DNA of 64,000 bases from positions 68,165,993-68,229,992 of the forward strand of contig CP092877.1 in NCBI GenBank assembly GCA_030710605.1, written 5' to 3'. Below the pieces are notes generated by a model. The model made no database searches. It was not told where the DNA came from and saw only the letters and a list, made by a program, of their open reading frames with translations. How positions within the stretch are numbered: position 1 is the stretch's first letter; every line of letters starts with the position of its first letter. The position numbers and the translations under genes are program-made. The stretch is from Cordylochernes scorpioides. Taxonomy: Eukaryota > Arthropoda > Arachnida > Pseudoscorpiones > Chernetidae. This document shows, in pieces, positions 1 through 64,000 of the stretch.

Positions 1-17
1 TTCTTGATTAATTAAGA

Positions 18-76
18 AAAGCTAACCACGGACACGTTTCGGGCTGTTGGCCCTCATCAGCGTGGTGCAAGCTGTA
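18..76 (-). ncRNA. Hammerhead ribozyme, type I, retrozyme unit 1
   Basis: On the minus strand the core CTGATGA (60-54) is followed by helix II GGGC-CAACA-GCCC, then GAAA (40-37), a 2-bp helix III with the palindrome ACGTGT, and the cleavage triplet GTC (33-31). Helix I is CCACG with CGTGG, extended past an internal loop by AGCT/AGCT pairs. Predicted cleavage is between plus-strand positions 31 and 30. Very short helix III is typical of minimal type I hammerheads in Penelope-like elements and retrozymes, which are thought to work as dimers. Confidence 0.85.
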
Positions 77-221
77 CCCCAACGACCAAAAAAAAAAACT
101 GGTCATTCAGGTATCCTGAAAAATCATGAAACAGGTAGTTAAGGGCAGAATTGCGTGAGACAGTGACACAATGTGAAAACATTTTAGAATTGGCTAAATA
201 CCCATTCTTGATTAATCAAGA

Positions 222-281
222 AAAGCTAACCACGGACACGTTTCGGGCTGTTGGCCCTCATCAGCGTGGTGCAAGCTGTAC
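222..281 (-). ncRNA. Hammerhead ribozyme, type I, retrozyme unit 2
   Basis: Same fold as the first unit: CTGATGA at 264-258, GAAA at 244-241, cleavage triplet GTC at 237-235, helix I CGTGG/CCACG intact. Two consecutive cleavage sites on one transcript would release a monomer of about 204 nt. Confidence 0.85.
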
Positions 282-456
282 CTCAACGACCAAAAACACT
301 GGTCATTCAGGCATCCTGAAAAATCATGACACAGGTAGTTAAGGCCAGAATTGCGTGAGACAGTGACACAATGTGAAAAAAATTCTAGAATTGGCCAAAT
401 ACCCATTCTTGATTAATCAAGAAAAGCTAACCAAATTACCTTAATTTAGTCTACAG

Positions 457-643
457 CAGGGGCCTGCAACCTACGGCTCTTTGGATGTGAAGCTGCCTGT
501 AGTACTCACACAAATAAAAACTTTTATTTATTAGAGTACTATTTATTGTTGGCAAGAAAAACATTTTGTGGCTCTTTAAAAACCTTGAAATTTTGTAAAT
601 TGTAATTTTTGACTTTTCTGACTCAAAAGGTTGTTGATTCCTG
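457..643. mobile_element. hAT-type MITE
   Basis: Ends CAGGGGCCTGCAACC and GGTTGTTGATTCCTG form imperfect terminal inverted repeats of the hAT style. Flanks GTCTACAG (449-456) and ATCTACAG (644-651) are an 8-bp target duplication with one change. There is no coding capacity. A 206-bp relative sits at 32185-32390 in the same position next to a retrozyme copy. Confidence 0.75.
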
Positions 644-669
644 ATCTACAGTATTGATTTAATTATATC

Positions 670-810
670 CTCTGCGGTGAGGACCCGATTTGTACCTTCT
701 GTAATTCAAAACTAAATGAAATCACTCACTATATTTTTGATTGCTCTGCTCTGAAAGAAGAACCCTTATGCTCAAAACTGGGCAACTCTGTGCTTCACTT
801 CCATCAATAA
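670..810 (+). pseudogene. LINE reverse transcriptase C-terminal tail (remnant)
   Basis: An open frame ending at TAA (808-810) encodes about 46 residues with the pattern CGEDPICTFC...EITHYIFDC. This Cys-Cys-His-Cys arrangement is the usual C-terminal motif of LINE ORF2 proteins, downstream of the reverse transcriptase. No RT core is present upstream, so this is a 5'-truncated copy, the normal product of target-primed reverse transcription. The LINE clade cannot be assigned from so little. The next 270 bp (811-1080) would be 3'UTR and are T/C-rich, with nothing else recognisable. Confidence 0.7.
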
Positions 811-1080
811 TTGACAATAGGACCCAGAATAAGTATATTGCTACGGCGTTTTATGGTTTCCACAAGTCCATATCTCAGAAGAAGGCCAAGTGACACTCAC
901 TCCTCACTTTCTTACTGCTACTCTTTTTGTGTTGTTTTTCTTGCTTCCCTCTTTCTCTTTCTTATTTTTTTTTTCCTTATTTCTTTTTCTTTTTCTTCTG
1001 TCTATATCGTTATTTCCTTTGTCTCACTGCTTTGTTCTTATTATATTTTATATATCTTATATATTTTATTGACTTATTTT
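811..1080. other. Pyrimidine-rich non-coding stretch
   Basis: Dominated by CTT/TTT runs on the plus strand. The open frames across it are compositional. It is probably the 3' part of the preceding LINE remnant. Confidence 0.4.
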
Positions 1081-1318
1081 ACTGTAAGCGCACCACATGT
1101 CTACACTTGTGAAAAGCAGTTCGACTTTGTACTTACAAATGTGTCAGAGCCCTGTTTGGTAACTTGCACTCACTGGTGGGGTGTTGGACTTCTGCAAGAA
1201 TCGGGGGCCATTGGAGCATTTTTTTTTTTAATCAGAAAAAATTTCCCAATGCAGGAATCAAATCCAGGTCGTAGCAGTCGAAAACCAATGGTTTAGACCA
1301 TCCTTCCACCGACCCCCC
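1081..1318 (-). mobile_element. tRNA-derived SINE, tail-truncated
   Basis: Read on the minus strand from 1318, it starts GGTCGGTGGAAGGATGG (box A-like) and has GGATTTGATTCC (box B-like) about 45 bp later, a tRNA-type Pol III promoter. The same body with an A-rich tail occurs at 23703-24031 (-), 24989-25310 (+) and 39242-40990 (-, interrupted). This copy lacks the distal tail. It marks the left edge of repeat A1. Confidence 0.75.
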
Positions 1319-1586
1319 GAAAAAATAATATAAAAATATATAAAAAAGGTCAGGTGTTGATAATAAAAAACAAAATAATCCTATCCTTACCATCTAATGG
1401 AAATCTAGTAGATTAAAAAAAAATAATTAATCATATTTGATGTTTTGATCTCAGCCTTGTTTACATCGTCCAAGTACTTGGAACCCATAAGTACTCCAGT
1501 TAGACAACAATTTGCATACCTGGTCTTGATACCTCTATCTCTACACTTGACTTTCTTTATTTGGAACTTGTTTAGAAAGGCAAAAG
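1319..1586. other. Repeat A non-coding sequence
   Basis: AT-rich, shared with 40990-41248. I see no gene or signal in it. Confidence 0.5.
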
Positions 1587-1873
1587 TAGTCCCAATTATC
1601 AGCAGTCTTAATTATCAGTAGTCTCACCTGTAGTCCCAATTATCTCTAGTCTCAGTTATCAAGAGTCCCAATATTATCTCTAATCTCAGTTATCAAGAGT
1701 CCCAATTATCTCTAGTCTCAGTTATCAGCAGTCCCAATTATCTCTAGTCTCAGTTATCAGCAGTCTTAATTATCTCTAGTCACAGTTATCAGCAGTCTTA
1801 ATTATCAGTAGTCTTACCTGTAGTCCCAATTATCTCTAATCTCAGTTATCAATAGTCCCAACTCCACGAAACT
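1587..1873. repeat. 32-bp minisatellite, short allele
   Basis: About nine units of CAGTCCCAATTATCTC plus TAGTCTCAGTTATCAG, i.e. two related 16-bp halves. The counterpart in A2 has about 51 units. Confidence 0.9.
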
Positions 1874-2890
1874 ATCAATAAACCATGAATATCTTCTTGG
1901 AAATGATGACCTTGTATCTTGGTCAAATGGTCATCACCTATTATACAAGATGTTTCTGCACCTCTATTTTTATTTTATTTTCCTTCAAGAATTAACGTCA
2001 TTCTCTTCAGATCTAGACAGCTATAAATGCCTCTATTACAAAAATAACCTCTTTCATTTAAACTGGTTTCTTGGCAAAGCTTTTGAAGGTCGTAAAAATG
2101 GCTGGTTTGTTTTGTTAAAAGAATTAAAAGATAAAATGAGTTGATCAACTCGCACATGGCAGCAATATTCATCACTACAGCGACCTGACTTAACTGGTAC
2201 ATCAGTGATCATAGCAGACGACTTAGATAGGGGCTGAGCTGATGATGTCCCATACGTCGACCACCCTTCACCTGTGCGTTTGCAGTGGCTTCATTCAACC
2301 TGGTATTTGGCTAACTGGAGTTGTCTACAGTGATTCCCAGAATTGAACTCAGATGAGAAATATAAGAACAAACTTGGATTGATAACTCTTCTTCTTTATT
2401 ATCTCCACTCAATAATATTAGGGTATCAAGTTGTGACCCTTGATGGTGTCTGTTTGACAACCATCATGACTGGGTGAAGTAGAATACGTCTGCCTTTGTC
2501 ATTAAGACTGGGAGCAAGACTGGATTGATAACCTCAAGAAATGAACTCATCTCTCAAAGAGCTAACGCGACAAAATACCGCCCAGAACAATAACATTTAG
2601 TGAGAAACTAAACTCTCCCAATTGTCCCAAATGTAGGACTTTATATATATCGATACAATGCATATTAAGACACAATGCCATGTTATTATGTGCCATTGTT
2701 ATGTGCCATGCCATGTGTTAAATAGTGTATTATGGTTCAATTATTAAAATATGAGAACAGCTAACAGGTGTATGAACTTAAATGATTGTTGGACAGAAAT
2801 TTTGGAAACTTGAAACAACCGGCGATGGATAATCTAATTATCGTATTTATAAATTGACTAGATTTCAATAAAACGAGTAAATTGTCTTTG
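1874..2890. other. Repeat A non-coding sequence
   Basis: Shared with 42890-43870 and partly 53552-54080. The part at 2385-2530 (TATCAAG, TTGATGGTGTCTG, CATCATGACTGGGTGAAG) is related to the fold-back repeat at 28757-29241. No coding region is supported. Confidence 0.5.
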
Positions 2891-2906
2891 TCCACTGTTC
2901 AGAAAA

Positions 2907-3086
2907 CCACAGACAGTTGATCATCTTCTCTTCAGCTGTCCAGCATTCCTAAGACATAGGATACAAACAGCTATTCTGTTTGGACTGACCCACCTCAATC
3001 CTACATCTATGGCCAAACTTCCAGACTCAACCTCAGCATGGAACTTCAACTGGTTCAACTCAGCAATCAAAACAGGACGCGAGTAA
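2907..3086 (+). pseudogene. LINE reverse transcriptase C-terminal tail, copy in A1
   Basis: A frame ending at TAA (3084-3086) encodes PQTVDHLLFSCPAF and then about 45 more residues. In the A2 and A3 copies the residues before PQTVDH are CSEE, giving the LINE tail pattern C-x6-VDHLLFSC. In A1 a 1-nt deletion in an A-run just upstream disrupts the first Cys, but the rest is open to the stop. The A2 and A3 copies keep the upstream frame and instead have an in-frame TAA. The copies therefore decayed independently. The 3'UTR runs to about 3250. Confidence 0.7.
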
Positions 3087-3486
3087 AATCGCTCAACACT
3101 AGTCCATACTAGTGAGCTGGACTCCCCAGGTAGTTGGCGTTTTGTGCTCCAGAAACCTGGGTTATAAATATCTCTCTCTCTTTGTCTCTCCCTGAGATCT
3201 AGGTATTTATCAAAATATCTTCTAACCAATGATCTAAGTGATACTCTAATGTAAATAAATCATTGTTTTCATGTACCAATATATGTTATAATAGTAATTT
3301 AGGTTGACTTGGAAAACCAAAGAAGAATGGTTAGTTAAACGGGCTGTCAACAAGGCTTGTATTGTCATTATATTTTTATAAAACTTTACAAACATTGTTT
3401 CAGCAGATATCGAAACAATGTTGCCGTTATTTTTAAAAGCGCACGCGCATTCAAACAAATTTAGACATTTGGTTTATATATATACA

Positions 3487-3728
3487 TATAAAATAAAAGG
3501 ACTTAAAAGCGCGAATGTTTCTTTTATACATAAAACGAACTTCTACTGTCCTTACTGCGATGAAAAAATATATTGGGAGGGCTTGGCTCATCAGTGGTGA
3601 ACCCTCCCAGCGGTTTCGCCAATTTAATCCACCAGACCGCTTCTCAGAGCTCTAATACTGTATTGGATCATTCTGCTTTTATATGCTACACTGAAGGATG
3701 GAATCTTAGAAATGGTTTTCAAGTAAAC
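3487..3728. mobile_element. Fragment of the 373-bp ribozyme element
   Basis: Matches the left two thirds of the unit arrayed at 7214-8905. It is absent from the corresponding place in A2 and A3, so it is an A1-specific insertion that also removed the left end of the adjoining pogo MITE. Confidence 0.75.
3574..3640 (-). ncRNA. Split (permuted) hammerhead-like domain
   Basis: Same two-hairpin domain as in the 373-bp array: on the minus strand GCGGT-C-TGGTG, TTGGC-GAAA-CCGC, then CACCA-CTGATGA-GCCAA inside a GGGAGGG/CCCTCCC hairpin. All three helix pairings are intact here. Ribozyme activity is a hypothesis. Confidence 0.5.
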
Positions 3729-3891
3729 TATAGCGCCCCCTCTTGGGATTCACCAAAATAGGGTGCTATAGAGAGGGGGTGCTATAGACAGGTCACTTTT
3801 AATGTAAATCGCATCGTACTACGTATTTAAAATCGGGCGCTATAAAGAAGGAGGCGCTATTTAGAGGGGGCGCTATAGACAGGTTTAACTG
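3729..3891. mobile_element. pogo-like MITE, left end lost
   Basis: The right end is CGCTATAGACAGGTTTAACTG followed by TA, matching the intact 160-bp copy at 44491-44650. The interior repeats GCGCTAT motifs on both strands. No ORF. Confidence 0.75.
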
Positions 3892-3903
3892 TATATATAT
3901 ATA

Positions 3904-4559
3904 TGTGACAGGAGCTAATGTTAATTGATTACGGTGTAAATATCCTCGAATACGTTAGTGACAAGTCTATATATACGTATAACGACCGTTCCAACTTTCT
4001 TCTGACGCAGAACACCGTGAATTTCTCTATCGACGCCGTAGACCGCCAACTTTACAGACAAGAAGATGGCACATGGTCCACGAGGTCCAACAAGAAGTTC
4101 CAGGACTGTAGGTCTGGTGGCCGCTTGATGATGGAGAACGTTACTGTAGGACCAATAGTTGGGTGGATGGGTGACGGATCGCTGGAGTTGCAGACGGAGA
4201 AGACTAGCTGGGCCGACCCTGGAAGAGGCAAGATGTGCAAGACCAGCTGGAGAACTATGTTCACCTCATGGGCCTTCAAAGGAATGGTCACGAAGAAGGG
4301 CATGTCGATGACCGTCGCCCAGAGTCCGAGATACCAGATCTACAGTCCTGGACCTTCATGTTGGACTTTGAGGACCATATGCCATCTTCTCGTCGGTAAA
4401 GTTGGCGGCCTATGTCATCGATAGAGAAATGCGCGGTGTTCTGCGCTGGCGATTGTCAGACGAAAGTTGGAGCGGTCGTTATACGTATATATAGACTTGT
4501 CACTAACGAATTCGAGGGTATTTACACCATTATCAATTAACATTAACGTCTCTGTCACA
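3904..4559. mobile_element. Long terminal-inverted-repeat element, copy in A1
   Basis: Ends TGTGACAGGAGC and ...CTGTCACA extend into inverted repeats of roughly 230 bp, including CGACGCCGTAGACCGCC and its diverged complement GGCGGCCTATGTCATCG. Arms this long resemble Mutator-like or fold-back elements. The target duplication is hidden in flanking TA repeats. The open frame inside is a by-product of the arms and matches no transposase I know. Copies: 44659-45241 and 55887-56318 (right arm missing). Confidence 0.65.
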
Positions 4560-4598
4560 TGTATATATATAAAAAGATACCGCGAGTACCTCGGTACG

Positions 4599-4733
4599 AT
4601 GCCCAAGCGGAGGCGTTCCATCAAGCCAAGCGCCGTGCATGTAATGGAAACGGCATGGCCGTCCCACGGTTTCATCCAGGCTTCCCTCTTTGCATACGTT
4701 CTGTGTGTTTTCAGCCATTATAAACTGGCATAG
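4599..4733 (+). CDS. Small conserved frame of unknown function, copy 1
   Basis: ATG at 4599 opens 44 codons to TAG: a basic start (MPKRRRSIKPSAVHVMETAW) followed by a hydrophobic, aromatic tail (ASLFAYVLCV). The same frame with the same length is at 45283-45417, and at 56330-56470 the ATG is lost but the reading frame and stop remain. Conservation mainly reflects the recent duplication of repeat A. I recognise no family. It could be a remnant exon of a captured gene or chance. Confidence 0.2.
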   Translation: MPKRRRSIKPSAVHVMETAWPSHGFIQASLFAYVLCVFSHYKLA

Positions 4734-4851
4734 AATGTGAACTTATGTCTTAGCTGGAATATATAAACTTCTTGTTCCAAAATCAATTTATTAGGTACTG
4801 CTTAAAAAGATCAACCTAGTTTATGATATTTGCAGCAATGAATAATATATC

Positions 4852-5175
4852 TAAAGAGACAAGGGTCGCCTCTCCCGTCAAAATAGACGTCAAAACCAGA
4901 CGCCATCTATTGACTGTCGCTGCAAACTAGCGGCCTCGGGTCGGTGACAAAGCCACAACACCAGCTTTGGCAAACTGATAAGCGTCCACCTAGAGACCAT
5001 GGTTTCGGGCTAATGACCCTCGTCAGTCTAGGGCGGACTTTATTCCATGAGATCCACAAGGGATCTAATGGAATCTTGACAATCTGCCAAAGAGGTGTTT
5101 AGCTGGCAAAGTGGCAATAGATGACATCTGGTTTTGACGTCTATTTTGACGGGAGAGGCGACCCTTGTCTCTTTA
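4852..5175 (-). mobile_element. 324-bp TIR element with a hammerhead, copy in A1
   Basis: Ends TAAAGAGACAAGGGTCGCC and GGCGACCCTTGTCTCTTTA begin inverted repeats of about 60 bp with few mismatches. The interior holds a hammerhead motif on the minus strand. Copies of identical length are at 45536-45859 and 61153-61476; a core-deleted form of 118 bp is at 32518-32635. There is no ORF, so it is a MITE or another non-autonomous element. Confidence 0.75.
4982..5038 (-). ncRNA. Hammerhead ribozyme in TIR element, copy A1
   Basis: On the minus strand: CTGACGA (5026-5020), helix II GGGT-CATTA-GCCC, GAAA (5006-5003), helix III ACC-AT-GGT (3 bp, palindromic), cleavage triplet GTC (4997-4995). Helix I pairs CCTAGA with TCTAGG and continues past a small internal loop with GTCC/GGAC. 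All core positions fit the hammerhead consensus (position 7 may be any base). Confidence 0.8.
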
Positions 5176-5217
5176 AATCAATATCCTCCCAGAAAAATTT
5201 CCATCAATGAATAATAT

Positions 5218-5435
5218 TGCCACGTGGAAAATTAGGGAAGACAAAAACTTCAGGAGGAAACAAAATTTATTTCAGGCAAGGGCAAACTATGAATTGTAAA
5301 CAAAAGATAAGCCACGAGGGAAATTTACAGAGTCGCCAGATATAAACATAAAAATGACCACTCTGTTAATAAAAAAATAATAAAAATTAATAAATAATAT
5401 GTTACATAAATAAAATTAATAAATACAATGTTACA
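5218..5435. mobile_element. Solo LTR, 218 bp
   Basis: Starts TGCCACGTGG and ends ATGTTACA, flanked by a 4-bp duplication ATAT (5214-5217, 5436-5439). A2 and A3 have the uninterrupted site. A diverged relative in opposite orientation is at 28445-28640. Confidence 0.7.
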
Positions 5436-5462
5436 ATATGGTTATTCACATATTAAAACAAA

Positions 5463-5541
5463 GGTTCCAACGCGGGATTCAATCCCGGTTCATGGCTGTC
5501 GGGAATCGAGGGTTATACCCACTCGTCCACCGACTCTTTCT
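5463..5541 (-). repeat. tRNA-like sequence or SINE head, copy in A1
   Basis: On the minus strand GAGTCGGTGGACGAGTGGG (box A-like) is followed by GGGATTGAATCCC (box B-like). It cannot be folded into a standard tRNA with confidence, so it is a tRNA-derived repeat. Copies: 45923-46000 and 61541-61613. Confidence 0.5.
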
Positions 5542-5810
5542 GAATATCTCAACACGGTGTATTAAAATACGCAGTTTTAAATAGAACGCAAACTGGTTTT
5601 GAAAGTACGTATATCTACCGGTCGATTTATTCCACAACCTTGCTACTTATTTACATAATATACATGCAATTAATTAGGTGTAGATAATTAAACTAATTAA
5701 TAGAACCATTTTAGCAGACTGAATTTATAAATATGATGCGCGCCATCTGTTATCAGAAATTTTAACTATTTTTGACGCGTAGGATTCTTTTGAAATAAAA
5801 CAATTTTTTA

Positions 5811-5897
5811 CTGCCCTTACTGCAATGATAAAATAATGGGAGAGTTCACCACTGATGAGCCAGGCCCTCCCATTATTTTATCATTGCAGTAAGGGCA
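5811..5897. mobile_element. Palindromic MITE with the CTGATGA hairpin, copy in A1
   Basis: A near-perfect palindrome (arms CTGCCCTTACTGCAATGAT / ATCATTGCAGTAAGGG) whose loop is CACCA-CTGATGA-GCCAG. Arms and loop are related to the 373-bp ribozyme element but the GTC/GAAA hairpin is missing. The solo LTR at 5898 split its right end. Confidence 0.75.
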
Positions 5898-6099
5898 TGT
5901 TGACTTTGCTTAGAATTATTAATGAAACTGATTCCAATAATTATTAATCAAACATTATATTTATTGATTTACAAGAGAGAGAACAAAATATAAAAGGGAA
6001 ACTAATATTAAACAAAGGAACTTTTTTTTTGGTTAGCGCCTATTTACCTGTGAGCTTACACACACTCTGTGGTAACAATTAATTAATATATATACAACA
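5898..6099. mobile_element. Solo LTR, 202 bp
   Basis: Starts TGTTGACTTTG and ends ATACAACA, with a 5-bp target duplication GGGCA (5893-5897, 6100-6104). The empty site is preserved in A2 (near 46891-46900). No internal region remains. Confidence 0.8.
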
Positions 6100-6104
6100 G
6101 GGCA

Positions 6105-7197
6105 GTAGAAAATTACCCACGAAAACCATCTGATATGAAGATAAGTATTCATTCAAAACCGTTATCATCCCATACTTGTGGCGACATGTTTCTATCTGTT
6201 TAGAATCAGATCGAGAAATCATCAAGTTTCGCTGGCACTCTGCTATTTAGTTTTTGATGTTCGCTGGAAATCAACAACCAAATAATCTGAAGTTGTTACG
6301 CAGACTTTATCATCATCGATGCTGACGTCACTCACTACGCTTCAGACTTTTCTGTTTTGATTTTTTCGCTCGCTTGTTTTTACAACATTTGTATTGGAAC
6401 AAGTCGTTCCTTAAAAATAAATAAATATATTAATATATATCAAATGGAATGTCCTCGTAACTACAAAATAAGTGAGTACAAAACAACTTGGAATCTTTAA
6501 ATAGAAACATCGTATTTTGCTAAGCCTATCAGAAGTCCAATAAAATATTTTGACTAAAATCTACGTTTCAAAAATAGTTCAAATTTTCTTATTTATAAAT
6601 AAGATTAGATATCAGCTGAAACCATTTAAACTCTTCATTTCTAACATTTCACACACAATGACTCTTTGTTAACCTTTTCAAATAAAACCAATTTCACGAT
6701 GTTTTAAAGATTTATTGTTTTCCTTGAACTGAGCGACAGAGGGTCACTGAAACGGAGTTTAAAAGATGTAGTTAATGTCTAATCATTAACTAATTAAGGT
6801 TCTTTTATACACTGCCGTCCTGAGGACAGGACAGGTGGGACAGTTAATCCAGGCGCTCGATATGAAAGAGCGCATCAAGAAAGCCGCAAAGTATCAAATA
6901 ATTCTTGCTACCGATTTATTTTTTATGGAATTCCTGTCGCTCAACTACGCCACAAATGGCTGCTCCCATTTTATAATTGTAATATATGTATATATGTTGA
7001 TCTGTTTTGTTTAAAGATACTATATCAGTGACATATTATATTATTACTTTACTCTGTTTTGATTAGAAAGAAATCGAACGTTTATCATCATCATTATTAA
7101 AGACTTTGTTTATAATGTGTATGTGTGCAAGAATGGTGAAACAATAAAATAATTACAGTAGCATAAAATTTCGTATATTTTCTTTTTCTTTTAAAGA
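6105..7197. other. Repeat A non-coding sequence
   Basis: Shared with 46900-47990. AT-rich. No gene, RNA or element boundary recognised. Confidence 0.5.
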
Positions 7198-7294
7198 TAT
7201 CTAAATATATAAAATAAAAGGATTTAAAAGCGCGAATGTTTCCCCTATACACAAAACGAACTTCTACTGTCCTTACTGCGATGAAAAAATATAT

Positions 7295-7361
7295 TGGGAG
7301 GGCTTGGCTCATCAGTGGTGAACCCTCCCAGCGGTTTCGCCAATTTAATCCACCAGACCGC
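7295..7361 (-). ncRNA. Split (permuted) hammerhead-like domain, unit 1
   Basis: On the minus strand, hairpin 1 is GCGGT...ACCGC with loop C-TGGTG-GATTAAA-TTGGC-GAA. Hairpin 2 is TGGGAGGG...CCCTCCCA with loop TT-CACCA-CTGATGA-GCCAA-G. Loop 1 TGGTG pairs with loop 2 CACCA (helix I) and loop 1 TTGGC pairs with loop 2 GCCAA (helix II). Closing stem GCGGT/ACCGC is helix III with A15.1-U16.1 and a GTC cleavage triplet. Every hammerhead core segment is present, but in the order GTC-GAAA-CTGATGA instead of GTC-CTGATGA-GAAA. Function is hypothetical. Confidence 0.5.
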
Positions 7362-7667
7362 TTCTCAGAGCTCTAATACTGTATTGGATCATTCTGCTTT
7401 TATATGCTACACTGAAGGATGGAATCTTAGAAATGGTTTTCAAGTGAACTATGGACATAAGCTTATAGGACATTAGAATTACATTCAAATATTTGCTTCG
7501 AGCAATGCTCTTCAGCAAACTATAAAGACAAGGCCAGTTAGGCATAAATTAACACAAAGCAATAACGCGCCATCTATATATATAAAATAAAAGGATTTAA
7601 AAGCGCGAATGTTTCCCCTATACACAAAACGAACTTCTACTGTCCTTACTGCGATGAAAAAATATAT

Positions 7668-7734
7668 TGGGAGGGCTTGGCTCATCAGTGGTGAACCCTC
7701 CCAGCGGTTTCGCCAATTTAATCCACCAGACCGC
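7668..7734 (-). ncRNA. Split hammerhead-like domain, unit 2
   Basis: Identical to the domain one period upstream. Confidence 0.5.
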
Positions 7735-8040
7735 TTCTCAGAGCTCTAATACTGTATTGGATCATTCTGCTTTTATATGCTACACTGAAGGATGGAATCT
7801 TAGAAATGGTTTTCAAGTGAACTATGGACATAAGCTTATAGGACATTAGAATTACATTCAAATATTTGCTTCGAGCAATGCTCTTCAGCAAACTATAAAG
7901 ACAAGGCCAGTTAGGCATAAATTAACACAAAGCAATAACGCGCCATCTATATATATAAAATAAAAGGATTTAAAAGCGCGAATGTTTCCCCTATACACAA
8001 AACGAACTTCTACTGTCCTTACTGCGATGAAAAAATATAT

Positions 8041-8107
8041 TGGGAGGGCTTGGCTCATCAGTGGTGAACCCTCCCAGCGGTTTCGCCAATTTAATCCACC
8101 AGACCGC
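8041..8107 (-). ncRNA. Split hammerhead-like domain, unit 3
   Basis: Identical to the domains one and two periods upstream. Confidence 0.5.
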
Positions 8108-8413
8108 TTCTCAGAGCTCTAATACTGTATTGGATCATTCTGCTTTTATATGCTACACTGAAGGATGGAATCTTAGAAATGGTTTTCAAGTGAACTATGG
8201 ACATAAGCTTATAGGACATTAGAATTACATTCAAATATTTGCTTCGAGCAATGCTCTTCAGCAAACTATAAAGACAAGGCCAGTTAGGCATAAATTAACA
8301 CAAAGCAATAACGCGCCATCTATATATATAAAATAAAAGGATTTAAAAGCGCGAATGTTTCCCCTATACACAAAACGAACTTCTACTGTCCTTACTGCGA
8401 TGAAAAAATATAT

Positions 8414-8480
8414 TGGGAGGGCTTGGCTCATCAGTGGTGAACCCTCCCAGCGGTTTCGCCAATTTAATCCACCAGACCGC
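8414..8480 (-). ncRNA. Split hammerhead-like domain, truncated unit 4
   Basis: Complete domain in a unit that is cut shortly after it, at the junction to the inverted unit. Confidence 0.5.
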
Positions 8481-8719
8481 TTCTCAGAGCTCTAATACTG
8501 TATATAGATGGCGCGTTATTGCTTTGTGTTAATTTATGCCTAACTGGCCTTGTCTTTATAGTTTGCTGAAGAGCATTGCTCGAAGCAAATATTTGAATGT
8601 AATTCTAATGTCCTATAAGCTTATGTCCATAGTTCACTTGAAAACCATTTCTAAGATTCCATCCTTCAGTGTAGCATATAAAAGCAGAATGATCCAATAC
8701 AGTATTAGAGCTCTGAGAA

Positions 8720-8786
8720 GCGGTCTGGTGGATTAAATTGGCGAAACCGCTGGGAGGGTTCACCACTGATGAGCCAAGCCCTCCCA
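8720..8786 (+). ncRNA. Split hammerhead-like domain, inverted unit
   Basis: Plus-strand copy: GTC at 8723-8725 (predicted cleavage after 8725), GAAA at 8743-8746, CTGATGA at 8766-8772. Confidence 0.5.
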
Positions 8787-9027
8787 ATATATTTTTTCAT
8801 CGCAGTAAGGACAGTAGAAGTTCGTTTTGTGTATAGGGGAAACATTCGCGCTTTTAAATCCTTTTATTTTATATATATAGATGGCGCGTTATTGCTTTGT
8901 GTTAATATCTAAATATATAAAGTGCAATTTCTTATAAAATAACTTTCACTATTAATCTTCACCCTATAATAGAAACATATCATATGTCTATTACAGATCA
9001 CATCACTGCCACTTAGAAGTATGATAT

Positions 9028-9283
9028 TAATATAGGCTTAGCAAAAATACGATGTTTATTCTTAAGGATTTCTAGTTGTTTGGTACTCACGTAATTAGTA
9101 GTTACGAGGACATCCCTTTAGATAAAAACAAATATATATTTATTTAAGGAACGACTTGTTCCATTACAGATATTGTTAAAGCAAGCTAGCGATAAACATA
9201 ACAGCCAGTTTGAAGGTAGAAGTTGGAAGTAGTGTAATAGTGACGTGGCATCGATGATGATTAAAGTCAAAGTTTGTGTAACA
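9028..9283 (-). repeat. copia 3' LTR
   Basis: 256 bp, identical by eye to 13365-13620. In coding orientation it starts TGTTACACAAAC and ends CCTATATTA, so the 3' terminal dinucleotide is TA rather than the usual CA. Confidence 0.9.
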
Positions 9284-9294
9284 ATTCCCTCCTT
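9284..9294 (-). other. copia polypurine tract
   Basis: On the minus strand AAGGAGGGAAT lies directly against the 3' LTR start TGTTACAC, the expected primer site for plus-strand DNA synthesis. It overlaps the end of the pol frame. Confidence 0.7.
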
Positions 9295-11353
9295 ACTTTG
9301 GCTTTATTCCCACGATGCTGAGGCTCTCCAGGTGTTTCTTCATCTGGTCTCGGGATAGGTCCTTTGTGAAGATATCCGCCTCCAGGTCCTGGGATGGCTT
9401 GTACAGAAGGCAGATGTCTCTGGATTCATAACAGTCTCTTAAGAAGTGGTACTTTCTGTTGATATGTCTACAGCGACTGCTTTGTTTAGGGCTGGAGATC
9501 CAGTTGATCAATGACTGACTGTCTGTATAGATCGCAGTTGGTTTTTCCATGAAATTCCATTCTTCCAGCTCTCGTAACAGGTTTATTATCCACTTGATTT
9601 GACAGCAGCTTTCACAAGCAGCTATCATTTCCGCTTCCATTGTGGAGAGGGCAACGAGTGGTTGTTTACTACTTTTCCAGTCTATAGTTGCTTCGCCGAG
9701 CTTCAATACATATCCGCCGTAGGATTTTCCGTCATGAGTGGTCGACCAGCTGGCATCGGTGTAGGACTTCAGGATTCCAGTCTTCCCTCTTTCAAATTTC
9801 ACTCCTAGGTCAATTGTTCCTCGAAGGTATCTCATCACTCTTTTGATTGCTGTCCAGTGCATCTGTTTTGGTTGTCTGGAGTACTGTGAAAGTTTGCTAG
9901 TGATGTAAGCGATGTCGGGTCTGGTGTTAACAGCTAGAAACATTAGCATTCCGAGGGCTTCTTGGTAAGTGTGCTGATCACAATTGTCATCTTCAATATG
10001 ATTGTCCAAATTGATTTCTTTGGAACCTGGTGTTGGAACTTCCTTACAATTTTCCATTCCATATTTCTGTAATATTTGTTGTATATAGTGGCTTTGCTGT
10101 AGCGAAATTCCCTCCTTGTCTTGTATGATCTTGATTCCCAAAAACATGCCTTTACATGTTACATCCTTTATTTCCAGGTGATGTCTCAATTTATTGATGA
10201 ATCTGTTTGAGGTATCTTCAGAATCTGAGACAGTGATAAAATCATCAACATATATCCCTACATAGAAGTATTTGTCTTCATTCTTCCATTTAAATAGGCA
10301 AGGATCAGATTTAAGTTTTTCCAGTCCACAGTCATGAAGTACTTGACTGAATTTCTCATACCACGATCTTCCGGATTGAGGTAGACCGTAAATACTTTTG
10401 TTGAGTTTACAAACTTTGTTTCTGTCTTGGACAAATCCAGCAGGTTGTTCCATGAATATTGTGTTTTCAATGTTTCCATTTAGATAGGCTGCTTTCACAT
10501 CAAATAGTTTAATGACTGAATCTTTTGTTGCTGCCATTGACAAAATAGTCCTGAGGGTGGCATTTTTAATTACAGGGCTGAAACTTTCGTTGTAATCTCT
10601 TCCTGGGATTTGGTTGTATCCCATTGCAACACGTCTAGCTTTGTAAGTTTTGTTTTCTTGGTCTTTAGATATTTTGAACACCCATTTACTTTTGACAACT
10701 TTAGCGTTTACAGGTCTAGGTACCAGTTCCCATACTTGATGCGAGTACATGTTCTGTATTTCCTCAAGCATTGCGTTCTCCCAATGTTTCTTGTCTTCGC
10801 ATGCGATGGCTTCATCATAGTCTTTCGGAATGGTTTCATTCGTAGTAGCCAGAACGTAGTCATCGAATCTTTTAGGTATTGTTCGAGTTCTTTGTGGTCT
10901 GTCTGATCCACTTGACTCTGTCTGTCTGTTGATCATGGTATCTGGTGCTGGCTCTTCAATATCAACATCTGATAGAACATGATTGTCCAGTTGTTCATCC
11001 TCCTGAATGAAGAAATATGTGTCAGTGTCCGTATTATTATCACTTTGTTTTTCTTCCGAGTTGACATTATTGTTCTCTCTGAAGTGAATGTCTGCGGTTT
11101 CAAGAACGACTCTCGCTGTGATATCAAATACTCGATAAGCTCTTCTGCATCTTGAATAGCCTACAAATATTCCTCTCTTAGATTTAGCTTCTAGTTTGTG
11201 TCTTTGATGATTCTCGAGTTTATAGAAGACTTCACAACCAAATCTCATGATGTGAGAGACGGATGGCTTTTTACCTTTCCATTTTTCCATAGGGGTAGTG
11301 TCTGGGTCATTGGTTGTGGGAGTTAGATTGTACAGATATGCAGCTGTATTCAC
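9293..11353 (-). CDS. copia pol, reverse transcriptase and RNase H part
   Basis: A 686-residue frame beginning at a Met inside the integrase C-terminal region; the same frame is open upstream to about 11470 and contains the third integrase acidic residue (VERANR). The RT of the RVT_2 type shows KWVFKISK (223-230), catalytic DVKAAYL (285) and YVDD (368-371). RNase H shows YTDASW (531-536), a TMEAEM segment near 571 and a later YTDSQS. It would copy the element RNA inside virus-like particles in the cytoplasm. It is separated from the protease/integrase frame by a single-base deletion near 11470-11480, where coding should continue without a break. Confidence 0.9.
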   Translation of the reverse strand: MNTAAYLYNLTPTTNDPDTTPMEKWKGKKPSVSHIMRFGCEVFYKLENHQRHKLEAKSKRGIFVGYSRCRRAYRVFDITARVVLETADIHFRENNNVNSEEKQSDNNTDTDTYFFIQEDEQLDNHVLSDVDIEEPAPDTMINRQTESSGSDRPQRTRTIPKRFDDYVLATTNETIPKDYDEAIACEDKKHWENAMLEEIQNMYSHQVWELVPRPVNAKVVKSKWVFKISKDQENKTYKARRVAMGYNQIPGRDYNESFSPVIKNATLRTILSMAATKDSVIKLFDVKAAYLNGNIENTIFMEQPAGFVQDRNKVCKLNKSIYGLPQSGRSWYEKFSQVLHDCGLEKLKSDPCLFKWKNEDKYFYVGIYVDDFITVSDSEDTSNRFINKLRHHLEIKDVTCKGMFLGIKIIQDKEGISLQQSHYIQQILQKYGMENCKEVPTPGSKEINLDNHIEDDNCDQHTYQEALGMLMFLAVNTRPDIAYITSKLSQYSRQPKQMHWTAIKRVMRYLRGTIDLGVKFERGKTGILKSYTDASWSTTHDGKSYGGYVLKLGEATIDWKSSKQPLVALSTMEAEMIAACESCCQIKWIINLLRELEEWNFMEKPTAIYTDSQSLINWISSPKQSSRCRHINRKYHFLRDCYESRDICLLYKPSQDLEADIFTKDLSRDQMKKHLESLSIVGIKPK

Positions 11354-11412
11354 AGCTTCTGCCCAGAAGTGTAGGGGTAATTGGGAGTCTGCCAGAAGTG
11401 TTCGGCCTTTGT

Positions 11413-12516
11413 CTAATAGTGTTCTGTTAGCTCTTTCAACTCTCCCATTGCTTCTTGGGGTGTACGGTGTAGTTCATGTTTAATTCCTTTGGATTCTATG
11501 AAGGTTTCAAGGTTTTTATTGATAAATTCTGTTCCGTTATCTGTTCTAAGTCGTTTTAGTTTTGAGTTTAGCTCGTTTTCTCTCTTTACAATAAACTTCT
11601 TCAAAACTTCTGCTGCTGAGAGTTTATCTTTGAGAAATTCTACAAATATTCTCCTAGAAAATCCATCTACGATGGTCAAGAAATATTTACTTCCGCCCAA
11701 GGAGTTTATTCTCATTGGACCACAGAGATCGACATAAATGGCTTCAAAGGGGTAGCTTTCTTGATTGCTATCTGTGTGAACATAGGGTACTTTGGTCATT
11801 TTTCCCAAGGAGCAAGCATCACATTGATCAAGGGTACCATTTATAGAGTTCAAGCCTTTTAGAAGATTGTTCTTCAAAATCAGGTCTAATTTGTTGTCAC
11901 TAGGATGTCCTAACCTTCTGTGCCATGCAGTCCTAGAATTGTCCTTTGAAATCAAGCAATGTTCATTTGGGATATGAGTTGCTTCAGATGAACGTGATAG
12001 GTTCAATGTGTACATGTTACCATCAAAGTTGCCTGTTCCTATTAGTTTGTCATCAGAAGAGTATATGTATGCTCCTTCAGAATTCAAAAGAACAGAGTTC
12101 CCTCTTCTTACTACGCTTGGAATGGACATTAGATTTCCTTTCAGGTGTGGTACATGGAGGACATTATGCAGGGTTACAGCGTTGTTAAGTTTGTCCTTAC
12201 CTTGTACAGTAGCTTGGATTGATCCTGATGAGGCAGATTCGATGTGTCTTCCTTCTTCCGCCACTTGTATGCTTCTTCTCTCCTCCGTCTTGTGCTCGAT
12301 CCATTCACCATGGGAAGTCATGTGGCTTGTGCACGCAGAATCAATTATCCACACGTCCTGAGTCGTCGGGCGTTCCTCCCTTGTGATTACATGTAGTGCG
12401 TATTCTGAAGTGGAGTTTCTTCGTTGGGATGGTTCCTCCGTTCGTTCTTGTATTGCTGATCTGGCCGTGTCTTTGTTTTGTTTTGGTCCTTTATGGTAGT
12501 TCCTTGTACTGGCCAT
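11413..12516 (-). CDS. copia pol, protease and integrase part
   Basis: A 367-residue frame. Aspartic protease motif WIIDSACTSHM (57-67; DSA in place of the commoner DSG). GAG-pre-integrase zinc site WHRRLGH...CDAC (H199, H204, C232, C235). Integrase core with YVDLCGP (D263) and RTDNGTEF (D326). Near residue 350 the frame runs out of the integrase sequence and ends after a nonsense tail; the right continuation lies in the next frame, so a 1-nt deletion has split the integrase. The apparent start Met is probably not a real start: it lies just after the A8 run at which gag passes into this frame. Confidence 0.88.
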   Translation of the reverse strand: MASTRNYHKGPKQNKDTARSAIQERTEEPSQRRNSTSEYALHVITREERPTTQDVWIIDSACTSHMTSHGEWIEHKTEERRSIQVAEEGRHIESASSGSIQATVQGKDKLNNAVTLHNVLHVPHLKGNLMSIPSVVRRGNSVLLNSEGAYIYSSDDKLIGTGNFDGNMYTLNLSRSSEATHIPNEHCLISKDNSRTAWHRRLGHPSDNKLDLILKNNLLKGLNSINGTLDQCDACSLGKMTKVPYVHTDSNQESYPFEAIYVDLCGPMRINSLGGSKYFLTIVDGFSRRIFVEFLKDKLSAAEVLKKFIVKRENELNSKLKRLRTDNGTEFINKNLETFIESKGIKHELHRTPQEAMGELKELTEHY

Positions 12517-13241
12517 GTTATTTTTTTTGTTGTATTCTTTTGAATTCCTTTGTTGTCAGGGTTGAACCAACAGTCTTTCTTGAAATGTCCTTTTCTTTTG
12601 CAAATGAAGCATGACTTTTCTTTGAGTTGGTTGCCTGATGATCTGAAAGCATTTTCATGATTTTTGCTTCTGTCCTGTCTTTTCTTCTCGAAATCCAGTA
12701 GAGTTTGTCTCAAGTCTGGTAAGGAGATTTCTCTGTTTATTGACAGTGCTGCTGCGATCGTGTCAAAGTTAGGTGTGAGTCCTTCAACAATGTATCGTAC
12801 AAGTTCTCTTTCTGTTACTGTCTTTCCTAGCTGGGTGATCTCTTGTGCCAGTTTCTGTGCTCGTACAATATACATGTTAACATTTTCATTTGGGTTCAAT
12901 TTTAGTCTGGCTAGATCCAACATTAGGTCTATCCTTTTATTTTCTAGAGATCCTTCAAACCTTTTCTTTATGTCGTACCAAATTATTTTGGCCCTTTTAT
13001 CGCCTCGAAAGATGATTGTTAAGTCATCCGAAAGTGACAATATTATTAAGCTGTATGCTTCCCGATTCTTTTTCTTCCAAATATCATATTCTATTTTATT
13101 AATTGTAAAATCTGGCTCGTCATTAACAATTACGTCCTCGAAGAGATCTTTTGAATCTAGAATTGCTTCCATTTTCATGGACCACGTTGTATAGTTATTT
13201 TCTGTTAACTGTTCGATTTTTGCTAAGTTATGTGTATCCAT
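12387..13241 (-). CDS. copia gag (capsid-nucleocapsid)
   Basis: 284 residues starting MDTHNLAKIEQLTENNYTTW; the LTENNYTTWSMKM segment is typical of copia Gag (UBN2/DUF4219 type). A single CCHC zinc knuckle CFICKRKGHFKKDC lies at 211-224. It forms the particle that packages the element RNA. The protein overlaps the protease frame by 130 nt, and the pol frame is -1 relative to gag. An A8 run (plus-strand T-run 12521-12528) sits where the frames must join, so -1 slippage, a mutation or a base-calling error could all explain the break. Copia elements commonly have one fused frame, so the residues after the A-run in this frame are probably out of frame. Confidence 0.88.
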   Translation of the reverse strand: MDTHNLAKIEQLTENNYTTWSMKMEAILDSKDLFEDVIVNDEPDFTINKIEYDIWKKKNREAYSLIILSLSDDLTIIFRGDKRAKIIWYDIKKRFEGSLENKRIDLMLDLARLKLNPNENVNMYIVRAQKLAQEITQLGKTVTERELVRYIVEGLTPNFDTIAAALSINREISLPDLRQTLLDFEKKRQDRSKNHENAFRSSGNQLKEKSCFICKRKGHFKKDCWFNPDNKGIQKNTTKKITWPVQGTTIKDQNKTKTRPDQQYKNERRNHPNEETPLQNTHYM

Positions 13242-13342
13242 TTTTATTCAATTTTTTCTTTCTAAATTGGCGGTTAGTCCAATTATTTAATTTCTTTTTG
13301 ATTTAAATGGATCAATTGGCGGTTAGTCCAATTCGCGCGCCC

Positions 13343-13358
13343 AAACCACGCTCTGCTA
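13343..13358 (-). other. copia primer-binding site (initiator tRNA-Met)
   Basis: On the minus strand TGGTAGCAGAGCGTGG, starting a few bases inside the 5' LTR. It is complementary to the CCA end of animal initiator tRNA-Met (TGGTAGCAGAG plus partial matches beyond). Confidence 0.75.
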
Positions 13359-13364
13359 CCAAAT

Positions 13365-13620
13365 TAATATAGGCTTAGCAAAAATACGATGTTTATTCTT
13401 AAGGATTTCTAGTTGTTTGGTACTCACGTAATTAGTAGTTACGAGGACATCCCTTTAGATAAAAACAAATATATATTTATTTAAGGAACGACTTGTTCCA
13501 TTACAGATATTGTTAAAGCAAGCTAGCGATAAACATAACAGCCAGTTTGAAGGTAGAAGTTGGAAGTAGTGTAATAGTGACGTGGCATCGATGATGATTA
13601 AAGTCAAAGTTTGTGTAACA
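13365..13620 (-). repeat. copia 5' LTR
   Basis: 256 bp, identical by eye to 9028-9283. It carries the promoter in coding orientation (minus strand). Confidence 0.9.
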
Positions 13621-13625
13621 GATAT

Positions 13626-14783
13626 ACTATACACTTATATTTTTAGTTGGATTAAGTGAGTGTACAAAATTTAAGACTTTCATGTGTGGTCTGGAAGTAT
13701 ATTAAAATTTGATCACAAAAGATCAAAGGAAATATATAGAAATTATTCCATTCATGTGACCACCCAGAGATCTGATATTTTGTCAATTTTTATTTATTTA
13801 TTTATTTACTTAATATCTCTCTAATTATAAAATAGTCATAACTAATGCAAATACTCATTTTCATAATTTATTCCGCAAATATGTCAATAGTTATATGTAT
13901 ATATTCTTTTTAGCCATTGTACCTGCATTATAGTGCCAAGTTTGATGCTGTAATCACGCCTGTAGAAGGGTTTTTTTGCCCGAAAGCTTGCTTTGATATA
14001 TTTCTATTAAAAGAAACTCTTCTTCTTTTATTTCGTCTTTTCGTCTAAATATTACCAAGAAGAATATTATAGTCGTTATCGTCAATTTGTAATGTTATCA
14101 GATTTTAACGGGTGTGCCAAATTTCAAACTTTGAGGTAATATGTAATTATGTTTTAAAATGATCACAAAATTTGAAAGGAAATTAGTCCATTCCCAACTA
14201 ACCTTCCAACCCAGAAGTCTGAAATTTTTGTCAACTTGCATCGCCATCAGGTTTGAGCAAGTATACAAAATTTCAGACTTCTTGGTGCTCTGTGTGTTAA
14301 AATTTTTTCACAATTTTTGTGGACAGGCATGACAGACAAACAGACGGAGGGACAGACATGAAAGCAAGTTAAATGAAAGCTTTTAAATAGAATTAATTTG
14401 CAGTAGAGAGGTAAATGAGCGTGGCATACGAGTGGCAGATATAGCGAGATTTTACAATAAGTCAACTTCAGTGATTCACACAATATTGAAGAAGAAAATG
14501 AATTAAGGTAGTTGGCTGCAACAAAATGAGTCGCAAGACTATCAAAGCAACGTCCACGTCTTCTAGAAGAAGTAGAAAATTGTTTATTGTGCGAATAAAC
14601 AATAAGAAATAGTGATACAGTAACCCAGAATTTTCTGCGAGAAGGCAAAGGAAAATTTGAAATGGGAAATGTTGCTTTACACTACAAGCGTTTTGGATTA
14701 CGAGCATGTTTCTAGAACAGAATATGTTCGCAAACTGAGGTAGCACTGTAGTATTCAACATAGCATAGAACATTATATATATA
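13626..14783. other. Repeat A non-coding sequence
   Basis: Shared with 48115-49228, AT-rich. It contains CTGTAATCACGCC...CCCGAAAGC (near 13950) without a hammerhead core. No gene seen. Confidence 0.5.
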
Positions 14784-15386
14784 TGTGGTAATCCCGAAGT
14801 GGAATGTGCTGGGCAGTCGTGGTAGTGGGTGAGTGATGGGATTCCCGCACTGGGACAGCAAGAGACAGAGGCAGGTCTAGATGGTAAACTCCAAGAAGTA
14901 GAGGTAGACCACGGACGAAGGTAGTCGGACCATGGACGTCACGGATGCCCTAAGTCTACATCGCGGATAGGGGTGAGAAGTCTGACTGACCGTATAACGG
15001 CGTCGCTCTGAAACAACTAAAACTACAACTACTCAACTCTCTTTTGTCCCATTTCTGGGCTCCTTATATACTCAGACTCTGGCATGTGGTGGCGCGTTTT
15101 GATTGGCCCCCAGAAAACACGCCACCTGTCAAGCGTTGATTATTAATGATGTCTGGCCACGTGTCGGCCACCTGCTGACGGGGGAATGAACTCATTAGCA
15201 TAAACACCTGTTAGTCTGGGTTGTTTATCACGTCTGGCCTTTGTCCTCTGTACTACCTCTACTCCTTTTGTTTTATTTGTCATTTCTATTATTATACAAG
15301 GTCGATACATATTTTTATATACAGATATGGGGTTATAATAAACATTAGAAGAAGATTGTGCTCTATCTACCTTAAAATATACTACA
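14784..15386. repeat. Left LTR (603 bp) of the non-coding LTR element
   Basis: Starts TGTGGTAATCCC and ends ATATACTACA. Nearly or fully identical to 19547-20149. A diverged 541-bp solo copy is at 52002-52542. Confidence 0.9.
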
Positions 15387-15699
15387 GAATGTGTCCCCGG
15401 TGATGAAGGTTTGGTTGGGGGAATGACATGTAATGAATGATAACCTAACAAACCTATTATAAAAAATAAAAGAAATAATTTGTATACAAATTAGTTAAAA
15501 TTATTATTAAGCTACAAGTTAAAAAGAGAAAGATGTTGTAATGGTGGTGTATCAATGAAAACGTACAAAATGAATGATAAAAGATTAAGGGAAAGTATAT
15601 AATACAAAATGTTAAATATGTTAAAATGAATCGTACAAGGAAAATAATATCTTATTGCATAAAAGATGAGAGGAAAAAAAAATTAAGTTAGTTTATTAA

Positions 15700-17850
15700 C
15701 TGAACGTATAATGTGACGCTAAGGTTGAAAAGGGGAAAGGGGTTATCTGAGCATGTTTCTGCAAAAGTAGTATCCCAAGCATCCTGCAATGCAATGCGAA
15801 CTTGTTTAAGTGAGGCATTGTTTTCATTAACAGAAGGCCTAAGACACTCCGTCTGCATCATTAGCTCAGACAGCGGAAAGAGGTGGGAAGATTGATGGAG
15901 GTAAAGGAGAGAGGTAGAGGTAAGAGGGATCCCTGTTGTCCATAATGATTATGCCTGGTTGAATGATGAGAGAAAAAGTGAAAAGTTGAAAATATGATGA
16001 ATTGATATGATGCGTCGGGCGATGAGAAAAAAAAAATAAAAATATCGCGCTGGATATCCTTAACTCATTATTGGGAATGGTATAGTGAGGAAGGGTTGTT
16101 CCAGTCGGATTAATCAAGGAAAAAAAAAACAAAAATGTTCGGCCAACTGAAATCCCTTGGAAGGTTGGAGGTTTGAAGGATGCGGAAAAGGAGAGGTGGG
16201 TGTAAGAGAATTATTGCTGTCAATTTTGATTGTGTCCGGCTTGTGTGGTGAAAAGAAAAAGTTGAAAAATGAAAAAATGATGAGCCGGACGATGAGAGAA
16301 AAAAATATAAAAAACTAACTGGGTCTCCTGAGCTCACTGTTGGGAAATGTACAGCGAGGAAGGGTCTTCTAGTTAGTTTAATCAATAATAAAAAAAAAAG
16401 AAAATGGCTGACGAACAATAATCTCTTGATGGGTGTAAAAAGTTGGGAGGAAAGGTTCATGGGATAGAGTTAGAGGTTGTAAGGGAAGCGTCAAAAATAA
16501 CATTTTGAAAATCTATTAAGAAAAATAAAATGATAAATGTTTCATCTGTTAAAGAAATATTATAAATATTGTTAGGTGTAGGTTTTTTAAAATGGTGCCT
16601 AAAATAGTCGAAGTTGTAAAATTCTAAGTCTAAACATGATGAAAAAAAAGGAAAATAAAAATATTAATGGTAATAATATATAAAGGGTTGATTGGTATTT
16701 GATGGCATTAATGTTGATTAATAAACAAAATTATATTATCGATTAATAGTGAAATGTTTTATCTACATTGGTAAGTTAAAAAAACAAAGTCCAACACCAC
16801 AAAACTAATAAAACTGTAAGTCTATTTACAAATAACTGAGAGAAAAGCTAGCAAATCTATTAAATGGGAAATAATTTGGGGCACAAATTAGTTACTAGAA
16901 TAAAATAAGGATAAAGGGGAGTAGTGGTGACACATTGATATAATATTATAAAACTACAAAATATATAAGAGGAGTACATAGGAAGGATAAATTTAAAGTA
17001 AACACACACAATAGCGAAAGTAAATATTTGGGAAAGTTGGTACACTATTTACAGTTTTTTGATACTTAAGGTGTCTTGAATATTTACAACACAGTTTCAG
17101 GGATGTAATACAGGAAAGAGGAGAAGTAGAGGTAATAAAAGTGAAATTAAAATATAAAAGAAAATTGACTTAAGCAAAAGGTTTGAGAAATAAAGGAAGA
17201 AGGTCTGAATTGGTTTCTGCAAAGGACATCCCAGGAGTCCTGCCCTGCAATACGAGCTTAGAAGCGAAGTATTGTTTTCAGGGTTCAGCAATCTCAAGAT
17301 GCTCTGTAAGTAGCATTAGATCAGATGGGCAAAAGGCGTGAAGATCGAAGGAGAGGTAGTTATGGGAGAATATGGGGAAGAAATCTTTTCTGAGAGAGGT
17401 TAAAAAGAGATGGTGTCTCAAAAGCTGCACTGCTGTCGGTGATTGAGCTCGATAAGATGAAAAATAAAATTAAACGAAAAATGAGTGGGCGCATCGTGCT
17501 GTATGGTCTGGGTCGAGCGTTAGAGAAAAAAAAAATCTTGCTGGTTACCCAAGCTCTCCGTGTGGAGTTAACATGGGGAGGAAGAGTGTACCAGGTCGAT
17601 GAATCATTAAAAAAAAATAAAAAAGGTTGACGAGCAGGAGTCTCAGGAACCGTTGAAGAGGTTAGAGGGTGGAGGTAGATTGTGAAAACAGGGCTCGACT
17701 GTTGCCATTGATTGATTGAACCCGGGTTTGAGGAAAAAAGAATGAAATAAAGAATGCTGGGACGACGACCTAGGTGTAATTTTAAAAAAAAGTCGGCAAA
17801 CAGGAACTCTGCGATGGACGAGGGGTGGTTAGAACGAAGGCATAGAAGGC
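15700..17850. repeat. Diverged tandem blocks inside the LTR element
   Basis: Recurrent series: a GATGAG-like segment, then AGAAAAAAAA, then a GAGGAAG...TT segment, an A-run, and a block with GAACAG/GGAGTCTC-like sequence, near 15850-16150, 16160-16440, 17290-17640 and 17640-17830. Identity between blocks is low and the repeats have clearly aged. Confidence 0.45.
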
Positions 17851-19267
17851 CAATGGAAAATGATCAAGAGACGAGAGAAGTATGGAAGGCCTATAATTGA
17901 TTGATTGACAGGTAAGAGTGTTGAAGTAAGAAGGTCTATCTGCTAATGGTGAGTACAAGGTCATTCCAACCCTTTAGATGTAGGTAAGGGAAGACGAAGT
18001 AGAAAAAAGAAACAATTAGGGGGGAGATCAGTGCGACCTTGAGTTTGTTTGTCATTTGGATGAAGATTGGAATTAATTGTCGTTTTCTCTTTGTCGTGCC
18101 TGTCATTTGTACGTGGTACTGATATTTCTCTACTTTCTATTATACTGGGACCTATATCATTACATAACTCTGGGAATTTTCAATTTTGGGATGTTATAGT
18201 ATGGGGCGTATCTTTATATTTATTAGTAACTATCTTGATTAACTTCGTCCACGAGGTTCTGGGATGCTCTAGGTGAAAATAACCTTAGTTTCCCGGTGAG
18301 TGTCGTGTTAAGACGCTCAGGCAATTCTTTAGATTGGAGATTATTAGCGGTGATTAGGTTTAGAAAAATTATAAAATGATGAATTTACGTAATATTTTAA
18401 GATAAAGGGTTATGGCATGGGTACAAAATTCGGTAAGTTCCGTAATTAACAATTTAACACAGGCAGGAATGAAATGCAATGGGGTATGGAAATTTTATGG
18501 AAAGATATTTAGTTTTCGCATACTACATTTATAGTTGTATTTGTAATTGTGGGAAAAATGGAAGGCACATTATGAGATGAGATTATTTAAAATTGATATT
18601 TATAAAAATACAAATCTAGGACTAGTTTTTAAAAAACTTTTAAATATTGAGAAATATCAATTGAAATAGCAATAGGTTAAGTAAAATAAAGAGCGTAATA
18701 AATTTAATTATTAATACTATGACCATAAATAAGGTATCGATTGAAGGGTTAATTAATGCGGAATATTATCCTGTAAAAGGGCAATGGCATGATAGTGACT
18801 TATAATTTGAATGGGGCGTGTACATAGTGAACATAACAATGATTTTTGCAAAGTTTGGAGTATTTGATTAAGAAATTTGAGTTTTTCTATAAAATAAGAT
18901 ATTAAAAAAAAAAAAAACCACACAAATAAGTTTAGAAATATGATTCGAGTAATTAAAATATAATATGATTTTTTATGTAATATTGAAAGTTGCATATTTG
19001 GATAATGCCATTTTAGGTGAATTTAAGAAAGGCATGTAAGATTAGTAAATTGGCAAAAATGGGTGATTGAATATTTTTAATAATAAAATTGAAAATGATG
19101 AATTAAAATTTATAATTTGATTAAAATAAAGTAAAAATGATAAATGAGAGTGTGAAAGTTTTAAAATTTGGATAAAAATGTTATAAGAAAGGTTATAATT
19201 GATTTTAAAATGCTTAAAGTGAAAATACAAGTATAAAATTTATGGGGGTAAATGGCAGAAACAAAGT

Positions 19268-19624
19268 TTAAAGTACCTTGAAATGGCTGATGCTGGCTGG
19301 AGTTGATCTCTGGGGATGGTTGTAGGGAAGAAGGCTGCTTGTTGCGTGGGATCCATCGAAAGGAGAGATGAGGGCTTCCTCCGCACGAGGCACGGCTAGT
19401 CCCCGAATGGCGTCTGTTAGGCGGCTTACTAGGTCTTCGTAGTGGGGCTGCATGTTGGTGAGGGCATCCGCGACGTGTTCGTCTTCGACCTCCGTCATCC
19501 TCTGCTTGCTGCTGTCCTCAGTTATCCTGTCGACTTTAACGGGTTCTGTGGTAATCCCGAAGTGGAATGTGCTGGGCAGTCGTGGTAGTGGGTGAGTGAT
19601 GGGATTCCCGCACTGGGACAGCAA
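19268..19624 (-). pseudogene. Possible gag N-terminal fragment
   Basis: A 118-codon frame on the minus strand beginning inside the right LTR. A likelier start is the later Met of MTEVEDEHVADAL. The segment HYEDLVSRLTDAIRGL followed by ISPFDGSH resembles the linker and the start of the capsid region in some gypsy/BEL Gag proteins (an xFDGS motif opens many capsids). The frame stops soon after, with no zinc knuckle, protease or RT. This is weak evidence for the orientation of the element. Confidence 0.35.
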
Positions 19625-20149
19625 GAGACAGAGGCAGGTCTAGATGGTAAACTCCAAGAAGTAGAGGTAGACCACGGACGAAGGTAGTCGGACCATGGAC
19701 GTCACGGATGCCCTAAGTCTACATCGCGGATAGGGGTGAGAAGTCTGACTGACCGTATAACGGCGTCGCTCTGAAACAACTAAAACTACAACTACTCAAC
19801 TCTCTTTTGTCCCATTTCTGGGCTCCTTATATACTCAGACTCTGGCATGTGGTGGCGCGTTTTGATTGGCCCCCAGAAAACACGCCACCTGTCAAGCGTT
19901 GATTATTAATGATGTCTGGCCACGTGTCGGCCACCTGCTGACGGGGGAATGAACTCATTAGCATAAACACCTGTTAGTCTGGGTTGTTTATCACGTCTGG
20001 CCTTTGTCCTCTGTACTACCTCTACTCCTTTTGTTTTATTTGTCATTTCTATTATTATACAAGGTCGATACATATTTTTATATACAGATATGGGGTTATA
20101 ATAAACATTAGAAGAAGATTGTGCTCTATCTACCTTAAAATATACTACA
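19547..20149. repeat. Right LTR (603 bp) of the non-coding LTR element
   Basis: Same length and ends as 14784-15386. Followed by TATATATGTCG, the continuation of the A/B junction. Confidence 0.9.
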
Positions 20150-21900
20150 TATATATGTCGTATTCTATATGTTGTACATATACAATGTTATACATATACA
20201 ATGTTGTACATATACAATGTTGTACATAGGAATGTTCTACATTGAAACACTAAGCCTGATGGATCGCCTTTTGACTCAAACCAAGCCTGATGTATCTTAA
20301 AAATGGCGTTCAATAAAAATAAACCTCTGAAAGAACAGGACAGTACCCAAGAAAGGTCGAATTACAAGTCGTTGACATTGTCCAAGTAACTCAGGGAGGA
20401 TGTGAACATATCGGCCATGCTAGTTCTTGATCACTTTCTCTGTTATTTAACGTTAGCTTAAGTGACCGAAAAATATTTTATAATTTTTTCCAAGTTGTAA
20501 GAAATGCCTACATTTTATATATATATAAGGAGGATTATATGTATTAATTTAACTCCAAAATATAGTGCATACCGCGTGAAAACCAAGTTATAAAGAATGG
20601 ACTCGGTGACCTAAAAAGAGAGCTTAAAGAAAGACATTTACCTAAATGTTAACTAGACACGGTGAGGGCTCCACGTGATATCTAGATACATAACACAGAG
20701 GGGGTTAGAGGTAGACTATACACACCGTCATGTATTGCTCTACACACCTGAACCCAACTTCCCAATTCCGACAACTCGATGAACTCGTTGAGTTCACTAT
20801 TGGACAACAAAGTAAAATTGAGCGGACTAGAGACCGAAAACAGAACTGCTGACACTGCCAACGCTGAAAGCCGGACTTAACGTCACACGCGAGGCCTCCC
20901 ATCGGAGTTTTGCACCAGAACCAGCAGACTAGTAATCAGTACCTAGTCCTGGGTCTGTGGAGCGAGCCAAGCTGCCGGAGGAGAAGTTGAGTACCAATCC
21001 ACGTTATGTGACACAGGGTTAAAGTAGTGGGTCCTCCCGCCCAACGTGGAATGGTAAATGACCACAGCCCCTGCTGTGATCATCACTGGAGTGTAAGCGC
21101 TAAAACCCGCCCCGCTGTCAATAGCTACTGTCTAACACTAGCTAGATCCTGCAACAACGCCGTTAGTAGAGCTGGAACACAGGGAAGTCACGGCTCTCCA
21201 TCTGGAACATCTGTTACACACAGCAGCCTAGAATTCAGACTTTATGGTCAACAGATTGCTATTGTCACCGAGTCGCTTTTTTATCCTTGGTATTCAAGCG
21301 GTTTGTAAGCTTTTTTATTATATCTGATTTTTGATGTAATTTGACTTAGAAAAGTTCAAAGCTCACAAGAAGAGCTTCCAACTATGACATAGAAACTCCT
21401 AACATTTTTGTTGAAACCAATCAATTCACGGAGCAGCTCTAATCAGCAATCCAAAAGACAACAGATTCCTCCAACACAATCTTTAAATTTAAACCTCTCT
21501 CTGAGTGCTTAATATTTGCAAACTATTTTTTTGGACATATATGTAATTTACTATGGTTATGCTCATATATCTAGAGAGAGCTTAGACTACTTTCTAATAA
21601 AACTTTTAAAAATTGTTTTTAATTTATTTTTGTTGTTGGGTCATCAGAATGGTACTCTGTTTCAATATAAATCTACTTGACTGAGAAACGGAGCTTTTCT
21701 TTCCTTAAATATAACAGAGCTGAGCTTCTACTATCTTGATTATAGTTGCTATCTCAGCATATGTGATGGTCCAAGTTAGATAAATTTAGTGCGTAAATAT
21801 GTGAAACAGATTTCTTAAAGAATATTAATATTGGTATAAAAGAAGTTCAATTGGCGTCATGTTGATTTCTATCAATCCAACCAATCATTGGGCCAGTTCA
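20150..21900 (+). repeat. Large repeat B, copy 1
   Basis: Collinear with 62410-64000 and, for its first half, with 51655-52876. It includes a GC-richer part (20700-21310) with a 93-codon open frame (21027-21308) also open at 63250-63531, the two versions differing at several residues. I recognise no domain. CAACTCGATGAACTCGTTGAG near 20766 is a short palindrome. It always follows repeat A. Confidence 0.8.
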
Positions 21901-22236
21901 CATCACGTGATATTTATCCAACTTCTGGTTGGCTGATGGTGTATCAAGATTTGGTGATCAAGAAGCTTGGTCTGTCCAGCTGACATTGTGGCCCTCATCA
22001 GTAGACACCAGAGTTGACATCTGAGATTGATACAAGAGTTGGATTTATTTGGTTTAATGTCTTCGGTATGATTGTCAGGGTGAATTCTTACCTGCATTCT
22101 TCAACATATTGGTATTTAAATTCATAATAAATGTTGTAATATTCCCGTAATATATTTTTTACTTCTTTTTTTTTCATTCTAAATTTGCGCCAGTATTTTC
22201 TCGTTATCATTACATATTGGATTATATAAAAAATAT
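21901..22236. other. Non-coding sequence before the gap
   Basis: Contains CTGATGAGGGCC on the minus strand near 21990-22010 without the GAAA strand, probably a decayed relative of the ribozyme repeats. Nothing else recognised. Confidence 0.35.
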
Positions 22237-22336
22237 NNNNNNNNNNNNNNNNNNNNNNNNNNNNNNNNNNNNNNNNNNNNNNNNNNNNNNNNNNNNNNNN
22301 NNNNNNNNNNNNNNNNNNNNNNNNNNNNNNNNNNNN
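22237..22336. other. Assembly gap (100 N)
   Basis: Exactly 100 N, the usual placeholder for a gap of unknown size. Sequence on the two sides may not be adjacent. Confidence 0.99.
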
Positions 22337-22425
22337 CACCGCAAACTAGTGGCCTCAGGTTGGTGACAAAGTGACAACTGAAAAGTGTCTACCTGGAAAC
22401 CCTGCTATGACACTTGGTATGTGTG
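22337..22425. mobile_element. Fragment of the 324-bp hammerhead TIR element
   Basis: CCGCAAACTAGTGGCCTC and GTGTCTACCTGGAAACC correspond to the part just left of the ribozyme in the element at 4852-5175. The copy is cut by the gap, and the core is not recognisable. Confidence 0.6.
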
Positions 22426-22482
22426 ATTAATTAAATGCAATGAGCACATCTCCCATCTATTTTAAAACCTATACAAAACTAA

Positions 22483-22612
22483 AAAAAATTCCCCCACCGG
22501 GAATCGAACCCGGGCCTCTTGGGTGAGAGCCAGGTATCCTAGCCACTAGACCACATGGGAGAACAGGGAAGCCCGGGGTTCGATTCTCGGCATGGAATTT
22601 TTATTTTTTTTT
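22483..22612. mobile_element. tRNA-derived retroposed insertion with 14-bp duplication
   Basis: Flanked by CTATACAAAACTAA on both sides (22469-22482, 22613-22626). Inside are a minus-strand tRNA-Glu-like gene and a plus-strand tRNA 3' half (GGGGTTCGATTCTCGGCATGGAA), each followed by a T-run in its own direction, i.e. convergent Pol III-type units with terminators outward. A retroposed inverted pair is the simplest reading. Confidence 0.65.
22489..22560 (-). tRNA. tRNA-Glu (CTC)-like gene, possibly a pseudogene
   Basis: 72 nt on the minus strand. Box A region GTGGTCTAGTGGCTAGGAT, anticodon loop CTCTCAC with anticodon CTC, T arm CCCGGGTTCGATTCCCGG perfect, discriminator A, followed by a T-run that could end Pol III transcription. 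The acceptor stem TCCCATG/TGGGGGA has an A-G mismatch and two G-U pairs, and the anticodon stem has one C-A mismatch. The flanking 14-bp duplication suggests it is a retroposed copy, so function is doubtful. Confidence 0.7.
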
Positions 22613-22664
22613 CTATACAAAACTAATAACTGTTTGATAAAGCACAATTTGGATTATAGATTAT

Positions 22665-22808
22665 AATAAAAGAAAACAAGACCTAATCCAAATAATTTAT
22701 TAGTGTGTGACGTTTCGGCAACAACATTGTCACCATCATCAGATGTTGCCGAAACGTCACACACTAATAAATTATTTGGATTAGGTCTTGTTTTCTTTTA
22801 TTATAATA
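22665..22808. mobile_element. Palindromic MITE with hammerhead-like core
   Basis: Arms AAGACCTAATCCAAATAATT and complement, then GTGTGTGACGTTTCGGCAAC inward on both sides. On the minus strand CTGATGA-T-GGTGACA...TGTTGCC-GAAACGTC resembles a hammerhead with a 7-bp helix II, but an extra T follows CTGATGA and helix I is poor. Relatives: 27500-27750, 29690-29870, 33120-33270, and a core-less copy at 26895-26955. Confidence 0.6.
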
Positions 22809-22810
22809 AC

Positions 22811-23702
22811 TGTTTCTTTCTTGATTTGTTTATTTTCAAGAACGAAGTTTGTTAAGTTTGAGTACAGATATTTATTTCATGTAATTATTGATGCCAAAAA
22901 GGCCTTTCATTTGTTATTTTTCACCTAGAGAACAATGCTCAATATTTTAAATTCTGGCCTCATATTGTTCGCTAAATGTCTTCACCAAGAATATTCCTCT
23001 TTTGTTTGTTGTGTTTTGACCTTTGATGACTATATGGACAAATATTCTCCAATTTTATCTGTTGGTGACTCGCAACTATATGAATAATTAGATATTTGGC
23101 CCATATAGGTTTCTCAGCAGTGCATAATACAGAAGTGGTTTGCCAGTACCTTCTGTCTATGCTGTTGACTATATAAATTTGGCTCTTCCACCTTTTGGGG
23201 AGATTTCTTCCCCCCCAAGGACAAGTAGATGTCCTTCTTTATTACAAGAATGAAGTCCAAAGCTTATTTTAGCTTTAATTTGGTCCCTTTTGTGTTAACC
23301 ATCCCATTAGGATTTTGTCTGTCCTCTACTGGAGTTGTACTCACTACTGGGAAGTCTTCTTCTTTCTTATCTCCACCCAATCACACTAAGGTATCAAGCT
23401 TGTAAAGCTTGAGACTTTTGATGGTGTCTGCCGGGGAAGAGTAGAGTTCATCAATGGATGAGTCAATACAGTACACTGGGAAGTACAAATCCTAATCCCA
23501 ATGAATGGAGAACCCCTATTTGTACACTGGGAAGTAAAAATAAGGGTTTTTCATTCATTGGGACAGAGACCAAATGGCATTTCTCCTCCAGTACTTTTAG
23601 CACTGGCTATATAAGAAAAATGGTCAAGTACAAAATTGAGCAGTTAACTGGCGAAACTACTTGGAGGATTCTCAACTGATAATTTCAGTAAGTATGGATT
23701 TA
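22811..23702. other. Non-coding stretch
   Basis: No gene. At 23350-23460 there is a fragment of the fold-back repeat family (CTTATCTCCACCCAATC, AAGCTTG, GATGGTGTCTG). At 23475-23560 TACACTGGGAAGTA occurs twice next to inverted ATTCATTGGGA motifs. Confidence 0.4.
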
Positions 23703-24031
23703 TTTCAACAAAGTTTTTTTTTGCTTATCCCTAGTACACATGGTACAGGCCATGATAATCATGGTGGGTAGAAGTAGACGACTGCTTTTACTGTAAGTGC
23801 ACCACATGTCTACACATATGAAAAGCAGTTTGACTTTGCACTTACAAATAAATGTGCCAGAGCCCCGTTTGATTACTTGCACTCGTTGGTGGAGTTGGGA
23901 CTTTTGCAAGAATAGGGGAACATTGGAGCATTTTTTTTTTTAAATAAAAAAAAGTGCCCAATGCGTGAATCGAACGCGGGTCATAGTGGTCGAAAAACCA
24001 ACGGTTTATACCAGCCTTCCACTGACCCCCC
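23703..24031 (-). mobile_element. tRNA-derived SINE, full length
   Basis: Head at 24031 (GGTCAGTGGAAGGCTGG), box B-like GCGTTCGATTCACGC, body shared with the other copies, and a 3' end TAGGGATAAGC followed by an A-rich tail (plus-strand T-run from 23701). A further 3' fragment lies at 24060-24170. Confidence 0.75.
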
Positions 24032-24224
24032 ACGTGTAAATTAGTTTCTAATTTGGAAAACATGGTGCAAGCCATGATAATCATGACAGGTAGTTTGAGA
24101 TAAGTTGTAAAAACAGCATTTATAAAAATGTAGTTTTACTTTGCACATGCAAGATGCCAGAGTGGTAGTTGTCTGTATTGATTGATGGGAATGAACTATG
24201 TAAGAATTGGTATCCATTAAACTC

Positions 24225-24468
24225 TATATATAAAATGAAATCGTTTGAGCACGAATGTTTCTTTTATACACAATACAAACTTCTACTGTCCTTACTGCGA
24301 TGAAAAATATATTAGGAGGGCTTGGCTCATCAGTGGTAAACCCTCCTAGTGGTTTTGCTAATTTAATCCCCCAGACTGTTTCATATATTTTTCATCGCAG
24401 TAAGGACAGTAGAGGTTTGTATTGTGTATAAAAGAAACATTCATGCTTAAATCCTTTCATTTTATATA
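24225..24468. mobile_element. TIR form of the 373-bp ribozyme family
   Basis: Inverted arms of about 85 bp (TATATAAAATGAAAT...TCGCAGTAAGGACAGTAG) surround a 67-bp centre that is exactly the split hammerhead domain. Here the element is a palindrome-flanked ribozyme with nothing else inside, and looks older than the 7.2-8.9 kb array. Confidence 0.7.
24313..24379 (-). ncRNA. Decayed split hammerhead-like domain
   Basis: CACCA-type strand, CTGATGA and GTC are kept, but GAAA has become AAAA and the helix I, II and III complements each carry uncompensated mismatches. Probably inactive. Confidence 0.4.
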
Positions 24469-24567
24469 CAGTTAAACCTGTCTGTAATATCTTTCAGAGT
24501 TATTGTCTGAATCCCGATATACATGCTGAAATATATAACTTCCTTAAGTTTTGTCCATAAGTGTATA

Positions 24568-24719
24568 CAGTTAAACCTGTCTAAAGCCTCCCCTCTAAAT
24601 AGCGCCTCCCTCTCTATAGCGGCCGATTTTAAATACGTAGTATGATGCGATTTACATTAAAAGTGATCTCTCTATAGCACCCTATATTGGTGAGTCCCAA
24701 GAGGGGCGCTATAGACATG
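24568..24719. mobile_element. pogo-like MITE, diverged
   Basis: Left end CAGTTAAACCTGTCTAAAG after TA; right end GGGGCGCTATAGACATG. A separate left-end fragment is at 24469-24500. Same family as 44491-44650. Confidence 0.65.
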
Positions 24720-24988
24720 TATATAGATGGTGCGTTATTACTTTGTATTAAACTCATTTATTGATATTTTTGGAAGTACTCTGCTTGTTTCCAATCTTTG
24801 CTATAGATTCCCAAAATTGACATATCCGCCATATTTCTTGTGATAGATAACTGTGGTTATCTTTATTTGCATAGTGATGTCGTCATGTGATAAAACATGT
24901 TGTTATCAACTGGGGTTCTCAAGGTAAGTAACTGGACCTAATAAAAAGTAAATTATATACATGTGCATCTTCATCTACTATTTTCATA

Positions 24989-25310
24989 GGGGGTCGGTGG
25001 AAGGATGGTCTAAACCATTGGTTTTCAACCACTACAACCCGGGTTTGATTCCCACATTAGGGCACTTTTTTCTGATTTGAAAAAAATGCTCCAATGGCCC
25101 CCCGATTCTTGAAAAAGTTCAACTCCACCAGCGAGTGCAAGTAACTAAACGGGGCTCTGGCATATTTGTAAGTGCAAAGTCGAACTGCTTTTCATATGTG
25201 TAGACATGTAGTATACTTATAGTAAAAAGCAGTCGCCAACTTCTACCCACCATGATTATCATGGCCTGTACCATATATTCTAGGGATAAGCAAAAAAATA
25301 ATAATAAAAA
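24989..25310 (+). mobile_element. tRNA-derived SINE, full length
   Basis: Starts GGGGGTCGGTGGAAGGATGG (box A-like), then GGGTTTGATTCCCAC (box B-like), a body of about 250 bp and a 3' end TAGGGATAAGCAAAAAAATA. The best copy for defining the family. Confidence 0.8.
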
Positions 25311-25504
25311 ACTATTTTCATTCTTATCAACAGTGTCAACCATTTAGATAATAAAAAACATATATTGGATTGAATATAAATATTTATTTGCCAATAGTTC
25401 AGTTGTCGTAACCCCAACCTTTGTTGACATTACATTTTGAATAAACAAACTTGGAGTCATATAACATCATTATCAACAGAGTCAATTATAATTACAGATA
25501 TGCT

Positions 25505-25650
25505 TTTAACACAAAGCAATAACGCGCCATCTATACATATAGAACAAAAGGATTCAAAAGCGCGAATGTTTCTTTTAAACATAAAACAAACTTCTACTGT
25601 CCTTACTGCGAAGAAAAAATGTCGCGCTTTTGAATCCTTTTGTTAGGAAT
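25505..25650. mobile_element. Core-less copy of the 373-bp family
   Basis: Starts TTAACACAAAGCAATAACG (the unit end) and continues with CAAAAGCGCGAATGTTTC and TCTACTGTCCTTACTGCG, then folds back to CGCGCTTTTGAATCC. The ribozyme-like centre is deleted. Confidence 0.65.
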
Positions 25651-25671
25651 GCTTTTAATTATATATAAAAA

Positions 25672-26020
25672 CTAGACGGGTGACCCGGGCTTCGCCCCGG
25701 GATTGACCCGTGTGCATATCTACCCGAGTGATATATATTTAGATAAGATTTTTTTAAATAATTGTTTGTTATTAGCATTATCTATTTGTTTGCATCAGCA
25801 TAATTTAATCTAATCTTTGATAGAGGGCGCTGTTCGTGAGCTAAGTTGAATAATTTGAATATATAGTTTTAATAATTGATTTATATATATTTTTAAATAG
25901 CCTATTGTCTTTCCCGTATTTTTTTTACCTATGTATGGAAATTTTGGTTTGATTTAGTGAACTACTGCGAATTTGTATACCGGACATACATACAAACATT
26001 GATTTTTATATATATATAGA
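25672..26020 (-). mobile_element. Non-autonomous Helitron
   Basis: On the minus strand it starts TCTATATATATATAAAAATC and ends with the hairpin CCCGGGGCGAAGCCCGGG followed by CTAG. The flanks are A and T, the Helitron AT target. No Rep/helicase. Confidence 0.85.
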
Positions 26021-26195
26021 TGTTTTTTTTTGTTTCAATTCTAAGAAAACCATTTTTTTCTTATCTTCTATCTTGTTTACACACTTGATAACAGTAACTA
26101 TTTAAAAAAAAATCTGCGATTTTTTTTCTCATTCTTGGGCTCAAAAATCATACACTTTGGTAAATGAATTTAAAAAATGTTTACATGTTCTTTTA

Positions 26196-26376
26196 CAGTA
26201 GGACCTCCATGAAGGGACATGCATGCTAGCAAATGCCTCTATACAAAGGACAGCTTTCTTTTCCCCCAAATCACCATTTTTCCCAATTAGTTACTCTCTG
26301 GTAAGAAGATACTTCTCTCTAAAACGACATTTTGACTCTGCAACTAGGTGTTGTTCTTTACATATAGGTTCTACTG
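26196..26376. mobile_element. pogo/Tigger-like MITE
   Basis: Ends CAGTAGGACCTCC and AGGTTCTACTG, flanked by TA on both sides. 181 bp, no transposase. Confidence 0.65.
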
Positions 26377-27276
26377 TATGTTTACATGTGGATCTTGGGC
26401 ATTTTTTTGGTGTCTGCAAAGTTTTGAGCTTTTTTTTTCTGGAATTGGATACATCTTGGATGTCCTTTTTCTTGTGGGGCTCTCCTATTACAGGTTGAGG
26501 TCAGGTTACCTCCTTTGTCATAATAAATCTCTTCAGGTTTTGCCTGCCAAACTTAGGGAAAACCACTTAATTTACCAAAACCACTCTGGTACACAACTGT
26601 TTTATTAAGGACAAAGTTTGCCAATCCAACTCTTTTTTTTTCTTTCTTCTTCTTGTAACCATATAAAAATCACCTCTTTCAAGGTGACCCTACTATTAGG
26701 GTTCCAAAGACAGCAAACTTCCAGTCTGTTGAAGACCTTATTAGAGGGATTTTACTGTGTATAAGTGTTGGGTAAAATGTAATCATGACTGCATTTTCTA
26801 TAATTACAAGTAAATTTAAAAGATACAATTTGTATTATAGATTAGAAACAATATACATGTATAATAAAATGTATAACAAATACAACAATTATAGAAAAAA
26901 ATAAGACCTAATCCATGGATTAGGTCTTATTTTCTTTTATTATAATCTATAATCCAAATTGTGCAGATTAGAAACACAATATATAATAAAACATATAACA
27001 AATACAATAAATTAAATTAATAAATAGTATGTATAATATAATACACATATTAATTCTGGATCTACATTGTGTTTCTATAATACAGTAATATCATGATTAC
27101 ATTTTGTCAACACTGATATAAACTACTTGTGTCTAAATGAAGTAATGTAATTTTTTTTTTGAAGTTTGCAGGATATGTACTCCTAGGGTCATCAGGAGAA
27201 CATCTATGGAGGAATACATCTGTGGAGGGATGCACCTAAGGAATCAAAGGAGAGGTTGATACATTTTTTGACCTTA
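26377..27276. other. AT-rich non-coding stretch
   Basis: Contains the core-less palindrome of the 22665 family (AAGACCTAATCCATGGATTAGG, about 26895-26955) between sequences reading TATAATCTATAATCCAAATTG. Nothing else recognised. Confidence 0.4.
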
Positions 27277-27284
27277 CTGTGGAG

Positions 27285-27430
27285 CAGTGTTGGGCAAATA
27301 TTAATTAAAATGATTTATTAAAGATTAACAATTGATTAATTGTTAATTGTAATTTTCACAATTAACAATTGATTAATTGTTAATTGCACTTCAATTTAAT
27401 TGAAAAATATTTTTTTAATGCCCAACACTG
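27285..27430. mobile_element. hAT-type MITE, 146 bp
   Basis: Ends CAGTGTTGGGCA and TGCCCAACACTG, with a perfect 8-bp target duplication CTGTGGAG (27277-27284, 27431-27438). The interior is a tandem of ATTAACAATTGATTAATTGT motifs. Confidence 0.9.
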
Positions 27431-27499
27431 CTGTGGAGGAATACAACTTAAGGAATCAAAGGAGAGCTTGACCAAGGAGAAAAATAGACAGCTACCAGA

Positions 27500-27750
27500 T
27501 AATAAGACCAAATAAATTAATAGTGTGTGACGTTTCAGTAACAGCGTTGTTACCATCATCAGACAAAATAATTTTATTCTTTAAAATTTCACAGAAAAAT
27601 ATCACAGCATGTTTTTTTATATTATATTTAAGAACATGCTGTGATATTTTTTTCTCATTTATTCTTTTGGCTGAAGATGGTAACAACACTGTTACCAAAA
27701 TGTCATACACGATTAATTTATTTGGATTAGGTCTTATTTTCTTGTATCTA
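27500..27750. mobile_element. Palindromic MITE with hammerhead-like ends
   Basis: Left inner arm GTGTGTGACGTTTCAGTAAC; right arm ACCAAAATGTCATACAC. On the minus strand of the left arm: CTGATGA-T-GGTAACA-ACGC-TGTTACT-GAAACGTC (27565-27533). Helix II is good, but the extra T and the 3-bp helix I make activity doubtful. A second palindrome (AACATGCTGTGATATTTTT) occupies the centre. Confidence 0.6.
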
Positions 27751-27777
27751 TAATCCAAATTGTGCTTTATCATGCAT

Positions 27778-27870
27778 CTGATGAGGGCCAACAGCCCGAA
27801 ACGCGTCCGTGGTTAGCTTTTCTTGTTTAATCAAGAATGGGTATTTGGCCAATTCTGGAATAATTAAAAA
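27778..27870 (+). repeat. Retrozyme fragment, plus strand
   Basis: Starts at the ribozyme core itself: CTGATGA (27778-27784), GGGC-CAACA-GCCC, GAAA (27798-27801), GTC (27805-27807), then CGTGGTTAGC and the TTAATCAAGAA palindrome. The sequence before the core does not pair with CGTGG, so helix I is missing and the copy cannot cleave alone. Confidence 0.7.
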
Positions 27871-28444
27871 TAAAATTTATCATTGAAAGATGGATCTAAT
27901 AGAAAGGTCTGGAATTGGAAAGTATGAAGAGTGTTTCTCAGAAAACAGTGTGAAATGGTGCACTACACTTTGTATTGAAGATGGCATCTGAGGATTAAAT
28001 TAGATGTGTTTTAGCAACACTATGTATATCCTTGTTGATGAATTTAACATAATGAGCTTTATTCTATTATGATAATATACACAAAGCTTTATTAAGACCA
28101 CCGGTCTTATACAGATTCACCACCAGAAGAAAAATAGATGAAGCTCCTATACTCCAGGCAGCACAGCACCCAACAACAGCCTCCTGGTCCTACACATGTC
28201 CAATATATCCTTGTTAGAAGAGAATATTAACACAAGACCAAATCTATTGATTTATTGATATAAATTGATTTTGTTATATTACCTTGTGTTTATAATCCTA
28301 AGTGTAGGCCTTATCATTGGTGAGAAGACTTTCACAGTCTGTAGCTTAGCAAGTATTGGAAAGAAAGAGTTAAATTGAATTTTAATCTCTTTAAGCTTCA
28401 ATGTCATAAAAACAATCTAAGTATATCAGTTTGATGATAGCAAC
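27871..28444. other. Non-coding stretch
   Basis: AT-rich, no recognisable gene, RNA or element ends. Confidence 0.4.
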
Positions 28445-28640
28445 AATATTGTAACAAAGTATTTATTAATTTTATTATTTTTATTAACAGAGTGGTTATT
28501 TTTATGTTTATATTTTTCTACTCTGTAAATTTCCCTTGTAGCTTATCTTTTGTTTACCATTCATAGTTTGTTCTTGCCTGAAATAAATTGTTGTCTTATC
28601 CCGAAGTTGGTCTTCCCTAATTTTCCATGTGGAAATATTA
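28445..28640 (-). mobile_element. Diverged solo LTR-like copy
   Basis: The reverse complement matches the solo LTR at 5218-5435 (for example AGAGTGGTTATTTTTATG, CTTTTGTTTACC, CTAATTTTCCATGTGG). Ends are eroded. Confidence 0.55.
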
Positions 28641-28756
28641 TCACAAAGTTATCTGAATATTCATCATCATTGTATAGAGATAGCTTTCCTTTTTGTTTTG
28701 CAAGTCTTTTACTATATTTTAATTCCAGACTATTCTCTGACATTATCAAGCCAAGC

Positions 28757-29241
28757 AGCGTTTGTACTCCATGTTAGGAGCGGCTGCACATGGCATCTGT
28801 TCCTCATGTCAGAGGCGGCCATTTCTTTTGGAGCTAAGTCTTCCTGCCACTGAGTAGTGCTTCCAGTCTTAATGACAAAGGCAGACACATTCTACTTCAC
28901 CCAGTCATGATGGTTGTCATTTTGATTAGATTGGCGCATCCATTGATGAGCTCTACTCATCCCCAGAAGACACCATCAAAAGTCTCAAGCTCTACAAGCT
29001 TGATACCCTTTTCTTCTTTCTTATCTCCACTCAATCATATTTGGGTATCAAGCTTGTAACTTTTGATGGGGTCTGTTGACAGCCATCGTGATTGGGTGAA
29101 GTAGAATGCATCTGCCTTTGTCATTAAGACTGGAAGCACTACTCAGTGGCAGGCCAACTTAGCTCCAAAAGAAATGGCCGCCTCTGACATGAGGAACAGA
29201 CGCCATGTGCAGCTGCTCCTAACATGGAGTACAAACGCTGC
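28757..29241. repeat. Fold-back element
   Basis: Inverted arms of about 165 bp, AGCGTTTGTACTCCATG... (28757-28921) and the complement ending CATGGAGTACAAACGCT (29079-29241). The centre also folds around TATCAAGCTT. Parts of one arm recur at 2385-2530, 23350-23460 and 32740-32920. The mariner element at 30094 is inserted in another fragment of the family. Confidence 0.65.
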
Positions 29242-29390
29242 TCATCCTGTATCCCTGGATTAGGAGCCCTTACAGGGTACTATCAGCCGGGCCAGCTGAA
29301 CCCAGGTTTTTTAGTGAGCTTGTTACTGCTCCCCCTCCTCCTTTTTCATCCGGGCTTGGGACCGGCAAAGGCAGAGTTTCTTGCTTGATA
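29242..29390. repeat. GC-rich dispersed module
   Basis: Unusually GC-rich for the window: CAGCCGGGCCAGCTGA, then CTGCTCC, CATCCGGGCTTGGGACCGGC. A close copy (32925-33055) also directly follows the fold-back arm. It could be the leader or tail of a retrotransposon. I cannot assign it. Confidence 0.45.
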
Positions 29391-29689
29391 CCCTAATATG
29401 ATTGAGTGGAGATAAGAAAGGAGAAGAAGAGTCAAGCCGATCCTCTCCCTTGGTCTACCCTCTCTTTCCATTCTTCAAGATGGATCCTTCAAGTATAGTT
29501 AATAGACAATCTTCCAAACATTAGGTAACAAGACATCATTCGAATGAATAAATTATGGTGACATTTTCATTGTTACTGAAATATCACACATTATTGATTC
29601 ATTTGAATGTGATCTTGTTACTTTATGTGTTGTTGTTTCTTATCCCCTTGTGTAAAGATTACATGAATTCCATGACTACAAGAAAATAA

Positions 29690-29875
29690 GACCTAATCCT
29701 AATAAATTAATAGTGTGACTTTTGCATAACAGCGTTGTTACCATTTTCAGACAAAAGTGCTGAAGGGCTTCTTTTGTCTGAAGATGGTAACAACACTGTT
29801 TCCAAAACATCACACACGATTAATTTATTTATATTAGGTCTTATTTTCTTGTAGCTATAATCTATAATCGTTTTC
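29690..29875. mobile_element. Palindromic MITE, decayed copy
   Basis: AAGACCTAATCC...AATAGTGTGACTTTTG and the right arm CCAAAACATCACACACG belong to the 22665/27500 family. The core is mutated (CTGAAAA and AAAA). Confidence 0.6.
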
Positions 29876-30093
29876 ATGAATGTCATGAGCCCATGATTCT
29901 CGAGTGGCTTTATGATAAGCAGCAGCCTCTCCCAAAGGTCCTGTTTAGTGCATCTAAAGTATATATTTTATATATAATCCAAATTGTACCATAGCACTAT
30001 CTCCCAAGGATCCTTAGAGTACAAATACTGCAAACTTCCTATAGATTACTTCATTTAGAAAGTAGCTATACTCCACAGGCTTAATACCCTTAC

Positions 30094-31415
30094 GAGGTGT
30101 GTTCAAAAGTATCGCGAATTTTGAATTTTCGCGGGTTACGTATATTCGAATTTCCATCTTTTTGTGGCTTTATGTTGGTACTCATGTCTCTCACTTATGC
30201 TGACAAGCTCGGCCATTTTGAATGTTCACTTAATTGTTGACAGCTGCTTTGCTTGCAGGTGTTTTGGATCGTCTTCGATTTTTACCTATTAAAAAAAAAT
30301 GGATCAAAGAACCTGTATCAAATTTTGTGTGAAAATCGAAATTAAGTGCGCGGATGCATTCCGAATGTTGACTGTGGCATACGAAGAAGCTACCTTGGAC
30401 CGAAGCAACGTTTATCGGTGGTACAAAATGTTCTCAGAAGGCCGAGAAGATGTGAACGACGAAAAGCATGCCGGACGCCCGAGCACTTCAACAACAGACG
30501 AAAAAATTAATGAAGTGAAGAAAATGATATTGGCCAATCGTCGAATCACCATTAGAGAAGTTGCTGAGGACCTGAACATATCGATTGGCTCGTGCCATTC
30601 GATTTTTATCAATGATTTGGGCATGAGACGGGTCGCTGCAAAATTCGTACCAAAATTGCTCAATTGTGACCAAAAACAGCATCGCATGAACATTGCTAAT
30701 GAGATGTTGGACTCTGTCCGCAACGACCCAAATTTTCTCCAGAGGGTCATAACTGGTGACGAAGCGTGGGTTTTTGGTTATGACGTGGAAACCAAAGCTC
30801 AATCATCTCAATGGAAGCTGCCGCACGAACCAAGACCGAAAAAAGTGCGCCAAGTTCGGTCGAATGTGAAAGTTTTGCTGACAGTTTTCTTCGATTGCAG
30901 GGGCGTGGTGCATCATGAGTTCTTGCCACAGGGTAGAACGGTCAATAAGGAATATTACCTTCAAGTTATGCGCAATTTGCACGAAGCAATCCGCCAGAAA
31001 CGCCCGGATTTGTGGAAGAACAAAAATTGGCTTTTGCACCACGATAACGCCCCTGCTCACACATCGTTGCTTGTGCGCGACTTTTTGGCCAAAAACAACA
31101 CACTAATGATGCCGCAGCCACCGTATTCCCCAGATCTGGCCCCCTGTGACTTTTTCTTGTTCCCTAAACTGAAGAGGCCCATGAAAGGACGACGTTACGC
31201 TACGCTTGACGAGATAAAGACGGCATCGAAGGAGGAGCTGAAAAAGATTAAAAAAAAATGATTTTTTGAAGTGCTTCGAAGATTGGAAAAACCGTTGGCA
31301 CAAGTGTATAATATATCATGGGGATTACTTTGAAGGGGACAAAATAGGTATTCATGAATAAATAAATAATTTTGAAAAAACACAAAAGTCGCGATTTTTT
31401 TTTGAACATACCTCG
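30094..31415 (+). mobile_element. mariner element, nearly complete
   Basis: 1322 bp between TA duplications (30092-30093, 31416-31417). Terminal inverted repeats of about 30 bp: CGAGGTGTGTTCAAAAG and the complement of GAACATACCTCG. It encodes a D34D transposase and is inserted into a fold-back repeat fragment (TACCC before, TATGATTG after). Confidence 0.95.
30299..31261 (+). CDS. mariner transposase, C-terminally frameshifted
   Basis: 320 residues from ATG 30299. N-terminal paired helix-turn-helix region (residues 1-110, with GRPSTST linker at 59-65), then the DDE/D domain: TGDEAW (D154), HHDNAPAH (D249), YSPDLAPCDFF (D284), i.e. 34 residues between the last two acids, the mariner signature. 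The WVPHEL position reads KFVPKLL. It excises and reinserts the element at TA sites in the nucleus. The frame ends in a run of Lys codons at TGA (31259-31261). After a 1-nt shift in this A-run, the next frame continues with mariner-like sequence (FEDWKNRWHK) for about 35 codons to TAA near 31361, so the tail is lost by a homopolymer indel. Confidence 0.93.
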   Translation: MDQRTCIKFCVKIEIKCADAFRMLTVAYEEATLDRSNVYRWYKMFSEGREDVNDEKHAGRPSTSTTDEKINEVKKMILANRRITIREVAEDLNISIGSCHSIFINDLGMRRVAAKFVPKLLNCDQKQHRMNIANEMLDSVRNDPNFLQRVITGDEAWVFGYDVETKAQSSQWKLPHEPRPKKVRQVRSNVKVLLTVFFDCRGVVHHEFLPQGRTVNKEYYLQVMRNLHEAIRQKRPDLWKNKNWLLHHDNAPAHTSLLVRDFLAKNNTLMMPQPPYSPDLAPCDFFLFPKLKRPMKGRRYATLDEIKTASKEELKKIKKK

Positions 31416-31417
31416 TA

Positions 31418-31915
31418 TATGATTGTTGAGTGGAGATAAGAAGGAAGAAGAAAGTAGCTATATACTCTGCAGTAAATCTTCTCCAAACTTTCTCTATCCC
31501 ATTATATGTCCATTTGTTCCTGAGGACTTGTTTATCCTACCAGATGTCAAAAGAGTTTATTTTCCATTTCAGTTCTTTGATCATTGCACAAACCTCACAT
31601 CCTAGAGGAAAAAATTAAGATTTCATAAATTATCAACAAAGTAGAGATATAGCATAGGTCACCATATTGTGTGTAGCCATTTTTGTCAAGTCATCTTTCA
31701 TTATCTATATGGACTGATTCATTATCAATTCCTGATAAGAACAAGAGATATCACAGTCTCAGCTATGTACTTATCTTTTCTCTAGCAACCTTTTTTGGTG
31801 ACTACTTTAATTTATGAAAAAGGCATCTCCTTATCGTGCAACTGAAAGTTACTGATGGCTTGCACCATCTATCGGAATAAATATCAACTATTCTCGTTGA
31901 TTTTTAATTATTCCA
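31418..31915. other. Non-coding stretch
   Basis: After a fold-back fragment (TGAGTGGAGATAAG) I see no recognisable feature. Confidence 0.4.
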
Positions 31916-32160
31916 GAATTGGCCAAATACCCATTCTTGATTAATCAAGAAAAGCTAACTACGGACACGTTTCGGGCTGTTGGCCCTCATCAGTGTGGTG
32001 CAAGCTGTACCTCAACGACCAAAAAAACTGGCCATTTAGGTATCCTGAAAAATCATGAAACGGGTAGTTAAGGCCAGAATTGCGTGAGACGGTGACACAA
32101 TGTGAAAAAATTCCAGAATTGGCCAAATACCCATTCTTGATTAATCAAGGAAAGCTAACC
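31916..32160 (-). repeat. Retrozyme-like repeat, monomer plus partial unit
   Basis: One complete unit starting TTCTTGATTAATCAAGAA (about 31934) and the first 26 bp of a second, followed by the same flank and hAT MITE as at 432-643. The locus is therefore a duplicate of the window start with one unit fewer. Confidence 0.75.
31952..32005 (-). ncRNA. Hammerhead ribozyme, type I, decayed helix I
   Basis: CTGATGA (31993-31987), GGGC-CAACA-GCCC, GAAA (31973-31970) and GTC (31966-31964) are intact, but helix I (CGTAG against CACCACA) has two mismatches, including the first pair. Probably weak or inactive. Confidence 0.65.
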
Positions 32161-32184
32161 AAACTACCTTAATTTAGTCTACAG

Positions 32185-32390
32185 CAGGGATCTGCAACTT
32201 GCGGCTTGTGAGCCACATGCTGCTCTTTGGAGGTGAAGCTGCGTATAGTACTGGCACAAATAAAAACTTTATTTATGCGAGTACTATTTATTGTTGGCAA
32301 GAAAAACATTTTGTGGCTCTTTAAAAAACTTTGAAATTTTTTTAAATTGTAATTTTTGACTCTTCTGACTCAAAAGGTTGTTGACCCCTG
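32185..32390. mobile_element. hAT-type MITE
   Basis: Ends CAGGGATCTGCAACTTG and GGTTGTTGACCCCTG; 8-bp flanks GTCTACAG / ATCTACAC. Same family as 457-643. Confidence 0.75.
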
Positions 32391-32517
32391 ATCTACACCT
32401 TTGCTGAAGAAGATATAAAAGCGAAGAGAGCAACAAATTTCTTTATTAAAGTGATATAAGCTTTCGGCCAATAATGTCTTTCAACAGGCTGTAATATGAA
32501 TACAATGTATTACAGTC

Positions 32518-32635
32518 TAAAGAGACAAGGGTCACCTCTCCCGTCAAAATAGATGTCAAAACCAGACGCCATCTATTATGTTTTATTATCATTTTGACAT
32601 CTATTTTGATGGGAAAGGCGACCCTTGTCTCTTTA
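32518..32635. mobile_element. Core-deleted 324-bp TIR element
   Basis: Both ~55-bp terminal repeats (TAAAGAGACAAGGGTCACC and complement) are present with only a short TA-rich spacer. The hammerhead is lost. Confidence 0.75.
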
Positions 32636-33110
32636 GATCAATGTCCTCCCGGCAAAATTTCCATCTGTATTACAGTCAGTTGAAGAACATTATTTTTCAA
32701 CAAGCTCCCCAAGTTTATATATCTTTAATAAATCTTCTTCTTTCTTATCACCACTCAATCATTCATGACTGGGTAAAGTAGAATACATCTGCCTTTGTCA
32801 TTATGACTGAGAGCACTACTCAGTCGCAGGCCGACTTAGCTCTAGAAGAAATGGCCACCTCTGAGATGAGGAACAGACGCCATGTGCAGCCGCTCCTAAC
32901 ATGGAGTACAAACGCTGCTCATCCTGTATCCCTGGATTAGGAGCCCTTACAGGGTACTATCAGCCGGGCCAGCTGAGTCCAGGTTTTTTAGTGAGCTTGT
33001 TACTGCTCCTCCTCCTCCTTTTTCATCCGGGCTTGGGATCGGCAAAGGCGGAGTTAATCTTTAATAAATAAATTCCACGTTGTTAGCTTTTATACTGGTG
33101 ATTCGATAAG
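32636..33110. other. Fold-back arm and GC-rich module, second copy
   Basis: At 32740-32920 it matches the right arm of the fold-back element, and at 32925-33055 the GC-rich module of 29242-29390. No gene. Confidence 0.5.
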
Positions 33111-33119
33111 GCACACAAT

Positions 33120-33270
33120 TTGGATTATAGATTATAAACACAAAGTAAAAAGACAAAATCCAAATAAATAAATAGAGTGACATTTCAGTAACAGCGTTGT
33201 TGCCATCTTAAGACAAGTCTTGAATAACATTTACAATAACATTTTACTTTGTGTTTATACTGGTGATTCC
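33120..33270. mobile_element. Palindromic MITE, decayed copy
   Basis: AAATCCAAATAAATAAATAG, GTGACATTTCAGTAACAGCG and the flanking ACACAAAGTAAAA / TTTTACTTTGTGT arms. Same family as 27500-27750. Core mutated. Confidence 0.55.
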
Positions 33271-33636
33271 TCTTATTATATTACCTTTGTTAGCATTTTA
33301 ATTGTGCTGGGCCTTTTATCAAACTCTAAGGTTATGGATAAAAAAAAGGGAAGATGGGTGTAAGGCTCAGTGGGTTTATTTGGTGCAGTGTTCTATCCTG
33401 GTGGGCTATGGTCACCAAGGCCCAGTCCAATGCTGGGCTCGTGGTCTGGTCTAGGAAGGTTGTTGAGTTCTGGGTATTTTTGGATGGTTGTAGGACAGTC
33501 TGTAGCTGATCCAGGACATGTAAAAAACAATTATGTCACAGTGTATTCCGATCGAGGGGCTAAAGATAACTGGCATGTTGTATTTAACATGTTGCCATGA
33601 AACAGGGGTCAATGGTGAAAAAAAAAGATGGATGTA
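33271..33636. other. Non-coding stretch
   Basis: Slightly GC-richer than its surroundings, with a 76-codon open frame (33370-33600) that resembles nothing I know. No call. Confidence 0.3.
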
Positions 33637-34354
33637 TGTGATGATTTAAGACCATGGAATTGTTGTAAATAGTCTAGATATCTACTACCACATGCTCCAC
33701 CCCATGACTGTATATAACTTCTTATGTACTGCAAATAGAAAGCCTCAACTAACATCAATCTGTACCGCGTAAGAATCTAATAAAGTATAGAAACTGTACA
33801 GATAGAAGGAATGGAGACTAACAGGAGGAAATTAAGGTTAAAACTAATCAGGCTTAGGTGAGAGTAGAAGTCAGGCCTAGCAAAGAGGCTTAAAGTCAGC
33901 ACCACTATTAATAAAATTACAGCCAATTTTATGATCGCGGAAATCATAAAAGTTGAGCTTAACGACCAGTATTTCCTGGGCAAGGCCGGACATGTCTTCC
34001 GACAAAGAAATCAGCACGGACCAATTAGAAAGTAACACCTAAGTAGGTCAGCCAATAGAAAACGGCCACGTGACACCTTTCGACCAATGGGAAAGAAGAT
34101 AGGTCTTGGTGTTAAATCAAGAACCTAGGATAGGCAGTCTGCGCTTGGATCCCACCAAGGTAACACTTGCTCTAAAGATCTCTCTCTCCGCTCATCCCAT
34201 TCCTTCTTGACGTCAGACGCTTCTTAGTGGAATCTCTGTTTATTTCACCTTTGGCCCAGCTGTGTCGCCTTCCACCACGACTGCACGGTAGAGTTGACAT
34301 CGAGGTTCGTCTAGCATCAGGTAACACTGGTCCCAGAGGTCCCAAGATATCACA
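33637..34354 (+). repeat. Left LTR of decayed gypsy element
   Basis: 718 bp, TGTGATGATTTAAG to AAGATATCACA. It differs from the right LTR by a 4-bp GTTT insertion/deletion and a few substitutions. Confidence 0.9.
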
Positions 34355-34434
34355 GACTCCCCCGTCCGAAGAGTCGACAGGATAGTGGACGCCAAGGTAC
34401 AAGTAAGCAAATAGACCACTGTCTGTACAGAAAG

Positions 34435-34848
34435 ATGGAACAGGGAAGAGAGGAGGATCCAAAGGAACCAATGGAGTCCGATCCCGACTCCGAAAGTGGC
34501 GAAAACACCACTTTTCCAAAGAAAGAAACCACCCTCGGTAGGACGCAGGAAGTTCCTCCCAGCCACGAGGACGCCACGCCCCCGCCGCCGGTGTCAGATG
34601 TCCTGGGGAGTTTGACCAGGACGCTACATCAGTTTTCTGCCGTGACCGGACTATCGCGAGATGTGGAGCTACCGCGCTACAATGGTTCGTACGAGGCGCA
34701 GAGCTTCTTCACCAACTACGACGCCCAAGCATATCGGGCCCAACTACAATACTCTACAAGACTGAGAAAGCCACCAAACCTCCTGCAAGCACCCCTCCGA
34801 GTTACCAACACGCGAGCGTATGTTACCTGCTCCCCCGACCATCTCTAA
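34435..34848 (+). pseudogene. gag N-terminal fragment (gypsy)
   Basis: 137 codons from ATG 34435, 80 bp inside the LTR. Acidic, Ser/Thr/Pro-rich start, then VELPRYNGSYEAQSFFTNYDAQ (residues about 79-100), which matches the opening of gypsy capsid domains (LPxFxGs...). The frame then shifts into unrelated residues and stops at 34846-34848. No zinc knuckle remains. Confidence 0.6.
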
Positions 34849-35002
34849 ACCACGAGCCCAGCGCAAGCAGTGAACTCTTAACTGTCCCAAGGAACCTCCA
34901 ACCATGGCACAAGACCAGGACTGTTCCGACATACAAGACAGCACAACAGTAGGTTCCTCCATACATAATTATTGTTGAACAATTCGAGCTGAACTGTCCA
35001 AT

Positions 35003-35092
35003 AATGTAAACCTACCTCTACTACTTGATACAGGAGCATCTATCGCTATAATTAGGCAGAATACTGTTAAAATAATAGAAATCAGTTTGTAA
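35003..35092 (+). pseudogene. Aspartic protease fragment (gypsy pol)
   Basis: 29 codons, NVNLPLLLDTGASIAIIRQN and beyond, with the retropepsin active-site motif DTGAS; ends in TAA. The 196-codon frame at 35172-35762 contains HIIDTPLPFGILFLKS, which fits the protease C-terminal strand in another frame. The enzyme would release the mature particle and pol proteins; here it is broken. Confidence 0.7.
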
Positions 35093-35171
35093 AAGAAAAA
35101 TACCTGTCCATCCATTTAACTTAACTATTAACGCCATAGCTAACAATATTTTCACCATAGATTATATCTTT

Positions 35172-35762
35172 TTGATCTTAAAAATAGGTAATATAACGCA
35201 GAATTTAAAATTCCATATCATCGATACACCTTTGCCTTTTGGCATTTTATTCCTTAAATCCATAAAAAGATTTCTACTAATTATAAACTGTCCTCAGCTA
35301 CTCCTGTATCAAGATAATGTACTTCTACCAACTACCTTGTACCAATTCACCTTGTGCAAGCAACACGTGTCCCATGGACAGGTTAATACCACTGTCCCAT
35401 TTATTAAATTTTCCCCTCCTGTAACGGGTTGCTCACACGTGGTGAACTCCAACACTCTTATGTGGCCTCATTATAATGTTCCTAACCCCATTTTCAACGC
35501 CCCTATGTCCTTTTCTTTCATATCTTTGGACACAAGTAACCTAGGTCACAGTCCCTATAATTTATGCAAGGTGCTGCATCAATTTGCACCCGATTTCGCC
35601 GACAACAAAAACAACTTATCTCTCTCTTTCCCAAAACAAGTTAAAATTAAAAATCCCATCAACTACCTCGCCAGTAGCAAAATTAAGTCACAGCCTTCCA
35701 AAACTATTCCAATCGTTAAATTCCCACATAACTACACTCCTTCCTTTTACATGCATATTTAA
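35172..35762 (+). pseudogene. pol fragment after the protease
   Basis: Open for 196 codons. Early residues (LKFHIIDTPLPFGILFL) look like the end of a gypsy protease; the remainder has no clear domain, as is usual for the poorly conserved protease-RT linker. It has lost contact with the frames on both sides. Confidence 0.45.
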
Positions 35763-36298
35763 ATATCGACAAATCACTCTCAACAAAATAAACAACACCC
35801 TCTCACATCACTTTTTCTAATTGGCAACAAATTTTTAGTGCGCGACTTAACACCCAAATCCAATTTCGAGCCACACAAGCTCCATAACGTCGCCCTACTA
35901 AACACACACAATCTTTTTTTTTTTCTCACATTAAACGTGTCATATCCACTAACAATATAAAAATTATCGATATGTTCGTACAACCAGCACCCATGACTTT
36001 AGTAAATTTGTTATTCTTAGTAAAACAGGTTAGATTTTGTACCAAACAAAGACTTCACGTGACACCTTTTCATTTACAATTTTTTCGCTTCGTGTCACAG
36101 AGCTACACCACAAAACTCTTTCACTTTTCAGGCCAAAGACGCCTTCATCACGCCTGTGACACATTTAACCTCAAAGCGTGTCCACGTAGATAGTCGCAAT
36201 TTCATTCAATTCTAACCCGATATCACTAAATAACATTTTTACTAAGTCCGCCAAAAACCATTCGATTTAATATCAATAGATACAATAACCGGATTTTC

Positions 36299-36460
36299 GA
36301 AATACAAACACAAATCGAACAAATGCTTGAACACAGGATAATTACAACCTCTGTATCTCCCTATGTCAGTCCCATAACGCTTGTCACCAAACGTGACAAA
36401 TCAAAACGCTTTTGCGTTTACAATTTTAGAAATAATATCTCCGAACGTAGTTCGAATTAA
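36299..36460 (+). pseudogene. Reverse transcriptase N-terminal fragment (gypsy)
   Basis: 53 codons, EIQTQIEQMLEHRIITTSVSPYVSP...VTKRDKSKRFCVYNFRN, matching the start of gypsy RT (EI..QI..ML..GII.PS.SP..SP..LV.KKDGS.RFC.DYR.LN). The key Asp in the CVDYR motif is Tyr here. It ends in TAA; the catalytic YxDD part is missing. Confidence 0.8.
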
Positions 36461-38443
36461 CAAATCCAATAAGTTGGAAGAAGCAAGCAGCCCCGCAAAG
36501 AGGCCCCCTGACCTAAATCCGGAATCGCATTAAAAATAGCTTCGCTCCCCCCCTCTTCCGCTGGAGATGGACAAACAAACAGCCGACATCTTGTTACGGC
36601 CCGTCGCCACCCCGTGTTCTCTAATGAACTTTCGCCAGCTATTAAATTAAATATTAGTGCATTGTTTTACTATATACCGTTCTATTCCCTAACCAATTTC
36701 TACGCCGATATCCCATTTAGCTACAAATAACTTGTATAATACGTCCATTCTACATTTACTAACATTCCTTTTACGCAGGGAACAAAAAATCGACAAGATT
36801 AGGACTCAGTAAGTTTCACAGTTGGAAACAATGTGATCCACGAGTCGCGTCAAACATAAAACAAATTCGATAAGTTAGATCAACTCATGCCAACAAAACC
36901 AAAGATATCGCGATCGAGGACAATTTAAAGCTCTCTCTACCCATCCTAAAAAACAGGAACATACATTTGACCTACAACTTTCCATTCTTTCACGATATAT
37001 AATTTCTATGTATAATCTTACTTGCTCTTCTTTCTCGATGAACATTTTTTAAAAAATATCCTTTATCTAATCAATATCTAGCTCTTATAAGTTTTTTTTT
37101 TACGTCAACCAATCAGCTTAGATTATTGTCGTTTTATTTTATTTTTCTTTACCAAAACATTTACTTTTACTTTATGACTCTATTCTATAATCAACTTTAT
37201 ATTTTATCTTTCACATCTAATAATCTCAAGTTTATATTTCATGTTTATATCACTAATTTGCATTTATCATTTTATATTTTCTCTCACTTTATAAATTAGA
37301 TGTTTTTTACATTGTTTCATCATCCGCTACCATGTCAATGCTATCGAGTATATTACTGCTTATTTTTTCATTTAATATTTTCACTTTCTATTACCCCTTA
37401 TATACTGCTGTAGTGTGTTAATCTTTGTATCATGTCATCACTATTTTTACTTTTTTTTAAAAGATTACTTTGCATTTAACTTCGCAATTCTATCTTCGAT
37501 TTTTCAAATCCTTTAACGCTATATGCAAAGCCTTAATTTCGCAACTTCATATCTCAATGATATATTATTTTATAATCAAACTAAAAATCATGATCTAAAA
37601 ACAGGGCAAAATCTCCAATAACCTCTTAAACAACCACTTTAAAGGTTACTTCTTAATAAATACTAACATTCCTTTTACGCAGGAACTTTTAACTCCTTCG
37701 CAGGCTAGACTTGACCTACTTTGATTTTGTAATTAACAATATTGACACACCGTCCCCCAGATTTACCTATCCCAACTTCTGGCTTGGATACGTGCAAATT
37801 GTATTTTTATATATTCCAGGGCACTCTCATGCCACACGCTGGCACATCTTTTTTATTTTTTATTTTACTCTTTTTCTCGCTAAGCCCCTGACGACTCCAA
37901 TTAAAACTTTGATTTCTGGTCACTGATCTTCGCCCTCATTTATCCTGCATGCGTACGTCTTAACGACTAATTATTAAAACCCATAACAATCACCCTTATC
38001 TTACTATTCGATTGTGGTACTGTAACTTTATTAGGTCCTTAAATTTACATGTGAAACATGGCCTAGGTTCTCCGCGCCGTGCACATTAAATGGTTTGGGA
38101 CTTGAGTCAAAGTGACATTGCCTCAACCTAGTAATAATTAACCCCTCAACCCTTTCTAACGCCCATCACGAAGAGATCATGATTTTCCCATCAAATCATT
38201 TATATTTTTACCTATAATCATTATATGCTCTCTATTAATTCTTTTATTCCTATTTTTGTTTTACTTGTATGTTTAGTATTAGTTGTTTATGCTTTATTAT
38301 CTCTTATGGATATACAGAAATTAACCCCATGTTATATACCAACTCATTTCAATTAATTTTTAAAAATTACTTCCTTAATAACAGTCTTCCTATTCCGCTC
38401 TCTTAAATCCCTCCATATGAACCCTCTCACATCCGGGGCCATC

Positions 38444-39165
38444 TGTGATGATTTAAGACCATGGAATTGTTGTAAATAGTCTAGATATCTACTACCACAT
38501 GCTCCACCCCATGACTGTATATAACTTCTTATGTACTGCAAATAGAAAGCCTCAACTAACATCAATCTGTACCGCGTAAGAATCTAATAAAGTATAGCAA
38601 CTGTACAGATAGAAGGAATGGAGACTAACAGGAGAAAATTAAGGTTAAAACTAATCAGGCTTAGGTGAGAGTAGAAGTCAGGCCTAGCAAAGAGGCTTAA
38701 AGTCAGCACCACTATTAATAAAATTACAGCCAATTTTATGATCGCGGAAATCATAAAAGTTGAGCTTAACGACCAGTATTTCCTGGGCAAGGCCGGACAT
38801 GTCTTCCGACAAAGAAATCAGCATGGACCAATTAGAAAGTAACACCTAAGTAGGTCAGCCAATAGAAAACGGCCACGTGACACCTTTCGACCAATGGGAA
38901 AGAAGATAGGTCTTGGTGTTAAATCAAGAACCTAGGATAGGCAGTCTGCGCTTGGATCCCACCAAGGTAACACTTGCTCTAAAGATCTCTCTCTCCGCTC
39001 ATCCCATTCCTTCTTGACGTCAGACGCTTCTTAGTGGAATCTCTGTTTGTTTATTTCACCTTTGGCCCAGCTGTGTCGCCTTCCACCACGACTGCACGGT
39101 AGAGTTGACATCGAGGTTCGTCTAGCATCAGGTAACACTGGTCCCAGAGGTCCCAAGATATCACA
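38444..39165 (+). repeat. Right LTR of decayed gypsy element
   Basis: 722 bp, same ends as the left LTR, followed by the TGTA duplication. Confidence 0.9.
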
Positions 39166-39348
39166 TGTATGTGGGACTATTTTTTAATTTATTGTTCCAA
39201 AGGTAACAAAGTAAGTAATTCAAGTATATAATTAATCATGTGAAAAAAAACTTTTTTTTTTGCTTATCCCTAGTACACACATGGGTAGAGGCCATGATAA
39301 TCATGGTGGGTAGAAGTAGGTGACTGCTTTTACTGTAAGTGCAACATA

Positions 39349-40767
39349 CACTGTGTGACATTGAAAATGGAACACCAAGAAATAGTGGCCAGAAAATTAT
39401 GCAAATTTCAGGGTAGACGCGCCTAACCGAGTTATGCAAATGATGTAAAATGCGCAGCTCTCGTGCGCACATGGAGTAAGATATAAGGGAAGGAACTTGC
39501 AGAAAGGACAGTATTCGTGTCGTTATTTCTTCAAGGAAAATCATTGTATAAATTTTGTTCTTGTGTCAAAAGACACGTGTAATAACAGAGAATGCCAGGT
39601 CATCGTAAACGGAGGCAGTTCAAGCAGACAGACGCTTTTACGAGGGGCATGGTGATCGGACTGAAAAGGGCAGGTTGGTCCATACGTCAAATCGCAGCTG
39701 ATACACACCTTGGTGCGTCCACGGTGCACCGACTGTGGAGAAGATGGTTGGAACAAGGAAATGTGGCAATTTATAGGAATGCCGGTGCAACCAGAGTGAC
39801 GTCAGCACGTGTGGATCGGCGTATCCTTCGACAAGCAGTGGCGGCCCCACAAGCCACTTGTACCGCCATCCTGCAACATGTGCAAGACACCCTAGATCAT
39901 TTCATCTCGACCAGAACCATTTCCCGTCGATTAGTTGCTAATGGCTTGCACTCATGCCGTCCGCTAAGAAGACTGCCATTGACCCCACCGAATAGGCGCC
40001 AACGTTTGGAATGGTGCCGGGCTAGATCGACGTGGATGACGGAATGGCACAGGGTCGTGTTCTCAGATGAGTCGCGTTTCTGCTTGTCCAGTGATAGTCG
40101 CCGTGTACGCGTGTGGCGTCGACGTGGAGAAAGGTCCAATCCGGCAGCAATTGTGGAATGCCCCACCGTGCGACAACGTGGAATCATGGTTTGGGGCGCA
40201 ATCGCGTATGATTCCAGGTCACCTTTACTTCGTATTCAGGGCACTATGACGGCTCAACGATACGTTGATGATGTGCTGCGACCGGTGACACTCCCCTACC
40301 TTCAGGGGGTACCCAATGCCCTTTATCAGCAGGATAACGCCCGACCGCACACTGCTCGCATTAGCCAACAAGCTCTGCAAGATGTACAGATGCTTCCCTG
40401 GCCACCGTACTCTCCTGATCTCTCACCAATCGAGCACGTCTGGGACATCATTGGACGCCGTTTGCATGCCTTGCCACAGCCGCGTTCAGAAGACGAACTG
40501 TGGCAAATGGTTGAGAGGGAATGGAAAGCCATCCCTCAGGACGCCATCCGTACTCTGATTGACTCTCTACCTAGACGTGTTGCTGCATGCATCGCCGTCC
40601 GCGGTGGTCCTACTTGCTACTAAGCCGACGCCGTTCTCGCTCTGTATTATGACTATCATTTTGAAATAAAGATCACTTATTGTTCGTCCCTGTCTCTCTC
40701 TGTCTGCCGAGTTTCATCACTTTCTGGCCACTATTTCTTGGTGTTCCATTTTCAATGTCAGGCAGTG
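39349..40767 (+). mobile_element. Tc1-family element, apparently intact
   Basis: 1419 bp between TA duplications (39347-39348, 40768-40769). Terminal repeats of at least 47 bp differ at only two sites (CACTGTGTGACATTG versus CACTGCCTGACATTG). One uninterrupted transposase frame. It is the only element in the window that could be active as written. Confidence 0.95.
39592..40623 (+). CDS. Tc1 transposase, full length, DD32E spacing
   Basis: 343 residues. N-terminal bipartite helix-turn-helix DNA-binding region (FTRGMVIGLKRAGWSIRQIA, residues 16-35, then STVHRLWRRW) that binds the terminal repeats, then a DDE domain with VVFSDESRF (D159), YQQDNARPHTA (D248) and SPDLSPIEHVWD (E281). Only 32 residues separate D248 and E281, against 34 in typical Tc1 proteins. 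The length is normal for the family. ATG at 39592 is the first in frame and lies about 240 bp inside the element. It cuts the element out and pastes it into TA sites. No stop or frameshift seen. Confidence 0.95.
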   Translation: MPGHRKRRQFKQTDAFTRGMVIGLKRAGWSIRQIAADTHLGASTVHRLWRRWLEQGNVAIYRNAGATRVTSARVDRRILRQAVAAPQATCTAILQHVQDTLDHFISTRTISRRLVANGLHSCRPLRRLPLTPPNRRQRLEWCRARSTWMTEWHRVVFSDESRFCLSSDSRRVRVWRRRGERSNPAAIVECPTVRQRGIMVWGAIAYDSRSPLLRIQGTMTAQRYVDDVLRPVTLPYLQGVPNALYQQDNARPHTARISQQALQDVQMLPWPPYSPDLSPIEHVWDIIGRRLHALPQPRSEDELWQMVEREWKAIPQDAIRTLIDSLPRRVAACIAVRGGPTCY

Positions 40768-41248
40768 TATGTCTACACATGTGAAAAGCAGTTTGACTTT
40801 TGCACTTACAAATGTGCCAGAAACCTGTTTGGTTACTTGCACTCACTGGTGGGGTGTTGGACTTCTGCAAGAATTGGGGGCCATTGGAGCATTTTTTTTT
40901 TAATCAGAAAAAAGTTCCCAATGCCGGAATCAAATCCAGGTCGTAGCAGTCGAAAACCAATGGTTTTAGACCATCCTTCCACCGACCCCGAAAAAATAAT
41001 ATAAAAAAGGTCAGGTGTTGATAATAAAAAACAAAATAATCCTATCCTAACCATCTAATGGAAATCTAGTAAATTAAAAAAAATAATAATTAATCATATT
41101 TGATGTTTTGATATCAGCGTTGTTTACATCGTCCAAGTACTTGGAGCCCATAGGTACTCCAGTTAGACAACAATTTGCATACCTGGTCTTGATACCTTTA
41201 TCTCTACACTTGACTTTCTTTATTTGGAACTTGTTTAGAAAGGCAAAA

Positions 41249-42889
41249 GTAGTCCCAATTATCAACAGTCTTAATTATCAGTAGTCTCACCTGTAGTCCC
41301 AATTATCTCTAGTCTCAGTTATCAAGAGTCCCAATTATCTCTAGTCTCAGTTTTCAGGAGTCCCAATATTATCTCTAGTCTCAGTTATCAGGAGTCCCAA
41401 TTATCTCTAGTCTCAGTTATCAGGAGTCCCAATTATCTCTAGTCTCAGTTATCAGCAGTCCCAATTATCTCTAGTCTCAGTTATCAGCAGTCCCAATTAT
41501 CTCTAGCCTCAGTTATCAGCATTCCCAATTATCTCTAGTCACAGTTATCAGCAGTCCCAATTATCTCTTGTCACAGTTATCAGCAGTCCCAATTATCTCT
41601 AGTTTCAGTTATCAGCAGTCCCAATTATCTCTAGTCTCAGTTATCAGGAGTCCCAATTATCTCTAGTCTCAGTTATCAGCACAGTCCCAATTATCTCTAG
41701 TTTCAGTTAACAGCAGTCCCAATTATCTCTAGTCACAGTTATCAGCAGTCCCAATTATCTCTAGTCACAGTTATCAGCAGTCCCAATTATCTCTTGTCAC
41801 AGTTATCAGCAGTCCCAATTATCTCTAGTTTCAGTTATCAGCAGTCCCAATTATCTCTAGTCACAGTTATCAGCAGTCCCAATTATCTCTAGTCTCAGTT
41901 ATCAGGAGTCCCAATTATCTCTAGTCTCAGTTATCAAAACAGTCCCAATTATCTCTAGTTTCAGTTAACAGCAGTCCCAATTATCTCTAGTCTCAGTTAT
42001 CAGCAGTCCCAATTATCTCTAGTTTCAGTTATCAGCAGTCCCAATTATCTCTAGTCTCAGTTATCAGGAGTCCCAATTATCTCTAGTCTCAGTTATCAGC
42101 ACAGTCCCAATTATCTCTAGTTTCAGTTAACAGCAGTCCCAATTATCTCTAGTCTCAGTTATCAGCAGTCCCAATTATCTCTAGTCACAGTTATCAGCAG
42201 TCCCAATTATCTCTTGTCACAGTTATCAGCAGTCCCAATTATCTCTAGTTTCAGTTATCAGCAGTCCCAATTATCTCTAGTCACAGTTATCAGCAGTCCC
42301 AATTATCTCTTGTCACAGTTATCAGCAGTCCCAATTATCTCTAGTTTCAGTTATCAGCAGTCCCAATTATCTCTAGTCACAGTTATCAGCAGTCCCAATT
42401 ATCTCTAGTCTCAGTTATCAGGAGTCCCAATTATCTCTAGTCTCAGTTAACAAAACAGTCCCAATTATCTCTAGTTTCAGTTAACAGCAGTCCCAATTAT
42501 CTCTAGTCTCAGTTATCAGCAGTCCCAATTATCTCTAGTTTCAGTTATCAGCAGTCCCAATTATCTCTAGTCTCAGTTATCAGGAGTCCCAATTATCTCT
42601 AGTCTCAGTTATCAGCACAGTCCCAATTATCTCTAGTTTCAGTTAACAGCAGTCCCAATTATCTCTAGTCTCAGTTATCAGCAGTCCCAATTATCTCTTG
42701 TCACAGTTATCAGCAGTCTTAATTATCTCTAGTCACAGTTATCAGCAGTCTTAATTATCATTAGTCTTACCTGTAGTCCCAATTATCTCTAATCTCAGTT
42801 ATCAGCAGTCCCAATTCCCTCTAGTCTCAGTTATCAGCAGTCCCAATTATCTCTAGTCTCAGTTATCAATAGTTCCAACTCCACGAAAC
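41249..42889. repeat. 32-bp minisatellite, expanded allele
   Basis: About 51 units of CAGTCCCAATTATCTC + TAGTCTCAGTTATCAG with variants (TAGTCACAG, TTGTCACAG, TAGTTTCAG). Marker variants recur at fixed distance: CAAAACAG at about 41937 and 42452, and CAGCACAG at about 42098 and 42613, both about 515 bp apart (16 units), which indicates higher-order duplication. Confidence 0.95.
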
Positions 42890-43890
42890 TCTATCAATAA
42901 ACCATGAATATCTTCTTAAGTGCAAATGATGACCTAGTATCTTGGTCAAATTGTCATCACCTATTGTACAAGATGTTTCTGCATCTCTATTTTTCTTTTC
43001 TTTTCCTTCAAGAATTAACGTCATTCTCTTCAGATCTAGACAGCTATAAATGCCTCTATTACAAAAATAACCTCTTTCATTTAAACTGGTTTCTTGGCAA
43101 AGCTTTTGAAGGTCGTAAAAATGGCTGGTTTGTTTTGTTAAAAGAATTAAAAGATAAAATGAGTTGATCAACTCGCACATGGCAGCAATATTCATCACTA
43201 CAACGACTTAACTGGTACATCAGTGATCATAGCAGACGACTTAGATAGGGGCTGAGCTGACGATGTCCCATGCGACGACCACCCTTCACCTGTGGGTTTG
43301 CAGTGGGTTCATTCAACCTGGTATTTGGCTAACTGGAGTTGTCTACAGTGATTCCCAGAATTGAGCCCACATGAGAAATATATAAGAACAAACTTGGATT
43401 GATAACTCTTCTTCTTTATTATCTCCACTCAATCATATTAGGGTATCAAGTTGTGACCCTTGATGGTGTCTGTTTGACAACCATCATGACTGGGTGAAGT
43501 AGAATACGTCTGCCTTTGTCATTAAGACTGGGAGAAAGACTGGATTGATAACCTCAAGAAATGAACTCATCTCTCAAAGAGCTAACGCGACAAAATACCG
43601 CCCAGAACAATAACATTTAGTGAGAAACTGAATTTCCCCAATTATTCCAAATGTAGGACTTTATATCAATACAATGAATATTAAGATACAATGGCATGTT
43701 ATTGTTACATTTATTAAATAGTGTATTATGGTTCAATTATTAAAATATAGGAACAGCTAACAGATGTATGAACTTAAATGATTGTAGGATAGAAATTTTG
43801 GAAACTTGTAACAACCGGCAATGGATAATCTAACTAACGTATTTGTAAATTGACTAGATGTCAATAAAACGAGTAAATTGTCTTCCTTCA
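42890..43890. other. Repeat A non-coding sequence
   Basis: Counterpart of 1874-2890. No gene supported. Confidence 0.5.
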
Positions 43891-43891
43891 C

Positions 43892-44076
43892 TGTTCAGAA
43901 GAGCCACAGACAGTCGATCATCTTCTCTTCAGCTGTCCAGCATTCCTAAGACATAGGATATAAACAACTATCCTGCTCGAACTGACCACCTCAATCCTAA
44001 ATCTATGGCCAGACTTCCAGACTCAACCTCAGCATGGAACTTCAACTGGTTCAACTCAGCAATCGAAACAGGACGC
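43892..44076 (+). pseudogene. LINE reverse transcriptase C-terminal tail, copy in A2
   Basis: CSEEPQTVDHLLFSCPAFLRHRI is open, then an in-frame TAA (43961-43963) interrupts it; the remainder up to about 44076 is shifted relative to A1. The first Cys lost in A1 is present here. Confidence 0.7.
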
Positions 44077-44490
44077 GAGTAAAAGCTCTCAACACTAGTC
44101 CATACTAGTGAGCTGGACTCCCCGGGTAGTTGGTGTTCTGTGCTCCCTGGGTTATAAATATCTCTCTTTGTCTCTCCTTGATCTAGGTATTTATCAAAAT
44201 ATTTCCTTACCAATGATCTAAGTGATACTCTAATGTAAATAAATCATTGTTTTCATGTACCGATATATTATAATAGTAATTTAGTTTGACTTGGAAAACC
44301 AAAGAAGAATGGTTAGTTAAACGGGCGGTCAGCAAGGTTTGTATCGTCATTATATTTTTATAAAACTTTACAAACATTGTTTCAGCGGATTTTAAAATAA
44401 TGTTGCCGTTATTTTTAAAAGCGCACGTGCATTCAAACAAATTTAGACATTTGGTTTATATATATATGTTATAATAAAAATTATTATATA

Positions 44491-44650
44491 CAGTTAAACC
44501 TGTCTATAGCGCCCCCTCTGGGACTCACCAAAATAGGGTGCTATAGACAGGTCACTTTTAATGTAAATCGCATTGTACTACTTATTTAAAATCGGGCGCT
44601 ATAGAGGGGAAGGCGCTATTTAGAGGGGACGCTATAGACAGGTTTAACTG
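44491..44650. mobile_element. pogo-like MITE, intact ends
   Basis: 160 bp between TA dinucleotides. Ends CAGTTAAACCTGTCTATAGC and GCTATAGACAGGTTTAACTG are perfect inverted repeats. This terminal style and TA target fit pogo/Tigger elements. Confidence 0.8.
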
Positions 44651-44658
44651 TATATATA

Positions 44659-45241
44659 TGTGACAGGAGCTAATGTTAATTGATTACGGTGTTAATATCC
44701 TCGAATACGTCTATCGACGACGTAGACCGCCAACTTTACAGACAAGAAGATGGCACATGGTCCACGAGGTATAACAAGAAGGTCCAAGACTAGGTCTGGT
44801 GGCCGCTTGATGATGGAGAACGTTACTGTAGGACCAATAGTTGGGTGGATGAGCGACGGATCTCTGGAGCTGCAGACGGAGAAGACTAGTTGGGCCGACC
44901 CTGGAAGAGGCAAGATGTGCAAGACCAGCTGGAGAGCTATGTTCACCTCATGGGCCTTCAAAAGAATGGCCATGGAGAAAGGCATGTCGATGACCGTCGC
45001 CCAGAGTCCGAGATACCAGATCTACAGTCCTGGACCTTCATGTTGGACTTTGAGGACCATGCGCCATCTTCTCGTCGGTAAAGTTGGCGGCCTATGTTGT
45101 CGATAGAGAAATGCATGGTGTTCTGCGCTGACGATTGTCAGACGAAAGTTGGAGCGGTCGTTATACGTATATATAGACTTGTCACTAACGTATTCGAGGG
45201 TATTTACATCATTATCAATTAACACTAACGTCTCTGTCACA
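44659..45241. mobile_element. Long terminal-inverted-repeat element, copy in A2
   Basis: 583 bp, TGTGACAGG to CTGTCACA, with the same interior as 3904-4559 but a 70-bp shorter left arm. Confidence 0.65.
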
Positions 45242-45282
45242 TGTATATACGAGTAAAAAGATACCATGAATACCTCGGTACG

Positions 45283-45417
45283 ATGCCCAAGCGGAGGCGT
45301 TCCATCAAGCCAAGCGCCGTGCATGTAATGGAAACGGCATGGCCGTCCCACGGTTTCATCCAGGCTTCCCTCTTTGCATACGTTCTATGTATTTTCCGCC
45401 ATTATAAACTGGCGTAG
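45283..45417 (+). CDS. Small conserved frame of unknown function, copy 2
   Basis: 44 codons, MPKRRRSIKPSAVHVM at the start, identical in length to the frame at 4599-4733 and with about two changed residues near the C-terminus. Only low confidence that it is expressed. Confidence 0.2.
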   Translation: MPKRRRSIKPSAVHVMETAWPSHGFIQASLFAYVLCIFRHYKLA

Positions 45418-45535
45418 AATGTGAACTTATGTCTTAGCTGGAATATATAAACTTCTTGTTCCAAAATCAATTTATTAGGTACTGCTTAAAAAGAGCAACC
45501 TAGTTTATGATATTTGCAGCAATGAATAATATGTC

Positions 45536-45859
45536 TAAAGAGACAAGGGTCGCCTCTCCCGTCAAAATAGACGTTAAAACCAGACGCCATGTATTGACTG
45601 TCGCCGCAAACTAGCGGCCTCGGGTCGGTGACAAAGACACAACACCAGCTTTGGCAAACTGAAAAGCGTCCACCTAGAGACCATGGTTTCGGGCTAATGT
45701 CCCTCGTCAGCCTAGGGCGGACTTTATTTCATGAGATCCACAAGGGATCTAATGGAATCTTGACAATCTGCCAAAGAGGTGTTTAGCTGGCAAAGTGGCA
45801 ATAGATGACATCTGGTTTTGACATCTATTTTGACGGGAGAGGCGACCCATGTCTCTTTA
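45536..45859 (-). mobile_element. 324-bp TIR element with a hammerhead, copy in A2
   Basis: Same ends and length as 4852-5175. The neighbouring sequence is the same, so it was present before repeat A was duplicated. Confidence 0.75.
45666..45722 (-). ncRNA. Hammerhead ribozyme in TIR element, copy A2
   Basis: CTGACGA (45710-45704), GAAA (45690-45687), GTC (45681-45679), helix III ACC-AT-GGT. Helix I CCTAGG/TCTAGG has one G-U pair. In helix II the inner pair is changed (GGGA...GCCC), leaving three G-C pairs. Confidence 0.78.
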
Positions 45860-45922
45860 AATCAATATCTCCCGGCAAAATTTCCATCAATGAATAATAT
45901 GGTTATTCACATATTAAAACAA

Positions 45923-46000
45923 AGGTTATAATGCGGGATTCTATCCCTGTTCATGGCTGTCGAGGATCGAGGGTTATACCCACTCGTTCACCGACTCTTT
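45923..46000 (-). repeat. tRNA-like sequence or SINE head, copy in A2
   Basis: Counterpart of 5463-5541 with a more diverged box B (GGGATAGAATCCC). Confidence 0.45.
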
Positions 46001-46069
46001 CTGAATATCTCAACACGGTGTATTAAAATGTGCAGTTTCAAATAGAACGCAAACTGGTTTTGAAAGTAC

Positions 46070-46603
46070 TGTTGCGTAGAAATAAAAACACATTCCAGAT
46101 GGAGAGAGAATGTTCTAGTAGAAAATGTAGAAAAAGCGGAAGACAACTGATTGGCCAATCTACAGCTATTGCGCAACGCTCGGTGCTGGCGGCTTTCTGA
46201 TTGGCTGACCAACCGTGACCGTTCTGGAAAGATCTACTCCGGGATATATAGGGATGAGAAACTCATGCCAGGGCGGAAGAAGAAAGATAAGAAAAAGGGT
46301 AGAAGAACGAAGCTACGTGGTGTACTCCAAGCAAGCTGCTGTCTCAAGAAGTCGGACTGCTGCTTACCGCCGACGCCGGTGTGCTTCCTGGAAGATTCTG
46401 GAAGGTTCTACGAACTTCTGTCTCCTGTTCTGCTTCTGCTTTCCCTCACTGTGCTGCAGTTGGTGGGTGTGTAACTGCTGTTTTCATTATTGGTGTTTTA
46501 TTTTTGCACTTTTCTGTAATTACTTTATCGATTAGGCTTAAATAAAGTCCTAAAGATCCTTTGTACCCACGGAAGTTATTCTTTGTCAACCAACAACGCA
46601 ACA
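46070..46603. mobile_element. Solo LTR, 534 bp
   Basis: Starts TGTTGCGTAGAAAT and ends CAACAACGCAACA, with a 4-bp duplication GTAC (46066-46069, 46604-46607). A1 and A3 have the empty site (GAAAGTACGTATATC). It contains GGGATATATAGG (TATA-like) and AATAAAGTCC near the 3' end, which suggests plus-strand orientation. Confidence 0.85.
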
Positions 46604-46810
46604 GTACGTTTATCTACCGGTCGATTTATTACACAAACTTGATACTTATTTACATAATATACATGTAATTAATTAGGTGTAGATAATTAAACTAATTAAT
46701 AGAACCATTTTTAGCAGACTGGATTTATAAATATGATGCGCGCCATCTCTGTTATCAGAAATTTTAACTATTTTTGACGCGTATGATTCTTTTGAAATAA
46801 AACAATTTTT

Positions 46811-46901
46811 TACTGCCCTTATTGCAATGATAAAATAATGGGAGGGTTCACCACTGATGAGCCAGGCCCTCCCATTATTTATCTTTGCAGTAAGGGCAGT
46901 A
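46811..46901. mobile_element. Palindromic MITE with the CTGATGA hairpin, copy in A2
   Basis: Arms TACTGCCCTTATTGCAATG and complement; loop CACCA-CTGATGA-GCCAG (CTGATGA at 46854-46860). Uninterrupted version of 5811-5897. Confidence 0.75.
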
Positions 46902-49228
46902 GAAAATTACCCACGAAAACCATCTGATATGAAGATAAGTATTCATTCAAAACCGTTATCATCCCATACTTGTGGCGACATGTTTCTATCTGTTTAGGAT
47001 TAGATCGAGAAATCATCAAGTTTCGCTGGCACTCTGCTATTTAGTTTTTGATGTTCGCTGGAAATCAACAACCAAATAATCTGAAGTTGTTACGCAGACT
47101 TTATCATCATCAATACTGACGTCACTCACTACGCTTCAGACTTTTCTGTTTTGATTTTTTCGCTCGCTTGTTTTTACAACATTTGTATTGGAACAAGTCG
47201 TTCCTTAAATATATATATATAAATAAATATATTAATATATATCAAGTGGGGGATGTCCTCGTAACTACAAAATAAGTGAGTACAAAACAACTTGGAATCT
47301 TTAAATAGAAACATCGTATTTTGCTAAGCCTATCAGAAGTCCAATAAAATATTTTGACTAAAACCTACGTATCAGAAATAGTTCAAATTTTCTTATTTAT
47401 AAATAAGATTAGATATCAGCTGAAACCATTTAAACTCTTAATTTCTAACATTTCACACACAATAACTCTTTGTTAACCTTTTCAAATAAAAAAAAAATCA
47501 CAATGATTTTAAGATTTATTGTTTTCCTTGAACTGAGCGACATTGAAACGGAGTTTAAAAGATGTAGTTGATGTCTAATCATTAACTAATTAAGGTTCTT
47601 TTATACAGTGCCGTCCTGAGGACAGGACAGGCGGGGCAGTTAATACAGGCGCTCGATTTGAAAGAGCGCATCAAGAAAGCCGCAAAGTATCAAATAATTC
47701 TTGCTACCGATTTATTTTTATGGAATTCCTGTCGCTCAACTACGCCACAAATGGCTGCTCCCATTTTATACTTGTAATATATGTATATATGATGTTCTGT
47801 TTTGTTTAAAGATACTATATCAGTGACATATTATACTATTACTTTACTCTGTTTTGATTCGAAAGAAATCGAACGTTTATCATCATCATTTATTAAAGAC
47901 TTTGTTTATAATGTGTGCAAGAATGGTGAAATAATAAAATAATTATAGTAGCATAAAATTTCGTATCTTTCACTTAAAGATATCTAAACATATAAAGTGA
48001 AAATTCTTATAAATTATAAAATAACTTTCACTATTAATCTTCCCCCTATAATAGAAACATATGCATATATGTCTATTACATATCACATCACTGCCACTTA
48101 GAAGTATGATATACTATACATTTTTAGTTGGATTTAGTGAGTGTACAAAATTTAAGACTTTCATATGTGGTCTGGAAGTATATTAAAATTTGATCACAAA
48201 AGATCAAAGGAAATATATAGAAATTATTCTAGTTATAACCACCCAGAGATCTGAAATTTTGTCAAATTTTTATTTATTTACTTAATATCTCTCTAATTAT
48301 AAAATAGCCATAACTAATGCAAATACTCATTTTCATAATTTATTCCGCAAATATGTAAATAGTTATATGTATATATTCTTTTTAGCCATTGTACCTGCAT
48401 TATAGTGCCAAGTTTGATGCTGTAATCACGCCTGTAGAAGGGTTTTTTGCCCGAAAGCTTGCTTTGATATATTTCTATTAAAAGAAACTCTTCTTCTTTT
48501 ATTTCGTCTTTTCGTCTAAATATTACCAAGAAGAATATTATAGTCGTTATCGTCAATTTGTAATGTTATCAGATTTTAACGGGGTGTGCCAAATTTCAAA
48601 CTTTGAGGTAATATGTAATTATGTTTAAAAATGATCACAAAATTTGAAAGGAAATGAGTATATTTCCAACTAACCTTCCAACCCAGAAGTCTGAAATTTC
48701 TGTCAACTTGCATCGCCATCAGGTTTGAGCAAGTATACAAAATTTCAGACTTCTTGGGGCTCTGTGTGTTAAAAATTGTTCACAATTTTTGTGGACAGGC
48801 ATGACAGACAAACAGACGGAGGGACAGACTTGAAAGCAAGTTAAATGAAAGCTTTTAAAAAGAATTATTTTGCGGTAGAAGTAAATGAGCATCACATACC
48901 GATGGTAGATATAGCGAGATTTTACAATAAGTCAACTTCAGCGATTCACACAATATTGAAGAAGAAAATGAATTAAGGGAATTAGATGCAGCAAAATGAG
49001 TCGCAAGTTAATCAAAGCAACGTCCACTTCTTCTAGAAGAATGTGCGAATAAACAAGAAGAAATAGTGATACAGTAGCCCAGAATTTTCTGCGAGAAGGC
49101 AAAGGAAAATTTGAAATGGGAAATGCTGCTTTACACTACAAGCGTTTTGGATTACGAGCATGTTTTAGAACAGAATATGCTCGCAAATTGAGGTAGCACT
49201 GTAGTATTCAACATAGCATAGAACATTA
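46902..49228. other. Repeat A non-coding sequence
   Basis: Counterpart of 6105-7197 plus 13626-14783, with the empty sites of the array (near 47985) and of copia (near 48110). No gene supported. Confidence 0.55.
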
Positions 49229-49710
49229 TCTATATTAATAAAATGCAATTTCATAAGTGGTGTTCGCTAAAAACTTTCGTTACAATGCATCAATTTCGAC
49301 CAAATTTTCAACATTTATGTAAAACGAGGTGGAGCAGGTTTTGCTTAACATCAAAATATTTTTCCTAACTTTAACATGCGTAACTTCGCTGTTATCGATT
49401 AAATACAAAAAAAATCAACAGAGTTAATTTTATTTATTTATAAATACAAAAAAAAAAAAATTCAGCAATTCATTCAACTCAATCTAAAAAAATATTCAAA
49501 ACAAGCAATTTTAAGATAACACCATATGTAAAACAGTCGACCAAGAAAACAACAACGATATTACATCTTTCTCACATATTCACACACAATCTTGATTAAT
49601 AATTAAAACTAATCTTTAACATTGTTTATTATACTTCATAATATATAATATTCGTTAGGCAAACTTTCACTCGGATAAAACCCGGGCGAAGCCGGGTACA
49701 CATCCGCTAG
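49229..49710 (+). mobile_element. Non-autonomous Helitron
   Basis: 482 bp starting TCTATATTAATAAAATG and ending with the hairpin CCCGGGCGAAGCCGGG and then CATCCGCTAG, between A and T. The empty A/B junction at 62400-62415 confirms the insertion. No Rep/helicase. Confidence 0.88.
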
Positions 49711-50241
49711 TATATATATATATAAAGAATTATATAAAGAAAAGAGATTATCTGCTTGAATTTTGGAATATCTTGAGGATCATACTATGTTAATGCAGTC
49801 GTGGTTAAATATTGAAAGTATGATAATAAAAATAGTTTTGATCAGTAATTTAATTGAGTTAAAGAAATATATAAAAAGACATAATTTGATAAAAGTGCTG
49901 CCTGGCTTAAGGCGAGTAGAATAAGGAAAACAAAAAATTATTTACATAATGTACAAAAGTTTTGAGCCGGCCAGCGGAAAAGAACCACGGGAATATTCTT
50001 GCCATCGCCCGCACAAGTCTCAGTGGAGACTTTTCCGGGCACACTGTATCTAAAACGTCAAGGCAGCAGACGCGATGTCAGGTGGCCAGGGATCCTAGGA
50101 TCTGGCGGCTGGAGATATCTCGCAGGGGTGGTGGAAACGTTCAGGGGAACGTGCCAGGGTGCAGCGGGGCAGGAGTCTTGAATTGGTCAGGAATCCAGTA
50201 GAAGTGGCAGATGGAAATAGGAGGCAGAAGGTCCTTGAATC

Positions 50242-50782
50242 CTAGAACTTGAGGGCCCTAGACTTCAGGATGGGGCAGCTTGAGGCTCTCGCTTCGTGCT
50301 TGTCTGGAAGGCCCTTTGAGCAGCAGTTGGCACATTTGGAGGTGCGCTGGTCAGCAATGGAAGGGCAGGCGCGGCCTTCATGGCCGTCTTCACCGCAGTG
50401 GAAGCACTTAGAAGCTCTGGTGCATTGGGCAGAGTTGTGGCCGAAGCCATAACAGCGGAAGCATACGCGGGCGCGGATGGACTCCTCGAAGTTGAGGATT
50501 ACTCCATCCACCACGATTCTTCCGCGAACGCCCAGGGCTCTAAAGGTCTTGATGTCCACCTCGATGAAGGCGGTTCAGGTTCCGTTTCTGGGTGCCGAAC
50601 GGTGCGCCACGCGCACCACTTTGCCCCCAGGAAGTTTACTAACAGCTGCGGTTCCCAGGAAGGTCTCCTCAATTGTGGAGTTGGATGTTTCCTCATCCAC
50701 TTTGAAGAGGCAGATTCGTGGCAGGATCTCCTTCTGCTGGCGGACCTTCATTCCATTTACTTGCTGGCCAGGGAGGTAGACA
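50242..50782 (-). pseudogene. LINE ORF1 C-terminal part with zinc knuckles
   Basis: Frame with an internal stop at 50575-50577. After the stop, residues MDIKTFRALGV... lead to three zinc knuckles: CFRCYGFGHNSAQC, CFHCGEDGHEGRAC and CANC-x11-C-type, ending SRALKF. Before the stop the frame reads VRQQKEILPRICLFKVDEET. This is the Gag-like RNA-binding protein of Jockey/I/R1-type LINEs, which coats the element RNA. A small frame change near 50783 separates it from the N-terminal part. Confidence 0.8.
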
Positions 50783-51515
50783 CCTCAGGGATGGTCTCAG
50801 GATTACTGGAGTGGAGGACCAGCTTCCCCTTGGTGCGCAGGGAGGCCCAAACGCCTTGGGGGAGAGTGTGTGCAGCGCGGACAGCTTTAAGCATCTTCCT
50901 TGGGTCAGCCTGAGGGTCATCAGAGATGACCACTGTGTGGGCCGCCGATTTTTCTCCATGGAGGATCACTTGGGCGGCCGCAGGCTTGGAGACGCGGGAA
51001 GGCGCAGGTTTCGTAGGACCTTTCAGGTTTGTCCTTTTTGCAGGCGGGTTGGGAGCCTCAGGCTGCTTCCTTTTGGTTGGAGCAGGGGCAGGCAAGGTGG
51101 AGGCAGGCTTCTTGGCAGGGATGGCAGCAGGAGCAGGAGTGGCGGGTTTGATGGAGTCAGTCTGGGAGCTGGTTTCCTTGCAGGAAGGAGCAGGGCAGGT
51201 TTGGGTGCTGTGGCAGGCAGTCTGGGGCCTGTTAGCCTCCTTAACTTCGTCCAGCTCCGCGAAGGAATGGAGGGTGCCTGAGAGGTTCTGTACTTCAGCA
51301 GTGAGGGCCTTGATCAGTTCAGACCGCCTGGCGATGAAATGGACGAGTTCCTCATGCAGAGTCATTAGGGCGGGATGGCCAATGGCATGCAGGATGTCAT
51401 GGTTGCGTTGGATCACCATTTCGTCCTCCCTCTCCATGTCGTCGAGGTTCACTATGAGCCTCTTGGCATTCTTCTTCTTTTTCTTGGCAGGGTTCATGGC
51501 AAGAACGACAAACAA
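50757..51515 (-). pseudogene. LINE ORF1 N-terminal part
   Basis: 252 codons. The real start may be the Met of MNPAKKKKKNAKRL (codon 7), a basic segment. Residues about 40-100 look helical (LHEELVHFIARRSELIKALT), followed by a Pro/Ala/Lys-rich linker (PAPAPTKRKQPEAPNPP) and a folded stretch before the frame breaks (PEVSTSLASK then stop). Much GC-richer than the surrounding DNA, consistent with recent arrival of the LINE. Confidence 0.75.
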
Positions 51516-51654
51516 ATAAATCGGGAAACAACGCGCAAAAGAACAACAACGAGATTTTATAGGGGAAGCATGACATCTGGCGGTCGATTTAATAGAGTAT
51601 TTGGATCTATGAAATATAATTTTTTAAATAGAATAATATTTTTATATAACATAT

Positions 51655-52876
51655 ATATATATATATGTCGTATTCTATATGTTGTATATATACAATGTTA
51701 TACATAGGAATGTTCTACATTGAAACACTAAGCCTGATGGAAGGCCTTTTGACTCAAACCAAGCCTGATGTAACTTAAAATGGCGTTCAATAAAAATAAA
51801 CCTCTGAAAGAACAGGGCGGTACCCAAGAAAGGTTAAATAACAAGTCGTTGACATTGTCCAAGCAACTCAGGGAGGATGTGAACATATCGGCCATGCTAG
51901 TTCTTGATCACTTTTTCTGTTATTTTACGCTAGCTTAAGTGACCAAAAAAATATTTTAGAAATTTTTCCAAGTTGTAAGAAATGCCTACATTTTATATAT
52001 ATGTAGTAAACCCGATCTGGAATGTACTGGGCAGTCGTGGTCGTGGGTGTGTGATGGGATTCCCGCACTGGGACAGCAAGAGACAGAGGCAGGTCTAGAT
52101 GGTAACTCCAAGAAGGTAGAGGTAGACCACGGACGAAGGCAGTCGAACCACGGGCGTCACGGATGCCTACATCGCGGATAGGGGTGAGAGACCCGACCGT
52201 ATGACGGCGTCGCTCTGGAAACAACTAACTGAACAACTAACTTTGTCCCATTTCTGGGCTCTTTTATATTGGCTGCCCGCATATGGCGGAGAGTCCTGAT
52301 TGGCTCCCATAATCACGCCACCTGTCAGGCGCCGGGTTGTTTATCACGTCTGGCCACCTGTTGACAGGGTAATTGAACTCATTATCATAAACACCTGTTC
52401 GTCTGGCCTTTGTCGTCGTCTACCTCTTTGTTTTATTTGTCACTTCCATTGTTACAAGATTGATACATATTTTTATATAGAGATGGGGTTATGATAAATA
52501 TCAGAAGAAGGTTGTGATCTATCTACCTCAAAATATACTACATATATATAAGGAGGCTTATGTGTATTAATTTAACTCCCAAAATATAGTTGATACCGCG
52601 TGAAAACCAAGTTATAAAGAAGGGACTCGGTGACCTAAGGAGGAAGCTTAAAGAAAGACATTTACCTAAATGTTAACTAGACACGGCTCCACGTGATATC
52701 TAGATACATAACACAGAGGGGGTTAGAGGTAGACTATACTATCTCACACCGTCATGTATTACTCTACACACCTGAACCCAACTTCCCAATTCCGACAACT
52801 CGATGAACTCGTTGAGTTCACTATTGGACAACAAAGTAAAATTGAGCGGACTAGAGACCGAAGACAGAACTGCTGA
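51655..52876 (+). repeat. Large repeat B, copy 2 (truncated)
   Basis: Matches B1 20150-20845 and B3 62410-63078, then stops at AACTGC next to an LTR-like segment. Contains the solo LTR 52002-52542. Confidence 0.8.
52002..52542. mobile_element. Solo LTR related to the 603-bp LTR
   Basis: TGTAGTAAACCCG to ATATACTACA, 541 bp, with clear similarity to 14784-15386 (GGGCAGTCGTGG, GGGATTCCCGCACTGGGACA). Located in a TA-rich target; the duplication cannot be delimited. Confidence 0.8.
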
Positions 52877-53551
52877 GGCTTTTTAAGTTTCTGTTGGGAG
52901 GAACAAGATGGAAGGCACCTTTATGGAACGACCCGGATGTCTTCTTCTCCTCGCTTTAGTTTTTTTTTGTATCTTTATAACATGGCTCCCGTGAGCTTTT
53001 TCCCTCCCGAACAGCGGGAGGTTTTCCTTACGGGACAATGGGAATGTTTGGGAGATTGGTTAGTTTTTTTTTTTCTTTGGAAGGATACCTTTTGTCAAAT
53101 TATATTGACAAATATTTGCACTCTTATCATATCTCAGGTTTTAATGGAAAGAATTTTGTTGTTTATTTGTTGAGTGAACTGATCTCCCACGCCTTCTCAT
53201 TGGACGAATGTGGCCATGTTTGTACATAAAAGAGGGTTGAAACGGAATGCGAGGAGTCGTGGAGTGGTGTTCGAGTGGAGACGCTTAAAGCGTTCTCTGT
53301 GAACTTTTCTGGTTACCTCCTCGCATACCTGTGAAATCCCGGTCCGCTCCTTATCAACGCTGCGAATAAAAGATAAGTACTGTTTTTATTTTATTTAACA
53401 AATCGTGTTTTTTTATTTTTTATTTCTCCCCCTTTTTGTTGTTGGTGTTGTACTTTTGAGTGTACCTTTTTGTGTGTTTAAGTCACTCTTACTGTAGGCC
53501 CCAGTCTATTCCATTTTTGTGTGTTAACCCGCGTAATAGTAACTTTTTGTC
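52876..53551 (+). mobile_element. LTR-like segment at the B2/A3 junction
   Basis: Starts TGAGGCTTTTTAAG and ends CTTTTTGTCA, with TGTACATAAAAGAGGG (TATA-like) and GCGAATAAAAG (polyadenylation-like). The flanks ACTGC and GTACA do not match, as expected if two LTRs in different repeats recombined and deleted what lay between. Confidence 0.55.
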
Positions 53552-54212
53552 AGTACATCAGTGATCATAGCAGACGACTTAGATAGGGGCTGAGCTGACG
53601 ATGTCCCATGCGCCGATTACCCTTGACCTGTACGTCAGCACTGGTTTCATTCAACCTGGTATTTGGCTAACTGGAGTTGTCTACAGTGATGCTCAGAATT
53701 GAGCCCACATGAGAAATATAAGAACAAACTCTTGGATTGATAACTCTTCTTCTTTCTTATCTCCACTCAATCATATTAGAGTATCAAGTTGTGACCCTTG
53801 ATGGTGTCTGTTTGACAACCATCATGACTGGGTGAAGTAGAATGCCTTTGTCATTAAGACTGGGAGCAAGACTGGATTGATAACTTCAAGAAATGAACTC
53901 ATATCTCAAAGAGCTAACGCGACAAAATACCACCCAGAACAATAACTTTTAGTGAGAAACTGAATTTCCCCATTGTCACAAAAGTAGGACTTTATATATA
54001 TCGATACAATGAATATTAAGATACAATGGCATGTTATTGTTACATGCATTAAATAGTGTATTATGTTCAATTATTAAAATACTAGCGGACGTACCCGGCT
54101 TCGCCCGAGGTTTTACACGAGTAAAGGTTTGTCTAACGAACATTTGGTAAAACAATTCTCTATAAACGTATAAAAAAAAATATATATTTTAATAATTTGA
54201 AACTCGTAAATT

Positions 54213-54545
54213 TGAATCTCTCGATAAAGTGAACATTTTTTCCCGGTCCCTGTGTGCCGTGTCATCCTGAATTTTGTCTTTCATAATTTTCTACATTACA
54301 AAATCATCGTTTTATCTAGTGAACATATTTTCCCGGTCCCTTGAAAAATACTCGATAAGTTGAATAAAGTCATGGTCGTGAATCTCTCGATAAAGTGATT
54401 ATTTTTTCCCGGTCCCTGTGTGCCGTGTCATCCTGAATTTTGTCTTTCCTAATTTTCTACATTACAAAATCATCGTTTTATCTAGTGAACATATTTTCCC
54501 GGTCCCTTGAAAAATACTCGATAAGTTGAATAAAATCATGGTCGT
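54213..54545. repeat. 168-bp tandem duplication inside Helitron
   Basis: TGAATCTCTCGATAAAGTG begins both copies, about 168 bp apart. They differ at only a few positions. Confidence 0.85.
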
Positions 54546-54619
54546 TTATTTGAAGATGGACGTAGTTCCCGGAAGTCACCCGCCCCCCGCGCGCCAGGAC
54601 CTCTTGATCACTCTGATTG

Positions 54620-54760
54620 TGATTGGCCGGCGGCCCGGACGGGGGGGGGGGGGGGGGGGAGGGGGCTCTTGATCCCTCTGATTGGTCGGTGGGAACTTGG
54701 AATGTCCAACCAACTGGCCGGCGGCCGGACGGTGGGGGTGGGGGGGGGGGGGGGGCAGAT
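54620..54760 (+). other. Paired poly-G tracts (quadruplex-prone)
   Basis: Runs of about 20 G (54641-54659) and GTGGGGGTG followed by about 17 G (54733-54755), each preceded by GGCCGGCGGCC-like sequence. Length may be inexact because such runs are error-prone. Confidence 0.7.
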
Positions 54761-55123
54761 CTCCGTTGCAAGATGGCGTTGCTTGCGAGTTAAAGCTACA
54801 AATCTGCAAATAACTCTAAGGATATTAAAGATATTCAAGAAATTATTTTTCGTAACCTTTCCGGAGATACACCTAATAATATCCCAAAATTACACGGCGA
54901 TTGGATGTATGGTTTTTGAATCCATAGAGGACACACACACACAGACACACACACAGACATTCAATTTTATATATATAGATAGGAACAGCTAACAGATGTA
55001 AGAACTTAAACGATTGTCGGATAGAAATTTTGGAAACTTGTAACAACCGGCGATGGATAATCTAACTAACGTATTTGTAAATTGACTAGATGTCAATAAA
55101 ACGAGTGAATTGTCTTCCTTCAC

Positions 55124-55310
55124 TGTTCAGAAGAGCCACAGACAGTCGATCATCTTCTCTTCAGCTGTCCAGCATTCCTAAGACATAGGATATAAACAAC
55201 TATCCTGCTCGAACTGACCACCTCAATCCTAAATCTATGGCCAGACTTCCAGACTCAACCTCAGCATGGAACTTCAACTGGTTCAACTCAGCAATCGAAA
55301 CAGGACGCAA
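55124..55310 (+). pseudogene. LINE reverse transcriptase C-terminal tail, copy in A3
   Basis: CSEEPQTVDHLLFSCPAF with the same in-frame TAA as A2 (55193-55195). A2 and A3 are thus closer to each other than to A1 here. Confidence 0.7.
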
Positions 55311-55699
55311 GTAAAAGCGCTCAACACTAGTCCATACTAGTGAGCTGGACTCCCCGGGTAGTTGGTGTTCTGTGCTCCCTGGGTTATAAATATCTCTCTT
55401 TGTCTCTCCTTGATCTAGGTATTTATCAAAATATTTCCTTACCAATGATCTAAGTGATACTCTAATGTAAAATAAATCATTGTTTTTGTGTACCAATATA
55501 TTATAATAGTAATTTAGTTTGACTTGGAAAACCAAAGAAGAATGGTTAGTTAAACGGGCGGTCAGCAAGGTTTGTATTGTCATTATATTTTTATAAAACT
55601 TTACAAACATTGTTTCAGCGGATTTTAAAATAATGTTGCCGTTATTTTTAAAAGCGCACGCGCATTCAAATAAATTTAGACATTTGGTTTATATATATA

Positions 55700-55876
55700 C
55701 CGTTAAACCTGTCTATAGCGCCCCTTCTTGGGACTCACCAAAATAGGGTGCTATAGAGAGGGGGTGCTATAGACCGGTCACTTTTAATGTAAATAGCATC
55801 GTACTACGTATTTAAAATCGGGCGCTATAGAGAGGAAGGCGCTATTTAGAGGGGGCGCTATAGACAGGTTTAACTG
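55700..55876. mobile_element. pogo-like MITE, copy in A3
   Basis: 177 bp between TA dinucleotides. Left end CCGTTAAACCTGTC (one change), right end GACAGGTTTAACTG. Confidence 0.75.
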
Positions 55877-55886
55877 TATATATATA

Positions 55887-56318
55887 TGTGACAGGAGCTA
55901 ATGTTAATTGATTACGGTATAAATATCCTCGAATACGTTAGTGACAAGTCTATATATACGTATAACGACCGCTCCAACTTTCGTCTGACGCAGAACACCA
56001 CGCATCTCTCTATCGGCGACGTAGACCGCCAACTTTACAGACAAGAAGATGGCACATGCTCCTCAAGGTCCGACACAGAGACCCAGGACTGTAGGTCTAG
56101 TGGCCGCTTAATGATGGAGAACGTTACTGTAGGACCAATAGTTGGGTGGATGAGCGACGGATCTCTGGAGCTGCAGACGGAGAAGACTAGCTGGGCCGAC
56201 CCTGGAAGAGGTAAGATGTGCAAGACCAGCTGGAGAGCTATGTTCACCTCATGGGCCTTCAAAGGAGTGGTCACGAAGAAGGGCATGTCGATGACCGTTG
56301 CCCAGAGTCCAAGATCCC
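55887..56318. mobile_element. Long terminal-inverted-repeat element, right arm lost
   Basis: Left arm TGTGACAGGAGC and interior as in 3904-4559, but it joins directly to the small-frame region. This fuses a long open frame (55901-56470) across the deletion. Confidence 0.6.
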
Positions 56319-56585
56319 GTGAGTGTTTCGGTACGACGCCCAAGCGGAGGCGTTCCATCAGGCCAAGCGCCGTGCATGTAATGGAAACGGCATGGCTGTC
56401 CCACGGTTTCATCCATGCTTCCCTCTTTGCATACCTTCTGTGTGTTTACCGCCATTATAAACTGGCATAGAATGTGAACTTATGTCTTAGCTGGAATATA
56501 TAAACTTCTTGTTCCAAAATCAATTTATTAGGTACCGCTCAAAAAGAGCAACCTAGTTTATGATATTTGCAGCAATGAATAATAT

Positions 56586-56831
56586 TGTGACGAAGAAATA
56601 ATTTATTAATTAAATTATTCAATGAAACTATTCAACAGATTATATAAATATATATTAATCTTTTATGTAAAATAATTATCAAAATATCTCTTTGCTTGCT
56701 TGCTCAAGATTCTCTAGCTGTAAATAGTTTTGGGGAGCTGACCTGTTAATAATTGTCGACTCGTCGCTGTGACGTCATCAATAAATACTTTTACATCTTA
56801 GGATATTTAAAGGCTTGATTTCTACGCTACA
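56586..56831 (+). repeat. gypsy 5' LTR
   Basis: TGTGACGAAGAAAT to TCTACGCTACA. A candidate primer site TGGTGAAGAAGCTGG begins 3 nt downstream (56834); I cannot assign the tRNA. Confidence 0.9.
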
Positions 56832-56906
56832 ACTGGTGAAGAAGCTGGATCGATACCCATTCAGAAAAAACGGAAAATTGACTCGGTTGAGCAAGAAGAA
56901 AAAACC

Positions 56907-58082
56907 ATGAACATCAAGAAAGAAGCAACTACTCAGGTAGGTTCATTTTTTGTCCAACATCTACCTAGAAACCCCTCAATGTTCTCTGGTGAGGTTGTTG
57001 AAGATCCCCGTAGCTGGTTAAAAGGGTATGAACGTGTGGCGAAGCACAACCAATGGGATGAAACCCTTTGTCTCGCTAACGTTTATTTCTATCTAACTGG
57101 CACTGCTCTCAAATGGTATGAAAACAACGAGGAAAGCATCCAGACATGGACGGAGTTCATGTCACAATTAGAAAATGTATTTGGAAAAAATGAAAGCTCA
57201 AGACTGCGAGCTGAGAAAATACTCAAAACTCGCGCACAATTAAAAGGAGAAAGCACCGAATATTACATCCAAGACGTCCTGCGCCTTTGCAAAGAGGTAG
57301 ATCCACAAATGAATGAGGAAGATAAAATATCCCATCTGATGAAAGGGATAGCTGAGGAGCTCTACCAGGCACTTCTCCCAAGGGATGTGCATAACACTGA
57401 GCAATTCGTCACCGAATGTCGCCGGATTGAAAGCCTACACTGTAAGCGAGTGACCCCAACCAAATACGAGCGACTACCAAATGTGGCATCTCTCAGTGAT
57501 CATGATGACAGGGCAGATCTGTCATCTATGATCAGGCAAATTGTTTGTGAGGAGGTACAGCGGGCATTAGGCTCTACTCGAGAGGAACCAAAAATTTCTA
57601 CCATCGAAGATATGGTAAAGGAGGAGATTGGAAGAACCCTGGCGCCAATCTCAAAGCCTAGGAGAAGTTCCCCACAGAAGGAAAGACCCCGAGAGTTTTA
57701 TAATAATAGATATGTGGCCCAAACGATAAGACCGCAGCAGCCAAAACAAGTAAACGGAAGACGCGATACCAACGAATGGCGAACCACGGAAGGTAAGCCA
57801 ATCTGTTTCCACTGCGGACGCCCTGGCCACGTCGTGCGCTACTGCCGTGACAGGAGGAGAGAATATGAAGGAGAACAAACTTGGAATTACAAACAGAGAG
57901 ATAGGCTAGAGCCTAGAACATTCTATAATTCTCGGAGCAGCCAAGAGCCCAACGACGACCTGCCAAGAGAAAATAGACGCCGCTACCGAAGCCCCTCTCC
58001 TTACACTGGCCGAAAAGGACAATATTCGTCTCCTGATAGAAGACCCAGCCAGTCGCCTCGCCGTTCCCGTCAGGAAAACTAG
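56907..58082 (+). CDS. gypsy gag
   Basis: 391 residues, intact. Capsid region with [20 protein letters not shown] (26-45) and [14 protein letters not shown] (61-74), typical of metazoan gypsy Gag (Retrotrans_gag); one CCHC knuckle [14 protein letters not shown] (300-313); then an Arg/Ser-rich basic tail ([15 protein letters not shown] and after) that should bind RNA. It forms the particle and packages element RNA. The first in-frame ATG is used, 75 bp inside the LTR. Pol starts about 110 bp after the stop with no overlap, so pol expression would need re-initiation, readthrough plus shift, or splicing. Confidence 0.92.
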
Positions 58083-58189
58083 AAGATGCGTCCTATTTTG
58101 GAGGTAAGGCCGCAAAATTTATAAATCCTCCCTTATCGACCACATTAGAATTAAAAGAAAATTACATAGACATTAAAATAGAAGGAAAA

Positions 58190-60430
58190 ATGACGCGTGC
58201 CCTCGTCGACTCAGGAGCCTCATATTCTGTCATTTCTGAGAGGTTCAGACTCAAACTAAGAAAAATAATGTTTGCCGAAACTGACGTCACATTACGAGTA
58301 GCCAACGGTAAAATTGTAAGGCCAAAAGGACGCTGCACACTGAAACTGGACTTGAATGGACTACAGGAAAGCTTTGAATTTGTCGTTATGGAAGACTGTA
58401 GTCACGAAGTTATTCTTGGTTGGAACTTTTTGAAGTTATCTAGGGCGATAATTGATTCAGCTGACGACACACTCTTCTTAGAAAAATGTCTTTTTGAGGA
58501 TACCCCTAAGAACAGCTCACCTCTCTACTCGGAATTGGAATATAGAATCGAACCCGCCTCTATTCAGTTAATAGAAGTAGCAAGTCGTGACATTCCTAAT
58601 GACGCAATTGTGGTGGCAGAATGTCGAAAAGAGCTATTGCTGGAAAGAGAACTAACGGCTCCCTCCTCTGTCATTTCACTTACCAATAACCGAGGTAAAC
58701 TTTGGGTGGTGAATTGGAGTCCATATCCGAAACTAATCCCACAGGGGATGCATGTAGCCGATAGTGCTGTCATCGAAGATAGTCAATTATGTACTCTAGC
58801 TGATTGTAACCAAGTTGAAACAGAGGCGGAACATTCTGAAGACCCAAAAATCTCGGAATTTTTTATAGATGATTCACTTGATGAATCTCAAAAAGAAAAA
58901 TTAAGAAATTTGTTAAAAAACTATACGGATATTTTCGAATTTAGTAAAAGAAAACAATTCAAGGGCGTCAATGTTAAACACCGAATTAACACTGGAGACC
59001 ACCTACCGACCAAACAAAGACCTTACCGAGTTGCACCAAGAGAACGCCAAATTATTCAGGATGAGGTAAACAAGATGGAAAAACTTGACATCATTCAGCC
59101 CTCTGAAAGTCCGTGGGCCTCACCTGTAGTATTGATAAGAAAAAAGGATGGAAGCTGGAGATTCTGCGTCGATTACCGCCGCCTTAACAAAATAACAAAA
59201 AAGGATGTCTACCCTCTCCCAAGGATCGACGACACTTTAGACTGCTTACGGGGAGCTAGATTTTATTCTTCCATGGACCTCCAATCAGGGTACTGGCAAA
59301 TCGACGTAGAAGAATCGGACCGTGAGAAGACAGCATTTATAACTCCAGATGGACTGTACGAGTTCAAAGTAATGCCATTTGGGTTATGTAATGCTCCAGC
59401 TACCTTCGAACGAATGATAGATAATCTTCTGAAGGGTCTTAAGTGGACCATTTGCTTGTGTTACCTCGACGACATCATCGTTTTTTCAGATGGCTTTGAA
59501 GAACATCTAAGACGCCTTCAACTTGTATTAAATTGCCTTAAGAAAGCCGGATTATGTCTCAATTCCAAGAAATGCAAGTTTGGTGCAAAAACTATCACGG
59601 TTCTTGGACATGAGGTGAGTGAAAATGGAATTCGTCCCGACCAAGAAAAGATTCGAGCAGTCCGCGACTTCGCTACGCCAAGGTCATTGAAGGAAGTTAG
59701 AAGTTTTCTTGGCCTTTCATCCTACTACCGCCGCTTCATACCCAATTATGCCCACGTAGCCCAACCCTTGAATGACCTTTTGAAGAAAGACTCAGCATTT
59801 AATTGGAACCAGGAAGAGCAAAATGAATTTGAAGCTCTCAAGTCAGCGTTAATTTCCGAACCCGCTCTTGGACATTTTGATTACTCATCCCCAACCGAAA
59901 TACACACTGACGCAAGCAACTACGGAATAGGAGCAGTATTAGTGCAGATACAAAAGGGAAAGGAAAGAGCCATTGCTTATGCATCCAGAACCTTAAATAA
60001 GGCAGAAAAAAATTATTCAACCACAGAAAGGGAATGCCTTGCCATCATTTGGGCTATCAATAAATTCCGACCATATGTCTTTGGACAGCCGTTCACTATT
60101 GTTACAGACCACCACTCTTTGTGCTGGCTGACCAACCTCAAAGACCCATGTGGGAGGTTAGCAAGATGGGCACTTCGGCTGCAAGAGTTTGACGTCACTG
60201 TCGTGTATAAGAGCGGAAGGAAACATCAGGACGCAGACTGCTTATCAAGAAGTCCATTAGAATACAGTGAAGATATGGAGGAAGATATTCCAAGCATAGT
60301 GACTTTGCAGAACTTTAGCGAAGAGCAGATGAATGATCAAGCTATTAGAAAAATCGCTGACCAATTACAAAGTACTCCTAATAATTCCTTTGTAAAAATC
60401 GATAACACGCTCTACAGAAAAAAATTATGA
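58190..60430 (+). CDS. gypsy pol: protease, reverse transcriptase, RNase H
   Basis: 746 residues. Protease [12 protein letters not shown] (active-site DSG at 7-9) with ILGWNFL (75-81). RT with [22 protein letters not shown] (residues 304-325), [11 protein letters not shown] (361-371) and YLDDIIVFS (425-433). RNase H of the Ty3 type with [13 protein letters not shown] (D574), ERECLAI and VTDHHSL (D640), then the conserved linker [12 protein letters not shown]. The frame ends at TGA in LYRKKL, where an A7 run causes a 1-nt shift; integrase continues in the next frame at about 60424. The ATG at 58190 follows an upstream open stretch, so the true N-terminus may be earlier if pol is made by a shift from gag. 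Confidence 0.93.
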
Positions 60431-60434
60431 TCCA

Positions 60435-60854
60435 ATGGGGAAACCATGGCTTTTGGTGGTTCCACGCCATTTAAGGCAGGAATTACTGAAAAATTTCCAT
60501 GATTCACCCACGGCTGGTCACCTCGGATTTACTAAAACCTATGACCGAATAAGAAAAAAGTATTACTTCGGCCCATACAAAGTAACCCGAAAAATATCTG
60601 ATGTGACCTATGAAGTTGAAACATTCGGAAACCAGCAAGGTCGTCGTAAAACAAAAGATTTAGTTCACATTTGTAGGATGAAACCATATTTAAACCCAGA
60701 GGACCAGGAGGACCACCTAGAAGAGGACCCAGAAGATGACTCGACAAACTTCCAGGAAGAAGACATCCCCACTGAACGAACACAACAACCACAGACCCGC
60801 GTAGAGATCTCAGGCCCTATCACCCGTTCTCGAGCCTTGAGACTGAGGATGTAA
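60435..60854 (+). pseudogene. gypsy integrase with catalytic core deleted
   Basis: 139 residues. Residues 1-45 (LLVVPRHLRQELLKNFHD...AGHLGFTKTYDRI...YYF) are the integrase zinc-binding start with its two His residues. At residue 45/46 (60569/60570) the sequence jumps directly to GPYKVTRKISDVTYEV, the C-terminal domain that follows the core in gypsy integrases. The whole D,D,E core and the two Cys of the zinc site, roughly 250-300 residues, are missing, yet the reading frame is kept. The tail is acidic and Pro-rich. This copy cannot integrate by itself. Confidence 0.88.
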
Positions 60855-60887
60855 GTCTCCTTCTGAGCATCGGGTCGATGCTCTTTA

Positions 60888-60900
60888 TAGGAGGAGGCTA
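60888..60900 (+). other. gypsy polypurine tract
   Basis: AGGAGGAGGCTA directly before the 3' LTR start TGTGACG. Confidence 0.75.
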
Positions 60901-61145
60901 TGTGACGAAGAAATAATTTATTAATTAAATTATTCAATGAAACTATTCAACAGATTATATAAATATATATTAATCTTTTATGTAAAATAATTATCAAAAT
61001 ATCTCTTTGCTTGCTTGCTCAAGATTCTCTAGCTGTAAATAGTTTTGGGGAGCTGACCTGTTAATAATTGTCGACTCGTCGCTGTGACGTCATCAATAAA
61101 TACTTTACATCTTAGGATATTTCAAGGCTTGATTTCTACGCTACA
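60901..61145 (+). repeat. gypsy 3' LTR
   Basis: 245 bp. It differs from the 5' LTR by one T in a T-run and one A/C change in GATATTT(A/C)AAGG. Confidence 0.9.
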
Positions 61146-61152
61146 ATATGTC

Positions 61153-61476
61153 TAAAGAGACAAGGGTCGCCTCTCCCGTCAAAATAGACGTCAAAATCAG
61201 ACGCCATCTATTGACTGTCGCCGCAAATTAGCGGCCTCGGGTCGGTGACGAAGCCACAACACCAGCTTTGGCAAACTGAAAAGCGTCCACCTAGAGACCA
61301 TGGTTTCGGGCTAATGGCCCTCGTCAGCCTAAGGCGGACTTTATTCCATGAGATCCACAAGGGATCTAATGGAATCTTGACAATCTGCCAAAGAGGTGTT
61401 TAGCTGGCAAAGTAGCAATAGATGACATCTGGTTTTGACGTCTATTTTGACGGGAGAGGCGACACTTGTCTCTTTA
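61153..61476 (-). mobile_element. 324-bp TIR element with a hammerhead, copy in A3
   Basis: Same length and ends as the A1 and A2 copies. The gypsy element inserted 7 bp to its left. Confidence 0.75.
61283..61339 (-). ncRNA. Hammerhead ribozyme in TIR element, copy A3
   Basis: CTGACGA (61327-61321), helix II GGGC-CATTA-GCCC (4 bp, the best of the three copies), GAAA (61307-61304), ACC-AT-GGT, GTC (61298-61296). Helix I CTTAGG/TCTAGG keeps pairing with G-U wobbles, then GTCC/GGAC. Confidence 0.8.
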
Positions 61477-61540
61477 AATCAATATCCTCCCGGCAAAATT
61501 TCCATCAATGAATAATATGGTTATTCAAATATTAAAACAA

Positions 61541-61613
61541 AGGTTCCAACGCGGGATTCAATCCCGGTTCATGGCTGTCGAGGGTTATACCCACTCGTTC
61601 ACCGACTCTTTCT
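61541..61613 (-). repeat. tRNA-like sequence or SINE head, copy in A3
   Basis: Counterpart of 5463-5541 with box B-like GGGATTGAATCCC intact and a small internal deletion. Confidence 0.45.
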
Positions 61614-61880
61614 GAATATCTCAACACGGTGTAATAAAATGCACAGTTTTAAATAGAACGCAAACTGGTTTTGAAAGTACGTATATCTACCGGTCGATTT
61701 ATTCCACAAACTTATTTACATAATATACATGCAATTAATTAGGTGTAGATAATTAAACTAATTAATAGAACCATTTTAGCAGACTGGATTTATAAATATG
61801 ATGCATTAGAACGCCATCTGTTATCAGAATTTTAAACCATTTTTGACGCGTAAGATTCTTTTTGAAATAAAACAATTTTC

Positions 61881-61972
61881 TACTGCCCTTACTGCAATGA
61901 TAAAATAATGGGAGAGTTCCCCACTGATGATCCAGGCCCTCCCATTATTTTATCATTGCAGTAAGGGCAGTA
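61881..61972. mobile_element. Palindromic MITE with the CTGATGA hairpin, copy in A3
   Basis: Arms TACTGCCCTTACTGCAATG and complement. The loop has CCACTGATGATCCAGG, so CTGATGA (61924-61930) is kept but the helix strands on both sides are mutated. Confidence 0.7.
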
Positions 61973-62409
61973 GAAATTATTCTACCCACGAAAACCATCT
62001 GATATGAAGATAAATATTCATTCAAAACCGTTTTCATCCCATACTTGTGGCGACATGTTTCTATCTGTTTAGAATCAGATCGAGAAATCATCAAGTTTCG
62101 CTGTGCAATCTGCTATTTAGTTTTTGATGTTCGCTGGAAATCAACAACCAAATAATCTGAAGTCCAATAAAATATTTTGACTAAAACCTACGTATCAAAA
62201 ATAGTTCATATCTTGTGCGGATAAACAAGAAGAAACAGTGATACAGTAAGTAACCCAGAATTTTCTGCGAGAAGGCAAAATAAAATTTGAAATGGGAAAT
62301 GTTGCTTTGCACTACGAGCGTTTTGAAATACGAGCATGTTTCTAGAACAGAATATGTTCGCGAACTGAGGTAGCGCTGTGGTCTTCAACATAGCATAAAA
62401 CATTATATA

Positions 62410-64000
62410 TATGTCGTATCCTATATGTTGAACATATACAATGTTGTACATACGAATGCTTTACATAGAGACACCAAGCCTGATGGATCGCCTTGTGACT
62501 CGAACCAAGTCTGATGTAACCTAAAAATGGCGTTCAATAAAAATAAACTTCTGAAAGAATAGGGCGGTACCCAAAAAAGGTCGAGTAACAAGTCGTTGAC
62601 ATTGTCCAAGCAACTCAGGGAGGATGTGAACATATCGGCCATGCTAGTTCTTGATCACTTTCTCTGTTATTTAACGTTAGCTTAAGTGACCGAAAATATT
62701 TCAGAATTATTTCCAAGTTGTAAGAAATGCCTACATTTTTATATATATAAGGAGGCTTATGTGTATTAATTTAACTCCAAAATATAGTTGATACCGCGTG
62801 AAGACCAAGTTATAAAGAAGGGACTCGGTGACCTAAGGAGGGAGCTTAAAGAAAGACATTTACCTAAATGTTAACTAGACACGGTGAGGGCTCCACGTGA
62901 TACCTAGATACATAACACAGAGGGGGGTTAGAGGTAGACTATACACACCGTCATGTATTGCTCTACACACCTGAACCCAACTTCCCAATTCCGACAACTC
63001 GATGAACTCGTTGAGTTCACTATTGGACAACAAAGTAAAATTGAGCGGACTAGAGACCGAAGACAGAACTGCTGACACTGCCAACGCTGAAAGCCGGACT
63101 TAACGTCACACGCGAGGCCTCCCATCGGAGTTTTGCACCAGAACCAGCAGACTAGTAATCAGTACCTAGTCCTGGGTCTGTGGAGCGAGCCAAGCTGCCG
63201 GAGGAGAAGTTGAGTACCAATCCACGTTATGTGACACAGGTTTAAAGTAGTGGGTCCTCCCGCCCAACGTGGAATGGTAAATGACCACAGCCCCTGCTAT
63301 GATCATCACAGGAGTGTAAGCGCTAAAACCCGCCCCGCTGTCAATAGCTACTGTCTAACACTAGCTAGATCCTGCAACAACGCCGTTAGTAGAGCTGGAA
63401 CACAGGGAAGTCACGGCTCTCCATCTGGAACATCTGTTACACACAGCAGCCTAGAATTCAGACTTTGTGTTCAACAGATTGCTATTGTCACCGAGTCCCT
63501 TTTTTATCCTTGGTATTCAAGCGGTTTGTAAGCTTTTATTATATCTGATTTTTGATGTAATTTGAATTAGAAAAGTTCAAAGCTCACAAGAAGAGCTTCC
63601 AACTATGACATAGAAACTCCTAATATTTTTGTTGAAACCAATCAATTCACGGAGCAGCTCTAATCAGCAACCCAAAAGACAACATATTCCTCCAACACAA
63701 TCTTTAAATTTGAACCCCTCTCTGAGTGTTTAATATTTGCAAATTATTATTTTTTGGCGATATATGTAATTTCCTATGGTTATACTCATATAGCTAGCTT
63801 AGACTACTTTCTAATAAAACTTTTCAAATTGTTTTAAATTTATTTTTGTTGTTGGGTCATCAGAATGGTACTCTGTTTCAATATAAATCTACTTGACTGA
63901 GAAACGGAGCTTTTCCTTCCTTAAATATAACAGAGCTGAGTTAGAGCTTCTACTATCTTGATTATAGTTGCTATCTCAGCATATGGTCAAAGTTAGATAA
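62410..64000 (+). repeat. Large repeat B, copy 3 (runs off the window)
   Basis: Collinear with 20150-21800. Directly joined to A3 through ATTATATATATGTCG without insertion, so it shows the original A/B junction. The 93-codon frame at 63250-63531 is the counterpart of 21027-21308. No recognisable gene. Confidence 0.8.

Follow-up and report, generated by a model that had tools for sequence, protein, structure and literature searches.

The window, a stretch of 64,000 nucleotides from the assembly of the pseudoscorpion Cordylochernes scorpioides (2.6 Gb in 24 contigs), contains at positions 7197-8921 an inserted retroelement, one of many copies in the genome, with a Penelope-like signature at its ends; each of its units carries the core of a hammerhead ribozyme with its blocks in the order cleavage site, GAAA, CTGATGA (S-G-C). 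We consider it highly probable that the locus represents the insertion of a retrozyme-like element of 372/373 nt, which was mobilised by a Penelope-like element (PLE) and whose tandem or circular RNA is processed by this type-SGC hammerhead. Although this kind of ribozyme and this type of host element are both known, their combination, an SGC hammerhead in an animal retroelement, appears to be new, as does the home of the ribozyme in a chromosomal, non-autonomous element of Cordylochernes scorpioides. The original prediction drew attention to the ribozyme and overlooked the insertion that houses it.

Anatomy of the locus and its hammerhead domain

The insertion is made up of 3.5 identical head-to-tail units of 373 bp (7214-8503, with the minus strand as sense), together with an inverted, divergent copy of 406 nt on the plus strand, which is 100% complementary to them and comprises one full unit and a tail (8501-8904). 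This tail, placed approximately at 8873-8904 (plus), is the segment between two inferred reverse-transcription start sites at unit positions ~367 and ~27. The 17-nt direct repeat ATATCTAAATATATAAA is found at both outer ends, as a left target-site duplication (7197-7213), which has a few nucleotides in common with the element end, and a right one (8905-8921). The hammerhead domain is present five times: in the three full minus-strand units (7295-7362, 7668-7735 and 8041-8108), in the partial unit (8414-8481, minus) and in the inverted unit (8719-8786, plus). Elsewhere in the window we identified a second, partial copy of the element (3478-3731, minus; 97% identity) with an intact domain at 3574-3641, and an old copy with an inverted arm (24222-24471, minus), the domain of which (24313-24380) is decayed.

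The domain occupies 68 nt of each 373-bp unit, and its blocks can be read directly, 5' to 3', from the plus strand of the inverted unit. Block S (8719-8732) consists of the helix III strand AGCGGT (8719-8724), C17 (8725) and the helix I strand TGGTGGA (8726-8732); it is followed, after a linker, by block G (8738-8751), with the helix II strand TTGGC (8738-8742), GAAA (8743-8746) and the helix III strand ACCGCT (8746-8751), which begins with the last A of GAAA. Next come the 5' strand of a bridging stem, GGGAGGG (8752-8758), block C (8759-8777), with the helix I strand TTCACCA (8759-8765), CTGATGA (8766-8772) and the helix II strand GCCAA (8773-8777), and, beyond a single G, the 3' strand of the bridging stem, CCCTCCC (8779-8785). 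The resulting helix I has 7 bp, including one G.U, helix II has 5 bp and helix III has 6 bp, while the strands of the 7-bp bridging stem flank the CTGATGA block and join the far sides of helices I and II. Helix III is joined to the bridging stem directly (0 nt), and the linker between helices I and II is 5 nt long. A hammerhead is characterised by conserved core bases (CUGAnGA, GAAA and an A-U pair beside the site) and an NUH cleavage triplet; all the core bases are present here, including the G-C pair adjoining CTGATGA and the A-U pair adjoining the cleavage triplet.

Direct reading thus bore out the motifs and block order described in the original prediction for each unit, together with its view that the order is no circular permutation of the known hammerheads and that the core is split over two hairpins joined by double loop-loop pairing. 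The predicted cut also falls where it had been placed, between 7356 and 7355 on the minus strand (unit 1), which corresponds to 8725/8726 on the plus strand. The pairing of the helices holds as well; the lengths given for them had to be revised, to 7 bp for helix I and 6 bp for helix III, in a domain of 68 rather than 67 nt. When folded as a single strand, the domain forms two separate hairpins with some competing pairs inside the loops, the loop-loop pairing being a pseudoknot and as such outside the scope of the single-strand folding program. The duplex energies, in kcal/mol, are -8.8 for helix I with an eighth pair, -5.2 for helix II, -8.3 for helix III and -15.2 for the bridging stem with a flanking T-A pair (8 bp). 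The ATG within the CTG-ATG of block C opens a frame of 57 codons (MSQALP..., from unit position 263), for which no relative was found among 239 proteins compared.

To gauge how often such an arrangement arises by chance, all six block orders were scanned for within 120 nt, with at least 5 bp in helix I, 4 bp in helix II and 4 bp in helix III, and with G.U allowed. On the two strands of the window this yielded six matches, all in S-G-C order, five of them in the locus and one at 3583-3641. A control scan of 100 Mb of first-order Markov sequence gave one loose match, in a different order; no match came up to the 7, 5 and 6 bp that helices I, II and III have in the observed domain. The claim that the three complementarities and the core motifs are very unlikely to have come together by chance is upheld by this comparison. 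At the loose threshold some tens of chance matches are expected in a 2.6-Gb genome, and such a match is hardly expected in a repeat whose lineage conserves exactly that stretch.

Rfam 15 at its gathering threshold found one match in the whole window, a tRNA, and no hammerhead; a permissive scan of 6600-9600 likewise gave no hammerhead and one unrelated match (E 8.6). An assignment of the domain to type I, II or III was rejected, as the block order differs and no Rfam hammerhead model matches. Over the genome, Rfam Hammerhead_1 gave no match among the 74 of 285298 candidates that were scored, with control genomes likewise at zero, so that this outcome carries no information; an exact-pattern scan of viral contigs returned no match.

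Several other repeats share the window. Copies of a larger repeat at 5604-6500, 46603-47391 and 61676-62163 each carry an extended hairpin, nearly perfect in its pairing, with the CTGATGAG block as its loop. Within them lie bridging-stem hairpins of a diverged subfamily with a CTGATGAGCCAG loop, at 5837-5879, 46839-46878 and, in decayed form, 61909-61951 (all plus). The larger repeat probably derives from an ancient insertion of the divergent kind, in which the two arms met within the bridging stem. A Copia-type element occupies 9032-13556 between repeats at 9032-9219 and 13369-13556, and its pol frame of 686 aa has many near-identical protein records within the species. A 32-bp minisatellite, AGTCCCAATTATCTCTAGTCTCAGTTATCAGC, is present in 49 copies at 41295-42868 and in 7 copies at 1631-1861, and open reading frames resembling, by eye, mariner-type and Tc1-type transposases and gypsy-type gag-pol are located at 30299-31261, 39592-40623 and 56907-60854.

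Conservation of the domain within the family

Genome searches with the window unit, an old copy and a diverged subfamily returned at least 164, at least 43 and at least 51 matches, respectively (40 of 1166 first-look candidates, 40 of 1986 and 40 of 536 being scored), where the numbers of candidates are not confirmed copy numbers. From 50 fetched loci with near-identical units, 38 insertion loci were retained after 10 overlapping ones had been dropped and L017, L020 and L022 pooled.

Among these loci, the least variable 67-nt segments of the unit start at positions 214-216 (tied), with a variability of 0.002 where the median is 0.011; low values, of 0.005 and 0.004, were also obtained for positions 151-180 and 271-300. 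Counted over site-locus cells, substitutions fixed at a locus number 5 in the domain (2094 cells) and 141 elsewhere (8856 cells), making them 6.7 times rarer in the domain, whereas mutations private to single units within arrays showed no such difference (47/10121 in the domain, 218/41819 outside; P 0.53). Set against each other in a two-by-two table, fixed and within-array changes give an odds ratio of 0.16 (P 9e-6). Because the loci share ancestry, counts of sites are safer figures than counts of cells: 6 of 68 sites in the domain vary among locus majorities, compared with 90 of 305 outside (P 2e-4), and a minor base present in at least two loci is seen at 1 of 68 and 26 of 305 sites, respectively (P 0.04). 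Conservation of the domain in the family is therefore strong, and, as evidence that lay beyond the reach of the original prediction, it lends support to the functional reading made there.

Among the locus representatives, the core motifs CTGATGA, GAAA and GTC are all intact in 37 of 39 from young copies and in 22 of 30 from the old subfamily, and the A-U pair beside the cleavage triplet is present in all 69. Departures from the consensus were also observed. The older subfamily (L054-L083) keeps the core and often has TTAGC in place of TTGGC, a C.A mismatch in helix II, and C.A at this third helix-II pair is found in 23 of the 69 representatives. A G.A in helix I is seen in four, a third helix-III pair outside standard pairing in 11, and AAAA in place of GAAA in six.

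A more distant comparison is provided by the diverged subfamily (L057, L091-L094), in four copies of which the domain is 90-93% identical to that of the window unit in an ungapped alignment, as compared with 72-81% of aligned columns, with gaps, in the flanks. In this subfamily C17 has become A, so that the cleavage triplet reads GUA, a change compatible with the hammerhead NUH rule. The helix-II pair 20-59 has changed on both sides, from UA to CG. At the helix-I pair 12-43, where G has become A, the five rows have A.C (three rows), A.A (one row) or, in L094, a standard A-U pair.

These changes were evaluated across 30 distinct domain sequences fitting the motif pattern (28 drawn from 177 matches, together with L093 and window positions 24313-24380), a set that omits badly decayed copies and the G8A form described below. 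In these rows 94.5% of 750 cells pair, compared with 33-55% in slid controls. The share of paired cells was reached by 1 of 500 shuffles, and the covariation score likewise by 1 of 500, figures that are no probabilities given that the rows are related. Three pairs have changed on both sides: one in helix II, seen in five rows, and one each in helix I and the bridging stem, each seen in a single row, with none in helix III; 122 of 500 shuffles reached three such changes, and 427 of 500 reached the number of further pair types. Covariation in stems I-III is thus thin. Compensatory changes in homologues, on which the original prediction had in part been made to depend, are present in helix II, at one pair in five of 30 rows from a single subfamily, and in helix I in the one row L094, and they stand beside uncompensated mismatches.

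The clearest fact contrary to a role for cleavage is an array at C24:62956383-62960585 (L017-L022), in which every full domain row reads CTGATAA, with G8 replaced by A (18 rows, some counted twice since L017, L020 and L022 overlap). L074 reads CTGATAA as well. As the change runs throughout the array, elements with a probably dead core have spread or been homogenised: insertion may do without cleavage, cleavage may have been provided in trans, or homogenisation of the array may have followed its insertion. The array constitutes a natural dead-core control.

Insertion signature and Penelope-like elements

The ends of the 38 insertions follow a consistent pattern. Of 63 outer sense ends, 35 fall at unit positions 365-373 or 1-8, 25 at positions 21-32 and three elsewhere, forming two clusters ~33 nt apart that point to start sites at unit positions ~367 and ~27. 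Two arms were found in 28 of the 38 insertions, and in all 28 they are divergent. By script, 21 of the 25 insertions with both arms complete end once in each cluster; alignments add L033 and L044 (ends at unit positions 27 and 26), leaving L039 and L049 as exceptions. Words of at least 8 nt are shared between the outer flanks in 23 of the 25 complete insertions and in 48 of 600 swapped flank pairs, the shared words having a median length of 12 nt and a range of 5-18 nt, and the target sites are, by eye, AT-rich.

At their inner ends the arms stop at scattered points, and a single one of the 66 inner ends comes within 5 nt of the predicted cleavage site. Nine of the 66 cluster where the bridging stem ends on its 3' side (unit positions 276-287), a place at which reverse transcriptase might have been halted by the folded domain; this signal is marginal, with a scan P of 0.04 for a 12-nt window, while widths of 8, 16 and 24 nt give between 0.09 and 0.21. 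From the divergence of the arms, whose sense 5' ends point inward, the copied RNA would seem to be the hammerhead strand. In several arrays, private variants are present in most or all units, and in L044 and L045 in both arms, a distribution explained by a circular or homogeneous multimeric template. A linear monomer template cut at the hammerhead site was rejected, since many arrays exceed one unit and the inner ends ignore the site.

This is the kind of signature reported for PLEs (PMC11167929): their reverse transcription begins at either of two neighbouring internal sites, leaving some genomic copies with an extra tail of 30-40 bp, and both target strands are cut and extended. PLE open frames of ~810 aa are present in the same genome, with at least 56 matches (51 of 80089 candidates scored). 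Among the 56 matches listed are four close opposite-strand pairs of PLE open reading frames, all divergent, and one locus that is tandem with a spacing of 2755 bp. The 373-nt unit is too short to code for a reverse transcriptase and a GIY-YIG domain. At L039:539-1781 a unit array is followed without a gap by a PLE reverse-transcriptase frame that lacks its 5' part, an arrangement that possibly records a template switch between PLE RNA and unit RNA, or an insertion into a PLE.

The 5' regions of five autonomous PLEs (L084-L088, at C6:24633300, C3:55767650, C12:87237500, C7:92205700 and C20:117250) contain a type-I hammerhead of minimal form (CTGACGA..GAAAC-GTC or GTT), which begins ~80 nt ahead of the presumed reading-frame start, and in all five the order is the ordinary C-G-S. 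Minimal type-I hammerheads of PLEs were reportedly described by Cervera and de la Pena in 2014 and by Lunse et al. in 2017. In L088, at a divergent junction, the type-I hammerhead is found on both strands. Comparison of the unit with the five PLE 5' regions revealed no similarity beyond weak, probably chance, AT-rich matches, and on this ground the idea that the unit is a deletion derivative of the PLE clade examined was set aside.

Taken together, these data suggest the following path. A non-autonomous, tandem element of 372/373 nt would be transcribed as a multimer, in which the hairpin bearing the cleavage site and GAAA (helix III) would meet the CTGATGA hairpin (bridging stem) through helices I and II. 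Self-cleavage after GUC, or after GUA in one subfamily, would then split the transcript into units, and these may be ligated into circles, as in retrozymes. The reverse transcriptase of a PLE, most likely the agent of mobilisation, would copy the tandem or circular RNA from either of the two start sites ~33 nt apart, and copying onto both target strands would leave divergent arrays flanked by duplications.

How the two hairpins meet raises a further possibility. By our own estimate from A-form dimensions, the far ends of helix III and the bridging stem would lie ~60 Angstrom apart in one hammerhead. Taken with the junction of 0 nt, a span of this size would call for docking between two units as an antiparallel hammerhead pair: by this estimate it is difficult for a single molecule to make the four helices together and keep the standard hammerhead fold, although published members with 0 nt exist, and partners from two units would make the antiparallel pair without strain. 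The energies of the paired strands do not decide between the two forms. We regard it as unlikely, though worth entertaining, that the SGC hammerhead works in this way as a domain-swapped dimer, the site/GAAA hairpin of one unit docking with the CTGATGA hairpin of another unit or RNA. If it does, cleavage would need two units, matching a multimeric element that is inserted as head-to-head pairs of RNA copies, and the geometric puzzle raised in the published account of type-SGC ribozymes (PMC10085705, main text) would be answered. A relative of the PLE enzyme is predicted to be a dimer in the portion of PMC11167929 consulted.

Alternative readings and comparison with known systems

The most serious alternative is that the domain is kept as a structured binding site for a PLE reverse transcriptase or another protein, its core being a relic or one that no longer cuts. 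The G8A copies and the copies with helix mismatches at several loci fit this, as do inner ends that disregard the cleavage site and their cluster at unit positions 276-287, which would suit a strong RNA structure of any function; moreover, hammerhead mutants of one PLE left insertion in vitro unchanged, according to the part of PMC11167929 used here. Binding alone, however, need not preserve CTGATGA, GAAA and GTH, and the conserved bases include every base of the hammerhead core, while between subfamilies the cleavage nucleotide has changed from C to A, an allowed change, and one helix-II pair has changed on both sides. We therefore hold a binding site to be an improbable account of the domain.

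Two further accounts would make the hammerhead match incidental. Foldback-type DNA transposons, whose inverted ends are long and repetitive internally, would produce two inverted arms such as those of 28 of the 38 insertions, yet the flank words vary in length (5-18 nt), the two kinds of outer end lie ~33 nt apart with mostly one of each per insertion, the arms break off at various inner points, and among the PLE open reading frames listed the four close pairs on opposite strands diverge as well. The variable duplications and the two-ended signature led us to reject this reading, which we consider very unlikely. Chance similarity, by which a repetitive non-coding unit merely happens to hold three hammerhead-like strands, draws on the weak covariation and the lack of an Rfam match, but it has to contend with simulated sequence in which 100 Mb gave no equally strong match and one loose match, and with a lineage-level constraint that peaks in exactly the stretch of the domain; it is extremely improbable. 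A PLE-mobilised element with an SGC hammerhead thus remains the reading we prefer.

That the architecture is new, as the original prediction supposed, is contradicted by the literature. Eckert et al. 2023 (PMC10085705, main text, as for the statements that follow) defined six block orders and predicted 583 type-SGC hammerheads, of which five cleaved in vitro and one had its four stems, including a bridging stem between stems I and II, validated by compensatory mutants. Some members have 0 nt between stem III and the bridging stem, which was called a geometric puzzle. The permuted motifs were almost all exclusive to metatranscriptomes, with a genome of a known organism given only for a GCS candidate. 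Within the open-access PMC literature, subscription papers and preprints lying outside this scope, we found no report of a type-SGC hammerhead in genomes or retroelements.

The present domain places an SGC hammerhead, a type earlier metatranscriptomic and without a host organism, in the chromosomes of an animal, in many copies and inside a retroelement with a readable insertion mechanism. If the domain-swapped reading is correct, this would be the first animal retroelement known to us to be driven by a non-circularly permuted ribozyme. A named species, natural mutants (the G8A array and the GUA subfamily) and a class of enzymes from which the helper may come make its function testable. Two hammerhead permutations moreover occur in one genome, C-G-S in PLEs and S-G-C in the small element, and their coexistence bears on the origin of non-circular permutations.

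Compared by main-text structural statements rather than by sequence alignment, the pseudoscorpion domain agrees with the type-SGC ribozymes (HRIMA-1 motif and variants; PMC10085705) in its S-G-C order, core bases, stems I-III and bridging stem, in the short linker between helices I and II, and in the 0-nt junction between stem III and the bridging stem that a few published members share. It differs in a linker of 5 nt, as against typically 3 in those published, and in being chromosomal, within an animal retroelement, where the published ones are metatranscriptomic. Metazoan non-LTR retrozymes (Cervera and de la Pena 2020, PMC7229834, in the part drawn on here) are likewise non-autonomous and consist of 150-450 bp units in tandem, a size range that includes the 373-nt unit. 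Their hammerheads, however, are of type I rather than SGC, circular RNAs have been shown for them whereas the pseudoscorpion element is known from DNA, and divergent two-armed arrays are not among the features described for them in that part of the source. With PLEs, as characterised in the corresponding part of PMC11167929, the element shares tandem arrays, two adjacent start sites (the tail of 30-40 bp), extension of both target strands, AT-rich targets and a hammerhead shortly upstream of the start sites; unlike PLEs, it encodes no reverse transcriptase or endonuclease, and its hammerhead is SGC where those in five of five autonomous PLE 5' regions of the same genome are C-G-S.
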